Under the pieces are notes generated by a model. The model did not search any database and was not told the origin of the DNA. It saw only the letters and a program-made list of their open reading frames with translations. Source: Medicago truncatula (taxonomy: Eukaryota > Streptophyta > Magnoliopsida > Fabales > Fabaceae). From it: a stretch of DNA of 64,000 nucleotides. This document shows, one piece after another, positions 1 through 64,000 of this stretch (within the stretch, counting starts at the first letter, position 1; the number at the start of each line of letters is the position of its first letter). The stretch spans positions 30,934,755 through 30,998,754 of the forward strand of contig NC_053048.1 of assembly GCF_003473485.1 (NCBI RefSeq), in the 5' to 3' direction. The position numbers and the translations under genes were made by a program.

Positions 1-1355
1 CATCTGCTTCTATTTCTCCGTCATTTTGTACTATTGACCCGTGATATTTAAACCGTGTAAATTGGGGTATGATATGATCTCCAACCTTCATCTACAAGCT
101 AGACCTACTTCTTCTTTTGCTGAAGTTACATTCCATATACTCCATCTTGATGCTACTCATGCAGAAACCATACGTTTCTAAGGCTTGCCTCCAGGTCTCT
201 AGTCTCCCGTTTAAATCCTCCCTCGACTCACCAAGCAAGACTACGTCATTTGCAAAAAGCATACATCTCGGTGCTAACTCTTGGGCGTGTTCCGTCAGTA
301 CATCCAAAACTAAAATAAAAAGATAAGAACTTAGGGTTGACCCTTAGTGCGGTCCTATTGTTGTGGGAAAGTCTTCGGTATCCCCATCCGGCGTCCTCAC
401 CCTAGTCGAAGCTCCCTCATACACATCCTTGATAGCTTTAATTTAGGCAATCCTAACCCCTTTCTTCTCCAGGGCTTTCCACAAAATCTCTCTAGGTACT
501 CTGTCATACACCGTCTCCAAATCAATGAAAACTAATTGTAACCCTTTTGTATCCGTCCGGTATCGCTCCATCACGCATCGCAGCAAGTAGATCGCTTCCA
601 TAGTCGACCTCCAGGGCGTAAAACCAAATTTGTTATCCGTAACTTGAGTCTCTTTTCTTAGTCTTCGTTGAATCACCCTTTCCCATAACTTCATGGTATG
701 ACTCATTAGCTAAATTCCCCTATAATTCACGCAATTCTGTATATATCCCTTGTTATTATAGATTGGAATGAAGGTGCTTATTCTCCACTCCTCTGACATT
801 TTCTTCGTCCTCATAATCTCATTGAAAAGTTTTGTGAGCCACACAATTCCTCTATCGCCAAGACTTTTTTCACACTTCGATATGTATGTTGTTCGGCCCA
901 ACTGCCTTTCCATTAGTCATCCTTTTCATTGCTTCTTTCACCTCGTGCTACTGAATCCGACAATAATAGTTATAGGTTCGGTCCTCCTCTCTGTTATCTA
1001 ACATGTTAAAGTCTGGTAAGATCTCATATCCTTCATTAAATAAGTTGTGGAAATACTTCGTCCATCTATCCTTAATATCTCTTTTTTGAACCAAAACTCT
1101 ACCCTCTTCATCCTTAACACACTTCACTTGGTCCAGGTCTCTTGTTTTTCTTTCTCGTCCCTTCGCAAGCTTATATATAGATTGCTCTCCCTCCTTGGTA
1201 CCTAAAGATTGGTATAATCCTTCAAATGATTGAATTCTCGCTACGCTCACCTCCTTCTTAGCCTCTTTCCTAACTATCTTATATTTATCCCAAGTTTTGG
1301 CATTTTTACACCGAGGCCAATCTTTAAAACAATCTCTTTTGACCTGGACTTTACT
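1..1355 (-). pseudogene. Degenerate LINE reverse transcriptase (non-LTR retrotransposon), runs off the left edge
   Basis: Four minus-strand reading-frame pieces follow each other in the order expected of a LINE pol protein. 1250-948 has the pre-RT region (KLAKGRERKTRDLDQ and RDRWTKYFHNLFNEG-like text). 913-710 has the palm start (SLGDRGIVWLTKLFNEI, and WRISTFIPIYNNKG). 706-443 has FIDLETVYDRVPREILWKAL, the segment containing the first catalytic aspartate. 307-92 has CMLFANDVVLLGES, the FADD box altered to FAND. Frame changes and stops separate the pieces and a catalytic aspartate is gone, so this is a dead copy. The 5' part can be followed to about 1355 (WDKYKIVRKEAKKEV). The 3' end lies outside the window. 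Confidence 0.85.
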
Positions 1356-2071
1356 CAGAAAACTATCATTCTTATATAAATATTTGAAGAAAAAAATACT
1401 ATATCAAATATTGGCATCCCATACATAAATATATACATGTTAATAATTTTATCATGAACATTTTTATTTATACAAATATTTGAAGATCTTTATTTTACTA
1501 GAAAAAATATATATAAAAAATTACATAGAAATGAAAGACAAATAGACAACGAGTTGCATTGTTAACCCTTTTTTAATGGTAAAATTATAATAATAATCAA
1601 TGAATTAAACTTTTTTTTCACCCCTCACTCTTGGATACGCCGTCGCCACTCATCACTTACATTGTCAACCTTAGCTTACCTTTACATTGACAAATTATCC
1701 ACCTACTACTACTTTTGCAAAAAAATTATAACATTTCCCTCCCTTTAATTCTCTATTTTCACTATATACTCCCAATTTATAAGTTGGTGGTACTATCGTT
1801 TATAGCGACAAAGGAAAAAAAAACCATGATTTTAAATAAATCATCTAACAATTGAACAATATATGTCATTGATTCATAAAAAATACAGTACACATATTTT
1901 TCATTGATTTGTAAAATAGGACGGAACAAATGTTTTATCTATAGGTAAGAAGAAAAACATGGGACATCGATTTTTAATTGATAAATATATAAGAAAATAA
2001 AAAAAAAAACTGAGGCAAATGTTTGTCATTAATACGAAGAAAAAAAACAAACATACAAAGATTTGTTAGTG
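1356..2071. other. AT-rich spacer
   Basis: Low-complexity AT-rich sequence with short A and T runs. I see no coding frame, RNA gene or repeat with clear ends. Confidence 0.5.
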
Positions 2072-2084
2072 ATGAATGTAAGTT
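2072..2084. repeat. Target-site duplication, left copy
   Basis: ATGAATGTAAGTT here matches ATAAATGTAAGTT at 3701-3713 with one mismatch. The last bases overlap the T run that is the element's poly(A) tail on the minus strand. Confidence 0.75.
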
Positions 2085-3700
2085 TTTTTTTTTTTTTTTT
2101 TTTTTTTTCAAAGGCTAAATTAAACAAGAAAAAAAACAGATAGCTAAGATCTCAAATAAAAAGTTCCACCAGCATCACTTTGAAGGAGAGAATCGAGATC
2201 CGCTTGTGGAGTATCATGGCGAAAGAGGTCAGAGGTCAACAAAGCATCAAACTTTTCCAGAAAGTCAGCACAATAATTTCCTTCACGAAGGGTGTGGTTA
2301 ATTGTTTCATTAATCTGCTCCATTAACTGTATTATGTCTTGAATCAAAACAATGTAAGCATATAACTTTAGAAGGAGCCGATATGAAGTTGATACAAAGT
2401 AAGGAATGATAATAGCAGAAGAGGTCAACAATACATTTTTCTTTGGCCAGCAAGAGGCCTTGGCAGATGGCATACACCTCGGCATAAAGAATATCAGAAG
2501 TATAATGGATATATCTAGAAAAACCTGACAAGTAAAAGCCTTGATCTTTTCTTAATAATGACTTTAGAATGGTTGTTGTTGGTTCCACTTGACCAGATTA
2601 ATATTATCATCCATAGAGTTGTTTGTGATCAAAGAGTAAGAGGCTTTGAATGTGTTGACCATACCTTGGATGTTGAAGGAAAGTTGAATAACATACCAGT
2701 TATCATTGCCCAAGCACGTCATGTTTCTATTCCTCCAAACCCACCATACAGTTGTTGTAAAGAGGAAAGAGAGAAGACCCATCAAGCCATTCTTGAGCAA
2801 ATCATGAGTAACATTATATGTTAAAAACTTTAATTTATTGAAACCGAGCGGCTGTCAAATGTGTCTAGAGTGATTACAATCCCGCACACAATGGAGAAAA
2901 GTTTCATCAATGGGTCAACACTGAGAGCAAACTAGAGAGTAGGCAATGTTTCTATGGTTGAGCAAGGATAGTGTAGGCATCAAGTTGTGGCAAGCCAAAT
3001 CCAAGACCAAGAAGAAGGAGGATTAAAGGAAATTACCAGATCCATGTGAGAGAGCAGCCAAGAGTATCCGCTCTTAGTTGTGTAGATGCCATTTTTGTTG
3101 TTGAACCAGATGAATGCATCTTCAAGGGAAGCATTGCATTTGAGATTCATACTTTATATGGTGTCTAATGCAAATGGAGGAAGTTGAGTGTAAAGGACAT
3201 TTATACGTGGGTTGCTTGAGGATATTACATCTTTAACCGTCAAATGAAGATCATGAATGTCAATGTATTGTGTAAGGGTCCCTATAAATCCAAGATAACT
3301 TAAAGGACAAGACCATAAATAAGAAGTTACCGACCCGACATGCCAGGAATAGACATCTTTGAGGACGTCTCTTGCGTAAAGGATATATGAGCAAAAAAGA
3401 GAGTCACTAGAGTGAGATGGAGAATGGAGGATATTCGTACTAGTGACATACCTGTCTAAGAGAATCTCAACCCATAAGTTTTTTGAAGACTGAATCAGAT
3501 CCCTAATAAGTTGCCCAATAAGCAAACGTTGGTATATCTCTTGCAGTTCTGATGTCAAGACCGCCATAATGCTTATGCCAAGTGACTTTTTTCCAACCTA
3601 CCAGATGAACACATTTGTTATTATTATCTCTCCAAATGAAATTGCAGGTTGTTTCGTCGATAAGATATCACAAATACTCTGAGGAAGCCTAATAACCTGC
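2083..3700 (-). mobile_element. 5'-truncated LINE insertion with poly(A) tail and target duplication
   Basis: A 26-base T run (2083-2108) is the poly(A) tail of a minus-strand element. Reading away from it on the minus strand gives, in broken frames, the end of a plant LINE protein. At 3567-3154 is the post-RT segment with WVEILLDRYV, ARDVLKDVYSWHVG and DIHDLHLTVKDVI. At 2800-2564 is the WWVWRNRNMTCLGN zinc-region/RNase H linker. At 2588-2310 is the RNase H-like text GFSRYIHYTSDILYAEVYA followed by ICQGLLLAKE. Frames are interrupted, so it is dead. A 13-bp direct repeat with one mismatch flanks it, and it begins abruptly at about 3700, as expected of 5'-truncated target-primed insertion. Its family differs from that of the LINE at 1-1355. 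Confidence 0.85.
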
Positions 3701-3713
3701 ATAAATGTAAGTT
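3701..3713. repeat. Target-site duplication, right copy
   Basis: ATAAATGTAAGTT, partner of 2072-2084. Confidence 0.75.
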
Positions 3714-4138
3714 GACATTACTACTATTTTTATTTTTTATTTTCCAAACATATTCAAAATTTATATAACTTGATAATATTATCTTTTAAACTGACTGAAA
3801 TAAATCATCTAACACGTGAACAATATATGTCAATGTTAGAGAGAATGTTCAAAATAAAGTGTCGATAGTACTACTCTTATTTTTTATTTTTTTTAACTTT
3901 CCAAACACATTAACCATTTCTAAGTTAATAATATTATTATTTTGTTTATTCTCTCAAAAAGAAAATTATTATTTTGTTTATATAAGTTAATATTATTATT
4001 TTGTTTATAGTTGCATTGAACTTCATTCAATCAGATGCTCCTTTTAAGAAAATATTGGTCGTAGAAAAATAGCAAGAGTCGCACAGTATGTATGGGTTGG
4101 GTTTGGGAAATTGGAATTTTCCCCTTCCTGAACATTTG
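3714..4138. other. AT-rich spacer
   Basis: Contains a small local repeat of TTATTATTTTGTTTATA-like text (about 3940-4010). No gene is visible. Confidence 0.45.
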
Positions 4139-5017
4139 AGTAAATAGTCAATTTCCCCTCTGAAATTGTAAGTTTCATCAATTACCCCCCTGAAATTAAC
4201 AAAACTTCAATTACCTCCTGAAATTTCACAACGTTAGTCAATTTACCCCCTCCGTCAAATTTTTCTGTTAGTGAACATGACATTTTGCAAATACCCCCCC
4301 GAAGTTTTGCACTTATGTGCCAAATGCCCCCCAAACTTAAAAAATTATATTATTTTTTTTCTTAAAAACAAACAATTAATAGTTAAATATTAAAACTAAC
4401 TATTAATTTTGGAATTTGGGAAAACTACATGCATATATACATCAAAATAGGCTCCAAAATGGGGAAAAATATGTACTTTTTAAAGTGACAATAATGGGAT
4501 GATTTGTGGATTAATATTGGGGGTTGTGTAGTTTAAATGGTTTGAGCAAATTGTTGAAAGAGTTGGAGGAGTTAAAAGACTAAGATGGTGAAGGAGAAAA
4601 TATAAATATAAATTTGCTACTTAATTTGTTTATAAACCTCTAAAAATAATAATTTGTGTATTAGAAATAACCATTATTGTCACTTTAAAAATACACATTT
4701 TTCCCTATTTTGATGTATATATGCATGTAGTTTTCCCAAATTCCAAAATTAATAGTTAGTTTTAATATTTAACTATTAATTGTTTGTTTTTAAGAAAAAA
4801 ATAATATAATTTTTTAAGTTTGGGGGGCATTTTGCACATAAGTGCAAAACTTCAGGGGGGGTATTTGCAAAACGTTATGTTCAGTAACAGAAAAATTTGA
4901 CGGAGGGGGTAAATTGACTAATGTTGTGAAATTTCAGGGGGGTAATTGAAGTTTTGTTAATTTCAGATGGGTAATTGATGAAACTTACAATTTCAGAGGG
5001 GAAATTGACTATTTACT
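4139..5017. mobile_element. Foldback (long inverted-repeat) element, copy 1
   Basis: The left arm (about 4139-4497) starts AGTAAATAGTCAATTTCCCC. The right arm (about 4672-5017) is its reverse complement, ending GGGGAAATTGACTATTTACT. Arms of about 350 bp pair across a unique core of about 175 bp (4498-4671). Within the arms, pyrimidine-rich phrases of the form CCCCCTGAAATT recur at staggered spacing. There is no transposase. No clear target duplication was found. A diverged relative lies at about 48604-49650. The superfamily is not assigned. Confidence 0.8.
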
Positions 5018-5278
5018 ACTCCAACCCAACGTTTAACGGTCAAGTTTTTTTTTTTTTTTGAAGGACGTTTAACGGTCAAGTTAATCGGCAAACACCTAAT
5101 ATCTACAGTATTTATTTTTTTGGTTACATCCACAGCTTTTATTTGATCCATAAATAAAAATTGATTATAATAAATGCAGTAAACCTTGGAAATAAGAGTT
5201 AAAAAATTGAAGCGTGAATAAAATTACAGTGTACACCTAATTTGATACTCCTACTCCCTACTATTTTCATTCTTACTC
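5018..5278. other. Spacer with short direct repeat
   Basis: CGTTTAACGGTCAAGTT occurs at 5030-5046 and again at about 5066-5082, separated by a T run. It looks like a small duplication. The rest is AT-rich upstream DNA of the exonuclease gene. Confidence 0.45.
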
Positions 5279-5286
5279 TATATAAA
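5279..5286 (+). promoter_or_regulatory. TATA box of the exonuclease-domain gene
   Basis: TATATAAA about 105 bp before the ATG at 5391, followed by an AT-rich leader. Position and sequence fit a plant core promoter. No transcript evidence is available. Confidence 0.55.
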
Positions 5287-5390
5287 GGAATTGTTCTTCC
5301 GTTTCAATGTATTATTACACTCTTTAAACAGAAACAAAGAGTGTCATTATTAAATCGTTTTTCAGAAATAACCTTCTCTTCAAAGCCAAA

Positions 5391-5984
5391 ATGTCCACTT
5401 ACGAAAACTACAATGTTGTCTTCCACTCCGAAACCATTCACACAATGGTCACACATGATCCTTCCATGGTTGATTGCTGGCTTTCAACCCTCTCCCAAAC
5501 TAGCCGCAGCCGCCGCTTCCTTGTCGGCCTTGATGTGGAGTGGCTCCCAAACAGACAACGCAATGTCGAAAACCCCGTCGCTGTTCTCCAACTCTGCATA
5601 AAGAAAAAATGCCTTGTTTTTCAAATTTTGCATGCTTCATTTGTTCCACAATCTCTTGTTGCATTTCTTGAGAACGAAGATAACACATTTGTTGGTGTTG
5701 GTGTCGAAGAGGATGTGGGTAAGCTTCTTAGAGACTACTCTTTGGTTGTTGCTAACTTTGTTGAACTTCGCAACCTTGCTGCTGAGAGATTTGGGGAACA
5801 TATGAGATGTGGTGGACTCAAAGCATTGGCTTTAAGTGTTCTTGGGAAGGATCTTGAGAAACCAAGGAAGATTACTATGAGCAGGTGGAATAGTTTTAGG
5901 CTTACTCCTCAGCAAGTTCAGTATGCATGTATTGATGCTTTTGTTTCATTTGAGATTGGAAGGATTCTTAATGCTCGTAACTAG
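5391..5984 (+). CDS. Werner-type 3'-5' exonuclease domain protein (DEDDy, RNase D/WRN-like)
   Basis: A 197-residue single-exon protein with a complete 3'-5' exonuclease fold of the DnaQ/RNase D/WRN group. Such enzymes remove nucleotides from 3' ends using two metal ions. All four acids and the tyrosine are visible: motif I GLDVEW (D48, E50), motif II VGVGVEEDVGKLL (D108), motif III YACIDAFVSFEIG (Y178, D182). There is no RecQ helicase domain and no obvious targeting or membrane segment, as in the small plant WRN-exonuclease-like proteins. The ATG at 5391 is the first in frame after a TATA box at 5279 and opens directly into the conserved N-terminus (YNVVFHSETIHTMVTHDP) that its relatives share. 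Four relatives lie at 46-61.5 kb on the other strand; this copy and 60759-61481 are the two that look catalytically intact. The natural substrate (DNA or RNA) cannot be read from sequence. Confidence 0.9.
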   Translation: MSTYENYNVVFHSETIHTMVTHDPSMVDCWLSTLSQTSRSRRFLVGLDVEWLPNRQRNVENPVAVLQLCIKKKCLVFQILHASFVPQSLVAFLENEDNTFVGVGVEEDVGKLLRDYSLVVANFVELRNLAAERFGEHMRCGGLKALALSVLGKDLEKPRKITMSRWNSFRLTPQQVQYACIDAFVSFEIGRILNARN

Positions 5985-6745
5985 GGTTTGATTGGTTGGT
6001 TTCTCTTACTTCATTGATCTAGTTAATTTTATTTTTGGGGTGGTTTTCTCTGATGTTTTGTAGGTTTGTTCTATCTAAAGTGGAAATCTGGTGCATTGGT
6101 TTAGGATTGGTTTTCTTTGATGTTCTGTAGGTTTGTGCTGTCTAGAATGGAAATCTGGTGCATTGGTCTAGTATGTAATGCAACTTTGGAGTTTTTGATT
6201 TATGAATTATGAGTTTTTTCTCTTCACATAATAATTTGTGAATCTTTGTTATTTTTATTGAATTATGTTTGTATATGGGTTTGCCATGCGAGCTTGGATT
6301 TGATTAGGGAATGAGCAAGCAAAAAAATATTGAGGGTGAAGAGAAATTATGCAGCAAAAGATAAGCAACCTCACTTGATTATAATCGTATACAATTTGGT
6401 TTATTGACAAAATAAAAAATAATCATACTGCTAAAGTCCTGGTTGGGCACAACAACAAAAAGTCCTGTTCGATTTTATAAACAACAAAAGCGCAATATGT
6501 AGAGACAAAAGGATTCATTCATTTATTTATTTTTGAATAAAAAAGGTTCATTTATTTAAATTTGCTTTAAGTATCATTTATTATTAAAAAACAAAAAAAC
6601 TACTGGTCAGGTTCTATGTGATGGTGGTGGTTAAAGCAGTACCTTAACAATGTCTTCGAATCGTTGATGAATAATGTTGGAGATGCTCAAGATCCAATCA
6701 ATTATGTAACAAACTTTAACTTAATAAATATTTATTATCTAGTCG
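5985..6745. other. 3' flank of the exonuclease gene, then spacer
   Basis: Just after the stop, a phrase of about 75 bp (GGTTTTCTCTGATGTTTTGTAGGTTTG...) is repeated imperfectly at about 6042-6105 and 6108-6175. This looks like a tandem duplication in the 3' UTR. Beyond 6200 I see only AT-rich sequence. Confidence 0.45.
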
Positions 6746-7340
6746 ATATATATATCAAGCAAACCCATGTGAGAAATATTGGAAAGCGGTAAGACTATTC
6801 TTAAGTACTTAAGAAGAACTAAAGACCAATTCTTCATCTATGAAGATTCTGAACTAAAATTAAAAGGTTTCACTGATGCAAGTTTTGCACTGATAGTAAA
6901 TCTATTTCAGATTATGTCCTTACCTTGAATGGTGGTGCAGTAAATTTGAAAAGTTCCAAACAAGCTATAGTAGCAGATTTGACTACAGAAGCCGACTATA
7001 TAGCAGCAAGTGAGGCTGCTAAAGAGGCTGTTTGGATGAAAAAGTTATATTTATACTTGGGGTGGTCTATTCGTTAAAAGATTTTGTACCATTATTGTGT
7101 GACAATAATGGAGCGATTGCTCAAGCAAAGGAGCCAATATCACACCAGAAACCGAAACACATTCTTCGAAGATATTACTTGATCAGAGAGATTATTGAAT
7201 GTATGGTGACGTCAAGATTGAAAAGTTGGATGGAAAAGAGAATGCAACATATCCATTCACCAAGGCACTTGGCATAAATGTCTTTGACAAACACAAGTGC
7301 AGAATAGGATTGAAATACATGATTGATTTACTTAGTTTTA
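6746..7340 (+). pseudogene. Ty1/copia remnant: C-terminal RNase H region
   Basis: Broken plus-strand frames spell the end of a copia polyprotein: ILKYLRRTKDQFFIYED, then LNGGAVNLKSSKQAIVADLT followed directly by TEADYIAASEAAKEAVWMKK, then DNNGAIAQAKEP, HILRRYYLIREIIE and the terminal GDVKIEKLDGKENA. These are the RNase H tail motifs (SKQ, TEAEY, DN, H.RRY-like). Stops and frame changes interrupt it and no LTR was found nearby, so this is a fragment. Confidence 0.85.
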
Positions 7341-7344
7341 GGCT

Positions 7345-7920
7345 TAAAATTTTAGACTTAATTTATCATCTTGTTTACTGTTTAGTAAAATAGTTAATTT
7401 GATAATGTCCTTGATTAAAATTATAGACTTGTTATCATAATAGATATTATGATAATGAGAAACATGTATTTTATTATTTTTTAATCTAAATTGTTATTGA
7501 TCGTATGATTATTGTGAAAAGGGCACAATAATTTGGATAGATCAATATATATGTGATAGTCTTTATTGGATAAAGATTGATGTCTCATTTATTAAACTAC
7601 ATATATAGATGATGCATATAGTGATGTGATCAATGAACTAACTCAAGTGAGAATTTCTAATGGACGATATTACCTTACTGTAAATAGAAAAGTTCTCAAG
7701 AAAGAATATTATAAATAATTTTTTTTTGACCTGAGATTGTCATAATAATTAACATATTATTTATTATATTTTGATTCTGAACACCTAACACCTTAGGGTG
7801 CTAGTTGAAAGGATATTGGATACAATTAAATGCTTGTATAATTAATAACTAATCAAGATCCGTCAACTCTTGGTAATGACTTTGAACTCTATGATAAAAT
7901 TAAAACTCTGAAATTGAATG
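7345..7920. other. AT-rich spacer
   Basis: No coding frame or RNA gene visible. Confidence 0.45.
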
Positions 7921-7929
7921 AAAAATAAA
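7921..7929. repeat. 9-bp target duplication of the Mutator-like MITE, left copy
   Basis: AAAAATAAA, identical to 24640-24648. Nine-base duplications are the rule for Mutator-like elements. Confidence 0.75.
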
Positions 7930-8189
7930 GGTTTAATTGCATGTTTGGTCACTCGTGTTTATTTTAGGTTTCAAGTTGGTCCTTTATGTTTTAAAAGTTT
8001 TAATTGGTCACTTATGTTTTAAAGGTTTCAAGTTGGTCCAAATATTTACTCACGTTGAAATAAGTTAGTCCCTTCCGTTACTTGACCTTTTAAAGATTCA
8101 ATTAACAATATGTGTGATATAATTTAACTTATTTAGAAAACCGGTTTCAAAACATTTTTTTAATTCTTTCGTTTTATTATATTCAATAT
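7930..8189. mobile_element. Mutator-like MITE, left part (split by the Ogre insertion)
   Basis: Begins GGTTTAATTGCATGTTTGGT. Its counterpart at 24514-24639 ends in the inverted repeat of the same text, and the pair is flanked by a perfect 9-bp duplication. The terminal inverted repeat runs over 100 bp with phrases such as TTTCAAGTTGGTCC. There is no coding capacity, so it is non-autonomous. Confidence 0.75.
8185..8189. repeat. 5-bp target duplication of the Ogre-like element, left copy
   Basis: AATAT, identical to 24509-24513. Confidence 0.85.
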
Positions 8190-10416
8190 TGTGCTCGTGA
8201 TTTTCGGATATCAAACCATTAATTGATTTGAATCGTCAATCTTTGAACTCTCGATTTTTATTCGTGGGAAGGGAAAAAATGAGTAAAAACCCTCATCAAG
8301 ACTTTGGATTCGGGGGTTGGTTACGCGAAGGGAAGGTGCTAGCACCCTAAGCGTCTACGGTATCCCGTAGGAACCTCTTACCTAATTTATCTTTGTGCTA
8401 AATTCATTGCTTATTTGAAATTTATTACCTAAAAAATCTAAGTGAAAGAATGGGGGAAGAAGAAGTATGTTTTTGGTTATTTTTACTTGATTTGGAAGGA
8501 TAAAAATCCTATGCCTACATACCCTTAAAGAAAAGGGATCAAAACCAATGTAGTTCACCTAAAGAATTTCTTTGGTGGGTTAGGTTGATTTTAATTTTTG
8601 AAAATAGTTTTAAGAAGAGATAAGAGGCCTCAAGGCATGAGATAAAATAAGGTGAGGTTGGTCAAATTTTAATTACAAAGAAGTCAAGTCTATTATGAAT
8701 ATTAATTCAATTAAGCATTTGATTAAGAAAATAAAAAGGAAAACACTTGGGTTACAAACCAAGGTTTATTAAGAAAATATTTTGGGAGTTTTGCATATTT
8801 GATTTTTTTTTAGACTAACCTTAAAAACTAACGTAACGGAGCAAAAATAAAATAAGCGGTAAATAAAGCGGCATAGTGTCGGTGCGTGTGTTACTACACT
8901 ATTACATACCCTCCTAGATACATTCTATGGTCTCAAGAGAAATATAATAAGAAATAAAAAAATGCGCAAAATAAATTACATCAATTTCCTAATTATACAC
9001 ACTAAAAAAAAATAAAAAATTAATGACAATAAAATGACAAGAAATTAAAATATGCATGAGATGATTCTAAATAAATAAAAAAATGGCAATTATAAAATAA
9101 AAACAGTAAATAAAAAATTAAAACAAACACAATATTTTTGTAAGTTTTTTAGATAATTTTCTTTTAGCAAAGGGGTGCAGAAAGCAAAAACAGAGGTGTA
9201 ATTAATACAACTGTAGTGAAATTAAAAAGGAACAACTGGGCTTAAGCAGAAACGGGTCGTGGGCGGGTCGGTTAGACCCGCCCGGTTCGAGGTTATATAA
9301 ATAGGGTGTAAGACCCATTTCTTTCACTTTCTTCATTCATTTCTCTCTCTTCACTTCTCTAATCTCACGTCTCCCTCTTCTCTGTTCTTCTTTTCATGAG
9401 TTTTCCGGCGCGGTGGCCGGTGGTGCACCACCGTGCCGGAGTTTTCAAAACCCTCCTTTTTCAAAAACAATTACATATTATTATATCCTTTTTCGCATAG
9501 GTGATAGATCCGGACTTAGATTTCAAAGAAAAGCAACAACACGTTCTAGATCTACATTCAAACAACACGAAAATAAAATACTACCTTTTTTTACCTCGGA
9601 TTCCGATCTGCTTCTTCTCTAATCTTTGAATTCGCTTCTGTTCATCAAACTCGGTTCTGATACTTGTTGAAACGGAGCGATTGAACCTTTGTTTAAATCG
9701 GATCCGTTACTCTTATTGTTGTGGGTTCGGATTCGAGTTTGTAAGTGACGGATTCAAAAGAAAAGGTGATGTTTAAGTGCGAAACTTGATTTATTTGAGG
9801 TGCTTATGAACAGATTCGGTTTGAATAAAGTGTTGGTTGAAATCGGTTTGGATTTGAGTGTTTGATTTTGAAATTTTTTGAAAGAGAAAGAAAATTAGGG
9901 TTTGATGATTGCGGCTACTGATTGGTGATTCTGTGGTTTCTCGGTTTGCGGCTGTGGAAAATTGTCTGTCTTTTCTGTATTTTGCAGGTTTGCTTTTATA
10001 GCATTAGGGTTGGATTGAATAAGGAAATAACTTGCAGAAGTTACTACCGCGTTCCCAGATTTGGAAACAAAAAATTGACCCTGTGAAATTGGCTGAACAC
10101 GAGGCGTACGGAGGAGAAATGAAAAAAGAAAAAAAAGGACCCTTGTTGGAATTTTAGGACTTATTAACTTTATTGGACAAAAACTGGAAAATAAACATTT
10201 ATTAACTATTAAAAAAAAAGTAACTAACTTTAAAATTAAAAATAAAAGATGGAAATTAGATAATGAAATAAAACGAGAGGAAAGTGCCTGCAATCGGAGC
10301 AAAAAATGAGGTATTTTAAAATACCTCCCTGCCGAAATTTTCACTGAATCATGAGATCGGCTAGAGTCAAACGACACGCGTCCATGGGATCCTTGGTCAA
10401 AATTTAGGGTATGACA
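8190..10416 (-). repeat. 3' LTR of the Ogre-like element
   Basis: 2227 bp, plus-strand ends TGTGCTCGTG and GGGTATGACA. Identical to 22281-24508 apart from one A in a homopolymer. No gene of its own. A TATATAAATA box on the strand opposite to the element lies at 9294-9303. Confidence 0.9.
9294..9303 (+). promoter_or_regulatory. Antisense promoter-like TATA in the 3' LTR
   Basis: TATATAAATA on the plus strand is followed by a long pyrimidine-rich leader (about 9318-9395, rich in CTTTC/CTCTC) and an ATG at 9396 opening a 34-codon frame. This is the look of a plant core promoter and 5' UTR, pointing into the element against its coding direction. TATATA is partly symmetric, so it may instead serve the sense promoter. 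Confidence 0.4.
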
Positions 10417-10431
10417 GATGCCCCTATTTAA
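10417..10431 (-). promoter_or_regulatory. Putative polypurine tract next to the 3' LTR
   Basis: On the minus strand AAATAGGGGCATC directly precedes the LTR start TGTCATACCC. Position fits the plus-strand primer site, though the purine run is short. Confidence 0.35.
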
Positions 10432-10671
10432 GTTTCTCCGTCACAGGGATTTACAAATATCAACTTTAGAATCCATGGGTGGGAGAGACTTAAATATTAA
10501 GTACGCTAATTTTGACCAATTGAAATGCTAAGAATGCCATGCTCGTGACTGTAATAATATGAATACTTACGATGCACTTACGAATGCAAGGATAGTGAAC
10601 ACCTACTGACTGGGGGACATACAGATAAATATTATTGGGGAGGAAAACCATTTACCATTATGCGGAGAGAA

Positions 10672-11216
10672 AAATTGTCTATTACCCTTACTAAGGTAAA
10701 GGCCGACATACGGAAGAAAATACTGTCGATTACCTCAACACGGGTAACGACCAACTTACAAAAAGGAAATACCGTCAGTTACCTCAACACGGGTAACGAC
10801 CGAAATACGAAAAATAAATACCGTCAGTTACCTCAACTCGGATAACGACCAACTTATGAAAAGGAAATACCGTCAGTTACCTCAACACGGGTAACGACCG
10901 AAATACGAAAAATGAATACCGTCAGTTACCTCAACTCGGATAACGACCAACTTATGAAAAGGAAATACCGTCAGTTACCCCAACTCGGGTAACGACCAAC
11001 ATACGATAAGAAAAGGAAATACCGTCAGTTACCTCAATTCGGATAACGACCAACTTACGAAAAGGAAAGGAAATACCGTCAGTTACCTCAACACGGGTAA
11101 CGACCAACATACGAAAAATAAATACCGTCAGTTACCTCAACTCGGATAACGACCAACTTATGAAAAGGAAATACCGTCAGTTACCTCAACTCGGGTAACG
11201 ACCAACATAATAAAAG
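10672..11216. repeat. 49-bp minisatellite in the element's 3' UTR (about 11 units)
   Basis: Units start TACCGTCAGTTACCTCAAC at 10721 (variant), 10770, 10819, 10868, 10917, 10966, 11020, 11074, 11123 and 11172, preceded by a diverged unit at about 10672. Most units are 49 bp; those at 10966 and 11020 are 54 bp from AAGG insertions. Two variants alternate in the middle: one with ACACGGG and GACCGAAATACG, one with ACTCGGA and GACCAACTTATG. This gives a 98-bp higher-order period. 3' UTR tandem repeats are known in Tat/Ogre elements and can seed satellites. Confidence 0.9.
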
Positions 11217-11732
11217 TCAACTGCTACCAGTACGAGGATAGCTTACAAAAGTTACTGGGGAGCTAAACTGAATTGACACAAAGATTGCTCGGAGGGACCT
11301 GCCACTTGAAATAAGCTTTAACTGGTGACAACCTTGAATTAAACACATTGGGGAAGATACTTTTTACGGGACACACTGAAATAAGACACCTGGTAATAAT
11401 GCAACCATACATGAATGATATTTGTATGCGTGCTATCTATGCATGAATGAATGAATATGTATGAGACACATATGACAATACAATGGCAAGATTTTTGAGG
11501 GGTGATTGGGCAGGTCCAGAACGGAAATGGCCCGGTACCATAGTACAAACAACCCAGTAATCTTCATCAGGGCACAACCCTTTAAGCAAAACACTGATGG
11601 GGCAATGAACCAATAGTCAGACCACTAGCCGAAGTCGCCATTTCTGGATTGAACTGGAGTACTTCCACAAGCTCATGCTTCAAATAGTCATTGCTTTTCC
11701 TTTGGTATACTTTGAAATCCCTAACTTTTGCC

Positions 11733-11760
11733 TGGACTGCCCTTTCGGGTTTTCAATCCA
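11733..11760 (-). ncRNA. 3' UTR stem-loop 1 (GNRA hairpin)
   Basis: In element RNA: outer stem TGGATTG/CAGTCCA (7 pairs, one G.U), an AAAA bulge on the 5' side, inner stem CCC/GGG, loop GAAA. First of five related hairpins in plus-strand order; see the finding on covariation. Confidence 0.6.
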
Positions 11761-11779
11761 CCGGGATGCTCTTTTTTGC

Positions 11780-11809
11780 CTAAGCCGCCCTTTCGGGTTT
11801 TCAACTTAG
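11780..11809 (-). ncRNA. 3' UTR stem-loop 2 (GNRA hairpin)
   Basis: In element RNA: outer stem CTAAGTTG/CGGCTTAG (8 pairs, two G.U), AAAA bulge, CCC-GAAA-GGG. Sits 19 bp from stem-loop 1 as a pair. Confidence 0.6.
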
Positions 11810-11810
11810 C

Positions 11811-12318
11811 GAGTTCATTTTTTTTCTTTTTTTTTTTTATATTTTTTTTAGCAATGACCATACCCGTGCTTTTGAATCGAACATTGACACATGTTTCTAC
11901 GATACGTGAATTAAAGATAAAATGTTTGTCAATTTTGCTTTTTCCAAAAGAAAACATAAAGATTTTTTTTTTTTTTTTAAAAGGAATTTTCAAAGTTTTT
12001 ACCTCAAGTATTAACAGTAAAAATGGAAGAGAACTTGCACATAGAATAAATAGGAACTTCAAATAAAAGGCACGGGCTCAAATTGATTTAAAATAAATGG
12101 TAACCAACCAAAGGTATGGCACCACAGATCACAAAGTTTGGAACATGGTAATTAATATGGGGAAGGTACATTGAACACAATAACCATCATACTTCCTACC
12201 AACTTTGGATTCCACTATTTCGATTGCTTCAATATCGAAGATCTTTTGACGGCTTAGGTGCCCCAAGTGAGTGATGCTTCATCTGATGCAGTTACTTGTC
12301 ATAATCCTTAAATTTTGC
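11811..12318. other. Element 3' UTR between hairpins, with T tracts
   Basis: Plus-strand T runs at about 11818-11850 and 11961-11978 are A runs in element RNA. No coding frame belongs to the element here. Confidence 0.5.
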
Positions 12319-12348
12319 ATAGATCGCCCTTGCGGGTTTTCAATCTAT
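12319..12348 (-). ncRNA. 3' UTR stem-loop 3 (GNRA hairpin)
   Basis: In element RNA: outer stem ATAGATTG/CGATCTAT (8 pairs, one G.U), AAAA bulge, CCC-GCAA-GGG. The loop changes from GAAA to GCAA, still GNRA. Confidence 0.6.
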
Positions 12349-12353
12349 CAGGA

Positions 12354-12394
<41 letters not shown>

Positions 12395-12409
12395 TCTCTA
12401 ATTTTTGCC

Positions 12410-12437
12410 TGGACCGCCCTTTCGGGTTTTCAGTCCA
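12410..12437 (-). ncRNA. 3' UTR stem-loop 4 (GNRA hairpin)
   Basis: In element RNA: outer stem TGGACTG/CGGTCCA (7 pairs, one G.U), AAAA bulge, CCC-GAAA-GGG. Confidence 0.6.
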
Positions 12438-12458
12438 CCGAGACGCTCATTTTTGGTT

Positions 12459-12486
12459 TAGGCCGCCCTTTCGGGTTTTCAACCTA
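12459..12486 (-). ncRNA. 3' UTR stem-loop 5 (GNRA hairpin)
   Basis: In element RNA: outer stem TAGGTTG/CGGCCTA (7 pairs, two G.U), AAAA bulge, CCC-GAAA-GGG. It is the hairpin nearest the pol stop, 24 bp downstream of it in RNA order. Confidence 0.6.
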
Positions 12487-12509
12487 CCGAGCTGTTCTTT
12501 TATAAACAT

Positions 12510-15500
12510 TTAGACAAAGTATTTCTTGACTGCATCAGAATTCACAGGACGAGGTAAATCCTCTCCATCCATGGTTGTAAGAATTAAAGCACCACCAGAG
12601 AAAGCTCTCTTCACTACATAGGGACCTTCATAATTAGGTGTCCACTTGCCCCTAGGGTCTGGTTGAAAAGACTTGATACTCTTGACTACTAGGTCTCCTT
12701 CTTTAAATTCACGGGAACGAACCTTCTTATCAAATGCTTGTTTCATCCTTGTCTGATATAGTTGTCCGTGACACAAAGCAGCCATGCGCTTCTCCTCAAT
12801 CAAATTCAACTGATCGTACCTATTCTGACACCATTCAGCCTCTGACAACTCAGCTTCCATCAAGACTCTCAAAGACGGGATTTCAACTTCTACAGGAAGT
12901 ATCGCTTCCGTACCATACACCAAGGAAAAAGGGGTTGCCCCTGTTGAAGTACGCACTGAAGTACGGTAACCATACAAAGCATAGGGTAACATCTCATGCC
13001 AGTCCTTATAGGTGACCACCATCTTCTGCACAATTTTCTTGATATTCTTGTTTGCAGCTTCGACCGCACCATTCATCTGGGGTCTATAAGGAGAAGAGTT
13101 ATGATGCTCAATCTTGAAATCATCACATAATTCCTTCATCATCTTATTGTTCAAATTCGTACCATTATCCGTGATAATCTTGTTAGGGACACCATAGCGA
13201 CATATGATATTGTTCTTGATAAACCGGACCACCACCTGCTTGGTCACATTGGCATAAGAAGCCGCTTCAACCCACTTGGTGAAGTAGTCAATGGCCACTA
13301 GTATGAAACGATGTCCATTGGAAGCTTTTGGTTCGATCCGACCAATCATATCAATGCCCCACATAGAGAACGGCCACGGAGACGAGATAACGTTGAGCAT
13401 AGACAGTGGTACATGAATCTTATCTGCATAAATCTGGCACTTGTGACATTTCTTGGCATAGTGATGGCAATCAGCATGCATTGTTATCCAGTAGTAGCCT
13501 GCCCTCAATGCTTTCTTAGCCATTGAATATCCACTAGAATGGGTCCCAAATGAGCCTTCATGTATCTCATGCATTAATAAATCTGCTTCTCGTCGGTCCA
13601 CACATCGGAGCAAAACTGAATCAAAGTTCCTTTTGTACAAAACATCTCCACTTAGAAAGAAGTTACCAGACAATCTTCTTAAAGTTCTCTTATCTTTACG
13701 GGATGCCCCAGGAGGGTACTCTTGAGTTTGAAGAAACACCTTAATATCATGAAACCACGGCTTATCATCGAAAACTGCTTCGGCTGCAAACACATAAGCA
13801 GGCCTATCAAGGAATTTGACACTGATCAGCGGCACGTCATTGCCATGATTCACTTTGATCATTGAAGATAAAGTAGCTAGGGCATCTGCCATTTGATTCT
13901 CCTCCCGAGGAATGTGGTGCAGTTCCACCTTGTTGAAGAAAGTCAACAAACGTCTTGCATAGTCTCTGTAAGGTACCAAACCATCATGGTGAGTTTCCCA
14001 TTTTCCTTTGATCTGGTTAATCACAAGAGCTGAATCTCCATATATGTCAATATTTTTGATCCTCAAGTCAATGGCTTCTTCAATACCCATGATGCAAGCT
14101 TCATATTCTGCAATGTTGTTCGTGCAATCAAACCGGAGTCTTGCAGTGAAAGGAATGTGAGTACCCTTTGGAGTAAGGATAACCGCCCCTATTCCATTAC
14201 CATAGACATTAACGGCCCCATCAAATATCAAACCCCACTTAGAGTCTGGATCAGGACCTTCACCAAACAATGGTTCGTCACAATCTTTCATCTTCAAATA
14301 CATGATCTCTTCATCTGGAAAATCAAACTTGATAGGCTGATAATCTTCAATTGGTTGATGAGCTAAATGGTCAGCAAGAATACTACCTTTGATGGCTTTC
14401 TGAGTGCGGTAGACAATGTCATACTCGGACAATAACATCTGCCAACGAGCAATTCTTCCTGTTAAAGCCGGCTTCTCAAAAATGTACTTGATCGGATCCA
14501 TTTTGGATATCAACCAAGTAGTGTGATTAACCATATAGTGACGAAGACGCTTAGCAGCCCATGCCAAAGCGCAACAGGTTTTCTCAAGCATAGAATATCG
14601 GGACTCACAATCAGTAAACTTCTTACTCAAGTAGTAAATGGCGTGCTCTTTCTTTCCAGTCTCGTCTTGTTGACCCAACACACAGCCCATAGAATCTTCT
14701 AACACAGTCAAATACATGATCAAAGGCCTCCCTTCGACCGGAGGGACAAGAATCGGGGGTTCTAACAAATACCCTTTGATGCTGTCAAAAGCTTTCTGGC
14801 AATCTTCCGTCCAAACAATCCCTTGATCTTTACGGAGTAACTTGAATATCGGCCCACATGTGGCAGTCATATGAGAGATGAATCTGGAGATGTAGTTCAG
14901 TCTTCCTAGAAAACCTCTAACTTGTTTTTCTGTCTTTGGAGCAGGCATTTCCCTGATAGCTTTGACTTTGTCGGGATCCACTTCAATACCCTTCTGGCTG
15001 ACAATAAAACCCAAGAGCTTGCCGGATCTAACACCGAAGGTACACTTGTTAGGATTCAAACGGAGTTTGTACTTTCTCAACCGTTGAAACATCTTCGACA
15101 AATACTCAACATGTTCTTCTTCAGTGCCTGATTTGACGATCATGTCATCCACATACACTTCAATCTCTTTATGTATCATATCATGGAATATTTTAGTCAT
15201 GCCTCTCTGGTAAGTGGCACCAGCATTTATCAACCCAAACGGCATTACTAAGTAGCAGAACGCGCCCCAAGGCGTGATGAACGACGTCTTTTCTCTATCT
15301 TCTGGAGCCATCTTGATCTGGTTATACCCGGAGAATCCATCCATGAAGGAGAATACCTTGCATCTAGCAGTACTATCAACCAATACATCAATGTGAGGTA
15401 AAGGGAAATCATCCTTCGGACTAGCTTTGTTCAAATCCCGATAGTCAACACACATTCTGACCTTACCATCTTTCTTTGGAACGGGCACTATGTTGGCCAA

Positions 15501-15752
15501 CCATTGAGGATATTCAGAGGTAATCAAGAAACCTGCATCAATTTGCTTTCGCACTTCCTCTTTGATCTTGAGAGCCATATCTGGATGAGATCTTCTTAAC
15601 TTCTGCTTGACTGGAGGACACTCGGGCTTCAAAGGCAAACGGTGTTCCACAACATCATGGTCTAACCCCGGCATGTCTTTGTAGGACCATGCAAATATAT
15701 CATCATACTCTCTGAGAAGCTCAATTATCTTTTTCTTGACAGACGCCTCCAA
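12510..15752 (-). CDS. Ogre-like pol: reverse transcriptase, two RNase H domains, integrase
   Basis: About 1080 residues. RT: VPKKDGKVRMCVDYRDLNKA (91-110), FSFMDGFSGYNQI with D138, PWGAFCYLVMPFGL, and the catalytic YVDD at 200-203. A first RNase H (about 345-470: YLTVLEDSMGCVLGQ, YYLSKKFTDCESRY) is degenerate. A second RNase H follows (FDGAVNVYGNGIGAVIL, NNIAEYEACIMGIEEA, GDSALVINQIKGKW, ENQMADALATL). Integrase has the HHCC finger (HEIHEGSFGTHSSG ... CHKCQIYADK) and a complete DDE set (WGIDMIG, TDNGTNL, GAVEAANKN), then YRTSVRTSTGATPFSLVYGT. Dual RNase H is diagnostic of Tat/Ogre. The frame opens at a TTG, not a start codon. It is the continuation of the exon at 15974, from which it is cut off by a one-base shift near 15770. 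Confidence 0.92.
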   Translation of the reverse strand: MEASVKKKIIELLREYDDIFAWSYKDMPGLDHDVVEHRLPLKPECPPVKQKLRRSHPDMALKIKEEVRKQIDAGFLITSEYPQWLANIVPVPKKDGKVRMCVDYRDLNKASPKDDFPLPHIDVLVDSTARCKVFSFMDGFSGYNQIKMAPEDREKTSFITPWGAFCYLVMPFGLINAGATYQRGMTKIFHDMIHKEIEVYVDDMIVKSGTEEEHVEYLSKMFQRLRKYKLRLNPNKCTFGVRSGKLLGFIVSQKGIEVDPDKVKAIREMPAPKTEKQVRGFLGRLNYISRFISHMTATCGPIFKLLRKDQGIVWTEDCQKAFDSIKGYLLEPPILVPPVEGRPLIMYLTVLEDSMGCVLGQQDETGKKEHAIYYLSKKFTDCESRYSMLEKTCCALAWAAKRLRHYMVNHTTWLISKMDPIKYIFEKPALTGRIARWQMLLSEYDIVYRTQKAIKGSILADHLAHQPIEDYQPIKFDFPDEEIMYLKMKDCDEPLFGEGPDPDSKWGLIFDGAVNVYGNGIGAVILTPKGTHIPFTARLRFDCTNNIAEYEACIMGIEEAIDLRIKNIDIYGDSALVINQIKGKWETHHDGLVPYRDYARRLLTFFNKVELHHIPREENQMADALATLSSMIKVNHGNDVPLISVKFLDRPAYVFAAEAVFDDKPWFHDIKVFLQTQEYPPGASRKDKRTLRRLSGNFFLSGDVLYKRNFDSVLLRCVDRREADLLMHEIHEGSFGTHSSGYSMAKKALRAGYYWITMHADCHHYAKKCHKCQIYADKIHVPLSMLNVISSPWPFSMWGIDMIGRIEPKASNGHRFILVAIDYFTKWVEAASYANVTKQVVVRFIKNNIICRYGVPNKIITDNGTNLNNKMMKELCDDFKIEHHNSSPYRPQMNGAVEAANKNIKKIVQKMVVTYKDWHEMLPYALYGYRTSVRTSTGATPFSLVYGTEAILPVEVEIPSLRVLMEAELSEAEWCQNRYDQLNLIEEKRMAALCHGQLYQTRMKQAFDKKVRSREFKEGDLVVKSIKSFQPDPRGKWTPNYEGPYVVKRAFSGGALILTTMDGEDLPRPVNSDAVKKYFV

Positions 15753-15974
15753 CGACGCTCCAATCTTAATTTCTTTTTATCATCCTCAGTGCCCAGGTTG
15801 ATTAACTCTATTTCTTCCTTGTGAGGCTGAAAGGCTTTTCTTTCTTGCTCTAACATCCATCGGAGCTCATCGGGAATCTCTTCATCCTCTTCTACCCAAG
15901 CTTCGTAAACTGGGAACTCAAAGTTGGAAGGCAGCATAGGGTCACTATGTTCAACGGGCTCATGTATGTTCAGT
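15725..15974 (-). pseudogene. First part of pol exon, ending in a frameshift
   Basis: From the predicted splice acceptor the frame reads LNIHEPVEHSDPMLPSNFEF, then YEAWVEEDEEIPDELRWMLE, then EELINLGTEDDKK-like text, and then loses homology and stops at 15725. The homologous continuation is in the next frame (12510-15752), whose conserved text begins around 15770. The shift falls in an A/G-rich stretch near 15766-15785, so one base appears to be missing. This breaks protease-to-RT continuity. A sequencing error in the homopolymer is the alternative. Confidence 0.7.
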
Positions 15975-16258
15975 CTGCATATGATTCATGATTGATTTTT
16001 TAGCAAAAGAGTGAATGCAGACCTTTGAAATTGATTTTTTTTTTAAAAGAAAAAGAGAACAAGTTTTTTGGTTTTTTGTATTACCATTTTTCCAGAAAAA
16101 GCACTAAAATAAAATAACGGCCGTGACAGAAACGACAATTTTCATTAATACTGAAAATAAACTCAAAGCAAAAACAAACCCTACAAGATTTCACTTTCGT
16201 CTGAGGTAGGACGAAAGGAGTTTTCTTAAAAAAGCAACAAAAAAGACAAACACATTAC
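15975..16258 (-). other. Predicted 284-bp intron between protease and RT
   Basis: On the minus strand the donor GTAATG overlaps the gag-pro stop codon and the acceptor is ATATGCAG. Joining the two keeps the frame open (Ser-Lys-Leu-Asn-Ile across the junction) and removes the stop. A branch-like TTGCTAAA lies about 30 bp before the acceptor. An intron at this site, with partial splicing, is reported for pea Ogre. Here it is a prediction. Confidence 0.7.
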
Positions 16259-19200
16259 TTAGAAAGAGGTATCGCAGAAGGGATGTCAACAGCAATCCAA
16301 TTGCAGCAGTTTCCACCCGGAGTCACAAAGTCAGGTGCCACCTCTTCTGATTGATCTTCCAAGATTGCATTAGTTTCAGGTGGCGCATTAATGAATCCAG
16401 CACTGTGAAAAGTACCTCTAGTTGGGTCGAACATCACTTGATTATTGCCGGAGAAACCCAGACCTTCCCTGCGCTTGTTCTCAGGCAACTGTACTAACTT
16501 CCCCCAACCTTCTGCTTTTCCTTCTTGAATTACTCTCTGAGCATCCCTTAGAGAGGCCATGCATGTTTCACCTCTTGTAGTACCGCTTTCGACCGAAAGC
16601 CCTTGGAATGACGTTCCATCCGGACTTTCACCACCAATGAAGGAAAAAGACGACAAATGGCTAACCAAAAAAGCTGATTCCCCACTTACTGTAACAAGTT
16701 TTCCACGACTCACAAACTTTAACTTTTGATGAAGGGTGGATGTTACTGCCCCGGCTTCATGAATCCATGGTCTACCAAGTAAACAGCTATAGGAAGCTTG
16801 AATATCCATTATCTGGAATGTAACTTTAAACTCTTGGGGCCCAACAGTGATAGGTAAATCTACTTCTCCCCATACCGTCTTCCTGGATCCATCAAATGCC
16901 CTTACTGATACACAACTAGGCCTAATGAATCCATCTGAATATGTCAATTTATCAAAGGTCGTCTTTGCCATCACATTGAGGGAAGAACCGGTATCTATCA
17001 AGACATTGGACAAAGAATCTGTTTTGCACATAACAGAGATATGCAAGGCCATATTATGGTTCTTCCCCTCCACTGGGAGGTCTTCATCACTGAAACTCAG
17101 ATTGTTGCATGCCGTCACATTTCCAACAATGCTCCCAAATTGACCCAAAGTCACATCATGGTCTACGTAGGCTTGATTCAACACTTTCATCAATGCATCC
17201 CTATGAGCATCAGAGCTTGTCAATAGTGACATGATAGAAATCTTTGATGGAGTCTGCAATAACTGATCCACTATCTTATAATCACTTTTCTTGATCAGCT
17301 TCAAAATCTCATCATTATCAGTTTCACCAGGTTGAACCATACTCTTACCCTTGCTAGGATCTGGTATTGGCACTGACTCTATCACCGGAGCTTTCTTCTT
17401 TGCTTGCACAACTGCCGGAAGGATGCGTCCACTTCTCAGAATTTGACTATTCTCTGCAATGTTACTCACGGAAGTTGAGGGACTCCAGGATATTTCTTTA
17501 CCATTCTCTATGCTTGTAGGTTCATAATTATACGGCATGGCGTTTTGAGAGAAAAACGGCTTGGGTCTCGGCACACAAATTACCAGAGGAGCGACAGCTG
17601 GCTTGGAACTGTCCTTGAACACCGGAGTAACACCATCAATTGGTTTCGCACTATCCTTGAACACAGGGATTACAACACAGACACTCTTCTCTTCCCTTGT
17701 GACAACCAGCTCTTCCCGATCCATTAGCCCTTGCACATCATCTTGAACCTGCGCGCAACCGCGGGGATCCACAGAACATACCTCACAACTATTATGATTA
17801 TGGCTAAACATAGCTGCCTCACACATCTTCACATGTAATGGAACCAACGGAGTTTTGATATCCTGAGAGCGAGTGACAAGACCCCCTTCTTGATAATCTT
17901 CAACCATGTTAACAGTAGGCCCATGGGGTGGCAGAGGATGGTCTGGAGCAGCAGGGTTCGGGTCAGTGAAGGATAAATCTTTGCTGTGAATCAACTTTTG
18001 AACTGCCTCTTTAAGGGGGTAACAGTGTTCAATGTCGTGTCCTGGTGCCCCTTGATGGAAGGCACAATTTCGATCAGCACGGAACCAAGGGGGTAAAGGG
18101 TTCTGCACACGAGGAGGTGGTAGGGTCTGAACAAGACCTCGGGCAAGCAAGGAAGGTAACAAGGCTTCATATGTCATGGGGATAGGGGGAAATTGGTTTC
18201 TTTGAGGGCGAGTATGTTGTTGTTGAGCTCGAGGGCGAGGCTGTTGTTGTTGAGGTGGTGGGGGATAGTATGGTTGTTGATAAAACGGTTGGGGTTGATA
18301 AGGTTGTGGTTGATATAGTGGTGGATAATATGGATGGGGTGCTTGAGGCCTTTGTAGTTGATAGTTTGGATTTTGTGGAGTTAGGGTAGGTGGTGGAATG
18401 TTAGCAACATAGGGGTAGCTAGGGTATATAGGCTGGGATCCGCCATGGGCCACCATACCAACCTCTTGAGCGTTCTTCTTTGAGGACCCATTTCCGAACT
18501 TCCTATTACCATTAGATGAACCACCTGAAGAAGCACCATCTTTACTCACACGTCCCTTACGGACCCAATCTTCAATGCGCACACCCATATCTACCATATC
18601 AGTAAACTTTTGTGAGGCACAACCAAGCATCTTCTCTGAGTAGAAAGGGCTCAGAGTCTCATAGAATAGATCGGACACTTCTCTTTCATCCAGAGGCGGA
18701 CGGATTTGAGCAGACTTTTGAATGAAGCGTTGAGCGTATTCCTTGAAAGATTCCTTATCACCCTGAGTCATAGATTGCAGTTCTTTCCGGTTAGGTGCCA
18801 GATAAGAGTTATACTTGTACTGTTGGATGAAAGCATTGGCCAATTCCTCAAAGGTTGTGATGCCCTTCAAATTCATATACCATGTGTGTGCGGGACCAGT
18901 CAAACTGTCCTGGAAACAGTGAATAAGCAGAGGCTCATTATTCTTGTGAGCTACCATCTTCCTGACATATGTGACTAAGTGCATCTCAGGGCAAGTATCC
19001 CCTGTGTACTTTTCAAAGATCGGCATTTTAAACTTATGAGGTATCACCACATCCGGAACCAAGCAGAGGTCATTCACATTCTGACTGAACATTTCTTTAC
19101 CACGGATAGTCTTTAACTCTTTGTGCACCGCCTCAAACCTTTCTTCCAAGTTTCCTACCCTATCATCACCAGCCACACTATTAGAGTGATAAACCTGTTC

Positions 19201-19689
19201 TTCTTCTTGATGAGCAGCATGAACGAGGGGTCCAGCATAGGTCATAGTGGCCTGAGGAAAAGGCTGGCCGGACTGATAAAACGGTGTTTGTTGATGTCCA
19301 AAAGGGAACTGCATTTCTGGTGCATTATGACGAACACCTTCATTATTTGCGAGTGCCATGCCCCACGGATAGCCTGGCGGCATATGATACTGAGGAGGAA
19401 TAGAAGAACCAAGAGAGCCAGTAGGACGAAACCCTGAACTATACATATTTGTCATATCACCAGAGGAAAACTGATTCACCAAGGGCTGTGTAGTACTAAT
19501 AGTTGCAGTAGAACCCGCAGGCTGAGAGACTTCAACATCTCCCTGAACAGTCTGAACAATTTTTGCTTGAGAGGCTTGTGCCTGTGCGGCCATCATGTCC
19601 ATCATCATTGCAGTTATCTTTTCCATACCTTCTTTGAGGCTACTAACCTCCTCCCTAAGATCATTGTTCGTTTGTTCAGCAGCTGCCAT
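16255..19689 (-). CDS. Ogre-like gag-protease
   Basis: A 1144-residue frame from the first ATG; the open frame continues upstream to 19755 and slightly beyond without another ATG. Order: a coiled-coil-like N-terminus (EQTNNDLREEVSSLKEGMEK), a Pro/Gln-rich stretch, the gag capsid core (FQDSLTGPAHTWYMNLKGI, FIQQYKYNSYLAPNRKELQS, SFKEYAQRF), a Pro/Gln/Tyr-rich linker, a single CCHC-like knuckle (CAFHQGAPGHDIEHC), and near the C-terminus a retropepsin with LIDTGSSLNVMA and CLLGRPWIHEAGAV. The stop at 16255 lies inside a predicted donor site, so unspliced RNA would give gag-pro only and spliced RNA gag-pro-pol. A splice-acceptor-like TTTCTGCCTCAG just upstream (about 19767-19778) raises the chance of a second, leader intron. 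The frame is intact. Confidence 0.9.
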   Translation of the reverse strand: MAAAEQTNNDLREEVSSLKEGMEKITAMMMDMMAAQAQASQAKIVQTVQGDVEVSQPAGSTATISTTQPLVNQFSSGDMTNMYSSGFRPTGSLGSSIPPQYHMPPGYPWGMALANNEGVRHNAPEMQFPFGHQQTPFYQSGQPFPQATMTYAGPLVHAAHQEEEQVYHSNSVAGDDRVGNLEERFEAVHKELKTIRGKEMFSQNVNDLCLVPDVVIPHKFKMPIFEKYTGDTCPEMHLVTYVRKMVAHKNNEPLLIHCFQDSLTGPAHTWYMNLKGITTFEELANAFIQQYKYNSYLAPNRKELQSMTQGDKESFKEYAQRFIQKSAQIRPPLDEREVSDLFYETLSPFYSEKMLGCASQKFTDMVDMGVRIEDWVRKGRVSKDGASSGGSSNGNRKFGNGSSKKNAQEVGMVAHGGSQPIYPSYPYVANIPPPTLTPQNPNYQLQRPQAPHPYYPPLYQPQPYQPQPFYQQPYYPPPPQQQQPRPRAQQQHTRPQRNQFPPIPMTYEALLPSLLARGLVQTLPPPRVQNPLPPWFRADRNCAFHQGAPGHDIEHCYPLKEAVQKLIHSKDLSFTDPNPAAPDHPLPPHGPTVNMVEDYQEGGLVTRSQDIKTPLVPLHVKMCEAAMFSHNHNSCEVCSVDPRGCAQVQDDVQGLMDREELVVTREEKSVCVVIPVFKDSAKPIDGVTPVFKDSSKPAVAPLVICVPRPKPFFSQNAMPYNYEPTSIENGKEISWSPSTSVSNIAENSQILRSGRILPAVVQAKKKAPVIESVPIPDPSKGKSMVQPGETDNDEILKLIKKSDYKIVDQLLQTPSKISIMSLLTSSDAHRDALMKVLNQAYVDHDVTLGQFGSIVGNVTACNNLSFSDEDLPVEGKNHNMALHISVMCKTDSLSNVLIDTGSSLNVMAKTTFDKLTYSDGFIRPSCVSVRAFDGSRKTVWGEVDLPITVGPQEFKVTFQIMDIQASYSCLLGRPWIHEAGAVTSTLHQKLKFVSRGKLVTVSGESAFLVSHLSSFSFIGGESPDGTSFQGLSVESGTTRGETCMASLRDAQRVIQEGKAEGWGKLVQLPENKRREGLGFSGNNQVMFDPTRGTFHSAGFINAPPETNAILEDQSEEVAPDFVTPGGNCCNWIAVDIPSAIPLSK

Positions 19690-19755
19690 TTTCTTCTTGA
19701 TGTATGCTCGGGTATGATGAACACGGGTAGGTTTGTACTGAATACGCCGGGCCAC

Positions 19756-20122
19756 CTTTGCTTTTCTCCTGAGGCAGAAATGAGGAAAGTATGAGACTTG
19801 GCTTTGACACTTTTTATGAATGCAATATGATGCATGATATGCTATATGCCAGAATATGCAATTTTTATATATATATTTTTTTATCGAAGGACCTATAGAA
19901 GCAATTTTGTAAACATATCAACCTAAACAATTCACTAAAAAACAAAGTTGATCACAAGATAATTCCCTTTCTAACAACAAAGCCAAGAGATAGACTTTAA
20001 AGTAAAACACAAATAATTCCCTTTTAACAAACTGAGTCAAGGGATAGACTCCAAAATACATAAAGAAAAACTAAGAAAAAGACATGAAAAACAAACTGAG
20101 ACTCTCAAGCTCCTGAAGCGGA
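19756..20122 (-). other. Spacer between ORF1 and gag
   Basis: About 370 bp without a conserved frame. It contains an acceptor-like pyrimidine tract and CAG next to the gag frame. Confidence 0.45.
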
Positions 20123-21550
20123 CTAATCCTCAAAATCAGAATGTGGACCATCAAAGAGATCCATACGCTTCTTCTTTCGCCCGGGAATTCGATCAAGGGC
20201 GGCATCCTTCTCCTTGATTCTTTCATTCAGCTTGGCGATTATCACATCTTTCTGTCGGCTATCATAGGCTTCTTGCTCCAGCAAGCCCATTACAGTCTCA
20301 TAATCCTTATCCTTCTTCTGACACTCCCTTTTCCACATATGTATCTCACGTTCCGCTTCGGCTAAACGCTCTTGGTACTCTTCCTTGGTTTGTGGGAGTA
20401 GAGGTAAAGGTATTTCTGGAACGGTCGAAGATAAGAATCTTGGCAAGGTATAAGGCATACCGAAAGCTGTAGCTCTATCAATCACCCACTGTGTATACGA
20501 TTCATGTGCAAAGCTCTGTTTTCTTCCCAATTGGATTCCATCAAACTTACGAATAGAGTGCCAAGCTTGCACAAACCGCATCCTCAAATTTGTATGATCA
20601 TTTTTGTTAAGATAAAACTCATTGGACAGAGAAAGACTGTCAGGTCTCCCCTTCATAGGGTATCCGTACTGACGCATAGCAAGAGTAGGGTTGTAAGTAA
20701 TTCCTCCACACGTACCGATAAGGGGCACATTTTCAAACTCTCCACAACTGCCAATAATTCCTGCGGTGTTAGTACCCGCATGGACCCACACAATGTCAGC
20801 TGGAGTGAGAGGCATGATCCTCTCAGACCAAGAAGCTTTCCCGGAGTTCTCTTTGGAGAAGACAGACTTAGTTAAATGTGAAGCATACCATCTGTATAGC
20901 AGGGGTGCACAACAAACAATCAGTCCACCCTCTCGGATATTTCTGTGGTGAATAGAATGGTAAGTGTTTGCAAGTAAAGTGGGAACTGGGTTCTTGGCTA
21001 GAAAAATCTTAATTGCGTTGAGGTCGACAAAGTTGTCCATGTTGGGAAACAAGAAAAGGCCGTATATGAGTAAGGTGAAAATAGATTCAAAGGCATTGGT
21101 CTTTTTGGCTTTCACAAAGTCGGAGGCTTTTTGGTAGAGGAACTTGGCGGTTAAGCCTTGGAGGTTGTTTTTAATGGTGAAGTGAGGATGAACCAAGTCA
21201 GAAGGTTTGAGGTGAAGGGCTTCTGCAATAGTTGCATTTTTGGGGCTGGGTTCAAGGCCGTTGAAAGGTTCTCCCTCGGATACTGGTAAGCCAACCCAAA
21301 AGGAATATTCTTCAAGAGTGGGGACCAACTGGTAGTCGGGAAACGTGAAGCAGTGACAAATTGGGTCGTAAAACTGCACCAAAGTCTCTAAAATTCCATC
21401 TTCGACCTTCACTTTGAGGAGGTCAAGTAATCTCCCATGACGTTCTCGAAAATCTCTTGGATTAGTCACATGAGATGCTAACTCCCTTAGCCTTGTCAAA
21501 TCCGGTTTCTTGAAAGTGTACTTCTTAATACTCCTCGTCTTAGAATCCAT
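20123..21550 (-). CDS. Ogre ORF1: plant-mobile-domain-like protein (DUF7745 type)
   Basis: A 475-residue frame from an ATG, upstream of gag, the position of the extra ORF that marks Ogre elements. The N-terminal two thirds resemble the plant mobile domain/DUF7745 family: LVQFYDPICHCFTFPDYQLV, PTLEEYSFWVGLPVSEGEPF, and ADIVWVHAGTNTAGIIGSCG. Its function is unknown. Related domains occur in plant silencing proteins such as MAIL1, and many are carried by transposons. The C-terminus (about 385-465) is charged and predicted coiled coil (EEYQERLAEAEREIHMWKRE), ending in a basic GRKKKR that could be a nuclear signal. No stop interrupts it. Confidence 0.8.
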   Translation of the reverse strand: MDSKTRSIKKYTFKKPDLTRLRELASHVTNPRDFRERHGRLLDLLKVKVEDGILETLVQFYDPICHCFTFPDYQLVPTLEEYSFWVGLPVSEGEPFNGLEPSPKNATIAEALHLKPSDLVHPHFTIKNNLQGLTAKFLYQKASDFVKAKKTNAFESIFTLLIYGLFLFPNMDNFVDLNAIKIFLAKNPVPTLLANTYHSIHHRNIREGGLIVCCAPLLYRWYASHLTKSVFSKENSGKASWSERIMPLTPADIVWVHAGTNTAGIIGSCGEFENVPLIGTCGGITYNPTLAMRQYGYPMKGRPDSLSLSNEFYLNKNDHTNLRMRFVQAWHSIRKFDGIQLGRKQSFAHESYTQWVIDRATAFGMPYTLPRFLSSTVPEIPLPLLPQTKEEYQERLAEAEREIHMWKRECQKKDKDYETVMGLLEQEAYDSRQKDVIIAKLNERIKEKDAALDRIPGRKKKRMDLFDGPHSDFED

Positions 21551-22259
21551 CTACAATATTTACAAAAAATGCTTGTCTAAGTCCTTCGACAATTTAATGG
21601 ATGAAAAAAATACATTTATGAATGAATGCATGGATGCATGCTTATGCTGAAGTACATAGAATACATAATGAGGTTAAGTCCACAATGTTGGAGTCAAAAG
21701 GTGACAACGCCATTTGGTAAGGACTATGGTTTCAAATTGTACCTGTATCACGGGTTCTACCAAGTTCCCAAATTACAACTTCCCTTATGAACATATCGGT
21801 GTATAGGACCGCTCCTAGTCCAATAACATCCATAAGTAAGTCTAGTTTGAGTGTAGTATCGCGTGTCGACCAAAGTCAAGACTGCTCTTGGTTTAGCCAC
21901 CGCACTACGTCCTAAAAAAAAGCCAAGATGGGTTAAGGGTGATCTAAAGGTCCTCAACGTTTAGCGGACTTCAAAAATAATAACGCCAATCACGACTGCT
22001 CATGACGACATATTATTACTTTTGAAAGACCTATGTTGAGTGGAGTTACATCACGTGTACACATATCGCAGGACCGCTCCTGGTATGGCACTATGATCGT
22101 ACTCCGTCCTATCTTATGCTTCACTCAAGCCCGGGTGTAGGACTTATCTCACCACTCACGTAACAAGGTATGCAAGCAAATATGCACAAAGCATAAACAA
22201 ATAGTACAGCACAAAATAAAATAAAAATAAGGTGGGTTTAACCCGCGTGGAATTTAAGT
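21551..22259 (-). other. 5' leader of the Ogre-like element
   Basis: About 700 bp between the primer site and ORF1. It contains two related phrases with GGACCGCTCCT(A/G)GT at about 21808 and 22072 in otherwise dissimilar sequence. No conserved frame. Confidence 0.5.
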
Positions 22260-22276
22260 CCCCAGTGAAGTCGCCA
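22260..22276 (-). promoter_or_regulatory. tRNA primer binding site
   Basis: On the minus strand TGGCGACTTCACTGGGG starts four bases inside the 5' LTR. TGG pairs with a tRNA CCA end. The sequence fits the tRNA-Arg type of site described for Ogre elements; the tRNA identity is from memory of the family, not checked. Confidence 0.7.
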
Positions 22277-22280
22277 TCTC

Positions 22281-24508
22281 TGTGCTCGTGATTTTCGGAT
22301 ATCAAACCATTAATTGATTTGAATCGTCAATCTTTGAACTCTCGATTTTTATTCGTGGGAAGGGAAAAAATGAGTAAAAACCCTCATCAAGACTTTGGAT
22401 TCGGGGGTTGGTTACGCGAAGGGAAGGTGCTAGCACCCTAAGCGTCTACGGTATCCCGTAGGAACCTCTTACCTAATTTATCTTTGTGCTAAATTCATTG
22501 CTTATTTGAAATTTATTACCTAAAAAATCTAAGTGAAAGAATGGGGGAAGAAGAAGTATGTTTTTGGTTATTTTTACTTGATTTGGAAGGATAAAAATCC
22601 TATGCCTACATACCCTTAAAGAAAAGGGATCAAAACCAATGTAGTTCACCTAAAGAATTTCTTTGGTGGGTTAGGTTGATTTTAATTTTTGAAAATAGTT
22701 TTAAGAAGAGATAAGAGGCCTCAAGGCATGAGATAAAATAAGGTGAGGTTGGTCAAATTTTAATTACAAAGAAGTCAAGTCTATTATGAATATTAATTCA
22801 ATTAAGCATTTGATTAAGAAAATAAAAAGGAAAACACTTGGGTTACAAACCAAGGTTTATTAAGAAAATATTTTGGGAGTTTTGCATATTTGATTTTTTT
22901 TTAGACTAACCTTAAAAACTAACGTAACGGAGCAAAAATAAAATAAGCGGTAAATAAAGCGGCATAGTGTCGGTGCGTGTGTTACTACACTATTACATAC
23001 CCTCCTAGATACATTCTATGGTCTCAAGAGAAATATAATAAGAAATAAAAAAATGCGCAAAATAAATTACATCAATTTCCTAATTATACACACTAAAAAA
23101 AAATAAAAAATTAATGACAATAAAATGACAAGAAATTAAAATATGCATGAGATGATTCTAAATAAATAAAAAAATGGCAATTATAAAATAAAAACAGTAA
23201 ATAAAAAATTAAAACAAACACAATATTTTTGTAAGTTTTTTAGATAATTTTCTTTTAGCAAAGGGGTGCAGAAAGCAAAAACAGAGGTGTAATTAATACA
23301 ACTGTAGTGAAATTAAAAAGGAACAACTGGGCTTAAGCAGAAACGGGTCGTGGGCGGGTCGGTTAGACCCGCCCGGTTCGAGGTTATATAAATAGGGTGT
23401 AAGACCCATTTCTTTCACTTTCTTCATTCATTTCTCTCTCTTCACTTCTCTAATCTCACGTCTCCCTCTTCTCTGTTCTTCTTTTCATGAGTTTTCCGGC
23501 GCGGTGGCCGGTGGTGCACCACCGTGCCGGAGTTTTCAAAACCCTCCTTTTTCAAAAACAATTACATATTATTATATCCTTTTTCGCATAGGTGATAGAT
23601 CCGGACTTAGATTTCAAAGAAAAGCAACAACACGTTCTAGATCTACATTCAAACAACACGAAAATAAAATACTACCTTTTTTTACCTCGGATTCCGATCT
23701 GCTTCTTCTCTAATCTTTGAATTCGCTTCTGTTCATCAAACTCGGTTCTGATACTTGTTGAAACGGAGCGATTGAACCTTTGTTTAAATCGGATCCGTTA
23801 CTCTTATTGTTGTGGGTTCGGATTCGAGTTTGTAAGTGACGGATTCAAAAGAAAAGGTGATGTTTAAGTGCGAAACTTGATTTATTTGAGGTGCTTATGA
23901 ACAGATTCGGTTTGAATAAAGTGTTGGTTGAAATCGGTTTGGATTTGAGTGTTTGATTTTGAAATTTTTTGAAAGAGAAAGAAAATTAGGGTTTGATGAT
24001 TGCGGCTACTGATTGGTGATTCTGTGGTTTCTCGGTTTGCGGCTGTGGAAAATTGTCTGTCTTTTCTGTATTTTGCAGGTTTGCTTTTATAGCATTAGGG
24101 TTGGATTGAATAAGGAAATAACTTGCAGAAGTTACTACCGCGTTCCCAGATTTGGAAACAAAAAATTGACCCTGTGAAATTGGCTGAACACGAGGCGTAC
24201 GGAGGAGAAATGAAAAAAGAAAAAAAAAGGACCCTTGTTGGAATTTTAGGACTTATTAACTTTATTGGACAAAAACTGGAAAATAAACATTTATTAACTA
24301 TTAAAAAAAAAGTAACTAACTTTAAAATTAAAAATAAAAGATGGAAATTAGATAATGAAATAAAACGAGAGGAAAGTGCCTGCAATCGGAGCAAAAAATG
24401 AGGTATTTTAAAATACCTCCCTGCCGAAATTTTCACTGAATCATGAGATCGGCTAGAGTCAAACGACACGCGTCCATGGGATCCTTGGTCAAAATTTAGG
24501 GTATGACA
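22281..24508 (-). repeat. 5' LTR of the Ogre-like element
   Basis: 2228 bp, near-identical to 8190-10416. The antisense TATATAAATA box is at 23385-23394 and here points out of the element toward the DUF674 gene at 26567. Confidence 0.9.
23385..23394 (+). promoter_or_regulatory. Antisense promoter-like TATA in the 5' LTR
   Basis: Same sequence as 9294-9303, with a pyrimidine-rich leader downstream. Transcription from here would leave the element on the same strand as DUF674 copy A. Confidence 0.4.
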
Positions 24509-24513
24509 AATAT
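24509..24513. repeat. 5-bp target duplication of the Ogre-like element, right copy
   Basis: AATAT, partner of 8185-8189. Confidence 0.85.
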
Positions 24514-24639
24514 TATGTCGTGGAAGGACTAACTTATTCCGACGTGAGTAACATTTTGAACCAACTTGAAACTCTTAAAACATAAGGGACCAACTTGAAA
24601 CCTAATATAAACATAAGCGATCAAACATGCAATTAAGCC
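24514..24639. mobile_element. Mutator-like MITE, right part
   Basis: Reverse complement of the left terminus: ends GATCAAACATGCAATTAAGCC, then the 9-bp duplication. Continuation of 7930-8189 after the Ogre insertion. Confidence 0.75.
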
Positions 24640-24648
24640 AAAAATAAA
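24640..24648. repeat. 9-bp target duplication of the Mutator-like MITE, right copy
   Basis: AAAAATAAA, partner of 7921-7929. Confidence 0.75.
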
Positions 24649-24809
24649 TGAGTTTCTTAAGTCATATATGTTAACTTATTAGAGTTTGACAATTGTTTCA
24701 AGCTCTAAAGTTAACAAGAGTTGTAACGGCGGAAGAAAAATATTATGTCGTTCTATTTGGTTCTTGAAAGTAAAATAATACTTCATACAACCTGGATGAG
24801 ATGTTAAAG

Positions 24810-24820
24810 AGTGTTACTCA
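24810..24820. repeat. SINE target duplication, left copy
   Basis: AGTGTTACTCA, identical to 24961-24971. Confidence 0.8.
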
Positions 24821-24960
24821 AATCTCCGTGAGCATAGCTCAGTTGGTAGGGATACTGCATATTATATGCAGGGGTCGGGGTTCGAACCCCAGACACCCCA
24901 CTTCTCCACAATTAAATTGTGTGAGCCATAGCCACTAGGCTACTTGATAAAAAAAAAAAA
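24821..24960 (+). mobile_element. tRNA-derived SINE
   Basis: A 140-bp element with an A box (TAGCTCAGTTGGTAGGG, about 24834) and a B box (GGTTCGAACCCC, about 24879) spaced as in a pol III tRNA promoter, a tRNA-unrelated tail, a 12-base A run, and a perfect 11-bp flanking duplication. It is not a tRNA gene: the acceptor arms do not pair and it has the A tail and duplication of a SINE. Confidence 0.88.
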
Positions 24961-24971
24961 AGTGTTACTCA

Positions 24972-25405
24972 GCGCCTATCTTGATTAATATATTAATTTG
25001 ATTAATCTATTACCAGTTTATTAGTATTGAATCTTGAGGGTCACACACAACCGAATGTTATTGTTATTGCTAAAGAATTATATTATTATTTGATGATTAG
25101 AATGGAGAATTTAATTAATCAAAATATTAATTTTCTAAGTGGAAGTTATTGTATTTTTTGCTAGTACAAAGAATACAAATAATATATATATATTGAGAAA
25201 ATTATATTTTTGTTTATAAAATAAATTAAAATAAAAGGGAGTTGCACGTTACATTATATATATGTATATATGGAATGGTCAATGGTTGATCATTTTCTGT
25301 ATCATATGACATTATACATATAGAATGATATATAATTACTAAAAGTCAATGGTCTTTTAGTAAGAAAATGTGTTTGCAAATAAATTGGCGTTAGTATGCC
25401 ATTAA
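24972..25405. other. AT-rich spacer
   Basis: Includes a stretch of TATATATA-like text (about 25180-25280). No gene visible. Confidence 0.4.
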
Positions 25406-25810
25406 GGGAGTTTCTAAGGTACACCTTTCAATTAAGGTGTACCAGTACACCTATTTCATAAATCTATAAGTTAACGATAATTTTTATGTGATAAAGAGAT
25501 ATTTATCGACTTTTATATTTTAGAAAATATTATCCCATAAGAAAAAACATCATTTCATTTTTTATAAGAATTATACTAAATTTTTTAACATTTAATGAAA
25601 AAAATAATCAATATTCACTATTATGAGTAATAAAAATTAAAAAAATTTAAATTTTGTTTTGCCGACACTTTTGAAAAATAAAATATAATTATTATAATTA
25701 TAAATGATAGAAAATATTTTTTTCTAAAGAAAATAAATCATTAAAGTATTCATTTAAATACACGGGTGTACCGTACACTCAAAATTATCGAGTGAACCGT
25801 AGAAATTGCC
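25406..25810. mobile_element. MITE family M1, copy A
   Basis: 405 bp, starting GGGAGTTTCTAAGGTACACC and ending in the related inverted text GGTGTACCGT...AGAAATTGCC. The interior is very AT-rich. Same family as 39213-39622 (inverted orientation) and 40963-41954. Its own target duplication is not recognisable. Confidence 0.8.
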
Positions 25811-26566
25811 ATGTGGTAATTGCTTTTTATAATGATTAATTAATTATATAAAATAAAATACCATTATGATGAGTCAACATATCCTATTTAATTGTATTGT
25901 GTGTGACTTGTAAATAGACTTTAATTGATTTGATCACAACATAACAAAAGAAAATATAAATATGCTCTAGTTTTCTTGTTCCACTAATCAAAGATTGAAG
26001 GTAAGAATTGGTCTTGGTGTGGATACATTGTCTTCACATCTTTAAAGAATTTTTCCTGCTTCAAGAATTGATACGAAGTTACACTTTATGAACACTATTT
26101 TTACTTCAAGTCCTTTGAATTGTTTTGGTGGTGTGATCGGAATCGAAAGACATTAGCGTAAGAACAAGATGTGCTCGTCTAAAACGTCAGTAAATAAAGC
26201 TTTTACACTTTGCTCTCAAAAAAAAAAAAGCTTTTACACTTTATTTTGGTGCATTAATTCTTTTAATTATCTTAAAAACCAATAATTATTTTTTAATCAA
26301 AAATCCTCGATAATTATTTTTCTGATACCACCATGTGTCAATTTACAACTGCATTACCTTTTTCTGATAAGTCTTTTACCATTTCATTTTGAATAATTCT
26401 TCCCTCTTACCCGCTAACTATCCCAACAATTATGTGATTTTGTTACAACTTACAACAGCTGCTTTTAAGTGATGCAGAAACTTGGGAAATCACTTGGGAA
26501 ATCCATTGAATACTTCGAGTGTTCTATTCTCACCCTCTCTCTTTAGAATTATTATTTCACTTCTCC
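25811..26566. other. Spacer and 5' flank of DUF674 copy A
   Basis: From about 26395 the sequence (ACCCGCTAACTATCCCAACAAT) matches the 5' flank of copy B at about 33670. The flank was therefore duplicated with the gene. Confidence 0.5.
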
Positions 26567-28705
26567 ATGGCTACTTTCCTACGTAACTTCAATTGCTTTG
26601 CCCCATGCAATGAAGTTTCTGTGAAAATTTTGGTAGATGAAGTCAGAAACAAAGTTTTATTTGTCCAAGCAGGTAAGGACTTTGTTGATGTGCTGCTAAG
26701 TTTCTTAACTTTGCCATTAGGCACTATTGCAAGACTTGTGAGTCAAGAATCTAACATGGAGAATGTTTGTGTTGGAAGCTTAAGCTTGTTATATCAAAGT
26801 GTTGCCAACCTTGACAAAGATAATTTTAGGTCAGCTTTTGAAAAAGAATTATTGGTTCGACCAATTAATTCGATGGAAGAATATTGCAAGTATCTAAAAC
26901 TCAACATTGATGACACAGAAAAATTGAGGTTTTTTAATTGCAGCAGCAACCAAAAGTGCATCAATGTACCTAAGAAGCGAAACTGCCACTGCTGTGAAAA
27001 GAAAAGAACCAATTTATGTGCGGTTAAAAAACCTGCTAAGAATGGTTTTGTTCCGGTGACCGCAACTTTTCTTATCTCAGATGATTTGAATGTGAAGCCT
27101 GATAATTCTCAAATTTCTCGAAATAGTGTTTCTCTTCTGAAGTATCTTGGATGTGAAAATATGGATTCCATCAAGATAGTGACTGTTGATGTCACTCGTA
27201 AGGAGGTATCTATCTCTCAATACTCTTGTATAATTTATGTCTAATGTGATTTTCTTTGCTTTAAAATTTGCTAAAAAAAACTTTATGAATATAGATGAAA
27301 AAAACGTAAAAATAAGTTACTTCCCAAAGGAAATCATAGGAATTGTCCACCTACTAATCCTAGGAGATTACAATATAAATGTGTTATAGACATATAATAA
27401 TTTCGTAGAAATATGCTATAATTTTCTGTCTACTTTCATGTTGCATATATATATTGATAATTATAGAATTTCACGTTGCATATATTGAAAGTTAATGCTA
27501 CATATTATGTTGAAAACTAGAGAATTTCATGATGCATATATTAAAAGCTATAGAATTTTACATGATCTCGCATGAAGTTCAAGCATACTACTACCATCCA
27601 TAAATACAAATTTATGTGTTATGTGATTTTCTTTGCTTAAAAAAACTTTTTGAATATAGATGAAAAAATGTAAAAAGAAGTTACTTCTAAAAGGAAATCA
27701 TAGGACATGTCCACCTACCAAATCTAAGGATTACAATATAATTGTGTTATGGACATATAACAATTTGGTAGAAATATGCTGTAATTTGTATCTACTTTCA
27801 TGTTGCATATATTGAAAGCTATAGAATTTTACATAATTTCCCATGAAGTTGAAGCATACTATTAATTACTATTATCCATAAATACAATCACAAAATTTTG
27901 TTCAAATTTATCTAAATTTCCTTTGTAAATTCTAAAATGTATAACATTGTACATTGCTTTATTGTAGATACTAGATCTAGTGAAGTGCTCCTTATTGTCG
28001 GCGACACCTCTAACAGATGTATTCTTGTCGAAGAAACTGTTTCTTGAGAAACCAAGACCTGTCAATGTATTGGATTTAGATTTTGGTAGTATGGGAGCAC
28101 ACCTTGTAAAGGGAACAATAGAAGTAAAGGCAATGGTGAGAAAATCCAATAAGAAAATTCTGTATGCTTTGGGTGAAGAGGACTTTGCAGACTTGTTACT
28201 AAATTTTTTGACATTCCCTTTGGGAGGAGTTGAGAACATGTTAAATGGAAACTCTGGCCTAGACAACATAGATAATCTATTCAAGAGCATGGTTGATTTG
28301 GATCCTGAAAGATATTTTAGATCCAAATCAGATTTATTGTCTAAGCAAGTAAAATCTAATTTTGATGGAAAACAAATCATCAAGAGTCCTTCAACATATA
28401 TGGTAACAGATGACTTAGTCATCACACCAGGTTCCTCAACCGATGCGATTTCCTTTCTGACTAAAATGAGAATTCCTCTCTCTGATTTGCAAGAAAGAAT
28501 GATTAGCATTGGCAATAAAGAGGTAAACTTGCAGTTGTCAATTTCATTTCTTTTATTTCGACAAGTTCATGTTTCTTATGTTTTAATTTTTTTTGTGGAA
28601 CTGCAGGCTCATAGTCTTCTTAAAGCTTCTTTGATCTCATCATCAGCTCTAACTAATGGTCTTGGTCCATTTCTTTCAACCAATGACAAGAAAATGTTAA
28701 ACTAG
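26567..28705 (+). CDS. DUF674 family protein, copy A (3 exons, 430 residues)
   Basis: Predicted exons 26567-27205, 27968-28522 and 28607-28705, all phase 0 with GT-AG borders (GAG|GTATCT, TTGTAG|ATACTA, GAG|GTAAAC, CTGCAG|GCTCAT). The product of 430 residues is near the usual length for plant-specific DUF674 proteins, whose function is unknown. Two copies of the domain are visible: KILVDEVRNKVLFVQAGKDF and LLSFLTLPLGTIARL in exon 1, and KAMVRKSNKKILYALGEEDF and LLLNFLTFPLGGVENML in exon 2. Exon 1 also has a possible metal site, with CINVPKKRNCHCCEKKRTN and LC. Each repeat ends in a (V)TDDL/ISDDLNVKP motif. The ATG at 26567 is chosen because copy B conserves it and the text after it. Splice sites are by eye; no stop interrupts the joined frame. 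Confidence 0.82.
27232..27893. repeat. Tandem duplication within intron 1 of DUF674 copy A
   Basis: The segment from 27232 (AATTTATGTCTAATGTGATTTT) recurs from 27609 (AATTTATGTGTTATGTGATTTT). The two copies are diverged by substitutions and indels. Copy B has only the start of this segment (about 34503), giving a much shorter intron. Confidence 0.75.
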
Positions 28706-29340
28706 TGCACTTCATGATTTGAAACAATCAAATAAAGCTAAATCATTGAGATTATGCTTTATTCTTTGTTTGCAGATTATGAATTTCGCATATTTATTGT
28801 TAAGGACTTTGCATTAATAACTGGCTTGTTTGCCTTCCTCCAATCTTACATTGTAGTCCTATTATGTTTCGAAGCTAGTCATATCAGAATTACTCTTCAC
28901 TTCATCTTCTCCCGTCCTCTAGTTAGTCTCCTTAGTTCTATCATATATGCAGAGACATCAGAGATTGAAATGGTACCTTCCTTCTCTCAAACATGTGGTT
29001 CTCTCATATTTTGTGTGAAGAGCGTCGAAGATGGTTGGACGCACAAGTAACTCTGATGGATTTGGTTTAGACTTTTTCTTGCAGATTTGTGGTTTTTGTA
29101 GATTTTAGTCTCTGACTTGCAGATTGGTGGTTTTTGTTGATTTAGTTTTTAAGTTCTTAATTTTTATTTTTTCTTTCTAATTATTTGTCTGCATTTTCCA
29201 TCTTTTCAGATTTAGTAGATCTTGATTTTGTTATCAATTTCTATTACTTTAAGTTTTAATTCTACTATTTAATTTTGAATTTTGAGCTTCATTTTATTGA
29301 TTTTTAGTTAACCTACGATCTTCATTTTTGTTCAATTCTT
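28706..29340 (+). other. 3' flank of DUF674 copy A
   Basis: Closely matches 36804-37400 downstream of copy B, including GACGCACAAGTAACTCTGAT. It is part of the duplicated segment. Frames here are not conserved as coding. Confidence 0.55.
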
Positions 29341-31265
29341 CTAATCCTAATAACAATTGATTGGTTAGAATTAGAATCTTGTACTCAAAATGTACCGATA
29401 GTTTAGCAAAATAGTTTTCCAATATCACACTCTTTCAAAAGTCTTGATTTCCAATATCATAAGATACTATTTTTATTTTGATAAGGCCAAAATATGTAGC
29501 AACAATAGATCCACAAATTTTAACATTTTGACATGAAGAAAGGTTATACATGAGGTTTTGTGCCCAAAGATTTTTCTTTAAATCTAGTTTATTAACCACT
29601 TTGATTACTTATATAGTGACATTTATCTACAAAAATAAAATTGATTCACAAATTTTTCAATTTTTTATATTTGTATTTGTCCATATTTTCACAAGCCCAT
29701 AAAATTAATCAATCATTTTTGCATATATATGTTTGGAGTCATGCAAATAGAGAGCTTAGAGAGAGAGGGAGATAGGCTGGGAGAGAGAGAGCATTCGTAC
29801 AGATGGAGGGTAACACAAGATGTTGGGAACAAAATAGTAAAAAGTTGAGAGTATGGAAGATGAGTTAAGATCCTCTCCATCTATCATCATCTCCATTTCA
29901 TTTATTTGGAGAGATAAAGATACAAAAAAAATTAAAAAAAAAATTAAAAAGTAATTACTGATGATGGGATCCATTTAATGGTAAGACTCATTGTCTATTT
30001 TATGTGTCTATCTCTCTTCAAATGTATACATCATTTATTTTATTAAATAGAGAGAATCCTCACCCATGGATGATACATCTACACTATAAAAGCTAACGTT
30101 TGTTGAAAGGGTGAGACAGAGCATCCTCCCTTCACACTTTGCTTCTTTTGATCTTGAATTCAGTTATCTAGAATAATATAAAGGGTAAAAAATGCCCCGT
30201 TAGAATAGTTTTTTTTTTTTCTTAGAGTGAGGAGAGAGCGTCCACCTTTGAAGCTCTTAGTGCTTGCCTTCCTCTTAAACCACTTCGTTCTGACTGAAAA
30301 ATTATGAATGAGAGGAATGATATTTATAGGGACAGTTTCCACCTGTGGTTGGGCTTAAAAACAGGTTTTTGCACTCAAAAAGTGGTTTCTGGCCCGCTCC
30401 AAGCATGCCCCAAGCGCATGGATGGTAGCATAGGCTGTTTTTGCCATGCCCTAGGCGCATGGTGCATACTCCAGGTGCATGGGGTGATGCATCCGGTGCA
30501 AAATTGTATGTTTCTATGTCTTATTGGGTGTTTGCTTTCACATAAGATGTCTTGGGACTTGAGAACAAAGTTCCTTCCTTTGCAATATCTTATGAGGGCT
30601 ATTGAATCTTCATTGATGATCTTTCCAAAGTCTTCATAGGTCTTCAAATGTTTTGTTTTCCCGGTTTGCATGACTTCTTCTAGAATTACGTCAAAACACC
30701 TTAGAATTTCTATGTTTAGGGTAAAACTATAATTACACTCAATATAGAAAACATTATAAATGTCCTAAAAACCACATGCAATTGTTCTAATACTCCTCTA
30801 TTCTGGATAAATACTACAAAAAATACCTGAAAAACATGCTAATAATAACGTCATATGACTTGTCATCACAACCTCAAACTTAAACTGTTGCTTGTTCTCA
30901 AGTAACGAAAGAAAACATGCTACCATAAATGATATTAGGGTACCAATATTCTTATGGTAAACCATAGATCTTCATCCAGACTTCAGCACATGTATTTTTG
31001 TGGAAACTAGGGTTAAAGTCACGGGTCCAAGTAAGAAACTTGATAAAACCATGGTTAAGATTCCATGATCTAGCAGATCTAACCCTTCTAACATTTTAAT
31101 ATTCGAAAACATAAATTCGTAAAAACCATTCACCCCAACTTCCCAGATCCTTCCAGAGAGGTGCAAGCTTAGCTCGCAAGTTAAAGACAGTTAAAGGGGT
31201 AGCTCCTTTAGGGTATATTATCCTTCCATACAAATTATTGTTACATCTATAAATACCTGCAATAT
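29341..31265. other. Unassigned spacer
   Basis: Contains GA-rich and AT-rich DNA. A stretch at about 30390-30500 has several imperfect GCGCATGG/GTGCATGG repeats, inside a 98-codon minus frame (30375-30671) that I cannot place in a family. Nothing here supports a gene. Confidence 0.4.
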
Positions 31266-31481
31266 AGTCCTTGTAAAAAAAAAGATTTAGATTTTGTCCC
31301 TGTAATTTCAGATTCCTCTCACTTTTGGTCCCTATAATTTCAGATTCCTCCACTTTTGGTCCCTCATTTCATTTTACGTATCATGTATGCAGATTCTGCT
31401 TACGTGATGGAATGAGGGACCAAAAGTGGAAGAATATGAAATTACAAGGACAAAATCTAAATCTTTTTTTTTACAGGGACT
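31266..31481. mobile_element. Palindromic MITE-like element
   Basis: Left arm AGTCCTTGTAAAAAA...GATTTAGATTTTGTCC and right arm GGACAAAATCTAAATC...TTACAGGGACT are reverse complements over about 75 bp. CACTTTTGGTCCCTCATT is mirrored by AATGAGGGACCAAAAGTG around a core of about 50 bp. No coding content. Confidence 0.7.
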
Positions 31482-31952
31482 AAAACCGGATTTCGCTCAC
31501 AACTTCCACAACCATTTCTTAATGGAGATCGACTCTCAATAACGATTCAAGAGGACTAAAATCAGAATTCGCTAATATTACAGGGACGAAAAGAGGTATT
31601 TACCCAAGTTGTGATGATGGAATCTTGCAAATATTATTCAAAGCTTGCGTAAATAGATTTAATGGCTTTTGGTGTAGTTTTTTGGGGAGCTTCTTTTGGA
31701 ATCATGTTTTGTGAAGGTGGAGCAAGATAGGACCACGGAATAATTCTGAATTTATGATGGGTAGGAAAAGCGGTGGTGGTATGTGGAGGTTGATGGTGGT
31801 TTCCTATGTATGAAGAAAGGTATTAGGGTGGGGATGCTACGGTGCTAAATTTGCCTAAAATTTTGCCATAACATTTTTTTTTTGTGATGGGATAATAATC
31901 GACAAATATAGTTTTTTACGATGTAAAAGTGAAAAATATCTATTTTTATTAT

Positions 31953-31961
31953 TATTTTAAA
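31953..31961. repeat. 9-bp target duplication, left copy
   Basis: TATTTTAAA, identical to 33517-33525. Confidence 0.75.
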
Positions 31962-33516
31962 GGCTAAAATATGTTTTTGGTCCCTGCAAATATAGCGAGT
32001 TTGGGTTTTGCTCCCTGGTAAAAAAAAAAAAATTGAAATCCATCCTTGCAAAATTTTTTGTTTTTTAAAAAAGTCCTTGGCCCCACTTTCTTGTTGATTT
32101 GGCACTATTTTGCTTAGGTGTCACTTGTTGATTGTACATATTCATCCATGTGGCAAATACATGGCATTTCAAGTTTTTTTTAAACATTTATATATTAATT
32201 GATAGTAATTAAATTGTTTTTCAAAATTAAGAAAACATTTAATTAAATTAAATAAACATAATCTAAAAAGGAAGAAATTTTTTAGGGTTCAATTTCCCCC
32301 TTTTCTTCATCCATCCCAAATCCCAATCCATCCATCATTCTTCATCATCTTCAATGGACTTTCTTCATTTGACCTCCATCCTTTTTCATCATCATATTCA
32401 ATTCGGTTTTTTTCTTCTTCTCTCCAATAACCTTCATCTTCAAGAGATTCAATCAGCATAAAAAGCCAATCCAGATTTTTTTTTCTCTTTCATCTTTGGT
32501 GAAGAAGAAGGATGACGTTTGAGGAAGAAATTTAAGAAAAAGATGAAGTTTCTTTGTTTCTAGAGATTTCTGAGAGGAAACCACCGATGGCCGCCGGAAT
32601 ACCACCACCGACCACCATGCTCATCCTCTGTTTGTGATAAGTTTCTTTGGTGAAGAAGGTACGAAGGTGAGGGAGTGGGAATAGTGAGAATCAGTAATGA
32701 TACAACTCTCCTACTTTGCACATCTCATCTCATTCAATCAAAACCCTTTTCTTTAATCTTTCAGAGATTCAATCTTTTCCTCTCTCCAATCCTTAAAATC
32801 AATTTTTTTTCATCCGGGTTTTTCCTCAATTAGATAAAGATTTGATTTTGCCGTTGAGAAGTTACAACAAATCAACTCAAATGAAGTGATATAATTGGAG
32901 AGAGGTTTGGAAGTGGATATGGATCTGATTTGACAAAGTTGAAAAAGAAGTGAAACTTGAGTGTGATTTAATTGAGTTGAAGAAGAAGCAGTTTGTTACA
33001 TAAGAATTTATTAGTTTTGTTTTGGGTGTAAACTTCTTAATGTAAATAAGCAAAGAACTTGATCCATTGAAGGGTGGAAGATAAGGATGATAGCTTGTTC
33101 TTGCTGATGAACAAACACGGTGGGAAAGAAGATATCATGAATTGATTTCACTAGTTTTTTTTTTATTAAATTAAAAAAAAAGGTTTTTTTAATTTCAAAA
33201 TTTTCTTCATTTTCTGATTCTATTTATTTAATTTAATTAAATGTTTTCTTAATTTTGAAAAACAATTTAATTATTATTAATTAATTTATAAATGTTAAAA
33301 AAAAAACTTGAAATGCCATGTATTTTCCACGTGGATGAGTTTGTACATTCAGCAAGTGACACCTTAGCAATATTATGCCAAATCAACAAGAAAGTGGGGT
33401 CAATGACTTTTTTAAAAAACAAAAAATTTTGCAAGGATGAATTTTAAAATTTTTTTTTACCAGGAACCAAAACTCAAATTCGCTATATTTGCAGGGACCA
33501 AAAGCATATTTTAGCC
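31962..33516. mobile_element. Mutator-like non-autonomous element with long inverted repeats
   Basis: 1555 bp, perfect 9-bp flanking duplication. The ends are GGCTAAAATATGTTTTTGGT and its inverted partner ACCAAAAGCATATTTTAGCC. The inverted arms extend about 290 bp on each side (to about 32255 and from about 33225). The core contains C/T-rich text around 32300-32480 and ACCGATGGCCGCCGGAATAC near 32584, which could derive from captured gene DNA but shows no usable frame. It lies directly upstream of DUF674 copy B and is absent from the matching position of copy A. Confidence 0.82.
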
Positions 33517-33525
33517 TATTTTAAA
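33517..33525. repeat. 9-bp target duplication, right copy
   Basis: TATTTTAAA, partner of 31953-31961. Confidence 0.75.
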
Positions 33526-35210
33526 ATAATACTAATTCTTTTGATCAAAATCCCTAGTTATTTTCGGAAGAATAATAATTTTCTATTGCCTTCTGATGCC
33601 ATTTGTATTCATAAGTGCCACACCTTTTTTCTTTTTTATTGATAAAATCTTTTTGAATAGTTCTTCCCATATACCCGCTAACTATCCCAATAATTATGGG
33701 ATTTTGTTCGAACAGCAACTTGGGAAATCACTTATAAATCCATTGAATACTTCGAGTGTTCTATTCTCACTATCTCTCTCTTTAGAATTATTATTTCCCT
33801 TCTCCATGGCTACTTTCCTACGTAACTTCAATTGCTTGTCCCCATGCACTGAAGTTTCTGTGAAAATTTTGGTAGATGAAGTCAGAAACAAAGTTTTATT
33901 TGTCCAAGCAGGGAAGGACTTTGTTGATGTGTTGCTAAGTTTCTTAACTTTGCCATTAGGCACTATTGCAAGACTTGTGAGTCAAGAATCTAACATGGAG
34001 AATGTTTGTGTTGGAAGCTTAAGTTTGTTATACGAAAGTGTGGCCAACCTTGACAAAGAGAAATTCAGGTCAGCTATTGAAAAAGAATTATTGGTTCGAC
34101 CGATTAATTCAATGGACCGATATTGCAAATATCTAAAACTCAACATTGATGACACAGAAAAATTGAGGTCTTTTAATTGTGGCAAACAAGAGTGCATTGA
34201 TAACCCTGCGAAGCGAAATTGCAAGTGCTGCGAAAAGAAAAGAACCTCGTTATGTGTGGTTAAACACCATCCTAAGAATGGTTTTGTTCCGGCAACAGCA
34301 ACTTTTCTTATCTCAGATGATTTGAATGTGAAGCCTGATAATTCTCAACTTTCTCAAAATAGTATTTCTCTCTACTCAAGTATCTTGGATGTGAAAACAT
34401 AGATACTATCAAGATAGTGACTGTGGATGTCACTCGTAAGGAGGTATGTATCTATCTATCTATCTGTTTATCTGTCTGTTTATACAAGTCTCAACACTCG
34501 TATAATTTATGTGTGATGTGATTTTCTTTTCATTACAATTTGTGTGTAATGTGTAAAAGACATAACAATTTCTATTATTGTAGATACTAGATCTAGTAAA
34601 GTGCTCCTTAATCTCGGCGACACCTCTGACAGACGTATTCTTGTCGAAGAAACTATTTCTTGAGAATCCAAGACCTTTCAATGTATTTGATATTGGTAGT
34701 AACATTGGATCTGAAACATCTCATTTTGAAATAAGAGGTAAATGTTTTCCTTTTCTCAATTGTGGAGTTATTTTCTAATAAATTTAATGTAGTTTACTCA
34801 AAACTTTTCATAAAACTTTCAGCATAAAATTATAGTTTAAAATTTATACATTAAACCTGAACGTTAAAACATAATAAAAGGTTACAAAACTCAATGCTAT
34901 ATAAATAGAAAAATCCTAATCTAGACTCTGACTGTAATCCGACACTATTAACACTTTAAAAGGGATTATACTTGAAAAATGAAATATGAGATATTAATTA
35001 TCACATTGAGCTTTTCAAAATGGGATAGAACATAATCTTGTCATTGAACTAGATTTTCAATTAAAACATAAACATTATAAAAAAAACATGTAAAATATGC
35101 AGTTCCGCAATCCTCAATTAGTTTTTTTTTTTCCTGTGAACAGTCAAAGAGAATATTTTTTGTAAAATAGATGAAAATATGTACAAAGTCTAGAAATCCC
35201 AATACCACAA

Positions 35211-35486
35211 TCACCGCCTGTTTTGCATACAATATAGCAGTAAAGCATGACTTTCATAATATAAACACGGAGGTCCCGACATTCTACCTAAAAACCAAAC
35301 CAAACCCATGTGACCTAGCATCCCACCTAGACCACAGATGTTCCTCCACCACAATGATTTAACATGAAGCCTACTAGCACTAACAACATCCGGATTAAAA
35401 GCCATCGACATTCCATACTTTTCTTTGACCACCCTTTTCCATTTGGACTTTCCATCGATCAATAACCGCCACCTCCATTTTGCCAA
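35211..35486 (-). pseudogene. LINE fragment inside the large intron of copy B
   Basis: Minus-strand frame beginning MAKWRWRLLIDGKSKWKRVV then KEKYG ... SLWWRNICGLGG. This is the typical plant LINE text after the RT domain (KWRWRLL, LWKRVL..KYG, SLWW.DL). Short and truncated. Confidence 0.8.
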
Positions 35487-35487
35487 A

Positions 35488-35491
<4 letters not shown>

Positions 35492-35545
<54 letters not shown>
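35492..35545. repeat. (TA)n microsatellite
   Basis: About 27 uninterrupted TA units next to the LINE fragment. Confidence 0.95.
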
Positions 35546-35548
<3 letters not shown>

Positions 35549-36803
35549 TTAATCAATCATCATCAATCCATGTAATATATATCATATAATACTTCCTAAG
35601 AAAGCATAAAACATAAGTCTACATAGGGTACAAAAAAATATTTTTCTATAATTTTTCTGCAAAATCACCGGTCAACTCGTACCTGTACCGCGTGCCAATG
35701 CAAATTATTAATTATGTGACTATGGTTTAGGGTTTGTGTGTAGAAGAGAGTGAGAGAACGTGATGGAGAATTAAAGTGAGGGAAGAGAGTTTTTCCAAAA
35801 TTCTGATTTTTGGTTTGATGTTTAGGATTATATAGTTGTGTCCAAGTTGCCACTTTTTCCCTTACTAATTTATCAAATCCCTATGATTTTGCTTTCTAAG
35901 ATTAGGCCTAAGGAAATATGGTTGGGCTTTATTTGTTTCTTTGTCCACTGTCTAATTATCCCCTAGCTCACTACTTTAGTTAAAGTAAATAACTGGCAAT
36001 TTTTTGGGCTGTTACATTACAGGAGCACAACTTGTGAAGGGCACAATAGAAGTAAAGGCAATGATGAGAAAATCCAACAACAAAATATTGTATGTTTTGG
36101 GTGAAGAGGACTTTGCAGACTTGTTACTGAATTTTTTGAGATTCCCTTTGGGAGGAGTTGAGAACATGTTAAATGGAAACTCTGGTATAGACAACATAGA
36201 TAATCTATTCAAGAGCATGGTTGATTTGGATCGTACACGATATTTTAAATCCAAATCAGATTTTTTGTCTAAGCAAGTCGAATCTAATTTTGATGGAAAA
36301 CAAATTATCAAGAGTCCTTCAACATATATGGTAACAGATGACTTAGCCATCACACCAGGTTCCTCAACCGATGCGATTTCCTTTCTGACTAAAATGAGAA
36401 TTCCTCTCTCTGATTTGGAAGAAAGAAGGATTAGCATTGGCAATAAAGAGGTAAACTTGCAGTTGTCGATTTAATTTCTTTTATTTCGACAAAGCTCCTT
36501 AGATTATTCATTATTATGATTTAGTTCAGATTCCCCTTCAATATAAGTAATTTTTTATTGTCAATCATAAAAACTCTTGGGACTTTGGTCATAAACTATT
36601 TATAAAATCACATGTATGAATGATTGTGATAATTGACAACGCAAAATATTTTGTATTGACAAGTTCATGTTTTTTATATTTAATTTTTTTTTGTGGAACT
36701 GCAGGCTCATAGTCTTCTGAAAGCTTCGTTGATCTCATCATCAGCTCTCACTAATGGTCTTGGTCCATTTCTTGCAACCAATGACAAGAAAATCTTAAAC
36801 TAA

Positions 36804-37400
36804 TGCCCTTCATGATTTGAAACAATCAAATAAAGCTAAATCATTAAGATTATGCTATATTCTTTGTTTGATGATTATGAATTTTGCATATTTAGAGTCA
36901 AGGACTTTGCATTAATAATTAATTATCTTGTTTGCCTTATGCCAATGATACATTCTAGTCCTATTATGTTTCGAAGCTAGTCACTCCGGTATTACTCTTC
37001 ACTTCATCTCCTCTCGTCCTCCAAGTTAGTCTCCTTAGTTCTCTCATATATCCAGAGAAATCAGAGATTGAAATGGCCCCTCCCTTCTCTCATACATGTC
37101 AAATGGTTCTCTCATATTTGTGTGACGAGCGTCGAAGATGGTTGGACGCACAAGTAACTCTGATGGATTTGGTTTTTAGTTTTTTATTTGTTGATTTATG
37201 GTTTTTGTAGATTTCGTACTGAATTTTTTAGTGTTGCTTTCTTAAGATTTGTCTCTGGATTTTTTTATCATTTCAGTTTTTTTGTAGATCTTCATTCTGT
37301 TATCAACTTCTATTGGTTTAAGTTTTTATTCTGTTTTACCTTTGTGAATTTTGAGCAGAATTTTTTTTTTTTTTGTTAACCTACAATTTTCATTTTTGTT
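36804..37400 (+). other. 3' flank of DUF674 copy B
   Basis: Duplicate of 28706-29340; marks the downstream end of the duplicated segment. Confidence 0.55.
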
Positions 37401-37429
37401 GAATTTATTTTTGTCAAATAGCCAGCAGT

Positions 37430-37510
37430 TAGAATTCACTTTTTAAGATGAATAACTAAGTTGTCCAGAGTTTGAACTCCAATGTTAGTATGCATTATCT
37501 CTACCAACTG
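37430..37510 (-). mobile_element. Diverged SINE fragment
   Basis: On the minus strand AGTTGGTAGAGATAATGCAT ... GGAGTTCAAACTCTGGAC resembles A-box and B-box parts of the tRNA-derived SINEs here. No tail or duplication found. Confidence 0.45.
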
Positions 37511-37551
37511 ATTATATTAATTTAGAACTAGAATTTTGTAGTCAAAGTCAT

Positions 37552-37672
37552 TGTAAATTTAGCTCAATTGGTAAGTTCATTGCATTATATAGTCAAGGTT
37601 TGAACTCCAAACAACCAAATTCACTCTCTTTCACATAGGTAGACGATCCCTAAAAAATAAAAAAAACATATT
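37552..37672 (+). mobile_element. tRNA-derived SINE
   Basis: TTAGCTCAATTGGTAAG (A box) and AAGGTTTGAACTCCAAAC (B box) at normal spacing, followed by a tail ending in an A-rich run near 37652-37670. Target duplication not clear. Confidence 0.65.
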
Positions 37673-37794
37673 TAGACACAATAACCACACCATCTTAGTT
37701 AAATTATGGATTCGTATAGCCTACCTCAAAGGTAGGCACCATCTCTTTGTCTCCACCTCTTATCCTACTGAAATTGTATGTCATAAAATACACT

Positions 37795-38145
37795 ATTTTT
37801 TTTAATGGCAAACTATATAAAAATAAAAATAAGAAGATAAGAAAAGTACAAGCTAAGATAAACCAATAAGAGCATTCAAAGACGCCACTAACAAACACCC
37901 GAAGGAGGAAACTCTTGCCCCACAACCGGGGTAAGAGAACCAAACCAAAGGCACCGAAAAACAAACGCCTGAAAGAGAAAGAAAAAAGATACTAGTAACA
38001 ACAACTAAGAGGACCCATCCAACGAAGAACGCCACCCACCAAAGAAACACCTACAACGAAAAAAGAGCCCAAAGAGAGCCCACGAAGCCAGACCAGGAAG
38101 GAAGAGGTTGTGAACCCCACCGACCCTCTAGCAATCCCTATATAA
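37795..38145 (-). mobile_element. LINE 3'-end insertion
   Basis: The minus strand reads FLWWVAFFVGWVLLVVVTSI-like text, a Phe/Val/Gly-rich tail that legume LINEs carry at their 3' end, then a T/A-rich tail at the left border. TACACTATTTTTTTT flanks both sides (about 37787-37801 and about 38148-38163), a plausible target duplication. Only about 350 bp is present. Confidence 0.6.
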
Positions 38146-39203
38146 ACTACACTATTTTTTTTTTTTTTTAGGGAAATATATAAAATACACTATTGTCACT
38201 TTTTCCTGAAATATGCTAAAGTTGTGTGACTAAAATACAGGTAGTCCATTCCTATATTTTTAGAATCATTTCCGTTTTATTATATATATTGAGATGTTTG
38301 TTAGATCTATTTTATGTTCAATGTTTTTTCTCAATATGTTCGATTAAATCCAATTACGGTGGGTGTTGAAATTTTCTATAGTGAGTAAAGATGTAGTTCA
38401 TTATTTTTTTAGTACAAAAATATTATAAATTTTAACAAAATATATAATCTTTTTTATAAATAGACAAGATGAAAAATAATCACTAATACTCACCCAAACA
38501 AGATAAGGGGCCGGAGTTTGAACCAAAGTCACGACCTTTGTATTATCAATTTTTATATTTTATTTGAACTGAGACTTATAGATAGCAAAATATATGACAA
38601 TTATATTTTATTTGAACTGAGACTTGTAGATAGCAAAATATATGACAAAAGAGCTTTAAATGTCCAAACTTTTACAAATTATAAACGTCATCTATGCATT
38701 TTGATGTTATAAAAAAGTTGCATTGTGAAAACTATCGAAAAATACCTCTTTGCATGTTTTTTAAGTAAAAGATACCCCTTTATTTAGGTTTTTTCTATGT
38801 TACCCTTGATGAATTGGGATATGTGTTTAGAGTTAAAAGAAACGAAAACATTTAAAAACAAATAGCAAATTACTACTTATGATTCATCTCTTGCAACTTT
38901 TTATACTAATTTTAATTAAAAAAAATTACTCTACAAGAACAACACCTAATTTTTTGTCGAGAAAAAATTAGTTATAGTTAGTATAATTTTACTTTGTGCG
39001 GGTGAGTCTCCCCAAATGCTCGTGCTATATACTTGGTTATGAGAACACAATGGAGGAAGTAAATCTATTCTTGAAATGATAATTGTCAATTTGGTCTCTA
39101 AAATTATAAGGATCGGTCATTTTAGTTAATTGATAAAAAAAGAACACTGAAATTGTATGACGTCAATCAATTTGATCATTTTTTTTACAATCAATTTAAT
39201 CAT
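38146..39203. other. Spacer with a 48-bp tandem duplication and SINE-like piece
   Basis: TATTTGAACTGAGACTT(A/G)TAGATAGC recurs at 38561 and 38609 (period 48). On the minus strand AGTCTCAGTTCAA and GGTTCAAACTCCGGCC (38508-38580) look like SINE boxes. No gene. Confidence 0.45.
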
Positions 39204-39212
39204 TTTCTTAAA
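39204..39212. repeat. 9-bp target duplication of M1 copy B, left
   Basis: TTTCTTAAA, identical to 39623-39631. Confidence 0.75.
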
Positions 39213-39622
39213 GGCAATTTCTACGGTACACTCAACAAAATTGAGTGCAGTGGTACACCTACATATTAAATTAATAGTTTAATGAGTTATTTTTTAGAAA
39301 AAAATATATATTTTCTATCAGTTATAATTATAATAGTTATATTTTATTTCTCAAAAGTGTCCGCAAATCAAAATTCAATTTTTTATTTTATTTTTATTAC
39401 TCATAATATAGTGAATATTGATTATTTTTTCGATAAAATTTTAAAAAAATTGTATGATTCTTAAAAAGAATGAAATGATGTTTTTTCTTATGAAATAATA
39501 TTTTCTAAAATATAAAAGTCAACAAATATCTCTTTATTACATAAAAATAATCATTAATTTATTGATTTATGAAATAGGTGTACCAGTACATCTTAATTTA
39601 AGGGTGTACCGTAGAAACTCCC
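39213..39622. mobile_element. MITE family M1, copy B
   Basis: 410 bp, GGCAATTTCTACGGTACACT ... GTGTACCGTAGAAACTCCC, perfect 9-bp duplication. It is the reverse complement of copy A along its length (for example GACTTTTATATTTTAGAAAA against TTTTCTAAAATATAAAAGTC). Nine-base duplication suggests Mutator-like mobilisation. No coding content. Confidence 0.85.
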
Positions 39623-39631
39623 TTTCTTAAA
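39623..39631. repeat. 9-bp target duplication of M1 copy B, right
   Basis: TTTCTTAAA. Confidence 0.75.
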
Positions 39632-39858
39632 TATATGATTCCGTTAAGGGTATGACATGGAAATTAAATACACAAATGGGAAGAAGCTTAAAGAAAATAC
39701 ACCGATGAATATTTTATTTCATGTTACATGCATTATTCTTATCATTCATCCAAAATGAAATGTAAAAACACATTGATAATTATTTCATAATTAAAGCTTC
39801 CATAAAGCAATGGAGGAAGAAGCTTCTTATTTAGTTAACTCCTCAATGTAGATTTCTT

Positions 39859-40226
39859 TTAATTCTTCATACAGCAACAAAGAGGAAACCCTAAACACGC
39901 ACCTCCTTTTTTGTATCCTTCATTAATGCACCTTTCTTTGCAATCTACACATGGTCCATGACCAGTGCAGTCGATGTCTGGATCGGTTCCTGTTGGTAGT
40001 CCTGCTATAAAGATTAAGAAGATAATAAATCATTTTTGTTAAATGCAAGAAAAAGGTTCAAAAACTGAAATGCAAGAAAAAGATTAAGAAGATAATAAAT
40101 ATTTTTTGTTAAATGTGTTAGAATTAGAACTTAAGGGAAAGATATCATATGTTTCTTACCCGAAGCCAGGACAACCATAATGCAAAAAAGTCCCAAGAGA
40201 AAAGATTGGCAAATGTGTTTTTCCAT
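39859..40226 (-). CDS. Defensin-like (DEFL) secreted cysteine-rich peptide, two exons
   Basis: Exon 1 40226-40160 and exon 2 40001-39859 (minus strand), with a GTAAGA donor and TATAGCAG acceptor, give 69 residues. Residues 1-23 are a signal peptide (MEKHICQSFLLGLFCIMVVL then ASG). The intron falls right after it, the classic structure of plant DEFL/LCR and nodule NCR genes. The mature part of about 46 residues has eight cysteines: CTGHGPCVDCKERC, then GGACLGF, then PLCCC near the end, followed by MKN. Eight cysteines fit four disulfides, more like a defensin-like/LCR peptide than the four- or six-cysteine NCR class. A TATA-like CTATATAATG lies about 80 bp upstream (about 40299-40308). Likely exported; antimicrobial or signalling roles are typical of the family but not shown here. 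Confidence 0.8.
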
Positions 40227-40298
40227 TTTTTGTGAAAATTTTATCTTTCAACTCTATTATCTTATGTTCGTGTAATATGGATAGCAAGCTTTAAGTTC

Positions 40299-40308
40299 AT
40301 TATATAGT
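40299..40308 (-). promoter_or_regulatory. TATA box of the defensin-like gene
   Basis: CTATATAATG on the minus strand, about 75-85 bp before the ATG at 40226. Confidence 0.5.
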
Positions 40309-40953
40309 ACTCATTTGACAAGTATTTTTTAAATAAAAGCAAGGAGAATTAGATAGAAAAAGAGGAAATATGGTATGTTTGGATATGTGATGGAAATATT
40401 CAAAATTAAATCTTTAACCTAAAATGCTTTTTAGGAAGTTAGAAATTAAGAATTTTTTCACAGTTTTAGTAAATACCCAAAAAGTAGAGAAAGAGAATGG
40501 AGAAAAACATAGGCAAATTGTCGACTAGCATCCCTAGAAGTATCATCTACCAATGCATGACATGTGACTCATGCAGTTTTTATGTATATGGAAATGTCAC
40601 AATAACTTTACTACAAGTTTTTATGTATGATGTGGATTGTTGAGAATTGAAAAAGTGGGTGTTGAAGGGTATTGAAATTTTTTTTCCATTATACATGGTC
40701 TTAGTGTTATTCAGCTCTTAGAAGGAGGGGTCCCTAGTTATTTGAAATTCGTTTCTGAGATAAGTATAATTTAATTAAGAATTGTTTGATCTAAGAACCA
40801 AACTCAAGTTATTTCAAATAATTCATTTTTTAAGAAGTTTATTAACCACGTGTAACCAATTACTTGGTTAGTTCCTCTTTTCTTGTTAAAGTAAATAAGT
40901 GACATGCGATATGTGACTTGCATTTATTTCCTTTAAAATAAGAAAGGTACGTT
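40309..40953. other. Spacer upstream of the defensin-like gene
   Basis: AT-rich; no coding frame, RNA gene or repeat with clear ends. Confidence 0.4.
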
Positions 40954-40962
40954 TTTGTTATA
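40954..40962. repeat. 9-bp target duplication of M1 copy C, left
   Basis: TTTGTTATA, identical to 41955-41963. Confidence 0.75.
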
Positions 40963-41150
40963 GGGAACTTCTACGATACACCTAATAAAATGAGATGTAC
41001 CGGTACTCTTGCTTCATAAATTGATAAATTAACGATTATTTTATGAAAATAAAAAGCTATTTATAATTGTTTATATTTTAGAAAACATCATCTCATAATA
41101 AGAAACATCATTCCATTGTTTATAAAAATAATATTTAATTTTTAACATTT

Positions 41151-41743
41151 CTTACCCCCTTGTAATATAGGTCTTTACCCCCCTGTAATATAGGTCATTT
41201 TCGGTTTTCCACCCTGTAAAATTTTTATTTTGATTCACCCCTCTGTAAAATATTTTTGTTTTGATTTACCCCTAATAGGTCGGCCAAACAAAAACAAAAA
41301 TTTCTTGAAAAAAAAAGGGTTAATGGTGCTTTACCCCCCTGTAATATAGGTCATATTTGGTTTTCCCCCCTGTAAAATATTTTTTTTGATTTACCCCCTT
41401 GTAAATTTTTTTTTTTTAATACCCCCCTAATAGGTCATAAAAAAACGACTTTATTTTTTTTTTTTCAGAATTTTTTCGTTTTTTTATGACCTATTAGGGG
41501 GGTATTCCAAAAGAAAATATATTTTACAGGGGGTAAATCAAAAAAAATATTTTACAGGGGGGAAAACAAAAAATGACCTATATTACAGGGGGGTAAAACA
41601 CCATTAACCCAAAAAAAAAAAAATTGGTTTTTGTTTGGCCTATTAGGGGGGTAAATCAAAACAAAAATATTTTACAGGGGGGTGAATCAAAATAAAAATA
41701 AAAAATGACCTATATTACTTGGGGGTAAAGACTTATTAACCCT
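41151..41743. mobile_element. Foldback element inserted in M1 copy C
   Basis: Left arm CTTACCCCCTTGTAATATAG, right arm the reverse complement (CTATATTACTTGGGGGTAAAG...). Arms carry repeated CCCCCCTGTAATATAGGTC and CCCTGTAAAAT phrases. It contains a second, inner foldback. Confidence 0.8.
41317..41610. mobile_element. Inner foldback element of the same family
   Basis: A full palindrome from GGGTTAATGGTG to CACCATTAACCC, about 130 bp per arm with a T-rich turn near 41450-41475. It splits the outer foldback into two arms. Confidence 0.8.
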
Positions 41744-41954
41744 AAAAAATAATCAATATTCTTTGTTATAAGTAATAAAAATTCAGAAAAATTATATTTA
41801 TTTTGTCGACACTTTTGGTAAATAATATTTAATTTTGATAATTGTCAATTACAGAAAATAATTACTTTTCTCAAAAATCAACTCATTTAATTATTATTTT
41901 AACAAATTAGTATATCGGTATACTCAAACTTTTGGATGTACCATAAAATTTGCA

Positions 41955-41963
41955 TTTGTTATA
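41955..41963. repeat. 9-bp target duplication of M1 copy C, right
   Basis: TTTGTTATA. Confidence 0.75.
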
Positions 41964-42329
41964 GCTTACCAATCTCTTAACACGTATCACATTTCACAAT
42001 ACAGTTTACAAATTTTAAAAAAACTTCTTTGTTGACTATATTGGAAATAGTTTTTGTAAAGACATTATTTTTGTCAGTTAACAAATTTTTTAAACTATTG
42101 CTGGAAGTGACTCTTAATATAGTATGTATATATATATATATATAGTTGGCTGTTTGAGAACGCTAATTGTGAAAGATGCACTTCAACTAGCCTAAGTCAT
42201 TTTCTTTGGCTTTTCTTAATAGTAATTACAAACAATACAACCTATGAAATTGTTCACGTTGAAATATATATGAAATGAATTCTTGAAAGTTGCAATGAAA
42301 ATTATAAGGATTTTTAGATTATTTAAGAT

Positions 42330-42820
42330 TGATTTTCATTTGAATTTAGTTGAGACTTTTGTTGCACCGTCTATTAGATAGAATTTAATTTCTATTCTGG
42401 ACAAATTTGGTTATGCGTGCTCATTAAGAGATGATAAACTTAGTCTCCCATATGACTCGAATGTTGTTCGTTATAGGTCTTTAGTTGTTAATCTATATTT
42501 GCTCGACATTGAGCGTTCCCATAATGAATTATTGCAAATAGAGTCACAAGGTACGACCACAAATCAAAACAAAATTCCACCACTTTATGGCATAAGTGTT
42601 AATGTCATGTCTCTGAACAAAAATTCAAGGGCTTGTGTAGAAGAAAATTCTTGGACCCTAATGTTTCGGACTTTAATACAAATGATAGTATTCCCCACAA
42701 CGCATGATACTTCAATCTTTGGACATGTTCAAATCATTGAAGTTGAGATTCAACATGGAAAGAAAATAAAGGCTGTCAAGTATCATGCGTTGTGGAGAAT
42801 ACTATCATTTGTATGATGAT
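42330..42820 (+). pseudogene. Possible copia-type remnant with inverted repeat
   Basis: Reads KFGYACSLRDDKLSLPYDSN, then RYRSLVVNLYLLDIERSHNE, which resembles the pre-integrase stretch before the zinc finger of copia polyproteins (the ..L.D.LYLLD pattern). The frame continues to a stop at 42816 but homology is lost. Bases 42679-42712 and 42778-42811 are 34-bp inverted repeats with one mismatch. I am not confident of the family. Confidence 0.35.
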
Positions 42821-44551
42821 GGATCAGGAGAACAACGTCCATGTCCATCTATGATCTTCCTTGATGATTTTGGAATTGTTTTGCAATATACAATGACGGA
42901 AAAATGAGCATGTATGGAGTTGGAAAATGACAAAAGCAGACTCTTAAGGATAAGGAGTATGATAAGTCATTTTTCTATTTTTGGAAGAGGCATTGGAGAC
43001 CACAATTTCTATCCATAGTAGAGTAGCCAAGGTTTTAAACAACTGTCACGGTCAAGGTCGCGGTCGCGTATAGGATTTTGCAATTTCGGCCGGTTGTTGC
43101 GATACAAATTGCGGTTGTCGCGGTGTGAATTAATCACAACATTGCACAACTCTTAAATAATAATACTAATGTAAATAACTTAAACTAGAGATAGATTTGG
43201 AGTTCTAAACTAGATAAAGAGATAACACTGTGTAATTTATGATCAAATATGTACTAAAAATATGATTTTCATCTATCTCAATTGAAAAAAATATCCGGAT
43301 TCTATGTCTATCGTCATGAACGGCATTTTTTTGCGGCCGTAGCGGTGTTTCGTCGGGGCTGTAACGGCATTTCTTCGTGATTTTTGTTCACTCCATAAAT
43401 ACGGTGAAAAACGGTAACGTCGGCTACCAATACCTTTTTGTCGCGGTTTTTTTCTCGGTAACGGACCGTTTTTTAAAACCTATTCAACATGGAAAGAAAA
43501 TAAAGGCTGTCAAGTATCATGCGTTGTGGAGAATACTATCATTTGTATGATGATGGATCAGGAGAACAACGTCCATGTCCATCTATGATCTTCCTTGATG
43601 ATTTTGGAATTGTTTTGCAATATACAATGACGGAAAAATGAGCATGTATGGAGTTGGAAAATGACAAAAGCAGACTCTTAAGGATAAGGAGTATGATAAG
43701 TCATTTTTCTATTTTTGGAAGAGGCATTGGAGACCACAATTTCTATCCATAGTAGAGTAGCCAAGGTTTTAAACAACTATCACGGTCAAGGTCGCGGTCG
43801 CGTATAGGATTTTGCAATTTCGGCCGGTTGTTGCGATACAAATTGCGGTTGTCGCGGTGTGAATTAATCACAACATTGCACAACTCTTAAATAATAATAC
43901 TAATGTAAATAACTTAAACTAGAGATAGATTTGGAGTTCTAAACTAGATAAAGAGATAACACTGTGTAATTTATGATCAAATATGTACTAAAAATATGAT
44001 TTTCATCTATCTCAATTGAAAAAAATATCCGGATTCTATGTCTATCGTCATGAACGGCATTTTTTTGCGGCCGTAGCGGTGTTTCGTCGGGGCTGTAACG
44101 GCATTTCTTCGTGATTTTTGTTCACTCCATAAATACGGTGAAAAACGGTAACGTCGGCTACCAATACCTTTTTGTCGCGGTTTTTTTCTCGGTAACGGAC
44201 CGTTTTTTAAAACCTATTCAACATGGAAAGAAAATAAAGGCTGTCAAGTATCATGCGTTGTGGAGAATACTATCATTTGTATGATGATGGATCAGGAGAA
44301 CAACGTCCATGTCCATCTATGATCTTCCTTGATGATTTTGGAATTGTTTTGCAATATACAATGACGGAAAAATGAGCATGTATGGAGTTGGAAAATGACA
44401 AAAGCAGACTCTTAAGGATAAGGAGTATGATAAGTCATTTTTCTATTTTTGGAAGAGGCATTGGAGACCACAATTTCTATCCATAGTAGAGTAGCCAAGG
44501 TTTTAAACAACTGTCACGGTCAAGGTCGCGGTCGCGTATAGGATTTTGCAA
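42751..44551. repeat. 734-bp tandem array, 2.45 copies, nearly identical
   Basis: Units start CAACATGGAAAGAAAATAAA at 42751, 43485 and 44219. The third stops at 44551. I found one difference by eye (CAACTGTCAC against CAACTATCAC, about 43776). Each unit is about 280 bp of unique text followed by a MITE-like segment of about 455 bp. Confidence 0.92.
43030..43482. mobile_element. MITE-like segment within the tandem unit
   Basis: Starts AGGTTTTAAACAACTGTCAC and ends GGACCGTTTTTTAAAACCT, sharing an inverted AGGTTTTAAA. GC-rich phrases (GTCGCGGTCGCG, TTGCGGCCGTAGCGG) contrast with the flanks. Repeated at 43764-44216; a third copy is cut at 44551. Confidence 0.6.
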
Positions 44552-46054
44552 CCTATAGTTCAAACTCAACAGCCCCAAATGCCACCATTCTGAAGATCGA
44601 CAAGAGAAAGAATAAACATACCCACAACAATGATCAACTACTTTCCTACAGAGAACTTAGAGCACCAAAGAAAGAATAATCGCACCTCGTTTGAAAAGGG
44701 TCAAACTTGCAGCAAAAATGAGAGAGAAAAGAGAGAGGATTACATCTCCGAAGGAGGATGTCTCACAAGATTCGCGGTGAGCTTTGATTCAATATCAAGT
44801 TTGCACAAATCCCTTGAGGAATGAGCAAGGTGGTGATGACGGCCTATAGAGAGAAGAGTAGAGAGGATTCTCATGTTTAATAAATCTCGGTTGTGATAAA
44901 CCGGACCCGATTCACTAACGATTCAAGGCATGCATTACTAACAATACTCTATTCTAATCCCTCGGCATTTTAACCATTTCATAGCATTCAAAACTACTTT
45001 GTCACTCAAAAACCATTGATCATACACTGATTTCTTCTCTCGGAAAAATTTTCATTCTGTAATTTATAAGAATGTAACAAATCAAAAATTCACTACAAAC
45101 TCGATAGTTTTGATCGAATTTTGATGATTGTCTAAGCCAGTTCAAATGTTTAATCACAAACCAATTCATATTCAATTTTACTTAAATATGTAACTCTTCC
45201 TCAGTGTTGAAAATCAGTTAGTTCGAAGTCCTTATCCCTTAAACCATTTGTTCTTATGGGTTCACCGTTGGAGATAAATGATCTGACAACAACAATTAAC
45301 TGCCCCTTCCATGGGCAATGTGTTTTTGTGAATAGATAAGGATTTTTGTTCGGGTAATGTTGCCATTAAGTTTGGTTCTTTTTCGCTTATAAACAAAGTC
45401 AGAGGAACTACATAAAAATGTAGAACCCTTTCAAATTTTTATGGCTTAAACCATTGGAACAAGAGAGTAAGTTCCCTTAAAACTAGTACAACAATTGCGA
45501 AAATGCGAATCTACTCAAGTAATTGCTTTTTGAGTGCAGAAACTCTTACCAGTTAAGAGAGAATAATAACTCAGTTGTTTCATGAACAGTTAAAGTTCAT
45601 TTTAGATGAAGTTATGCTACTTGTCTCCTATTTGTTGATGTTGCTCATAGATCTTTGTTTGACAGATTTTTATATAGTTCCACCCAGTTCTGCATCATAT
45701 GTTGCATTTTACATTTCAATACATCTTTCAAAATGTAAACATTATTCCAAATATTGTCATCTTGGTAGTTTGAGGTTATATTCTGTCAAAATGTTCATAA
45801 AATTACATATAGTTGATAGATTTTTTTTTTTAAGGAACATATAGTTGATAGATAAATGTTTAAGCTCAAAGCAATAGCTTATTAAAAAATGGCATATGCA
45901 TCCATAAAGAAACATCATTACAACGACCTAGTAGATAAGCTCACATAAATTCAAAATAAATCAATCCAAATGAAACCATAAAGATTTTTTTTCTTAGTTC
46001 TCCCAAACACTCCTGGTTAGATAAGTTCTTCATAAGTCCATCCAAACATAGTTT
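44552..46054. other. Unassigned spacer
   Basis: A 64-codon plus frame at 44630-44824 has no recognisable family. The rest is AT-rich. From about 45965 the sequence belongs to the 3' flank of the next exonuclease gene. Confidence 0.4.
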
Positions 46055-46852
46055 TTAGGATAAGAAACTCCCATTATATCTGGCAATCACACATGCTAAC
46101 ACTAGTAGTAAAACCAGTTTTGAGGCAGTTCCAAACTTTAAAAATCTAAAAATGAATCCATTGGAGATATTCTTAGAACTAGGCTTTCTAAGACATGGAT
46201 GAGAATAGAGACGACGACCAATCTCAAAGGAAACAAAAGCATCAACAGTTGCAAATTTAACCTGAATAGCACTGAGCCAAGGATTATCCCACCTACTCAT
46301 CGAAACCCAATGCGGCTTCTTAACAGTTTTCCTAAGAACACGTTCCGCTAATGTATTAATCTCACCCCTCAACATCTCTTGATCATCCAACACATAGGCA
46401 GCAAGGGAATGCAAATTAACATAATTTGCCAAGTGGAGATCATGATTTTTTAGAAGCTCCTTAACATCTTCTTTTGCTCCAACCCCAACGAATCTGTTGT
46501 TAGGGTTAGAAAGGTAGTTGGAGAGGGAGGCGTTAAGATAGGGGGAGTGGAAGATTTGGTAAACGAGGCAGAAGTTGTTAATGCAGAGGGTGAGAGTGGC
46601 TGCTGAGTTTGATGGACTCCGTTCAATGTGGAGGCCGATGATGGGAGAAGAGAAGGAAAGGATTCTGTTTACGATAAACCAATCGTCCACGAGGTCAGGA
46701 GTGGAGGTGAGGAGGGTTTGGATTGTGTAGTTTGAGTCGATGGTGATGTCGTAGAGGTTGTGGTGGTCCATGGGAAGGTGGTGGTGGTCAACTAGAGTGA
46801 TGAGGTAGGGTGTTGCAACTGTTGGTGTTGAATTGGGGTTGTTGGTTCTCAT
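46055..46852 (-). CDS. Exonuclease-domain paralogue 2, catalytic motif altered, with C-terminal membrane anchor
   Basis: 265 residues, single exon. Clearly homologous to 60759-61481 along the whole domain (FVGVGAKEDVKELLKNHDLH, VSMSRWDNPWLS). Motif I reads GLHIER, so the aspartate is His75 (E77 kept). Motif II D129 is kept. Motif III reads FATVD, so the tyrosine is Phe200 (D204 kept). Losing the motif I aspartate and the tyrosine should abolish normal DEDDy catalysis. Unlike the others it continues past the domain by about 45 residues, ending in FRFLKFGTASK and a hydrophobic stretch (about 245-257, LVLLLVLACVIA) that looks like a tail anchor. The frame is open and well conserved, so a non-catalytic nucleic-acid-binding or regulatory role is possible. 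A recent pseudogene is the alternative. Confidence 0.8.
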   Translation of the reverse strand: MRTNNPNSTPTVATPYLITLVDHHHLPMDHHNLYDITIDSNYTIQTLLTSTPDLVDDWFIVNRILSFSSPIIGLHIERSPSNSAATLTLCINNFCLVYQIFHSPYLNASLSNYLSNPNNRFVGVGAKEDVKELLKNHDLHLANYVNLHSLAAYVLDDQEMLRGEINTLAERVLRKTVKKPHWVSMSRWDNPWLSAIQVKFATVDAFVSFEIGRRLYSHPCLRKPSSKNISNGFIFRFLKFGTASKLVLLLVLACVIARYNGSFLS

Positions 46853-47845
46853 GGTGATGGGTGTGGGATAGTGAAACTGATAGGAAGATGGAAGAATGGG
46901 GAATTATTGTAGAGAAATGTGAAGAACGAATGTGTATTTAATGTGAAAAAAGGAAGTGAATTGAGAAGTGGAAAAGCTACCTCATTTACTTTGTTCTTGG
47001 TAATCTGTCCTCTAATTTATGAATTGAGAAACAAAAATTAAACCTCAATGTTGAAAGTTTGGAAGTTGGAACAAGTTTTTAAAAACGGGTCATAAATTTT
47101 ATTCGTGAAAAAAGTTTGTTGCTTTAATGTGTTAAATACATAAATTCTAAGATAAAAGTTTCTATTTTAAACTTTTTAAGAAGTATCCTAAGCATACTTA
47201 GTAGCATTTCCCTTTAAAAATTCATATAGCTATTAAGAAAACAATAAGACCATTTTGTATTGAAGTTGTTGTGATCGCTATTGTTTTTACAATTTTATCT
47301 TAAAAAAGAGAGTTAGTTTATATTTTCAACTTGTATTTATTGTTGATTAAAAAAAAAGATGTATAATAAATCGGGGTATGTAGATAAAGAAATAATTAAT
47401 GTAGTTTAAAATAACAAAGAGATCTTATAAAAAGAGATAAAAAAAAATCTCAAAAGGGTCTTATAATTAAGGACGGTTGTAGTATAATTTTTAAACATTT
47501 AAGAAGTTATATTCACTTTCTTCAAAACAAAGAAGTTAAATTCAATATTTTTCACCACTTTCTAAAACAACATTTCTATTTTAGGTAGTGTTAACTTGTG
47601 CGTAAGGACACAAGTTAAGAATCTAAAAATAGAATTAAATCATAAATTATGTTTTGAAAAGATTAGATTTCCAATTTCTTGAATATTGAATACACAATTT
47701 CCAACAAAATATTTCTATCTTTGATTTCTTAACTTGTGCCTTGACAAGTTAACATTTCCCTTCTATTTTTATTCCATTAATCAATGTCTTATATTTCCCA
47801 AATAATAATACTTCATTTGTCCCATAAATTGATTGACCATTTTGA
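46853..47845. other. 5' flank and AT-rich spacer
   Basis: Nothing beyond AT-rich DNA. AACTTGTG(C/A)... and CACAAGTTAAGA phrases near 47595-47620 and 47735-47750 form a weak inverted pair. Confidence 0.4.
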
Positions 47846-47847
47846 TA

Positions 47848-47992
47848 CTCCCTCCGTCTCAAAATATAAGTAAATTTTACTTTTTAGATTCATTCAATTA
47901 ATAATGTATGTGGTTCATAATATGGATCATATACATCATTAATTGAATGAACCTAAAAACTAAAATTTGCTTATATTTTGAAACGGATGGAG
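47848..47992. mobile_element. Stowaway MITE
   Basis: 145 bp. The ends are CTCCCTCCGTCTCAAAATAT and its inverted partner ATATTTTGAAACGGATGGAG, flanked by TA on both sides. Arms pair for most of the element. CTCCCTCCGT with a TA duplication is the Stowaway/Tc1-mariner signature. Confidence 0.92.
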
Positions 47993-47994
47993 TA

Positions 47995-48603
47995 CTTTCC
48001 AACAAATTAAAAAAAGAAAATTCTATGGTGAAGTCATAAGAATGACTTTTTTGGTGAAGTTAACACTATAACATCAAAAATGTAATGAGTAACACCCTAC
48101 TGTTTATAGAATGGCATCAAAAGTTCAGCCCTCATAGTATCATCAATTCATCAGGTTAACAAGACTACACTTAATATAATTTTATCATACCTTGTTCTAA
48201 GTGTAACATCCTACAAAGTGTAACACCTAAGACTATCACATAATATCATCAACTTTATTTGCATGTTAAAGATTCCAACGATAAAATAGTACCTGTAAGT
48301 CCAAGATGTTGCAAGCATTACTAGATGAATATACTATTGATCATTAATCAGTAATCAACAATTTAAAAATGAATCAAACATTAAAATCAAAATTAACTTT
48401 TTCAAAAAAGTCAGTTTCCTGACTGCACCGTAGAAGCTCTCATTAAAAAAATGTATAAATGAACGAGAGAAAATGATATTGACTCCATGTATTGATGTAA
48501 TCATCATTACCATAAATGCTTAGTCAAATATATTGACTCTAAAGTGATGAAAGTGATATTAATTAACTTTAGGGTAAAATTGAAAAATCAAGTAATTAAT
48601 AAT
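47995..48603. other. AT-rich spacer
   Basis: Contains AAGTGTAAC(A/C)TCC phrases at about 48198-48228. No gene. Confidence 0.4.
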
Positions 48604-49650
48604 GAGTAAATAGGCAATTGTCTCCCTGAAATTGTAAGTTTCGTCAATTACCCCCTTGAAATTAACAAAATTTCAATTACCCCTTGAAATTGCGCAACGT
48701 TAATCAATTTATCCCCTTCGTCAAATTCTTATGTTAATCAACATGACGTTTTGCAAATACCCCCCTGAAGTTTTGCACTTATGTGCAAAATGCCCTCCGA
48801 ACATGAAAATTTATATATTTTTTTCTTATACTTGACTCAAAAGATATTAAAGGCAAACAATTAACCGTTAGCTTTAAGAAAGATTGCAATTTGGAGATTG
48901 AAGACACTTATTGCTTTGAGTTGATTGATGAAAAAAAAAATTGTTTCTAAAGTATCATTAAAAGAAAGAACTCATGAGCTTTTTGAAATGTTATGTTTAG
49001 TTGTGCTATGTTATTTTGATACTTTGTAATTTTTTTAATGTCAGCATCTATGTCATATGAATTCTCAATACTATCATGTCAAACTTTGAACATTTGTAAT
49101 GTTTAGTTTGATATTATATGTGATTCTCTTTTCAATGCATATGCATTCTTTCAATTATACATGATGAGAGATAATTTGCATATGGATGAGAACATTGACC
49201 ATTGTGTTTAGCTCTGTTTTCAAGCAATTTTGAGTGAAGAAAATTATTGGAAGTGCTTTTTCCCTAATAATGTTTGCTTTGTTTTCAAGCATATGGAGGT
49301 TTCATTCACTTCTATAACTTTCAATCGAAGGATTTTGTATATATAGATCCATCCCAAGGTTTCTCGTTGATAAGTGTAGGAAGTTTTATGCTTTATAGTG
49401 TGCTGCTTAATGTAGGAATTCTTTAAACTTGACTTTGGGACCAAATACTTGAATTCTGTAAAATTAAAATGACACGTTGATTGTTGAAGAAGGATCACAT
49501 GAAGAAAATTAAAAGTTAAACAGCATCAAGTTATAAATGAATAGCCAAGTAATAAGAAAAAAAATATAAATTTTCAAGTTTAAGGGGCATTTTGCACATA
49601 AGTGCAAAATTTGAGGGGAGGTATTTGCAAAACGTCATATTGATTAACAG
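48604..49650. mobile_element. Foldback element, copy 2 of the 4.1-kb family
   Basis: The left arm from 48604 (GAGTAAATAGGCAATTGTCT) has the same phrases as 4139-4380. The right arm 49570-49650 (GGGGCATTTTGCACATAAGTG then ...AACGTCATATTGATTAACAG) is the inverted counterpart but stops short. The core of about 750 bp differs from copy 1, so the terminal arms are shared around different interiors. Confidence 0.7.
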
Positions 49651-49689
49651 AAGAGTGTTTGAAATTAGTTAAAAACAACTTATAAATGT

Positions 49690-49870
49690 GTCAGAAAAGA
49701 TATTTCCTAAGCTCTCCAAAACACTATTATTAAGTGCTACCATTAAAGAATCTCAGATATGTTTTCATAAGTCCATCCAAACATACTTGTAGACGAAACC
49801 TCAATAACATACGTGGCAGTCACACATACAAACATTAATAAGAACTGGTTTGCAATGTTGTATCTTCTAG
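49690..49870 (-). pseudogene. Displaced membrane-tail segment homologous to paralogue 2
   Basis: On the minus strand this matches the 3' end of 46055-46852 and its 3' UTR. Around 49840-49790 the frame IANQFLLMFVCVTATYVIEV aligns with TASKLVLLLVLACVIARYNG. CATAAGTCCATCCAAACATA follows in both. No exonuclease domain is attached here; the nearest one (paralogue 3) ends 2.1 kb upstream at 51944. Confidence 0.6.
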
Positions 49871-49915
49871 GTTTACAAATATAAATTTAGATAATTGGTT
49901 TTGCTCTACAAAAAG

Positions 49916-50455
49916 TTAGCGGCGCATTTGTTTGTAATTTTCTTGAATAGTTAAGTAACTTGAAGTAGCGAAATAGTTGTTGGCTTTAAAAATCTCAGCT
50001 TAGCAGTGCATTTTGTTGCCTGTTTGTAATTTTTTTGAATAGTCAAGTAACTTGAATTAGCGAAACAGTTCTTGACGTTAAAAATCTCAGCTTAGCAGAA
50101 CATTTTGTTGCGTGTGTTTGTAATTTTCTTGAATAGTAAAGTAACTTGAATTAGAGAAACAATTCTTGGCTTTAAAAATCCCAGCTTAGCGGTACATTTT
50201 ATTGCGTGTTTGTAATTTTCTTGAAGAGTCAAGTAAATTGAATTAGCGAAACAGTTCTTGGCTTTAAAAATCTCAGCTTAGCGGCGCATTTTGTTGCGTG
50301 TTTGTAATTTTCTTGAATAGTCAAGTAACTTGAATTAGCAAAACAGTTCTTGGCTTTATAAATCTCAACTTAGTGACGCATTTTGTTGTGTGTTTGTAAT
50401 TTTCTTGAATAGTCAAATAACTTGAATTAGCGAAACAATTATTGGTTTTAAAAAT
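49916..50455. repeat. 92-bp tandem repeat, about 6 units
   Basis: Units of the form CTTAGCGGCGCATTTTGTTG then CGTGTTTGTAATTTTCTTG then AATAGTCAAGTAACTTGAAT, recurring about every 92 bp with several percent divergence. No coding content. Confidence 0.9.
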
Positions 50456-50626
50456 CTCATTAAAATATTCCATCGAAGATATTATTTGTCCTAACTTTTT
50501 GAACACCACCCAAGTAGTGGAGCAATTGTCAAATGAAAACTCTTCAATCACATTAAAAGTTGTCGATTCATTCTTACTAAATAAAACGATTCTTCTTTAA
50601 TAAGCATGTAACTCAGATTCTGGCAC

Positions 50627-50634
50627 ATGCTAAC
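50627..50634. repeat. 8-bp target duplication of hAT element, left
   Basis: ATGCTAAC, identical to 51615-51622. Confidence 0.85.
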
Positions 50635-51614
50635 TAGGGCTGGACAAACGGTCGGTTCGGTCGGATTTCGGGTGAAAAACCTCAATCCGAAGGCAAACCG
50701 CGGGTGGGAATATATCACCCATTTCCGTCCGTTTAAGCTAACGGTTAACTTCGGTATCGGTTTTGTCGGTTGACAGTTTACTCGGACGGTTTTTTCGGAT
50801 TCTTCAAAGCCTAAAAAACAGAGATGAGTTTTTTTCTTCTTCTGGGTGGTTGATTTTGCGACTGAGATGAAAAAAATAAACATGGAAAGAGAGAATGGAA
50901 GAACACTTCAAAGATGAGGAATTTGTTGAACAATAAAAGAGTATAGATATATTGAGATGAAAAAGGGGAAGGAAGAACACATTAAATGATGTTGAATTTG
51001 TTGAACAATAAAATACAGAGACTCTGAGAAAGTGTCGCCTGTGTTTGTTGATATTTTAATAAATGAAGGTTTATTCTATAAGCCTTGAGCAAATTTGATA
51101 CAATGTCAACTTGTATTTTTTTCTTTTCTTTTTGGAATATGATTTTTTTTCATTGTAATACAAAAGGTGCTTGTTTATGTGGAGGAGAAGAAGAAGCCAG
51201 AAGCTAGAAGGATTATGGGAAAGAGAGAAAAGAGATGGGAAAGTGTGGAAAGTTGAAAACGTGAGATTGGAGTGAGTGGACCTGTCAATGAAAGAATAAT
51301 GAGAAAAAAAGAAAGAGTATTACTATTAGCATGTGAATGTGTCAGCATTGTGTGTCTCAAGGAGTGATATTCTATCCAATTTTAATAGGATTGTACTGGA
51401 CATATAGAGTAGGCTAGAGTATATGCAGCATACACGGTCGGTAATGGGTTACCGTGGTTGAATTTTTACAATCCGAAACCGACCGTACGAATCCACACAG
51501 AACCGAATCTACAAGCCCGTTGAAACCGCTTTACCCATCTAAACCGACCCGCAAGTCAACGGGCCATTCGGATCGGACGGTTTGGGCCGGTCGACTGTTT
51601 TTTGTCCAGCCCTA
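50635..51614. mobile_element. Non-autonomous hAT element (980 bp)
   Basis: Ends TAGGGCTGGACAAA and its reverse complement TTTGTCCAGCCCTA with a perfect 8-bp duplication, the hAT pattern. CCG-rich subterminal phrases (GGTCGGTTCGGTCGG, CCGACCGTACG) repeat near both ends. No transposase frame. The duplicated 3' flank of the gene at 60759 (about 60435) is an empty relative, which supports the insertion. Confidence 0.9.
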
Positions 51615-51622
51615 ATGCTAAC
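51615..51622. repeat. 8-bp target duplication of hAT element, right
   Basis: ATGCTAAC. Confidence 0.85.
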
Positions 51623-51943
51623 TCCATCGATCACACCCACAGAGAATCAAACATATAAATAAGTAGAGAAATAAAGCAAGAAAAGTAAAATTTGCACAAT
51701 TGAAAAATCCTTCAAATCTGAAGTTTTAATAACTTCAATCCAAAATCTATACATAATAATGACACAAACACAGAATTATCGAAGGACCACTCGACATAAA
51801 CAAAATTCTGAATTGAAATACACAAACACAAACATTGACAAAACAGAAAACCCAATTTTAAGACATTCACTCATATATATAACAGCACTAAAAAATCACA
51901 AAGATAAAACGATACAAAACACAATACACACGAATAATTGAAA

Positions 51944-52606
51944 TCAAGTCTGACGAGAATAGAGACGACAACCGATCTCAAATGAAACAAAAGCATCAAC
52001 AGTTGCATACTTAACCTGATCAGCACTAAGCAACTGACTATCCCACCTACTCATAGAAATGTTATGCGGCTTCTCAACAATCTTCCCAAGCAGGCATTCT
52101 GCAAATGTTTTAAGCTCACTACTCCTTAGTATCTCTCGATCACCCAACACCTGGGAAGCAAGGTTACGCAAATCAACATAATTCGCCAAGTGGAGACCAT
52201 GATCTTCTAGAAGCTTTACAACGTCTGCTTTGATTCCGATACCAATGAATCTGTTGTGAGGGCTTGCGAGGTAGTTAGAGAGCGAAGCACAAACGTAGGG
52301 GGAGTGGATGATCTGGAAAACGAGGCAGAAGTTGTTGATGCAGAGTTGGAGAGTGGCGGCTGAGTTTGATTGACTCCGTTTGATGTGGAGGCCGATGATG
52401 GGGGAAGGGAAGGAGAGGATTAAGTTTTCGATAAACCAGGCATCCACGTGGTCAGGAGAAGAAGTGAGGAGGGTTTGGATTTTTCGGTTTGAATCGATGG
52501 TGATGTCGTAGAGTTTATGGGTGTTGTAAGGAAGGTGGTAGTCAACAATGGTGATGAGGTAGGGTGTTGGAACCATTGGTGTGGGAGTGGGGTTGGAGTT
52601 TCTCAT
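51944..52606 (-). CDS. Exonuclease-domain paralogue 3, motif I lost
   Basis: 220 residues, single exon, open throughout. Motif I is GLHIKR, so both acids are replaced (His74, Lys76). Motif II (GIGIKADVVKLL, D128) and motif III (YATVDAFVSFEIG, Y200 and D204) are kept. Without either motif I acid, two-metal catalysis is not expected. The C-terminus stops at LYSRQT, like the intact 60759 copy, with no membrane tail. The 5' flank is duplicated at 53.95-54.3 kb upstream of the fragment copy. Conservation of the fold with loss of motif I is shared with paralogue 2, so the loss probably happened once in their common ancestor. Confidence 0.8.
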   Translation of the reverse strand: MRNSNPTPTPMVPTPYLITIVDYHLPYNTHKLYDITIDSNRKIQTLLTSSPDHVDAWFIENLILSFPSPIIGLHIKRSQSNSAATLQLCINNFCLVFQIIHSPYVCASLSNYLASPHNRFIGIGIKADVVKLLEDHGLHLANYVDLRNLASQVLGDREILRSSELKTFAECLLGKIVEKPHNISMSRWDSQLLSADQVKYATVDAFVSFEIGCRLYSRQT

Positions 52607-53648
52607 GTTGATGGTTGTGCAGTTATTGGTGAAGAAGACTGAGAAAGATGGTGGATTTCAAGTTTTGATTATTTGGCAGAAAGAGAGAATATAAAGGGAC
52701 TAATAGAGAGCTAAGCAGGGGAAGGAGAGTGATCGTGGATGTACAAGACATGTTAAAGGAGTAGGGAGAGTGATCGTCGATGTACAAGGCATGATTAAAA
52801 GCAGTTTTTGATATATTTCTATGCAAAGAGACCCATGTATAGTTAAAAGACGACTTACAAGACTTTCTTTCCATTCCTTCAAAATTAAAAGAAAAATAAA
52901 AACGACTATCTTTTCATTGGCCCATTCCATAATAAATCCATATTTAAGTTAAGTGTAGTTGGGTTGGAGCAATTGTAGAATAAGTGACTTCTACAGAGTT
53001 ATCAGAATGTGTACGAGTGAGAACAAAACACAAATGAATGGTATTCTGCAAAGATTTTACGACATGTAAGGGAGAAAAACACGTGACAATGACTCGTGTT
53101 GAATAGAAAACCGGTTAATAATAATTCCAACAGATAAATTACTGTAAGTGTTCTTGACCAAAAAAAAATTACTGTAAGTGTTAAAATACTCCTGTGAGAT
53201 AATAGGATTAGTTTAAAATTTAAATAAAGAATGTCATTCTCTTGAAAAGTTAAATATTTGATGCATTATTAGATAAAGGATATATAATGGGAAGTTAAGG
53301 TGGATATTTTTTTACGGAAAGTTAAAGTGGAATTATTATACAGTACTCTATTGTTACTGTCTTTTTTTATTTATATTTCTCTTTAGTGCATCTCCAAAGA
53401 TCCGCTCACCAATAGCATGGAAAAATACCATGGGATATTTAGAAAAAAAGTGAGTGTCGCGTTACTTTTTGAGCTACCAGTGTATTTAGTCGGCGTTGTT
53501 CAAGTTAGATTTATAATTAAAGAAGACTAAAATTCTGTATGTATATATCAACGAATAAAATTCACCGCAGATTGGTATAGTACGAGTATCTTAATATTAC
53601 ACACAAATAAAATAAAATAAATAATATTTTAAGTACCCGTAAAATATA
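52607..53648. other. 5' flank of paralogue 3, duplicated
   Basis: 52640-53470 corresponds to about 53970-55510, interrupted there by two insertions. It contains a short internal repeat (GAGAGTGATCGT(G/C)GATGTACAAG) at 52726 and 52766. No gene. Confidence 0.55.
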
Positions 53649-53960
53649 CAATATTTTAAGTACCAATGAATCTGTTGTGAGGGCTTGCAAGGTAATTAGA
53701 GAGAGGCAAAAACGTAGGGGGGGTGGATGATCAATGTGGAGGCCGATGATGGGGGAAGGGACAGGGAGGATTAGGTTTTCGATAAACCAGGCTTCCACGT
53801 GGTTAGAGGAAGAAGTGAGGACGGTTTGGATTTTGCGGTTTGAATCAATGGTGATGTCGTAGAGTTTATGGGTGTTGTAAGGAAGGTGGTAGTCAATAAA
53901 GGTGATGAGGTAGGGTGTTGGAACCATTGGTGTGGGAGTAGGATTGTTGGAGTTTCTCAT
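53649..53960 (-). pseudogene. Exonuclease-domain paralogue 4, deleted fragment
   Basis: From the ATG at 53960 the N-terminus (VPTPYLITFIDYHLPYNTHK then LYDITIDSN) is nearly identical to paralogue 3 through IIGLHI. Then about 100 bp is missing and a short piece of the motif II region follows out of frame. Motif III and the C-terminus are absent. Confidence 0.85.
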
Positions 53961-54315
53961 GTTGATGGATGTGCAGTTACTGGTGAAGAAGACTGAGAGA
54001 AAGATGGTGGATTTCGAGTATTGATTATTTGGGAGAGTGATCGTGGATGTACAAGACACGATTAAAGGAGTAGGGAGAGTGATCGTCAATGTACAAGGTA
54101 CGATTAAAAGCAGATTTCGATATATTTCTATGCAAAGAGACCCATGTATAGTTAAAAGATGACTTACAAGACTTTCTTTTCATTCCTTCAAAAATAAAAA
54201 CGACTTTCTTTTCTTTAAGTTAAATGTAGTTGGGTTGGAGCAATTGTAGAATGCGTGACTTTTACGGAGTTATCAGAATGTGTACGAGTGAAAACATAAC
54301 ACAAATGAATGAAAT

Positions 54316-54788
54316 GAGGGTTGAGAAGAATAACCGACACAATGTTGGGTGATGCGGGTGGGTTGTCACGGGTTTCAGGTATTAAAATGAAATAGTTCAG
54401 TTGAGGGTGGATTGGAACGGTCGGGCCCGGTTTTGCAAATTTAAAACCACAGATACCCACACCCGTCTGAAATTATGTGTGCATCTAATAAAAAGTGAGC
54501 ATGCAGTCAAAGCTTATCTTTTTAGTATGTACCCTAGCATACCTAATAATACAACTTGCAGACTTTACTTCATTTTTCCATGCACTTTTGCGACTTCCTA
54601 TGTCCTTCTTCCCTCTGATCAAACTGCCTTAACCCACTCATGCAAACCGTCTCCGACACAACCCGTCACCCGCCTAAATCGATGCCTTCAGCGGTTGAAA
54701 ATGGGTCCTATTTTTCTGTCATCGGTTTCATCTCTTATGGCAATTTTCAAACCAAAACCATCCGTACCCGACCGATGCTCTACCCTAG
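54316..54788. mobile_element. hAT-like MITE
   Basis: Terminal AGGGTTGAG and inverted AGGGTAGAG, flanked by ATGAAAT at 54309-54315 and 54789-54795. It interrupts sequence that is continuous in the duplicate at about 53030-53050, which acts as an empty site. CCCGACC/GGGTGG-type motifs are enriched inside. No transposase. Confidence 0.7.
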
Positions 54789-55172
54789 ATGAAATTGTGC
54801 AGAATTTTCACGACATGTACGAGACAAAAACATATGACTCGTATTGAATATTGAATAGAAGACCGGTTCATAATAATTCCAATAGATAAATTATTGTAAG
54901 TATTAAAAAATACTCTTGAGATTAGGAGAAAGTCTTGCTTAGGAACAAACCTAAATGCAAAAAGTTTGGACACTCACAAAATGCTTATTTTTAAAAAGAT
55001 AAATTGGTTTAATAATATTGAATGATATGACTAATTTATTTATCATTTAATTTTCTAAATAATATTATTTGTGCTTGTATCTAAGTAAGCCTTAGATTAG
55101 TTGGCCGTTCAAATAAAGAATATTATTCCTTTGAAAAGTTAAACATTTAATACATTATTAGATAAAGGATAT

Positions 55173-55319
55173 ATAGTCCTATGAGTCTTAGTTCAACGGA
55201 CAAAAATGTTAAAATTGTTAAGCCGGTCATCATTACTGAAGTTTGACTCCGACACATCTACTTTGTCTAGGAGTTTATAATGGTTTTGTCATTTTGTCTA
55301 TATATATTTCAAAGAAAAA
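55173..55319 (+). mobile_element. SINE insertion
   Basis: GTCTTAGTTCAACGGAC (A-box-like) and GAAGTTTGACTCCGAC (B-box-like) between halves of GGATATATAATGGGAAGTTA, which is uninterrupted in the duplicate at about 53279. The empty site supports the insertion. Confidence 0.65.
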
Positions 55320-55569
55320 GATTATATAATGGGAAGTTAAAGTGGATATTTTTTTTAGGAAAAGTTAGTGGAATTATTATACAGTACCCTACTGTTACTC
55401 TCTTTTTATTTATTTCTCTTTAGTGCATCTCCAAAGATCCGCTCACCAATAGCATGGTAGAATACCATGGGAAAAAAAGTGAGTGTCACGTTACTTTTTC
55501 AGCTATTCATCACCCATTTATTGAGTTGTGCGATATTTTTTGTTTGGGTGAGACATGGTTGGGTAAGAC

Positions 55570-56480
55570 ATATATATTTTTTTTAAAAGCCAAAAAAGAA
55601 TTTATTAGATTAAAATGGTACCAGTGGTGCCACCAAATGGAAATACAAAACTAAATGAAAGTGTCACAAGCTCTAATCAACTAAATTCCACTTACAACTA
55701 CTCCAAAAATCTATACATTTGAGACTAGCTATGCCCAGAATTGCAAATACATAAAGGTAACATAAGATATATGATAGTAAGCCATTACTCATCATGTTTT
55801 GCCCAACTCCTGCTATAAAAATACCAAATTGCGCCGATCAAAGTGCTCACTACAGCTGCTAAACTGAAGCCAATTAAAGATAAAAAAGCTGATAAAAACT
55901 TGAATAAAGTGAGCGCAAAAACATTTGCGGCAGATAATGTAGAATGCTGCTCAAGGAACAACCACCCCTATTGTCGAAGTAACACATGTCCAAGCCGATA
56001 CAAATACCTGAAGCACATTAAAAACACTCCAAAGTAATCTTTAATTCAAAATTGAAGCCCAACTAAAGGGACATATTGCTAACACCAATTCGACGATGAA
56101 CATTAAAGGATGCCTAGTTAACACTACACATCAACAACTCCGCTAAGACAGTTATGATGGAACTTTTTCTACTTTTTCTGATATCTAGATTTCCCCCTAT
56201 GTAATCTTTATCCCCAAACAATCTAGAGGATTTAAAGAACATAGATTGAAAGTGTAGTTGCACCCCCGTAGCTTGCTAGTTAACCATTTCCATGACAGTA
56301 ACTTTATTTCTTCAAACCAAGTCTCCGACGATCCATTTTTGTATTTGAAAGTTTAGTCATTGTGACCTTCCCACAGTATCCAAATGCATGCATACCAGAT
56401 GACAATGAACTGTTCTCTCCTCACTCTACCATTTGCAATCAGACCCTCCCTCTTCTTTTTCTTGACACACTTTATTCCAA
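55570..56480 (-). pseudogene. LINE 3'-end remnant
   Basis: On the minus strand, around 56430-56230, the text FIVIWYACIWILWEGHND, then WFEEIKLLSWKWLTSKLRG and LNPLDCLG matches the C-terminal end of plant LINE ORF2. The 3' part carries TTTGGTGGCACCACTGGTAC and AATAAATTC, then a short T/A tail at 55570-55577. Frames are broken. Confidence 0.7.
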
Positions 56481-58687
56481 TGGACCCAATTGATTTTCCT
56501 AGATTCTACTCCCCCACCCCTCAGAAATTTTTTAAATAAAGAGATTCAAGTTAAGAGTAATACATATGCTAATACATCATACAATGCCATGTCAATGCTA
56601 TCTTTAGTTCCCTCGTTAAGAGTAATACATGCATATGCTAATACAAATAATACTATACAAATTTGTTTAAAACATGCAACACAAATTTTTCAGCTCCCTA
56701 CAATATAAAACCTACACATCAATGCGTCACACTCGAATCTCTCATTTTGTTCATTTCATCCGACAAAATAAAATTACACCATTACACACTAAAATACAGT
56801 TATATATCGTTAAGTATCTTACAATACTTCGAAAAATTCAATTCAAATAGAAAAAAGAGTGACTATATATACCTGGTAGCAGGGCATTCAGAGTTGTTCG
56901 GTTTAGAACTTGATATTCTGCTATCTGCTAGTGATCCTAACATCAAAATTGTAGACATCACACCAATAATATGTACGAATCGATAGTTAGTTTCTGTATA
57001 ATAATAATAGTAACAAGCACAACCACAAGAAGCCTTTATTTTCTTCGACAAAAATAAGTAACATAAAAACATTGAAAAAGTGACAGAACATATAAATGAA
57101 ACAAACAAAACATTGGTTTATAAAAGTTGGTTAACAAGAAGTTGAAAGAAAGTTATTAGCTAAATAAAAGTAAACAAAAGTTCCGGCACAACAGATAGGG
57201 AAATCTAACATAAATTAGATAGTCTCATGGTTCCAATCAGAGAAAAACAAAGGAAAACCATGTGATCTTTATTATCATTTATCATCATGTATGCTACGCA
57301 TGCATCAAATGTGTGTCATGTCATCCTTAGCAATCAACCCTGCATGAAAAAACAAACACCAAAGAATGACAGAATAACATCAGAAAAATGAATTATGCAT
57401 ACCTCTTATGCACAAAAACAAGCCAAGATAGCAAGACGATTTGAATAGCTTGGAATTACAACGATAAATAGTAATTGCCTCTATGATTTGAATGGATTGG
57501 ATTTGGCTAATAAATAGTAAACAATTTACGAGCTTTGCCCCGCGTACTCATAAGAAAACATACATTTGACTAACCCGTGCTTGAACAAAGAAATTCACAT
57601 CTTTCTCAAATATGAACAAAGAAATTCACATCCTTGATGAAGTAAGAAAGGAATGAAAAGGGAGTGATAATACTCATGTTCCAATCTAATCTGCTAAGAA
57701 CAAAAAGCTCCATTTTTTGAACTACTTTTCATAACCATAACATAAACAAACGTGCCTTGCTCGAGAATGTGCTTATAAACTCTAACCGAACTAAGTACAA
57801 AAAATAGTTTACCATCACAATTAAAGTTGTTGCATTAGAACTTTTGAGAAATTTGACTTCAACAATTAATAGCTTATGGAATTACAATTGAGAAATTTGA
57901 CTTCAACAATTGATAGCTTATGTGCCCCTATCAGTATAAATTAAAAAATGTGGAAAGGTTCATGGGATGCTATGTATAAGTTGAGAACATAGACATAAAA
58001 GAGAAGAAAAAATGAAGTAAAGACAATGCTTTAGAGAAACATGAATACTTTCCAAGTTTGTATTACTCGAGATACAATAAGACATTACCATTTCCTCGTA
58101 CAAGCATATGTTCGATCCCGCATAACTCGTGACAGATCCTTTAAAAAGAAGATAAAGTATAAACAAAGGATATGTATCAACAAAACTTGTATTTACGCAA
58201 TAAGATTAGGGGTGTGCATGGTTTAGAAACCAAACCTATGTATCAACAACACTTGTATTTACGTAATAAGAATTCAAGATATGTGTAATACATGCCTTAA
58301 GAACCCTAGGTTCATTTAGATCAACAAAGAATTTGTTCTTGTAACACAAATGAAACACTATTGTTTATGTTAATTCTCAATTACATGGATTCATCTTCTG
58401 TGTCGTCATTTTCAATATGAACAAGTTGATCATCATTGCCTTTTTTGGAGCTCCAGCAAGAAGGTTAAAGTTGGAGTGAATTGTTGATTTTGAAAACGCA
58501 AAAGTTCGAGATTCAGTGAATTTGAAGGGCAGTTGTAACCTTTGAAAATCAAGATGAATTACTCAAGACACTGTTTCGATGACATCAAATTTGTACTTAT
58601 ACAACCACTTATTAGTAAAGCTACTTTACAAATTTCTACAACCTTAGTGAAAAAGGTTAAATTAGAATTACTAGATTCTTCGTTCTT
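56481..58687. other. Unassigned AT-rich region with two weak exon-like pieces
   Basis: A minus frame at 57108-56874 (YYYYYTETNYRFVHIIGVMS then TILMLGSLAD, ending ACCAG|GTATAT) and one at 58465-58381 (SSKKGNDDQLVHIENDDTED then ESM and stop) look compositionally coding. I cannot connect them to a family or a gene model. Confidence 0.35.
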
Positions 58688-59087
58688 ATTTTGTAAGTAG
58701 CTATCTAGCAACCTGGGTCTTGTAACATCCTTTTAAATTCTTGCATTGATTAGAAACAGAGGAAAGTAATATAACCTGTATGTACAAACTTTTCCCCAAA
58801 AACAGTGGGAAAAAAAAAACAGCGGAGACTGCTTAACACTTTCGGATGGCATCTGTACAAAACAATGAAATCATTTATGAAATCATTATTATTTTGTAAG
58901 TAGCTATCTAGCAACCTGGGTCTTGTACCATCCTTTTAAATTCTGGCATTGATTAGAAACAGAGGAAAGTAATATAATCTGTATGTACAAACTTTTCCCC
59001 AAAAACAGTGGGAAAAAAAAAACAGCAGAGACTGCTTAACACTTTCGGATGGCATCTGTACAAAACAATGAAATCATTTATGAAATT
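58688..59087. repeat. 203-bp direct tandem duplication
   Basis: ATTTTGTAAGTAGCTATCTA begins at 58688 and 58891. The copies differ at only a few positions (for example AACATCC against ACCATCC, CAGCGG against CAGCAG). Confidence 0.9.
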
Positions 59088-60758
59088 CGAGTCTTATTGG
59101 CATGTTCATGGTAGCAAGGTGAGTCCCAGCCCGGCTAGTCTTATTTTCCACTAAAGATTGCCTAATAGCATGCACGATGGATTGATGGTAGTAGAATTTC
59201 TGAAGAACAAATCTATCTTGTATAATAAATGTTATCAATCGATAATGCAGTCAAGGAAAATACAGAGTAATGATAGTTTCATTCCAGGAACAGCATGTTG
59301 ACCATAGGATATTAGCATAAAAAAATGCTACTATAAGTAAATCTCTAGTAAGACATGATATGGTTTGGATTCAACTTTTTAATAAGAGTACAAAGGGAAA
59401 CAAAAAAAAGATGTATGTGCTTAACTGAGTAAAGACAATATGGGTTGCATGTGAGATCAGAATCTCACTTAACAAGCACTTGGTCAATTGAACTACCAAG
59501 GTTCTGCATATCTGCTATAATCAAATTTGATTATTGTAAAACAAACGCCTCTGTAAAGCATCTTCAACTGTGAACACAATTGAAGTTAATTAACCCATGT
59601 TTAATGAGTTTTTCCTAGTTACATCAATTTTAACAACTTTTCACAATCTTTCACTCCATCATTTTACTGCACTTTAAACTCTATCCCCTGCTTCCTCTAT
59701 TAAGCATGCACTTTTAATTTCAAGCAAGCAACTACTTAGAGCCCATTTTGGATAAGATAAGCACTTATGTATAAGTGAGTTTTATAGTCAAAAAGAAGAT
59801 AGAAAAAACTATTTTCAGAAACTATTTTACAGATCTTATCAAAATTAGATGAATACAACAACTTATTCGCATATCACAAGATATTTTCTAAGCTCTCCCG
59901 AATGGCCCGGTTAAGTGCCACCTCAATAAGCTCAGATAAGTTGTTCACACTTCACAAGTCAATCAAAACGCAGTTATTGTTCAAAAAAATTCCAATATCT
60001 GGGGCAGTTCTTAACATTAAAAATCTCAACAAAAAAATTTCACTGAAGATGCTCTCACTCCCAAATTTTTAAACATCGCCCTAGGGGAGGAGCAATTGTC
60101 AAATGATAACTCTAAAATTCACAATAAAGTTTTTTATTCCTTCCTACTAAAAAAACCATTCATCTTTCATTATTTACCTAATAATCAGCATGTGAGCTCA
60201 ATTGAAGTTGCTTAACCCATTTCTAACAAGTTTTTCCTGGTGACATCAATTTTAATAACTTTTCACTTTCACAGTCTTTCACTCTATCAGCTTACCACAC
60301 TTTCAACTCTATCTCCTTCCTCTTTTAAGCATGAACTTTTTTATTTCAAGCAACTACCTAGATTAGAGCCCATTTGGATAAGATAAGCACTTATGTATCA
60401 GATTACCTAAGTAATTAGCATGTAATTCAGATTCTGGCACAATCTTAACTCAATCCATCAAACCAACAGAGAATCAAACACACGAAATAACATATTCGAC
60501 AGTTTCAAATCCAAAAACTAACCATACAGAAAAGTAGACAAAGAAAAGAAAAACAGGCACAAATGATAAATCCATCAAATCTTAAGTTTTAATGACTTCA
60601 ATCCAACATCCAGAAACAATAACTGTAATTAACACACATAACAAACACACAAGAAAAATTCCCCAAATCTAACACATTCATTCAAGTATAAATAACAGCA
60701 CTGAAAAATCACAAAGATAAAACAAAACCAAACACAGAACATACATGAATCATTGAAA
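59088..60758. other. Spacer; 3' flank of the intact exonuclease gene
   Basis: About 60030-60758 is related to 50457-50634 plus 51623-51943 downstream of paralogue 3 (GGAGCAATTGTCAAATGA, ATTCAGATTCTGGCACA, ACAGAGAATCAAACA), so flanks were copied with the genes. GAGCCCATTT(T)GGATAAGATAAGC also occurs twice (about 59739 and 60367). No gene. Confidence 0.5.
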
Positions 60759-61481
60759 TCAATTCTGCTTTGAATAAAGACGGCGACCAATCTCAAACGA
60801 AACAAAAGCATCAACAGTAGCATATTTAACCTGATCAACATTAAGCCAAGGATAATCCCATCTACTCATCGAAACCTTCTTCGGTTTCACAAGAGTTTTC
60901 CCAATCACCTTTTGCGTCAAACTCTTAATCCCAGTCTTCAACATTTCATGATCATCCATGACCTCAGCAGCAAGGTTTCTCAAATCAACGTAATTCGAAA
61001 CGGTAATATTATAATCTTTCATAAGCTTGTCAACATCTTCTTTGATTCCAACACCAACGAATTTGTTATTAGAGTCAGCAAGGAAGTTTAAGAGGGAAAC
61101 AGGGATGAAGGGGGAGTGCATGATTTGGAAAACGAGGCAGCGGTTGTTGATACAGAGCTGGAGGACGGCGGTTGGGTTGGATTGGCCGCGTTTGAAATTG
61201 GGGCGCCATTCGACGTCGAGGCCGACGAGGACGGGGAATGGGGGGTGGAGGCGGAGGGTTTCGAGGAGCCAGGTGTCGACGACGGAGGGTGTGGAGGTTA
61301 AGAGGGATTGGATTGTGAAGGTGGAGTCGAAGGTGATGGAGTAGGTGTCGTGGGTATCGTGAGGGAGGTTGTTGTCGATGATGGTGATTTTGATGGGAGT
61401 TGGTGTTGGTGGTGAGGGTGTAGGGTTTGGAGTGGGGGTGGTGATAGGATTTCCGTTACGGTCTCTTTTGATAGCTGACAT
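60759..61481 (-). CDS. Werner-type 3'-5' exonuclease domain protein, intact paralogue 5
   Basis: 240 residues, single exon. All DEDDy residues are present: GLDVEW (D89, E91), FVGVGIKEDVDKLM (D149), YATVDAFVSFEIG (Y220, D224). The N-terminus has a Pro/Thr-rich extension (about residues 12-30) before the shared IDNNLPHDTHDTYSITFDS segment. The first half is unusually GC-rich for the region (about 61130-61300), which the altered copies 2-4 have lost. It is probably the closest surviving relative of the ancestor of copies 2-4, with which it shares RRLYS at the C-terminus, while the 5391 gene is more distant. Expected activity: 3'-5' degradation of nucleic acid; substrate unknown. Confidence 0.9.
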   Translation of the reverse strand: MSAIKRDRNGNPITTPTPNPTPSPPTPTPIKITIIDNNLPHDTHDTYSITFDSTFTIQSLLTSTPSVVDTWLLETLRLHPPFPVLVGLDVEWRPNFKRGQSNPTAVLQLCINNRCLVFQIMHSPFIPVSLLNFLADSNNKFVGVGIKEDVDKLMKDYNITVSNYVDLRNLAAEVMDDHEMLKTGIKSLTQKVIGKTLVKPKKVSMSRWDYPWLNVDQVKYATVDAFVSFEIGRRLYSKQN

Positions 61482-62244
61482 TGTGAATTTTGAAGTTTGA
61501 TTCGGGAAAGAGGAAGAATACGAAGACGGTAAGGAATATACTACTTCAAGTTGTACGATTGAAGAAGTTTAGTCTTTTTGGATAAATTTAAAAGAAAAAA
61601 TTGGCTTTGTTTGTATGATTGATTATATTTGAAACTTTCTTTTTTTTTTTAAGATTGAAACAAAATGTTTATATTTAGCTTTGAATCTATTTTTTTTTTT
61701 TAAATATTTAGCATCGAATCTATTGTTAAATTCATTTTCACTTAAATATATTGAAGTTTTTTTTTTTTTTGAAAGAAAATATATTGAATCTATTGTTAAA
61801 TTCATTTTAACTTAAATATATTTAATCATAAATAACTTTAAATTCAACTCAATTTTACAAAATCAATTTACATAAAATCAATTATTATCATTGTATAACT
61901 AAACATAGATTAATTTTCAACTGGGTTTTTTATCTTTGAAACTATAAATGATATTTTTCTTAAAATTTTGAAGTTAATTTGATACTTATACGATATTTCA
62001 GTTGCTAATTGTAAATTCAGGTAGCATGTATGCTATCAATTATAACTAGTTTATAACTCATTTTTTATCAAACAATTCTATTTTATTATAAGAATCCACA
62101 AATAATATAAAAAATATATAAAAAAATAATTGTTTAAAAGTATAATTAGAATTATAAAAAATTCAACTCAAAATCTCAATCTCCTTCATATATAATATTC
62201 ATAATTTTGTACTGAGATATTTCATATTTTAATAAAAATTAATT
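61482..62244. other. AT-rich spacer
   Basis: A phrase of about 45 bp (AATATATTGAA...TCTATTGTTAAATTCATTTT) is repeated at about 61718 and 61788. No gene. Confidence 0.4.
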
Positions 62245-62262
62245 AAAATTTAAAACAATATT
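62245..62262. repeat. SINE target duplication, left
   Basis: AAAATTTAAAACAATATT, identical to 62347-62364. Confidence 0.9.
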
Positions 62263-62346
62263 TTTTTGCCGGTGGTCGAGGTTCGAACCTCGGACCTTAC
62301 ATATTTTATGCATTGTCCATACGAACTGAGCTAAGTTCACGAGGAC
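62263..62346 (-). mobile_element. Short tRNA-derived SINE
   Basis: On the minus strand TTAGCTCAGTTCGTATGG (A box) and GAGGTTCGAACCTCG (B box), then a very short tail ending in a few A's. Flanked by a perfect 18-bp duplication. Only 84 bp long, almost just the tRNA part. Confidence 0.85.
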
Positions 62347-62364
62347 AAAATTTAAAACAATATT
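62347..62364. repeat. SINE target duplication, right
   Basis: AAAATTTAAAACAATATT. Confidence 0.9.
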
Positions 62365-62511
62365 ATTAAAAGTTAAAATAGTTTAAATAAAAATTAAAAT
62401 AGATAATAAAAAAATGTCAGTACAAAGTACTCATGTATTTTAAGACTATTTTTCCTTAATAAAAAAGACTATTTTTAATTATTCTTTTTAGGGAAACGTA
62501 CTTATAGCATT

Positions 62512-62865
62512 TCATTAATAATAAGAGTTTAAATACAAGTGGGTATATCATAATAAACGTCGGGACTAGCTAAAGACGTGGCCTCTCGTGCAAGAGCATG
62601 AGCAACCGCGTTGGCTTGTCGCCTAACAAACTCCACCCTAGAGCTAGAAAATAAATTCTGAAACAAAGAACGACAGGAAGAGATAATACCATCAAATTCA
62701 GACAAGTCGTTCCTGGTAGAAGAGAAGGCATCAACGGTTAATTTAGAATCTGTTTCAAAATTCACATTATCAAGCTACATATCACTCAACCATTGCAATG
62801 CAGAGTGCAGCCCCAAAGCTTCTCCCACATCCACAGAAAGAGAACAAGGATATGTAATAGAAAAG
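62512..62865 (-). pseudogene. LINE RNase H-like C-terminal fragment
   Basis: Minus frames read GEALGLHSALQWLSDM, a stop, then NFETDSKLTVDAFSSTRNDL and RRQANAVAHALAREATSLAS, the RNase H-like (RVT_3) end of a plant LINE. One stop codon and no upstream domains. Confidence 0.85.
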
Positions 62866-63368
62866 ACTATTTTTAATATACTAATACCTCAAATTCGTCC
62901 TTGAATTTTCAAAAATCGGCCAAATTCGTCCTTGAATTTTGCGAAATAGCTATTTTGTCCTTGAATTTACAAAATGTCAATCAAATCAGTCCCTCCGTTA
63001 AGTTGGTCTGTTAACGGAGGTGACGTGTAACGTTGACCTCTTACAAGGCTTACCACGTCAGATATCACACAAGCAGGGACCAAATTGATTGATTTAGAGA
63101 AAATTGTCAAGGACCAAATTGATGGATTTTCAGAAAATTGCCAACGATCTTTCTCCTCTTCCTCATTAACGGCTCTTTCTTCCCCAAATATATAAATTTG
63201 AAACCCTAATGTTATAATTTGCCACTTAGAGTTCAAAATCCCCCAAATTTCTTCCATGAATTGATGTCAATGTTCTTCCCCAATTCAAAAAACTTAAGAC
63301 CCTAATTTTTTTGATTCAATTCGAAATTCGAAAATCAGTGGTCATTGTTGAAGATTCGGTGTTCAGAA
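62866..63368. other. TIR-like flank of the GRF fragment
   Basis: TTCGTCCTTGAATTTT occurs at about 62895 and 62926, and a related GTCCTTAAATTAT at about 63902. The latter may be in inverted or direct relation to a transposon end surrounding 62880-64000. Ends are not resolved. Confidence 0.35.
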
Positions 63369-63834
63369 ATGATGGGAGGTGTGTGTATGGACAACTACAA
63401 CAGTCGGTCTTCATCTTCAAGCTCTATGTACAATGATGAGATGAGAGAGCTTCAATGTTAGTGTCCTAGAATTTGTGTTGTAAGAAAAGCCAACACTGTT
63501 AACAATGATTATGTGATGTGTGAATGATTTGTTTAAATATTACTGATTTTGTCTTTTGATTGTATAGGATGACGGTGGAAATTGTGAATTTTTTGTGTGG
63601 GTTGATGAAGCTGAAGAACTAGGCTATTTTAAAAACAATGGTACTAGTCATGGAAGAAATGCAAGTTTGATGGAGAAGTCAAACGATAAGGGGAGAGAAG
63701 AAGTTTGGAGGGCAAGGTTGATGGATAAAGTTGATTGTGTAGGAAGTGAGCTTAGGTTGATTAAGATATTGATAGGAGTATTTTGTTTCATTGAGTTGTT
63801 TAAAATGCTATTGTATTGTGCCAAGTCCATGTAA
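63369..63834 (+). pseudogene. GRF-type zinc-finger protein, broken copy
   Basis: Exon 1 opens at 63369 (or 63372) with SSSSSSMYNDEMRELQC, then a TAG at 63459 inside the zinc finger. The text after it (CPRICVVRKANTVNNDY) continues the family pattern, C..R..VV.KA.TV.N. A TGTATAG acceptor leads to exon 2 at 63568: DDGGNCEFFVWVDEAEE, the second half of the GRF finger with the FF.W.D motif. Then a coiled region and a C-terminal hydrophobic stretch (LIKILIGVFCFIELFKMLLY) follow, to the stop at 63832. GRF-finger genes of this type in plants are often carried in transposons. The in-frame stop and missing central cysteines mark it as dead. Confidence 0.75.
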
Positions 63835-64000
63835 TGTTGCAATGAAAAGAGGTTGTCAATGAATGAATCAAACCTTGTTGTCAAAAAATTTCAATCAAAT
63901 ATGTCCTTAAATTATATACACATCCATCATATCAATCCTCAAATTAGTGAAAATACCATCAAATAGGACATTTAATTTTCACAACAGATATCACTGTGAT
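63835..64000. other. AT-rich end of the window
   Basis: No gene; possible right flank of a transposon around the GRF copy. Confidence 0.35.

Follow-up and report, generated by a model that had tools for sequence, protein, structure and literature searches.

Tandem bulged GNRA hairpins downstream of pol and a second hairpin array in the 5' leader of Ogre-like retrotransposons of Medicago truncatula

Five short hairpins that follow pol in an Ogre-like retrotransposon of Medicago truncatula very probably belong to a cis-acting array in the sense-strand RNA of Ogre elements that has been under selection. We hold this view strongly because RNA structure, covariation, a recurrent place, and a common architecture were all shown. 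The element lies in a stretch of 64,000 nucleotides (NC_053048.1, positions 30,934,755 to 30,998,754), called the window here. A second array, composed of four rods in the 5' leader (21767-22105, minus strand), was found outside the region covered by the preliminary description of this DNA, which made no mention of it.

RESULTS

A young Ogre-like element carries the hairpins

The host element comprises the following features.

8190 to 10419, minus strand: 3' LTR of the Ogre-like element, with TG...CA ends and 99.9% identity to 22281-24511
10664 to 11269, minus strand: 3' UTR tandem repeats, mostly at 49-bp spacing (repeat family D1)
12510 to 15776, minus strand: pol ORF, with Pfam matches to reverse transcriptase (RT), RNase H, a second RNase H, and integrase
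16255 to 19917, minus strand: gag-protease ORF (Pfam Retrotrans_gag, E 1.2e-10)
20123 to 21550, minus strand: ORF1, upstream of gag, encoding DUF7745 (Pfam PF24924, E 1.8e-135)
22258 to 22276, minus strand: primer binding site (PBS), 4 nt 3' of the 5' LTR end
22281 to 24511, minus strand: 5' LTR of the Ogre-like element, from LTR self-comparison

Because the LTRs are 99.9% identical and ATATT flanks the element on both sides, as read at the outer LTR ends, this copy is considered young. The element has an extra ORF upstream of gag (here the DUF7745 ORF), which we take to be a hallmark of Ogre elements. It also encodes gag, RT, RNase H, an archaeal-type RNase H, and integrase in the Ty3 order and carries tandem repeats in its 3' UTR (10664-11269). 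With Pfam domains identified in ORF1, gag, and pol, the earlier assignment of the element as Ogre-like (Tat lineage, Ty3 superfamily) is right. Regular-expression searches of the gag-protease ORF detected a DTGS motif and no CCHC knuckle. An interval at 15777-16254 separates this ORF from pol; functional introns are stated for Ogre elements in a 2025 review (PMC12786077). Ogre elements account for 45% of one legume genome (PMC7004042).

Several other features of the window were recorded. The 49-bp repeats at 10664-11269 (minus strand) contain a near-palindrome, GTTAYC...GGTAAC, that may fold. Copies or fragments of a DUF674 gene are clustered at 26510-36474 (plus strand, four ORFs), and ORFs with a 3'-5' exonuclease domain (PF01612) are present at 5328-5984 (plus strand), 46055-46903, 51944-52657, and 60759-61568 (all minus strand). 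At 42748-44515, a 300-nt reference stretch is present in three identical copies at an exact spacing of 734 bp (family D3), apparently a young tandem array.

Five hairpins downstream of pol share one core

The hairpins are numbered from the LTR side, and their slots are numbered from pol.

12459 to 12486, minus strand: HP5 (slot 1), 23 nt past the pol stop codon
12410 to 12437, minus strand: HP4 (slot 2), from motif scan and fold in context
12319 to 12348, minus strand: HP3 (slot 3), GCAA loop and 8-bp outer stem, from scan and fold in context
11780 to 11809, minus strand: HP2 (slot 4), 8-bp outer stem, from scan and fold in context
11733 to 11760, minus strand: HP1 (slot 5), from motif scan and fold in context

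The preliminary description had reported five copies of one fold, and its account of them is borne out by direct reading, which places all five on the minus strand at the positions given, and by two scans of the 64 kb with core patterns, which returned exactly these five matches (chance means, 0.03 and 0.27). All have an outer stem of 7 to 8 bp, an AAAA bulge, a CCC/GGG inner stem, and a GNRA loop (GAAA in four, GCAA in one). Two pairs of hairpins are 20 to 21 nt apart, or 19 when HP2 is given its 8th pair. As had been claimed, every outer position pairs: all 35 are standard, 28 as Watson-Crick and 7 as G.U pairs. Folding in context gave high pair probabilities for all five hairpins, with a minimum of 0.35 at the outermost pair of HP5; the energy z-scores of single hairpins were modest (-0.98 to -2.81). 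Among 150-nt windows, LTR regions were flagged more strongly than either the leader or the 3' hairpins, so low energy is not specific.

Divergence between the five copies was 2.9% in the 14-nt core, compared with 34.8% in the flanks and 31.4% in the outer arms. When the arms were re-paired among copies, 2 of the 120 pairings, identity included, paired equally well, because the five differ by transitions only. These copies alone are therefore weak evidence of covariation, which within the window is suggestive only. Part of the hairpin units are related by duplication (86.6% over 97 bp), and genomic A-tracts adjoin the hairpins.

A scan of both strands of the window found no other constant-core hairpin family with an equally long core. 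Among 31 bacterial or viral DNAs that contain the core word, examined as a control, 1 has an outer stem of at least 7 bp. Rfam covariance models run on window positions 8100-24600 gave no family matching the hairpins; the only match in the element at E<=1 was MIR2680, in pol. This match is antisense to the pol region (15655-15821, plus strand) and scores 45 bits (gathering score, 155); the MIR2680 family may derive from Ogre pol. We also considered GCRGTC as a word common to the 5' and 3' hairpins and rejected it because the stem dictates it in the 3' set.

The core word recurs throughout the genome

We searched 430 Mb of genome in 42 contigs. The 17-nt core word TGAAAACCCGNAAGGGC has 1,488 exact copies (713 + 775), and its reversed control has none on either count (0 + 0). 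The 100 exact places among the matches listed are all on one chromosome. At least 42 places resemble the 754-nt region in whole or in part, at 74 to 100% identity, with 40 of 1273 candidates scored. In total, 118 loci were fetched (8 by similarity to the 754-nt region, 30 by core word, and 80 further regions); these partly overlap, so counts below use distinct sequences. Every locus was retrieved from one genome by means of the UTR or the core word, which inflates the constancy of the core. Among 120 hairpins that are not themselves exact pattern hits, and whose detection required a core with at most 4 mismatches and at least 6 pairs, 99 have 7/7 outer pairs.

Other collections were searched as well. 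In viral contigs, the core word gave one match, with an outer stem of 3; pol gave none; an RNase H-region peptide gave 11 pattern matches, none confirmed; and the PBS pattern gave 8, in which tblastn with pol finds nothing. Thirty core-word matches in bacterial genome contigs were rejected as relatives, being chance-like. In a plasmid collection, 84 records matched pol at less than 60% identity, and none spans 80% of pol.

Relatives support selection for pairing in the sense RNA

The preliminary description had proposed that selection acts on RNA structure, and the relatives back this claim, making the case stronger than first put. Among 246 distinct hairpins with at most one core mismatch, 197 form all seven outer pairs, 36 form six, 6 form five, and 7 form fewer. 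Outer pairs, counted from the core, exchange A-U for G-C: pair 4 is A-U in 150 and G-C in 71 of the 246, pair 5 in 53 and 164, and pair 6 in 102 and 131. We compared these hairpins with a tree-aware, structure-directed null in which the substitutions of each column were scattered over the tree (1000 nulls). Pairing across the seven pairs was 95.4%, against a null mean of 50.2% and maximum of 78.2%; 0/1000 nulls reached the observed pairing, and 0/1000 reached the observed two-sided changes for the seven pairs jointly. With 307 sequences (core <=3 mismatches), pairing was 91.1% versus 41.0% in the null, again with 0/1000 nulls for both pairing and two-sided changes. Pair by pair, two-sided change was significant at outer pairs 4 to 6 (p 0.001, 0.007, and <0.001) and not significant at pairs 1, 2, 3, and 7.

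A check of the R-scape type had been predicted to give significant covariation. In a purpose-written, R-scape-like blind test of all 1830 column pairs (60 nulls, tree-corrected), outer pair 6 did rank first, while pair 5 came fifth and pair 4 sixth, but the E value of 0.12 for pair 6 is not significant by the usual threshold, and the predicted significance was missed.

We further examined 278 distinct hairpins, each retained for forming five or more of its seven outer pairs. Their 1946 outer cells comprise 1567 Watson-Crick pairs, 324 G.U, 25 A.C, and 30 others; outer pairs 2 and 3 hold most of the G.U cells, which are fixed there, and excluding both leaves 55 G.U and 16 A.C. The excess of G.U over A.C, which holds whether or not pairs 2 and 3 are included, indicates that it is the sense RNA that folds. 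The inner stem also covaries: its pair 3 is C-G in 236, U-A in 22, U-G in 12, C-A in 7, and G-A in 1, a switch from C-G to U-A in 22 of the 278. The unpaired AAAA bulge is kept in 251 and a GNRA loop in 247 of these hairpins.

Simple repeat divergence does not account for this pattern. Compared with the window copy, 39 other UTR copies have diverged by 3.1% over the core, by 7.0% over the arms, and by 10.4% over the remainder of the span; the final 120 nt of pol, at 3.5%, match the core in conservation among these copies.

The array keeps its place after pol

Most of the 70 distinct arrays consist of two clusters with no more than three hairpins each: 22 are 3+3, 19 are 3+2 (the type in the window), 13 are 2+3, and 16 have other arrangements, the ends of fetched pieces possibly clipping some. 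Cluster starts are 560 to 865 nt apart (median, 693; n=65). Stems are alike between slots 1 and 4 and between slots 2 and 5, which suggests that the array arose through an ancient duplication of a unit of three hairpins. The first hairpin begins 10 to 40 nt past the end of the pol match in 42 of the 46 distinct elements that have such a match at this end; in the other four it lies at 66, 72, 85, and 161 nt. Ten elements have a pol C terminus only 29 to 59% identical to that of the window element over 84 to 200 aa. Eight of them place the first hairpin at 10 to 40 nt, and two place it at 66 and 85 nt.

A PBS-like word follows the hairpins

One further feature lies between the hairpins and the 3' LTR.

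11631 to 11646, minus strand: PBS-like word CAGAAATGGCGACTTC, 15 of 16 nt identical to the LTR-PBS junction

Local alignment of the leader with the UTR was not significant overall (29/200 shuffles were equal), and only the PBS word stood out. Among 58 distinct segments past the last hairpin, some of them short and one lumping several loci without a site, 28 contain TGGCGACTTC with at most one mismatch (19 exactly) and 30 do not; shuffled controls gave 0/58. The word sits about 80 to 160 nt past the last hairpin, and its flanks differ among families. It is a possible second tRNA-binding site.

The 5' leader carries four hairpin-capped rods

The second array lies between the PBS and ORF1.

22042 to 22105, minus strand: leader rod 1, apical hairpin 22069-22082, loop GCGG, z -3.49
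21953 to 22040, minus strand: leader rod 2, apical hairpin 21990-22005, loop GCAG, z -6.52
21853 to 21908, minus strand: leader rod 3, apical hairpin 21877-21890, loop GCAG, z -2.59
21767 to 21851, minus strand: leader rod 4, apical hairpin 21804-21817, loop GCGG, z -4.37

The word AGCRGT occurs 30 times in the window on both strands, and only the four leader copies have a stem of at least 5 bp. Each caps a rod of 56 to 88 nt that folds better than shuffled sequences. Three of the four rods also beat shuffles as antisense, less strongly than as sense (antisense z, -2.35, -2.77, -0.92, and -3.09 for rods 1 to 4). The lower tier of the hairpins is clear by folding and weak in a contiguous-helix test (63/5000 jointly; one of four slots <0.05).

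To sample relatives, 39 leader regions were fetched at a set distance from 3' arrays, to which they are linked by distance only. A recognizable PBS is present in 31 of the 39 (in one, L177, on the strand opposite to expectation), which with the window gives 32 leaders. Across subfamilies, the four hairpin positions are retained. Sorted by eye, with some slots in some leaders not being the best fold, the 32 leaders fall into classes by loop: GCRG (11 leaders), GTAC (9), GTTT with a first loop of GTAT (4), GTAT-like (2), GCRT (2), GTTG/GTCG (2), and a mixed class F (L190 and L192) with GTAT, GTTT or GATG, GTTG, and GTTG. The GTTT, mixed, and GTTG classes are named by the four central bases of a six-base loop. 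L190 and L192 perhaps represent a class in mid-switch or a recombinant.

Leader loops change together while their stems do not

We compared loops and arms in seven representatives, one copy per class, chosen after the loops were known, a choice that forces loop differences between elements and does not force agreement among the four slots. Loops were identical in 19 of 42 pairs within an element versus 3 of 84 pairs in the same slot between elements; arms showed the reverse, with 2 of 42 and 19 of 84 identical. The second loop base agreed in 42/42 within-element pairs and the fourth in 34/42, levels reached by 3/20000 and 0/20000 within-slot permutations, respectively. In the upper stems, 133 of 140 cells are standard pairs, and none of 20000 permutations equaled this, whether made overall or within slots.

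The leaders of the window and L181 are 88% identical (73 differences in 620 aligned sites). Six G-to-T changes separate them in total, and four of these fall on the fourth base of the loop, one in each of the four hairpins; by simple arithmetic over 141 G sites, this pattern would arise by chance about once in a million. Because the loops change jointly and the stems do not, the pattern is unlike the product of gene conversion between repeats.

DISCUSSION

Two arrays with opposite behavior

The bulge-plus-GNRA core is nearly constant while pol differs greatly, which suggests that whatever reads the core does not change. The 3' reader is thus probably constant across element families, as would be expected of a factor from the host or of a highly conserved protein of the element. 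The leader loops switch between subfamilies, which suggests a reader that changes with the element; that this reader is an element-specific protein (Gag or ORF1) or a partner RNA conferring packaging or dimer specificity is a proposal we hold on even terms. The opposite behavior of a near-constant 3' core and switching 5' loops offers a direct means of telling a signal read by the host or a conserved protein from one read by an element-specific partner.

These considerations can be joined into one explanation, a constant docking site at the 3' end and an element-specific address at the 5' end, which we regard as evenly poised between right and wrong. The 3' hairpins would dock a constant factor multivalently, and the docked factor would export or protect the intron-bearing, unspliced genome RNA. 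Beside them, the four-rod array would act through its loops, which Gag, ORF1, or a partner RNA would read in choosing RNA for packaging or dimer formation. As to the 3' hairpins themselves, a multivalent docking site serving export or protection of unspliced RNA is the role we put first, tentatively; co-determination of packaging would be the next most likely.

A fuller version, plausible though on somewhat less than even terms, treats the leader as an RNA address: four slot-specific rods would display one mostly common loop word by which the Gag or ORF1 of each element would select the RNA of that element, and the constant 3' array, often with a second tRNA word, would be read by unchanging machinery. 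With the splitting of a subfamily, the loop word would change in most or all of the slots. If true, selection of genome RNA in plant retrotransposons would be a coded, diverging recognition system, and the loop change that separates L181 from the window would show packaging specificity in the act of diverging among close relatives.

Alternative explanations

The 3' array might instead be a packaging or Gag-binding signal that acts with the leader, by analogy with the Ty3 UTRs. Both UTRs carry tandem hairpins here, and Ty3 localization and packaging require both UTRs and POL (PMC11381356). A single diverging Gag reading both arrays, however, would be expected to switch the 3' core along with the loops, and the near constancy of the core counts against this account. 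Given the Ty3 requirement, we nevertheless rate it only slightly below export.

For the leader, the loops might be read through loop-loop kissing of two genome RNAs rather than by a protein. The class C loop, GTAC, is self-complementary, and retroviral GACG loops influence dimerization (PMC516450), but the class B and G loops (GTTT and GTTG) are not self-complementary, and kissing seems unlikely to us as the means of recognition.

An ENE triple-helix element has a U-rich internal loop. A stability or 3'-end function of the 3' array, related to poly(A) or to an ENE-like triple helix, could draw on the A-tracts beside the hairpins and on the AAAA bulge kept in 251 of 278. Inspection of the five hairpins found no U-rich internal loop, however, and at E<=1 the Rfam models hit nothing in the element besides MIR2680, within pol; we regard this function as improbable.

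The structure could also act as a DNA cruciform or during reverse transcription, through pausing or repeat-creating strand transfer. Tandem repeats are common in Tat 3' UTRs and have been attributed either to illegitimate recombination or to abnormal transfer of strands (PMC7004042), and 49-bp repeats lie downstream of the hairpins. Against this stand the preference for G.U over A.C (324/25, or 55/16 without pairs 2 and 3), which favors one strand, and the constant bulge and loop, which pausing does not need, making such a role very unlikely. That the hairpins are passive remnants of duplicated repeats, with pairing inherited rather than selected, is hardly credible: some units are duplicated (86.6% over 97 bp), the five copies differ only by transitions, and the blind test gave E 0.12, but the core evolves far more slowly than its flanks, 0/1000 nulls matched the pairing, and the same place past pol recurs in distant elements.

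Comparison with known systems

In the open-licence literature, we found no cis-acting RNA signal for Ogre elements, no account of these hairpins, and, by text search, no occurrence of the core letters. Nor was a precedent found there for a concertedly switching leader loop or for a constant 3' array of bulged GNRA hairpins. The nearest systems each share some features with the Ogre arrays.

The MPMV CTE is located between the last gene and the 3' LTR, and the hairpins (12486-11733) likewise lie downstream of the pol stop codon and upstream of the LTR, which is reached at 10419. They also resemble CTE systems in being structured RNA and in belonging to an unspliced genome with a presumed intron. 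Unlike CTEs, the Ogre array consists of short, repeated hairpins with a constant bulge and a GNRA loop. The MPMV CTE, MusD MTE, IAP RTE, and MER11 CTE are structured RNAs (PMC11379458, PMC12786077). According to the 2025 review, plants do not use the NXF1 receptor, and RNA export of plant LTR elements has had no direct study to date (PMC12786077).

The array shares its UTR and lineage with the hypervariable tandem repeats of Tat/Ogre elements; those repeats are variable, whereas the hairpins are conserved, and the word "hairpin" is absent from the main text describing the repeats (PMC7004042). As in Ty3, with its bipartite PBS, tRNA-complementary words occur at both ends of the Ogre RNA (PMC11381356). 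The Ogre 3' word differs in that it copies the initial 10 nt of the 5' PBS. In Ty3, the 3' site uses other parts of the tRNA.

The GACG stem-loops of alpha- and gammaretroviruses sit in the 5' leader. Like them, the Ogre leader has tandem hairpins with one shared loop between the PBS and the first ORF. Leader hairpins that share a loop are a kind already known in retroviruses, where such tetraloop-sharing hairpins have been linked to packaging and heterodimerization in alpha- and gammaretroviruses (PMC516450). The Ogre loops are not GACG: they are GCRG in the window and other G-initial loops in relatives. The Ogre array also differs in belonging to a plant element, in having four hairpins with a G-Y-N-N loop (GATG in one slot), and in that, from one subfamily to another, most or all of its slots adopt a different loop type.
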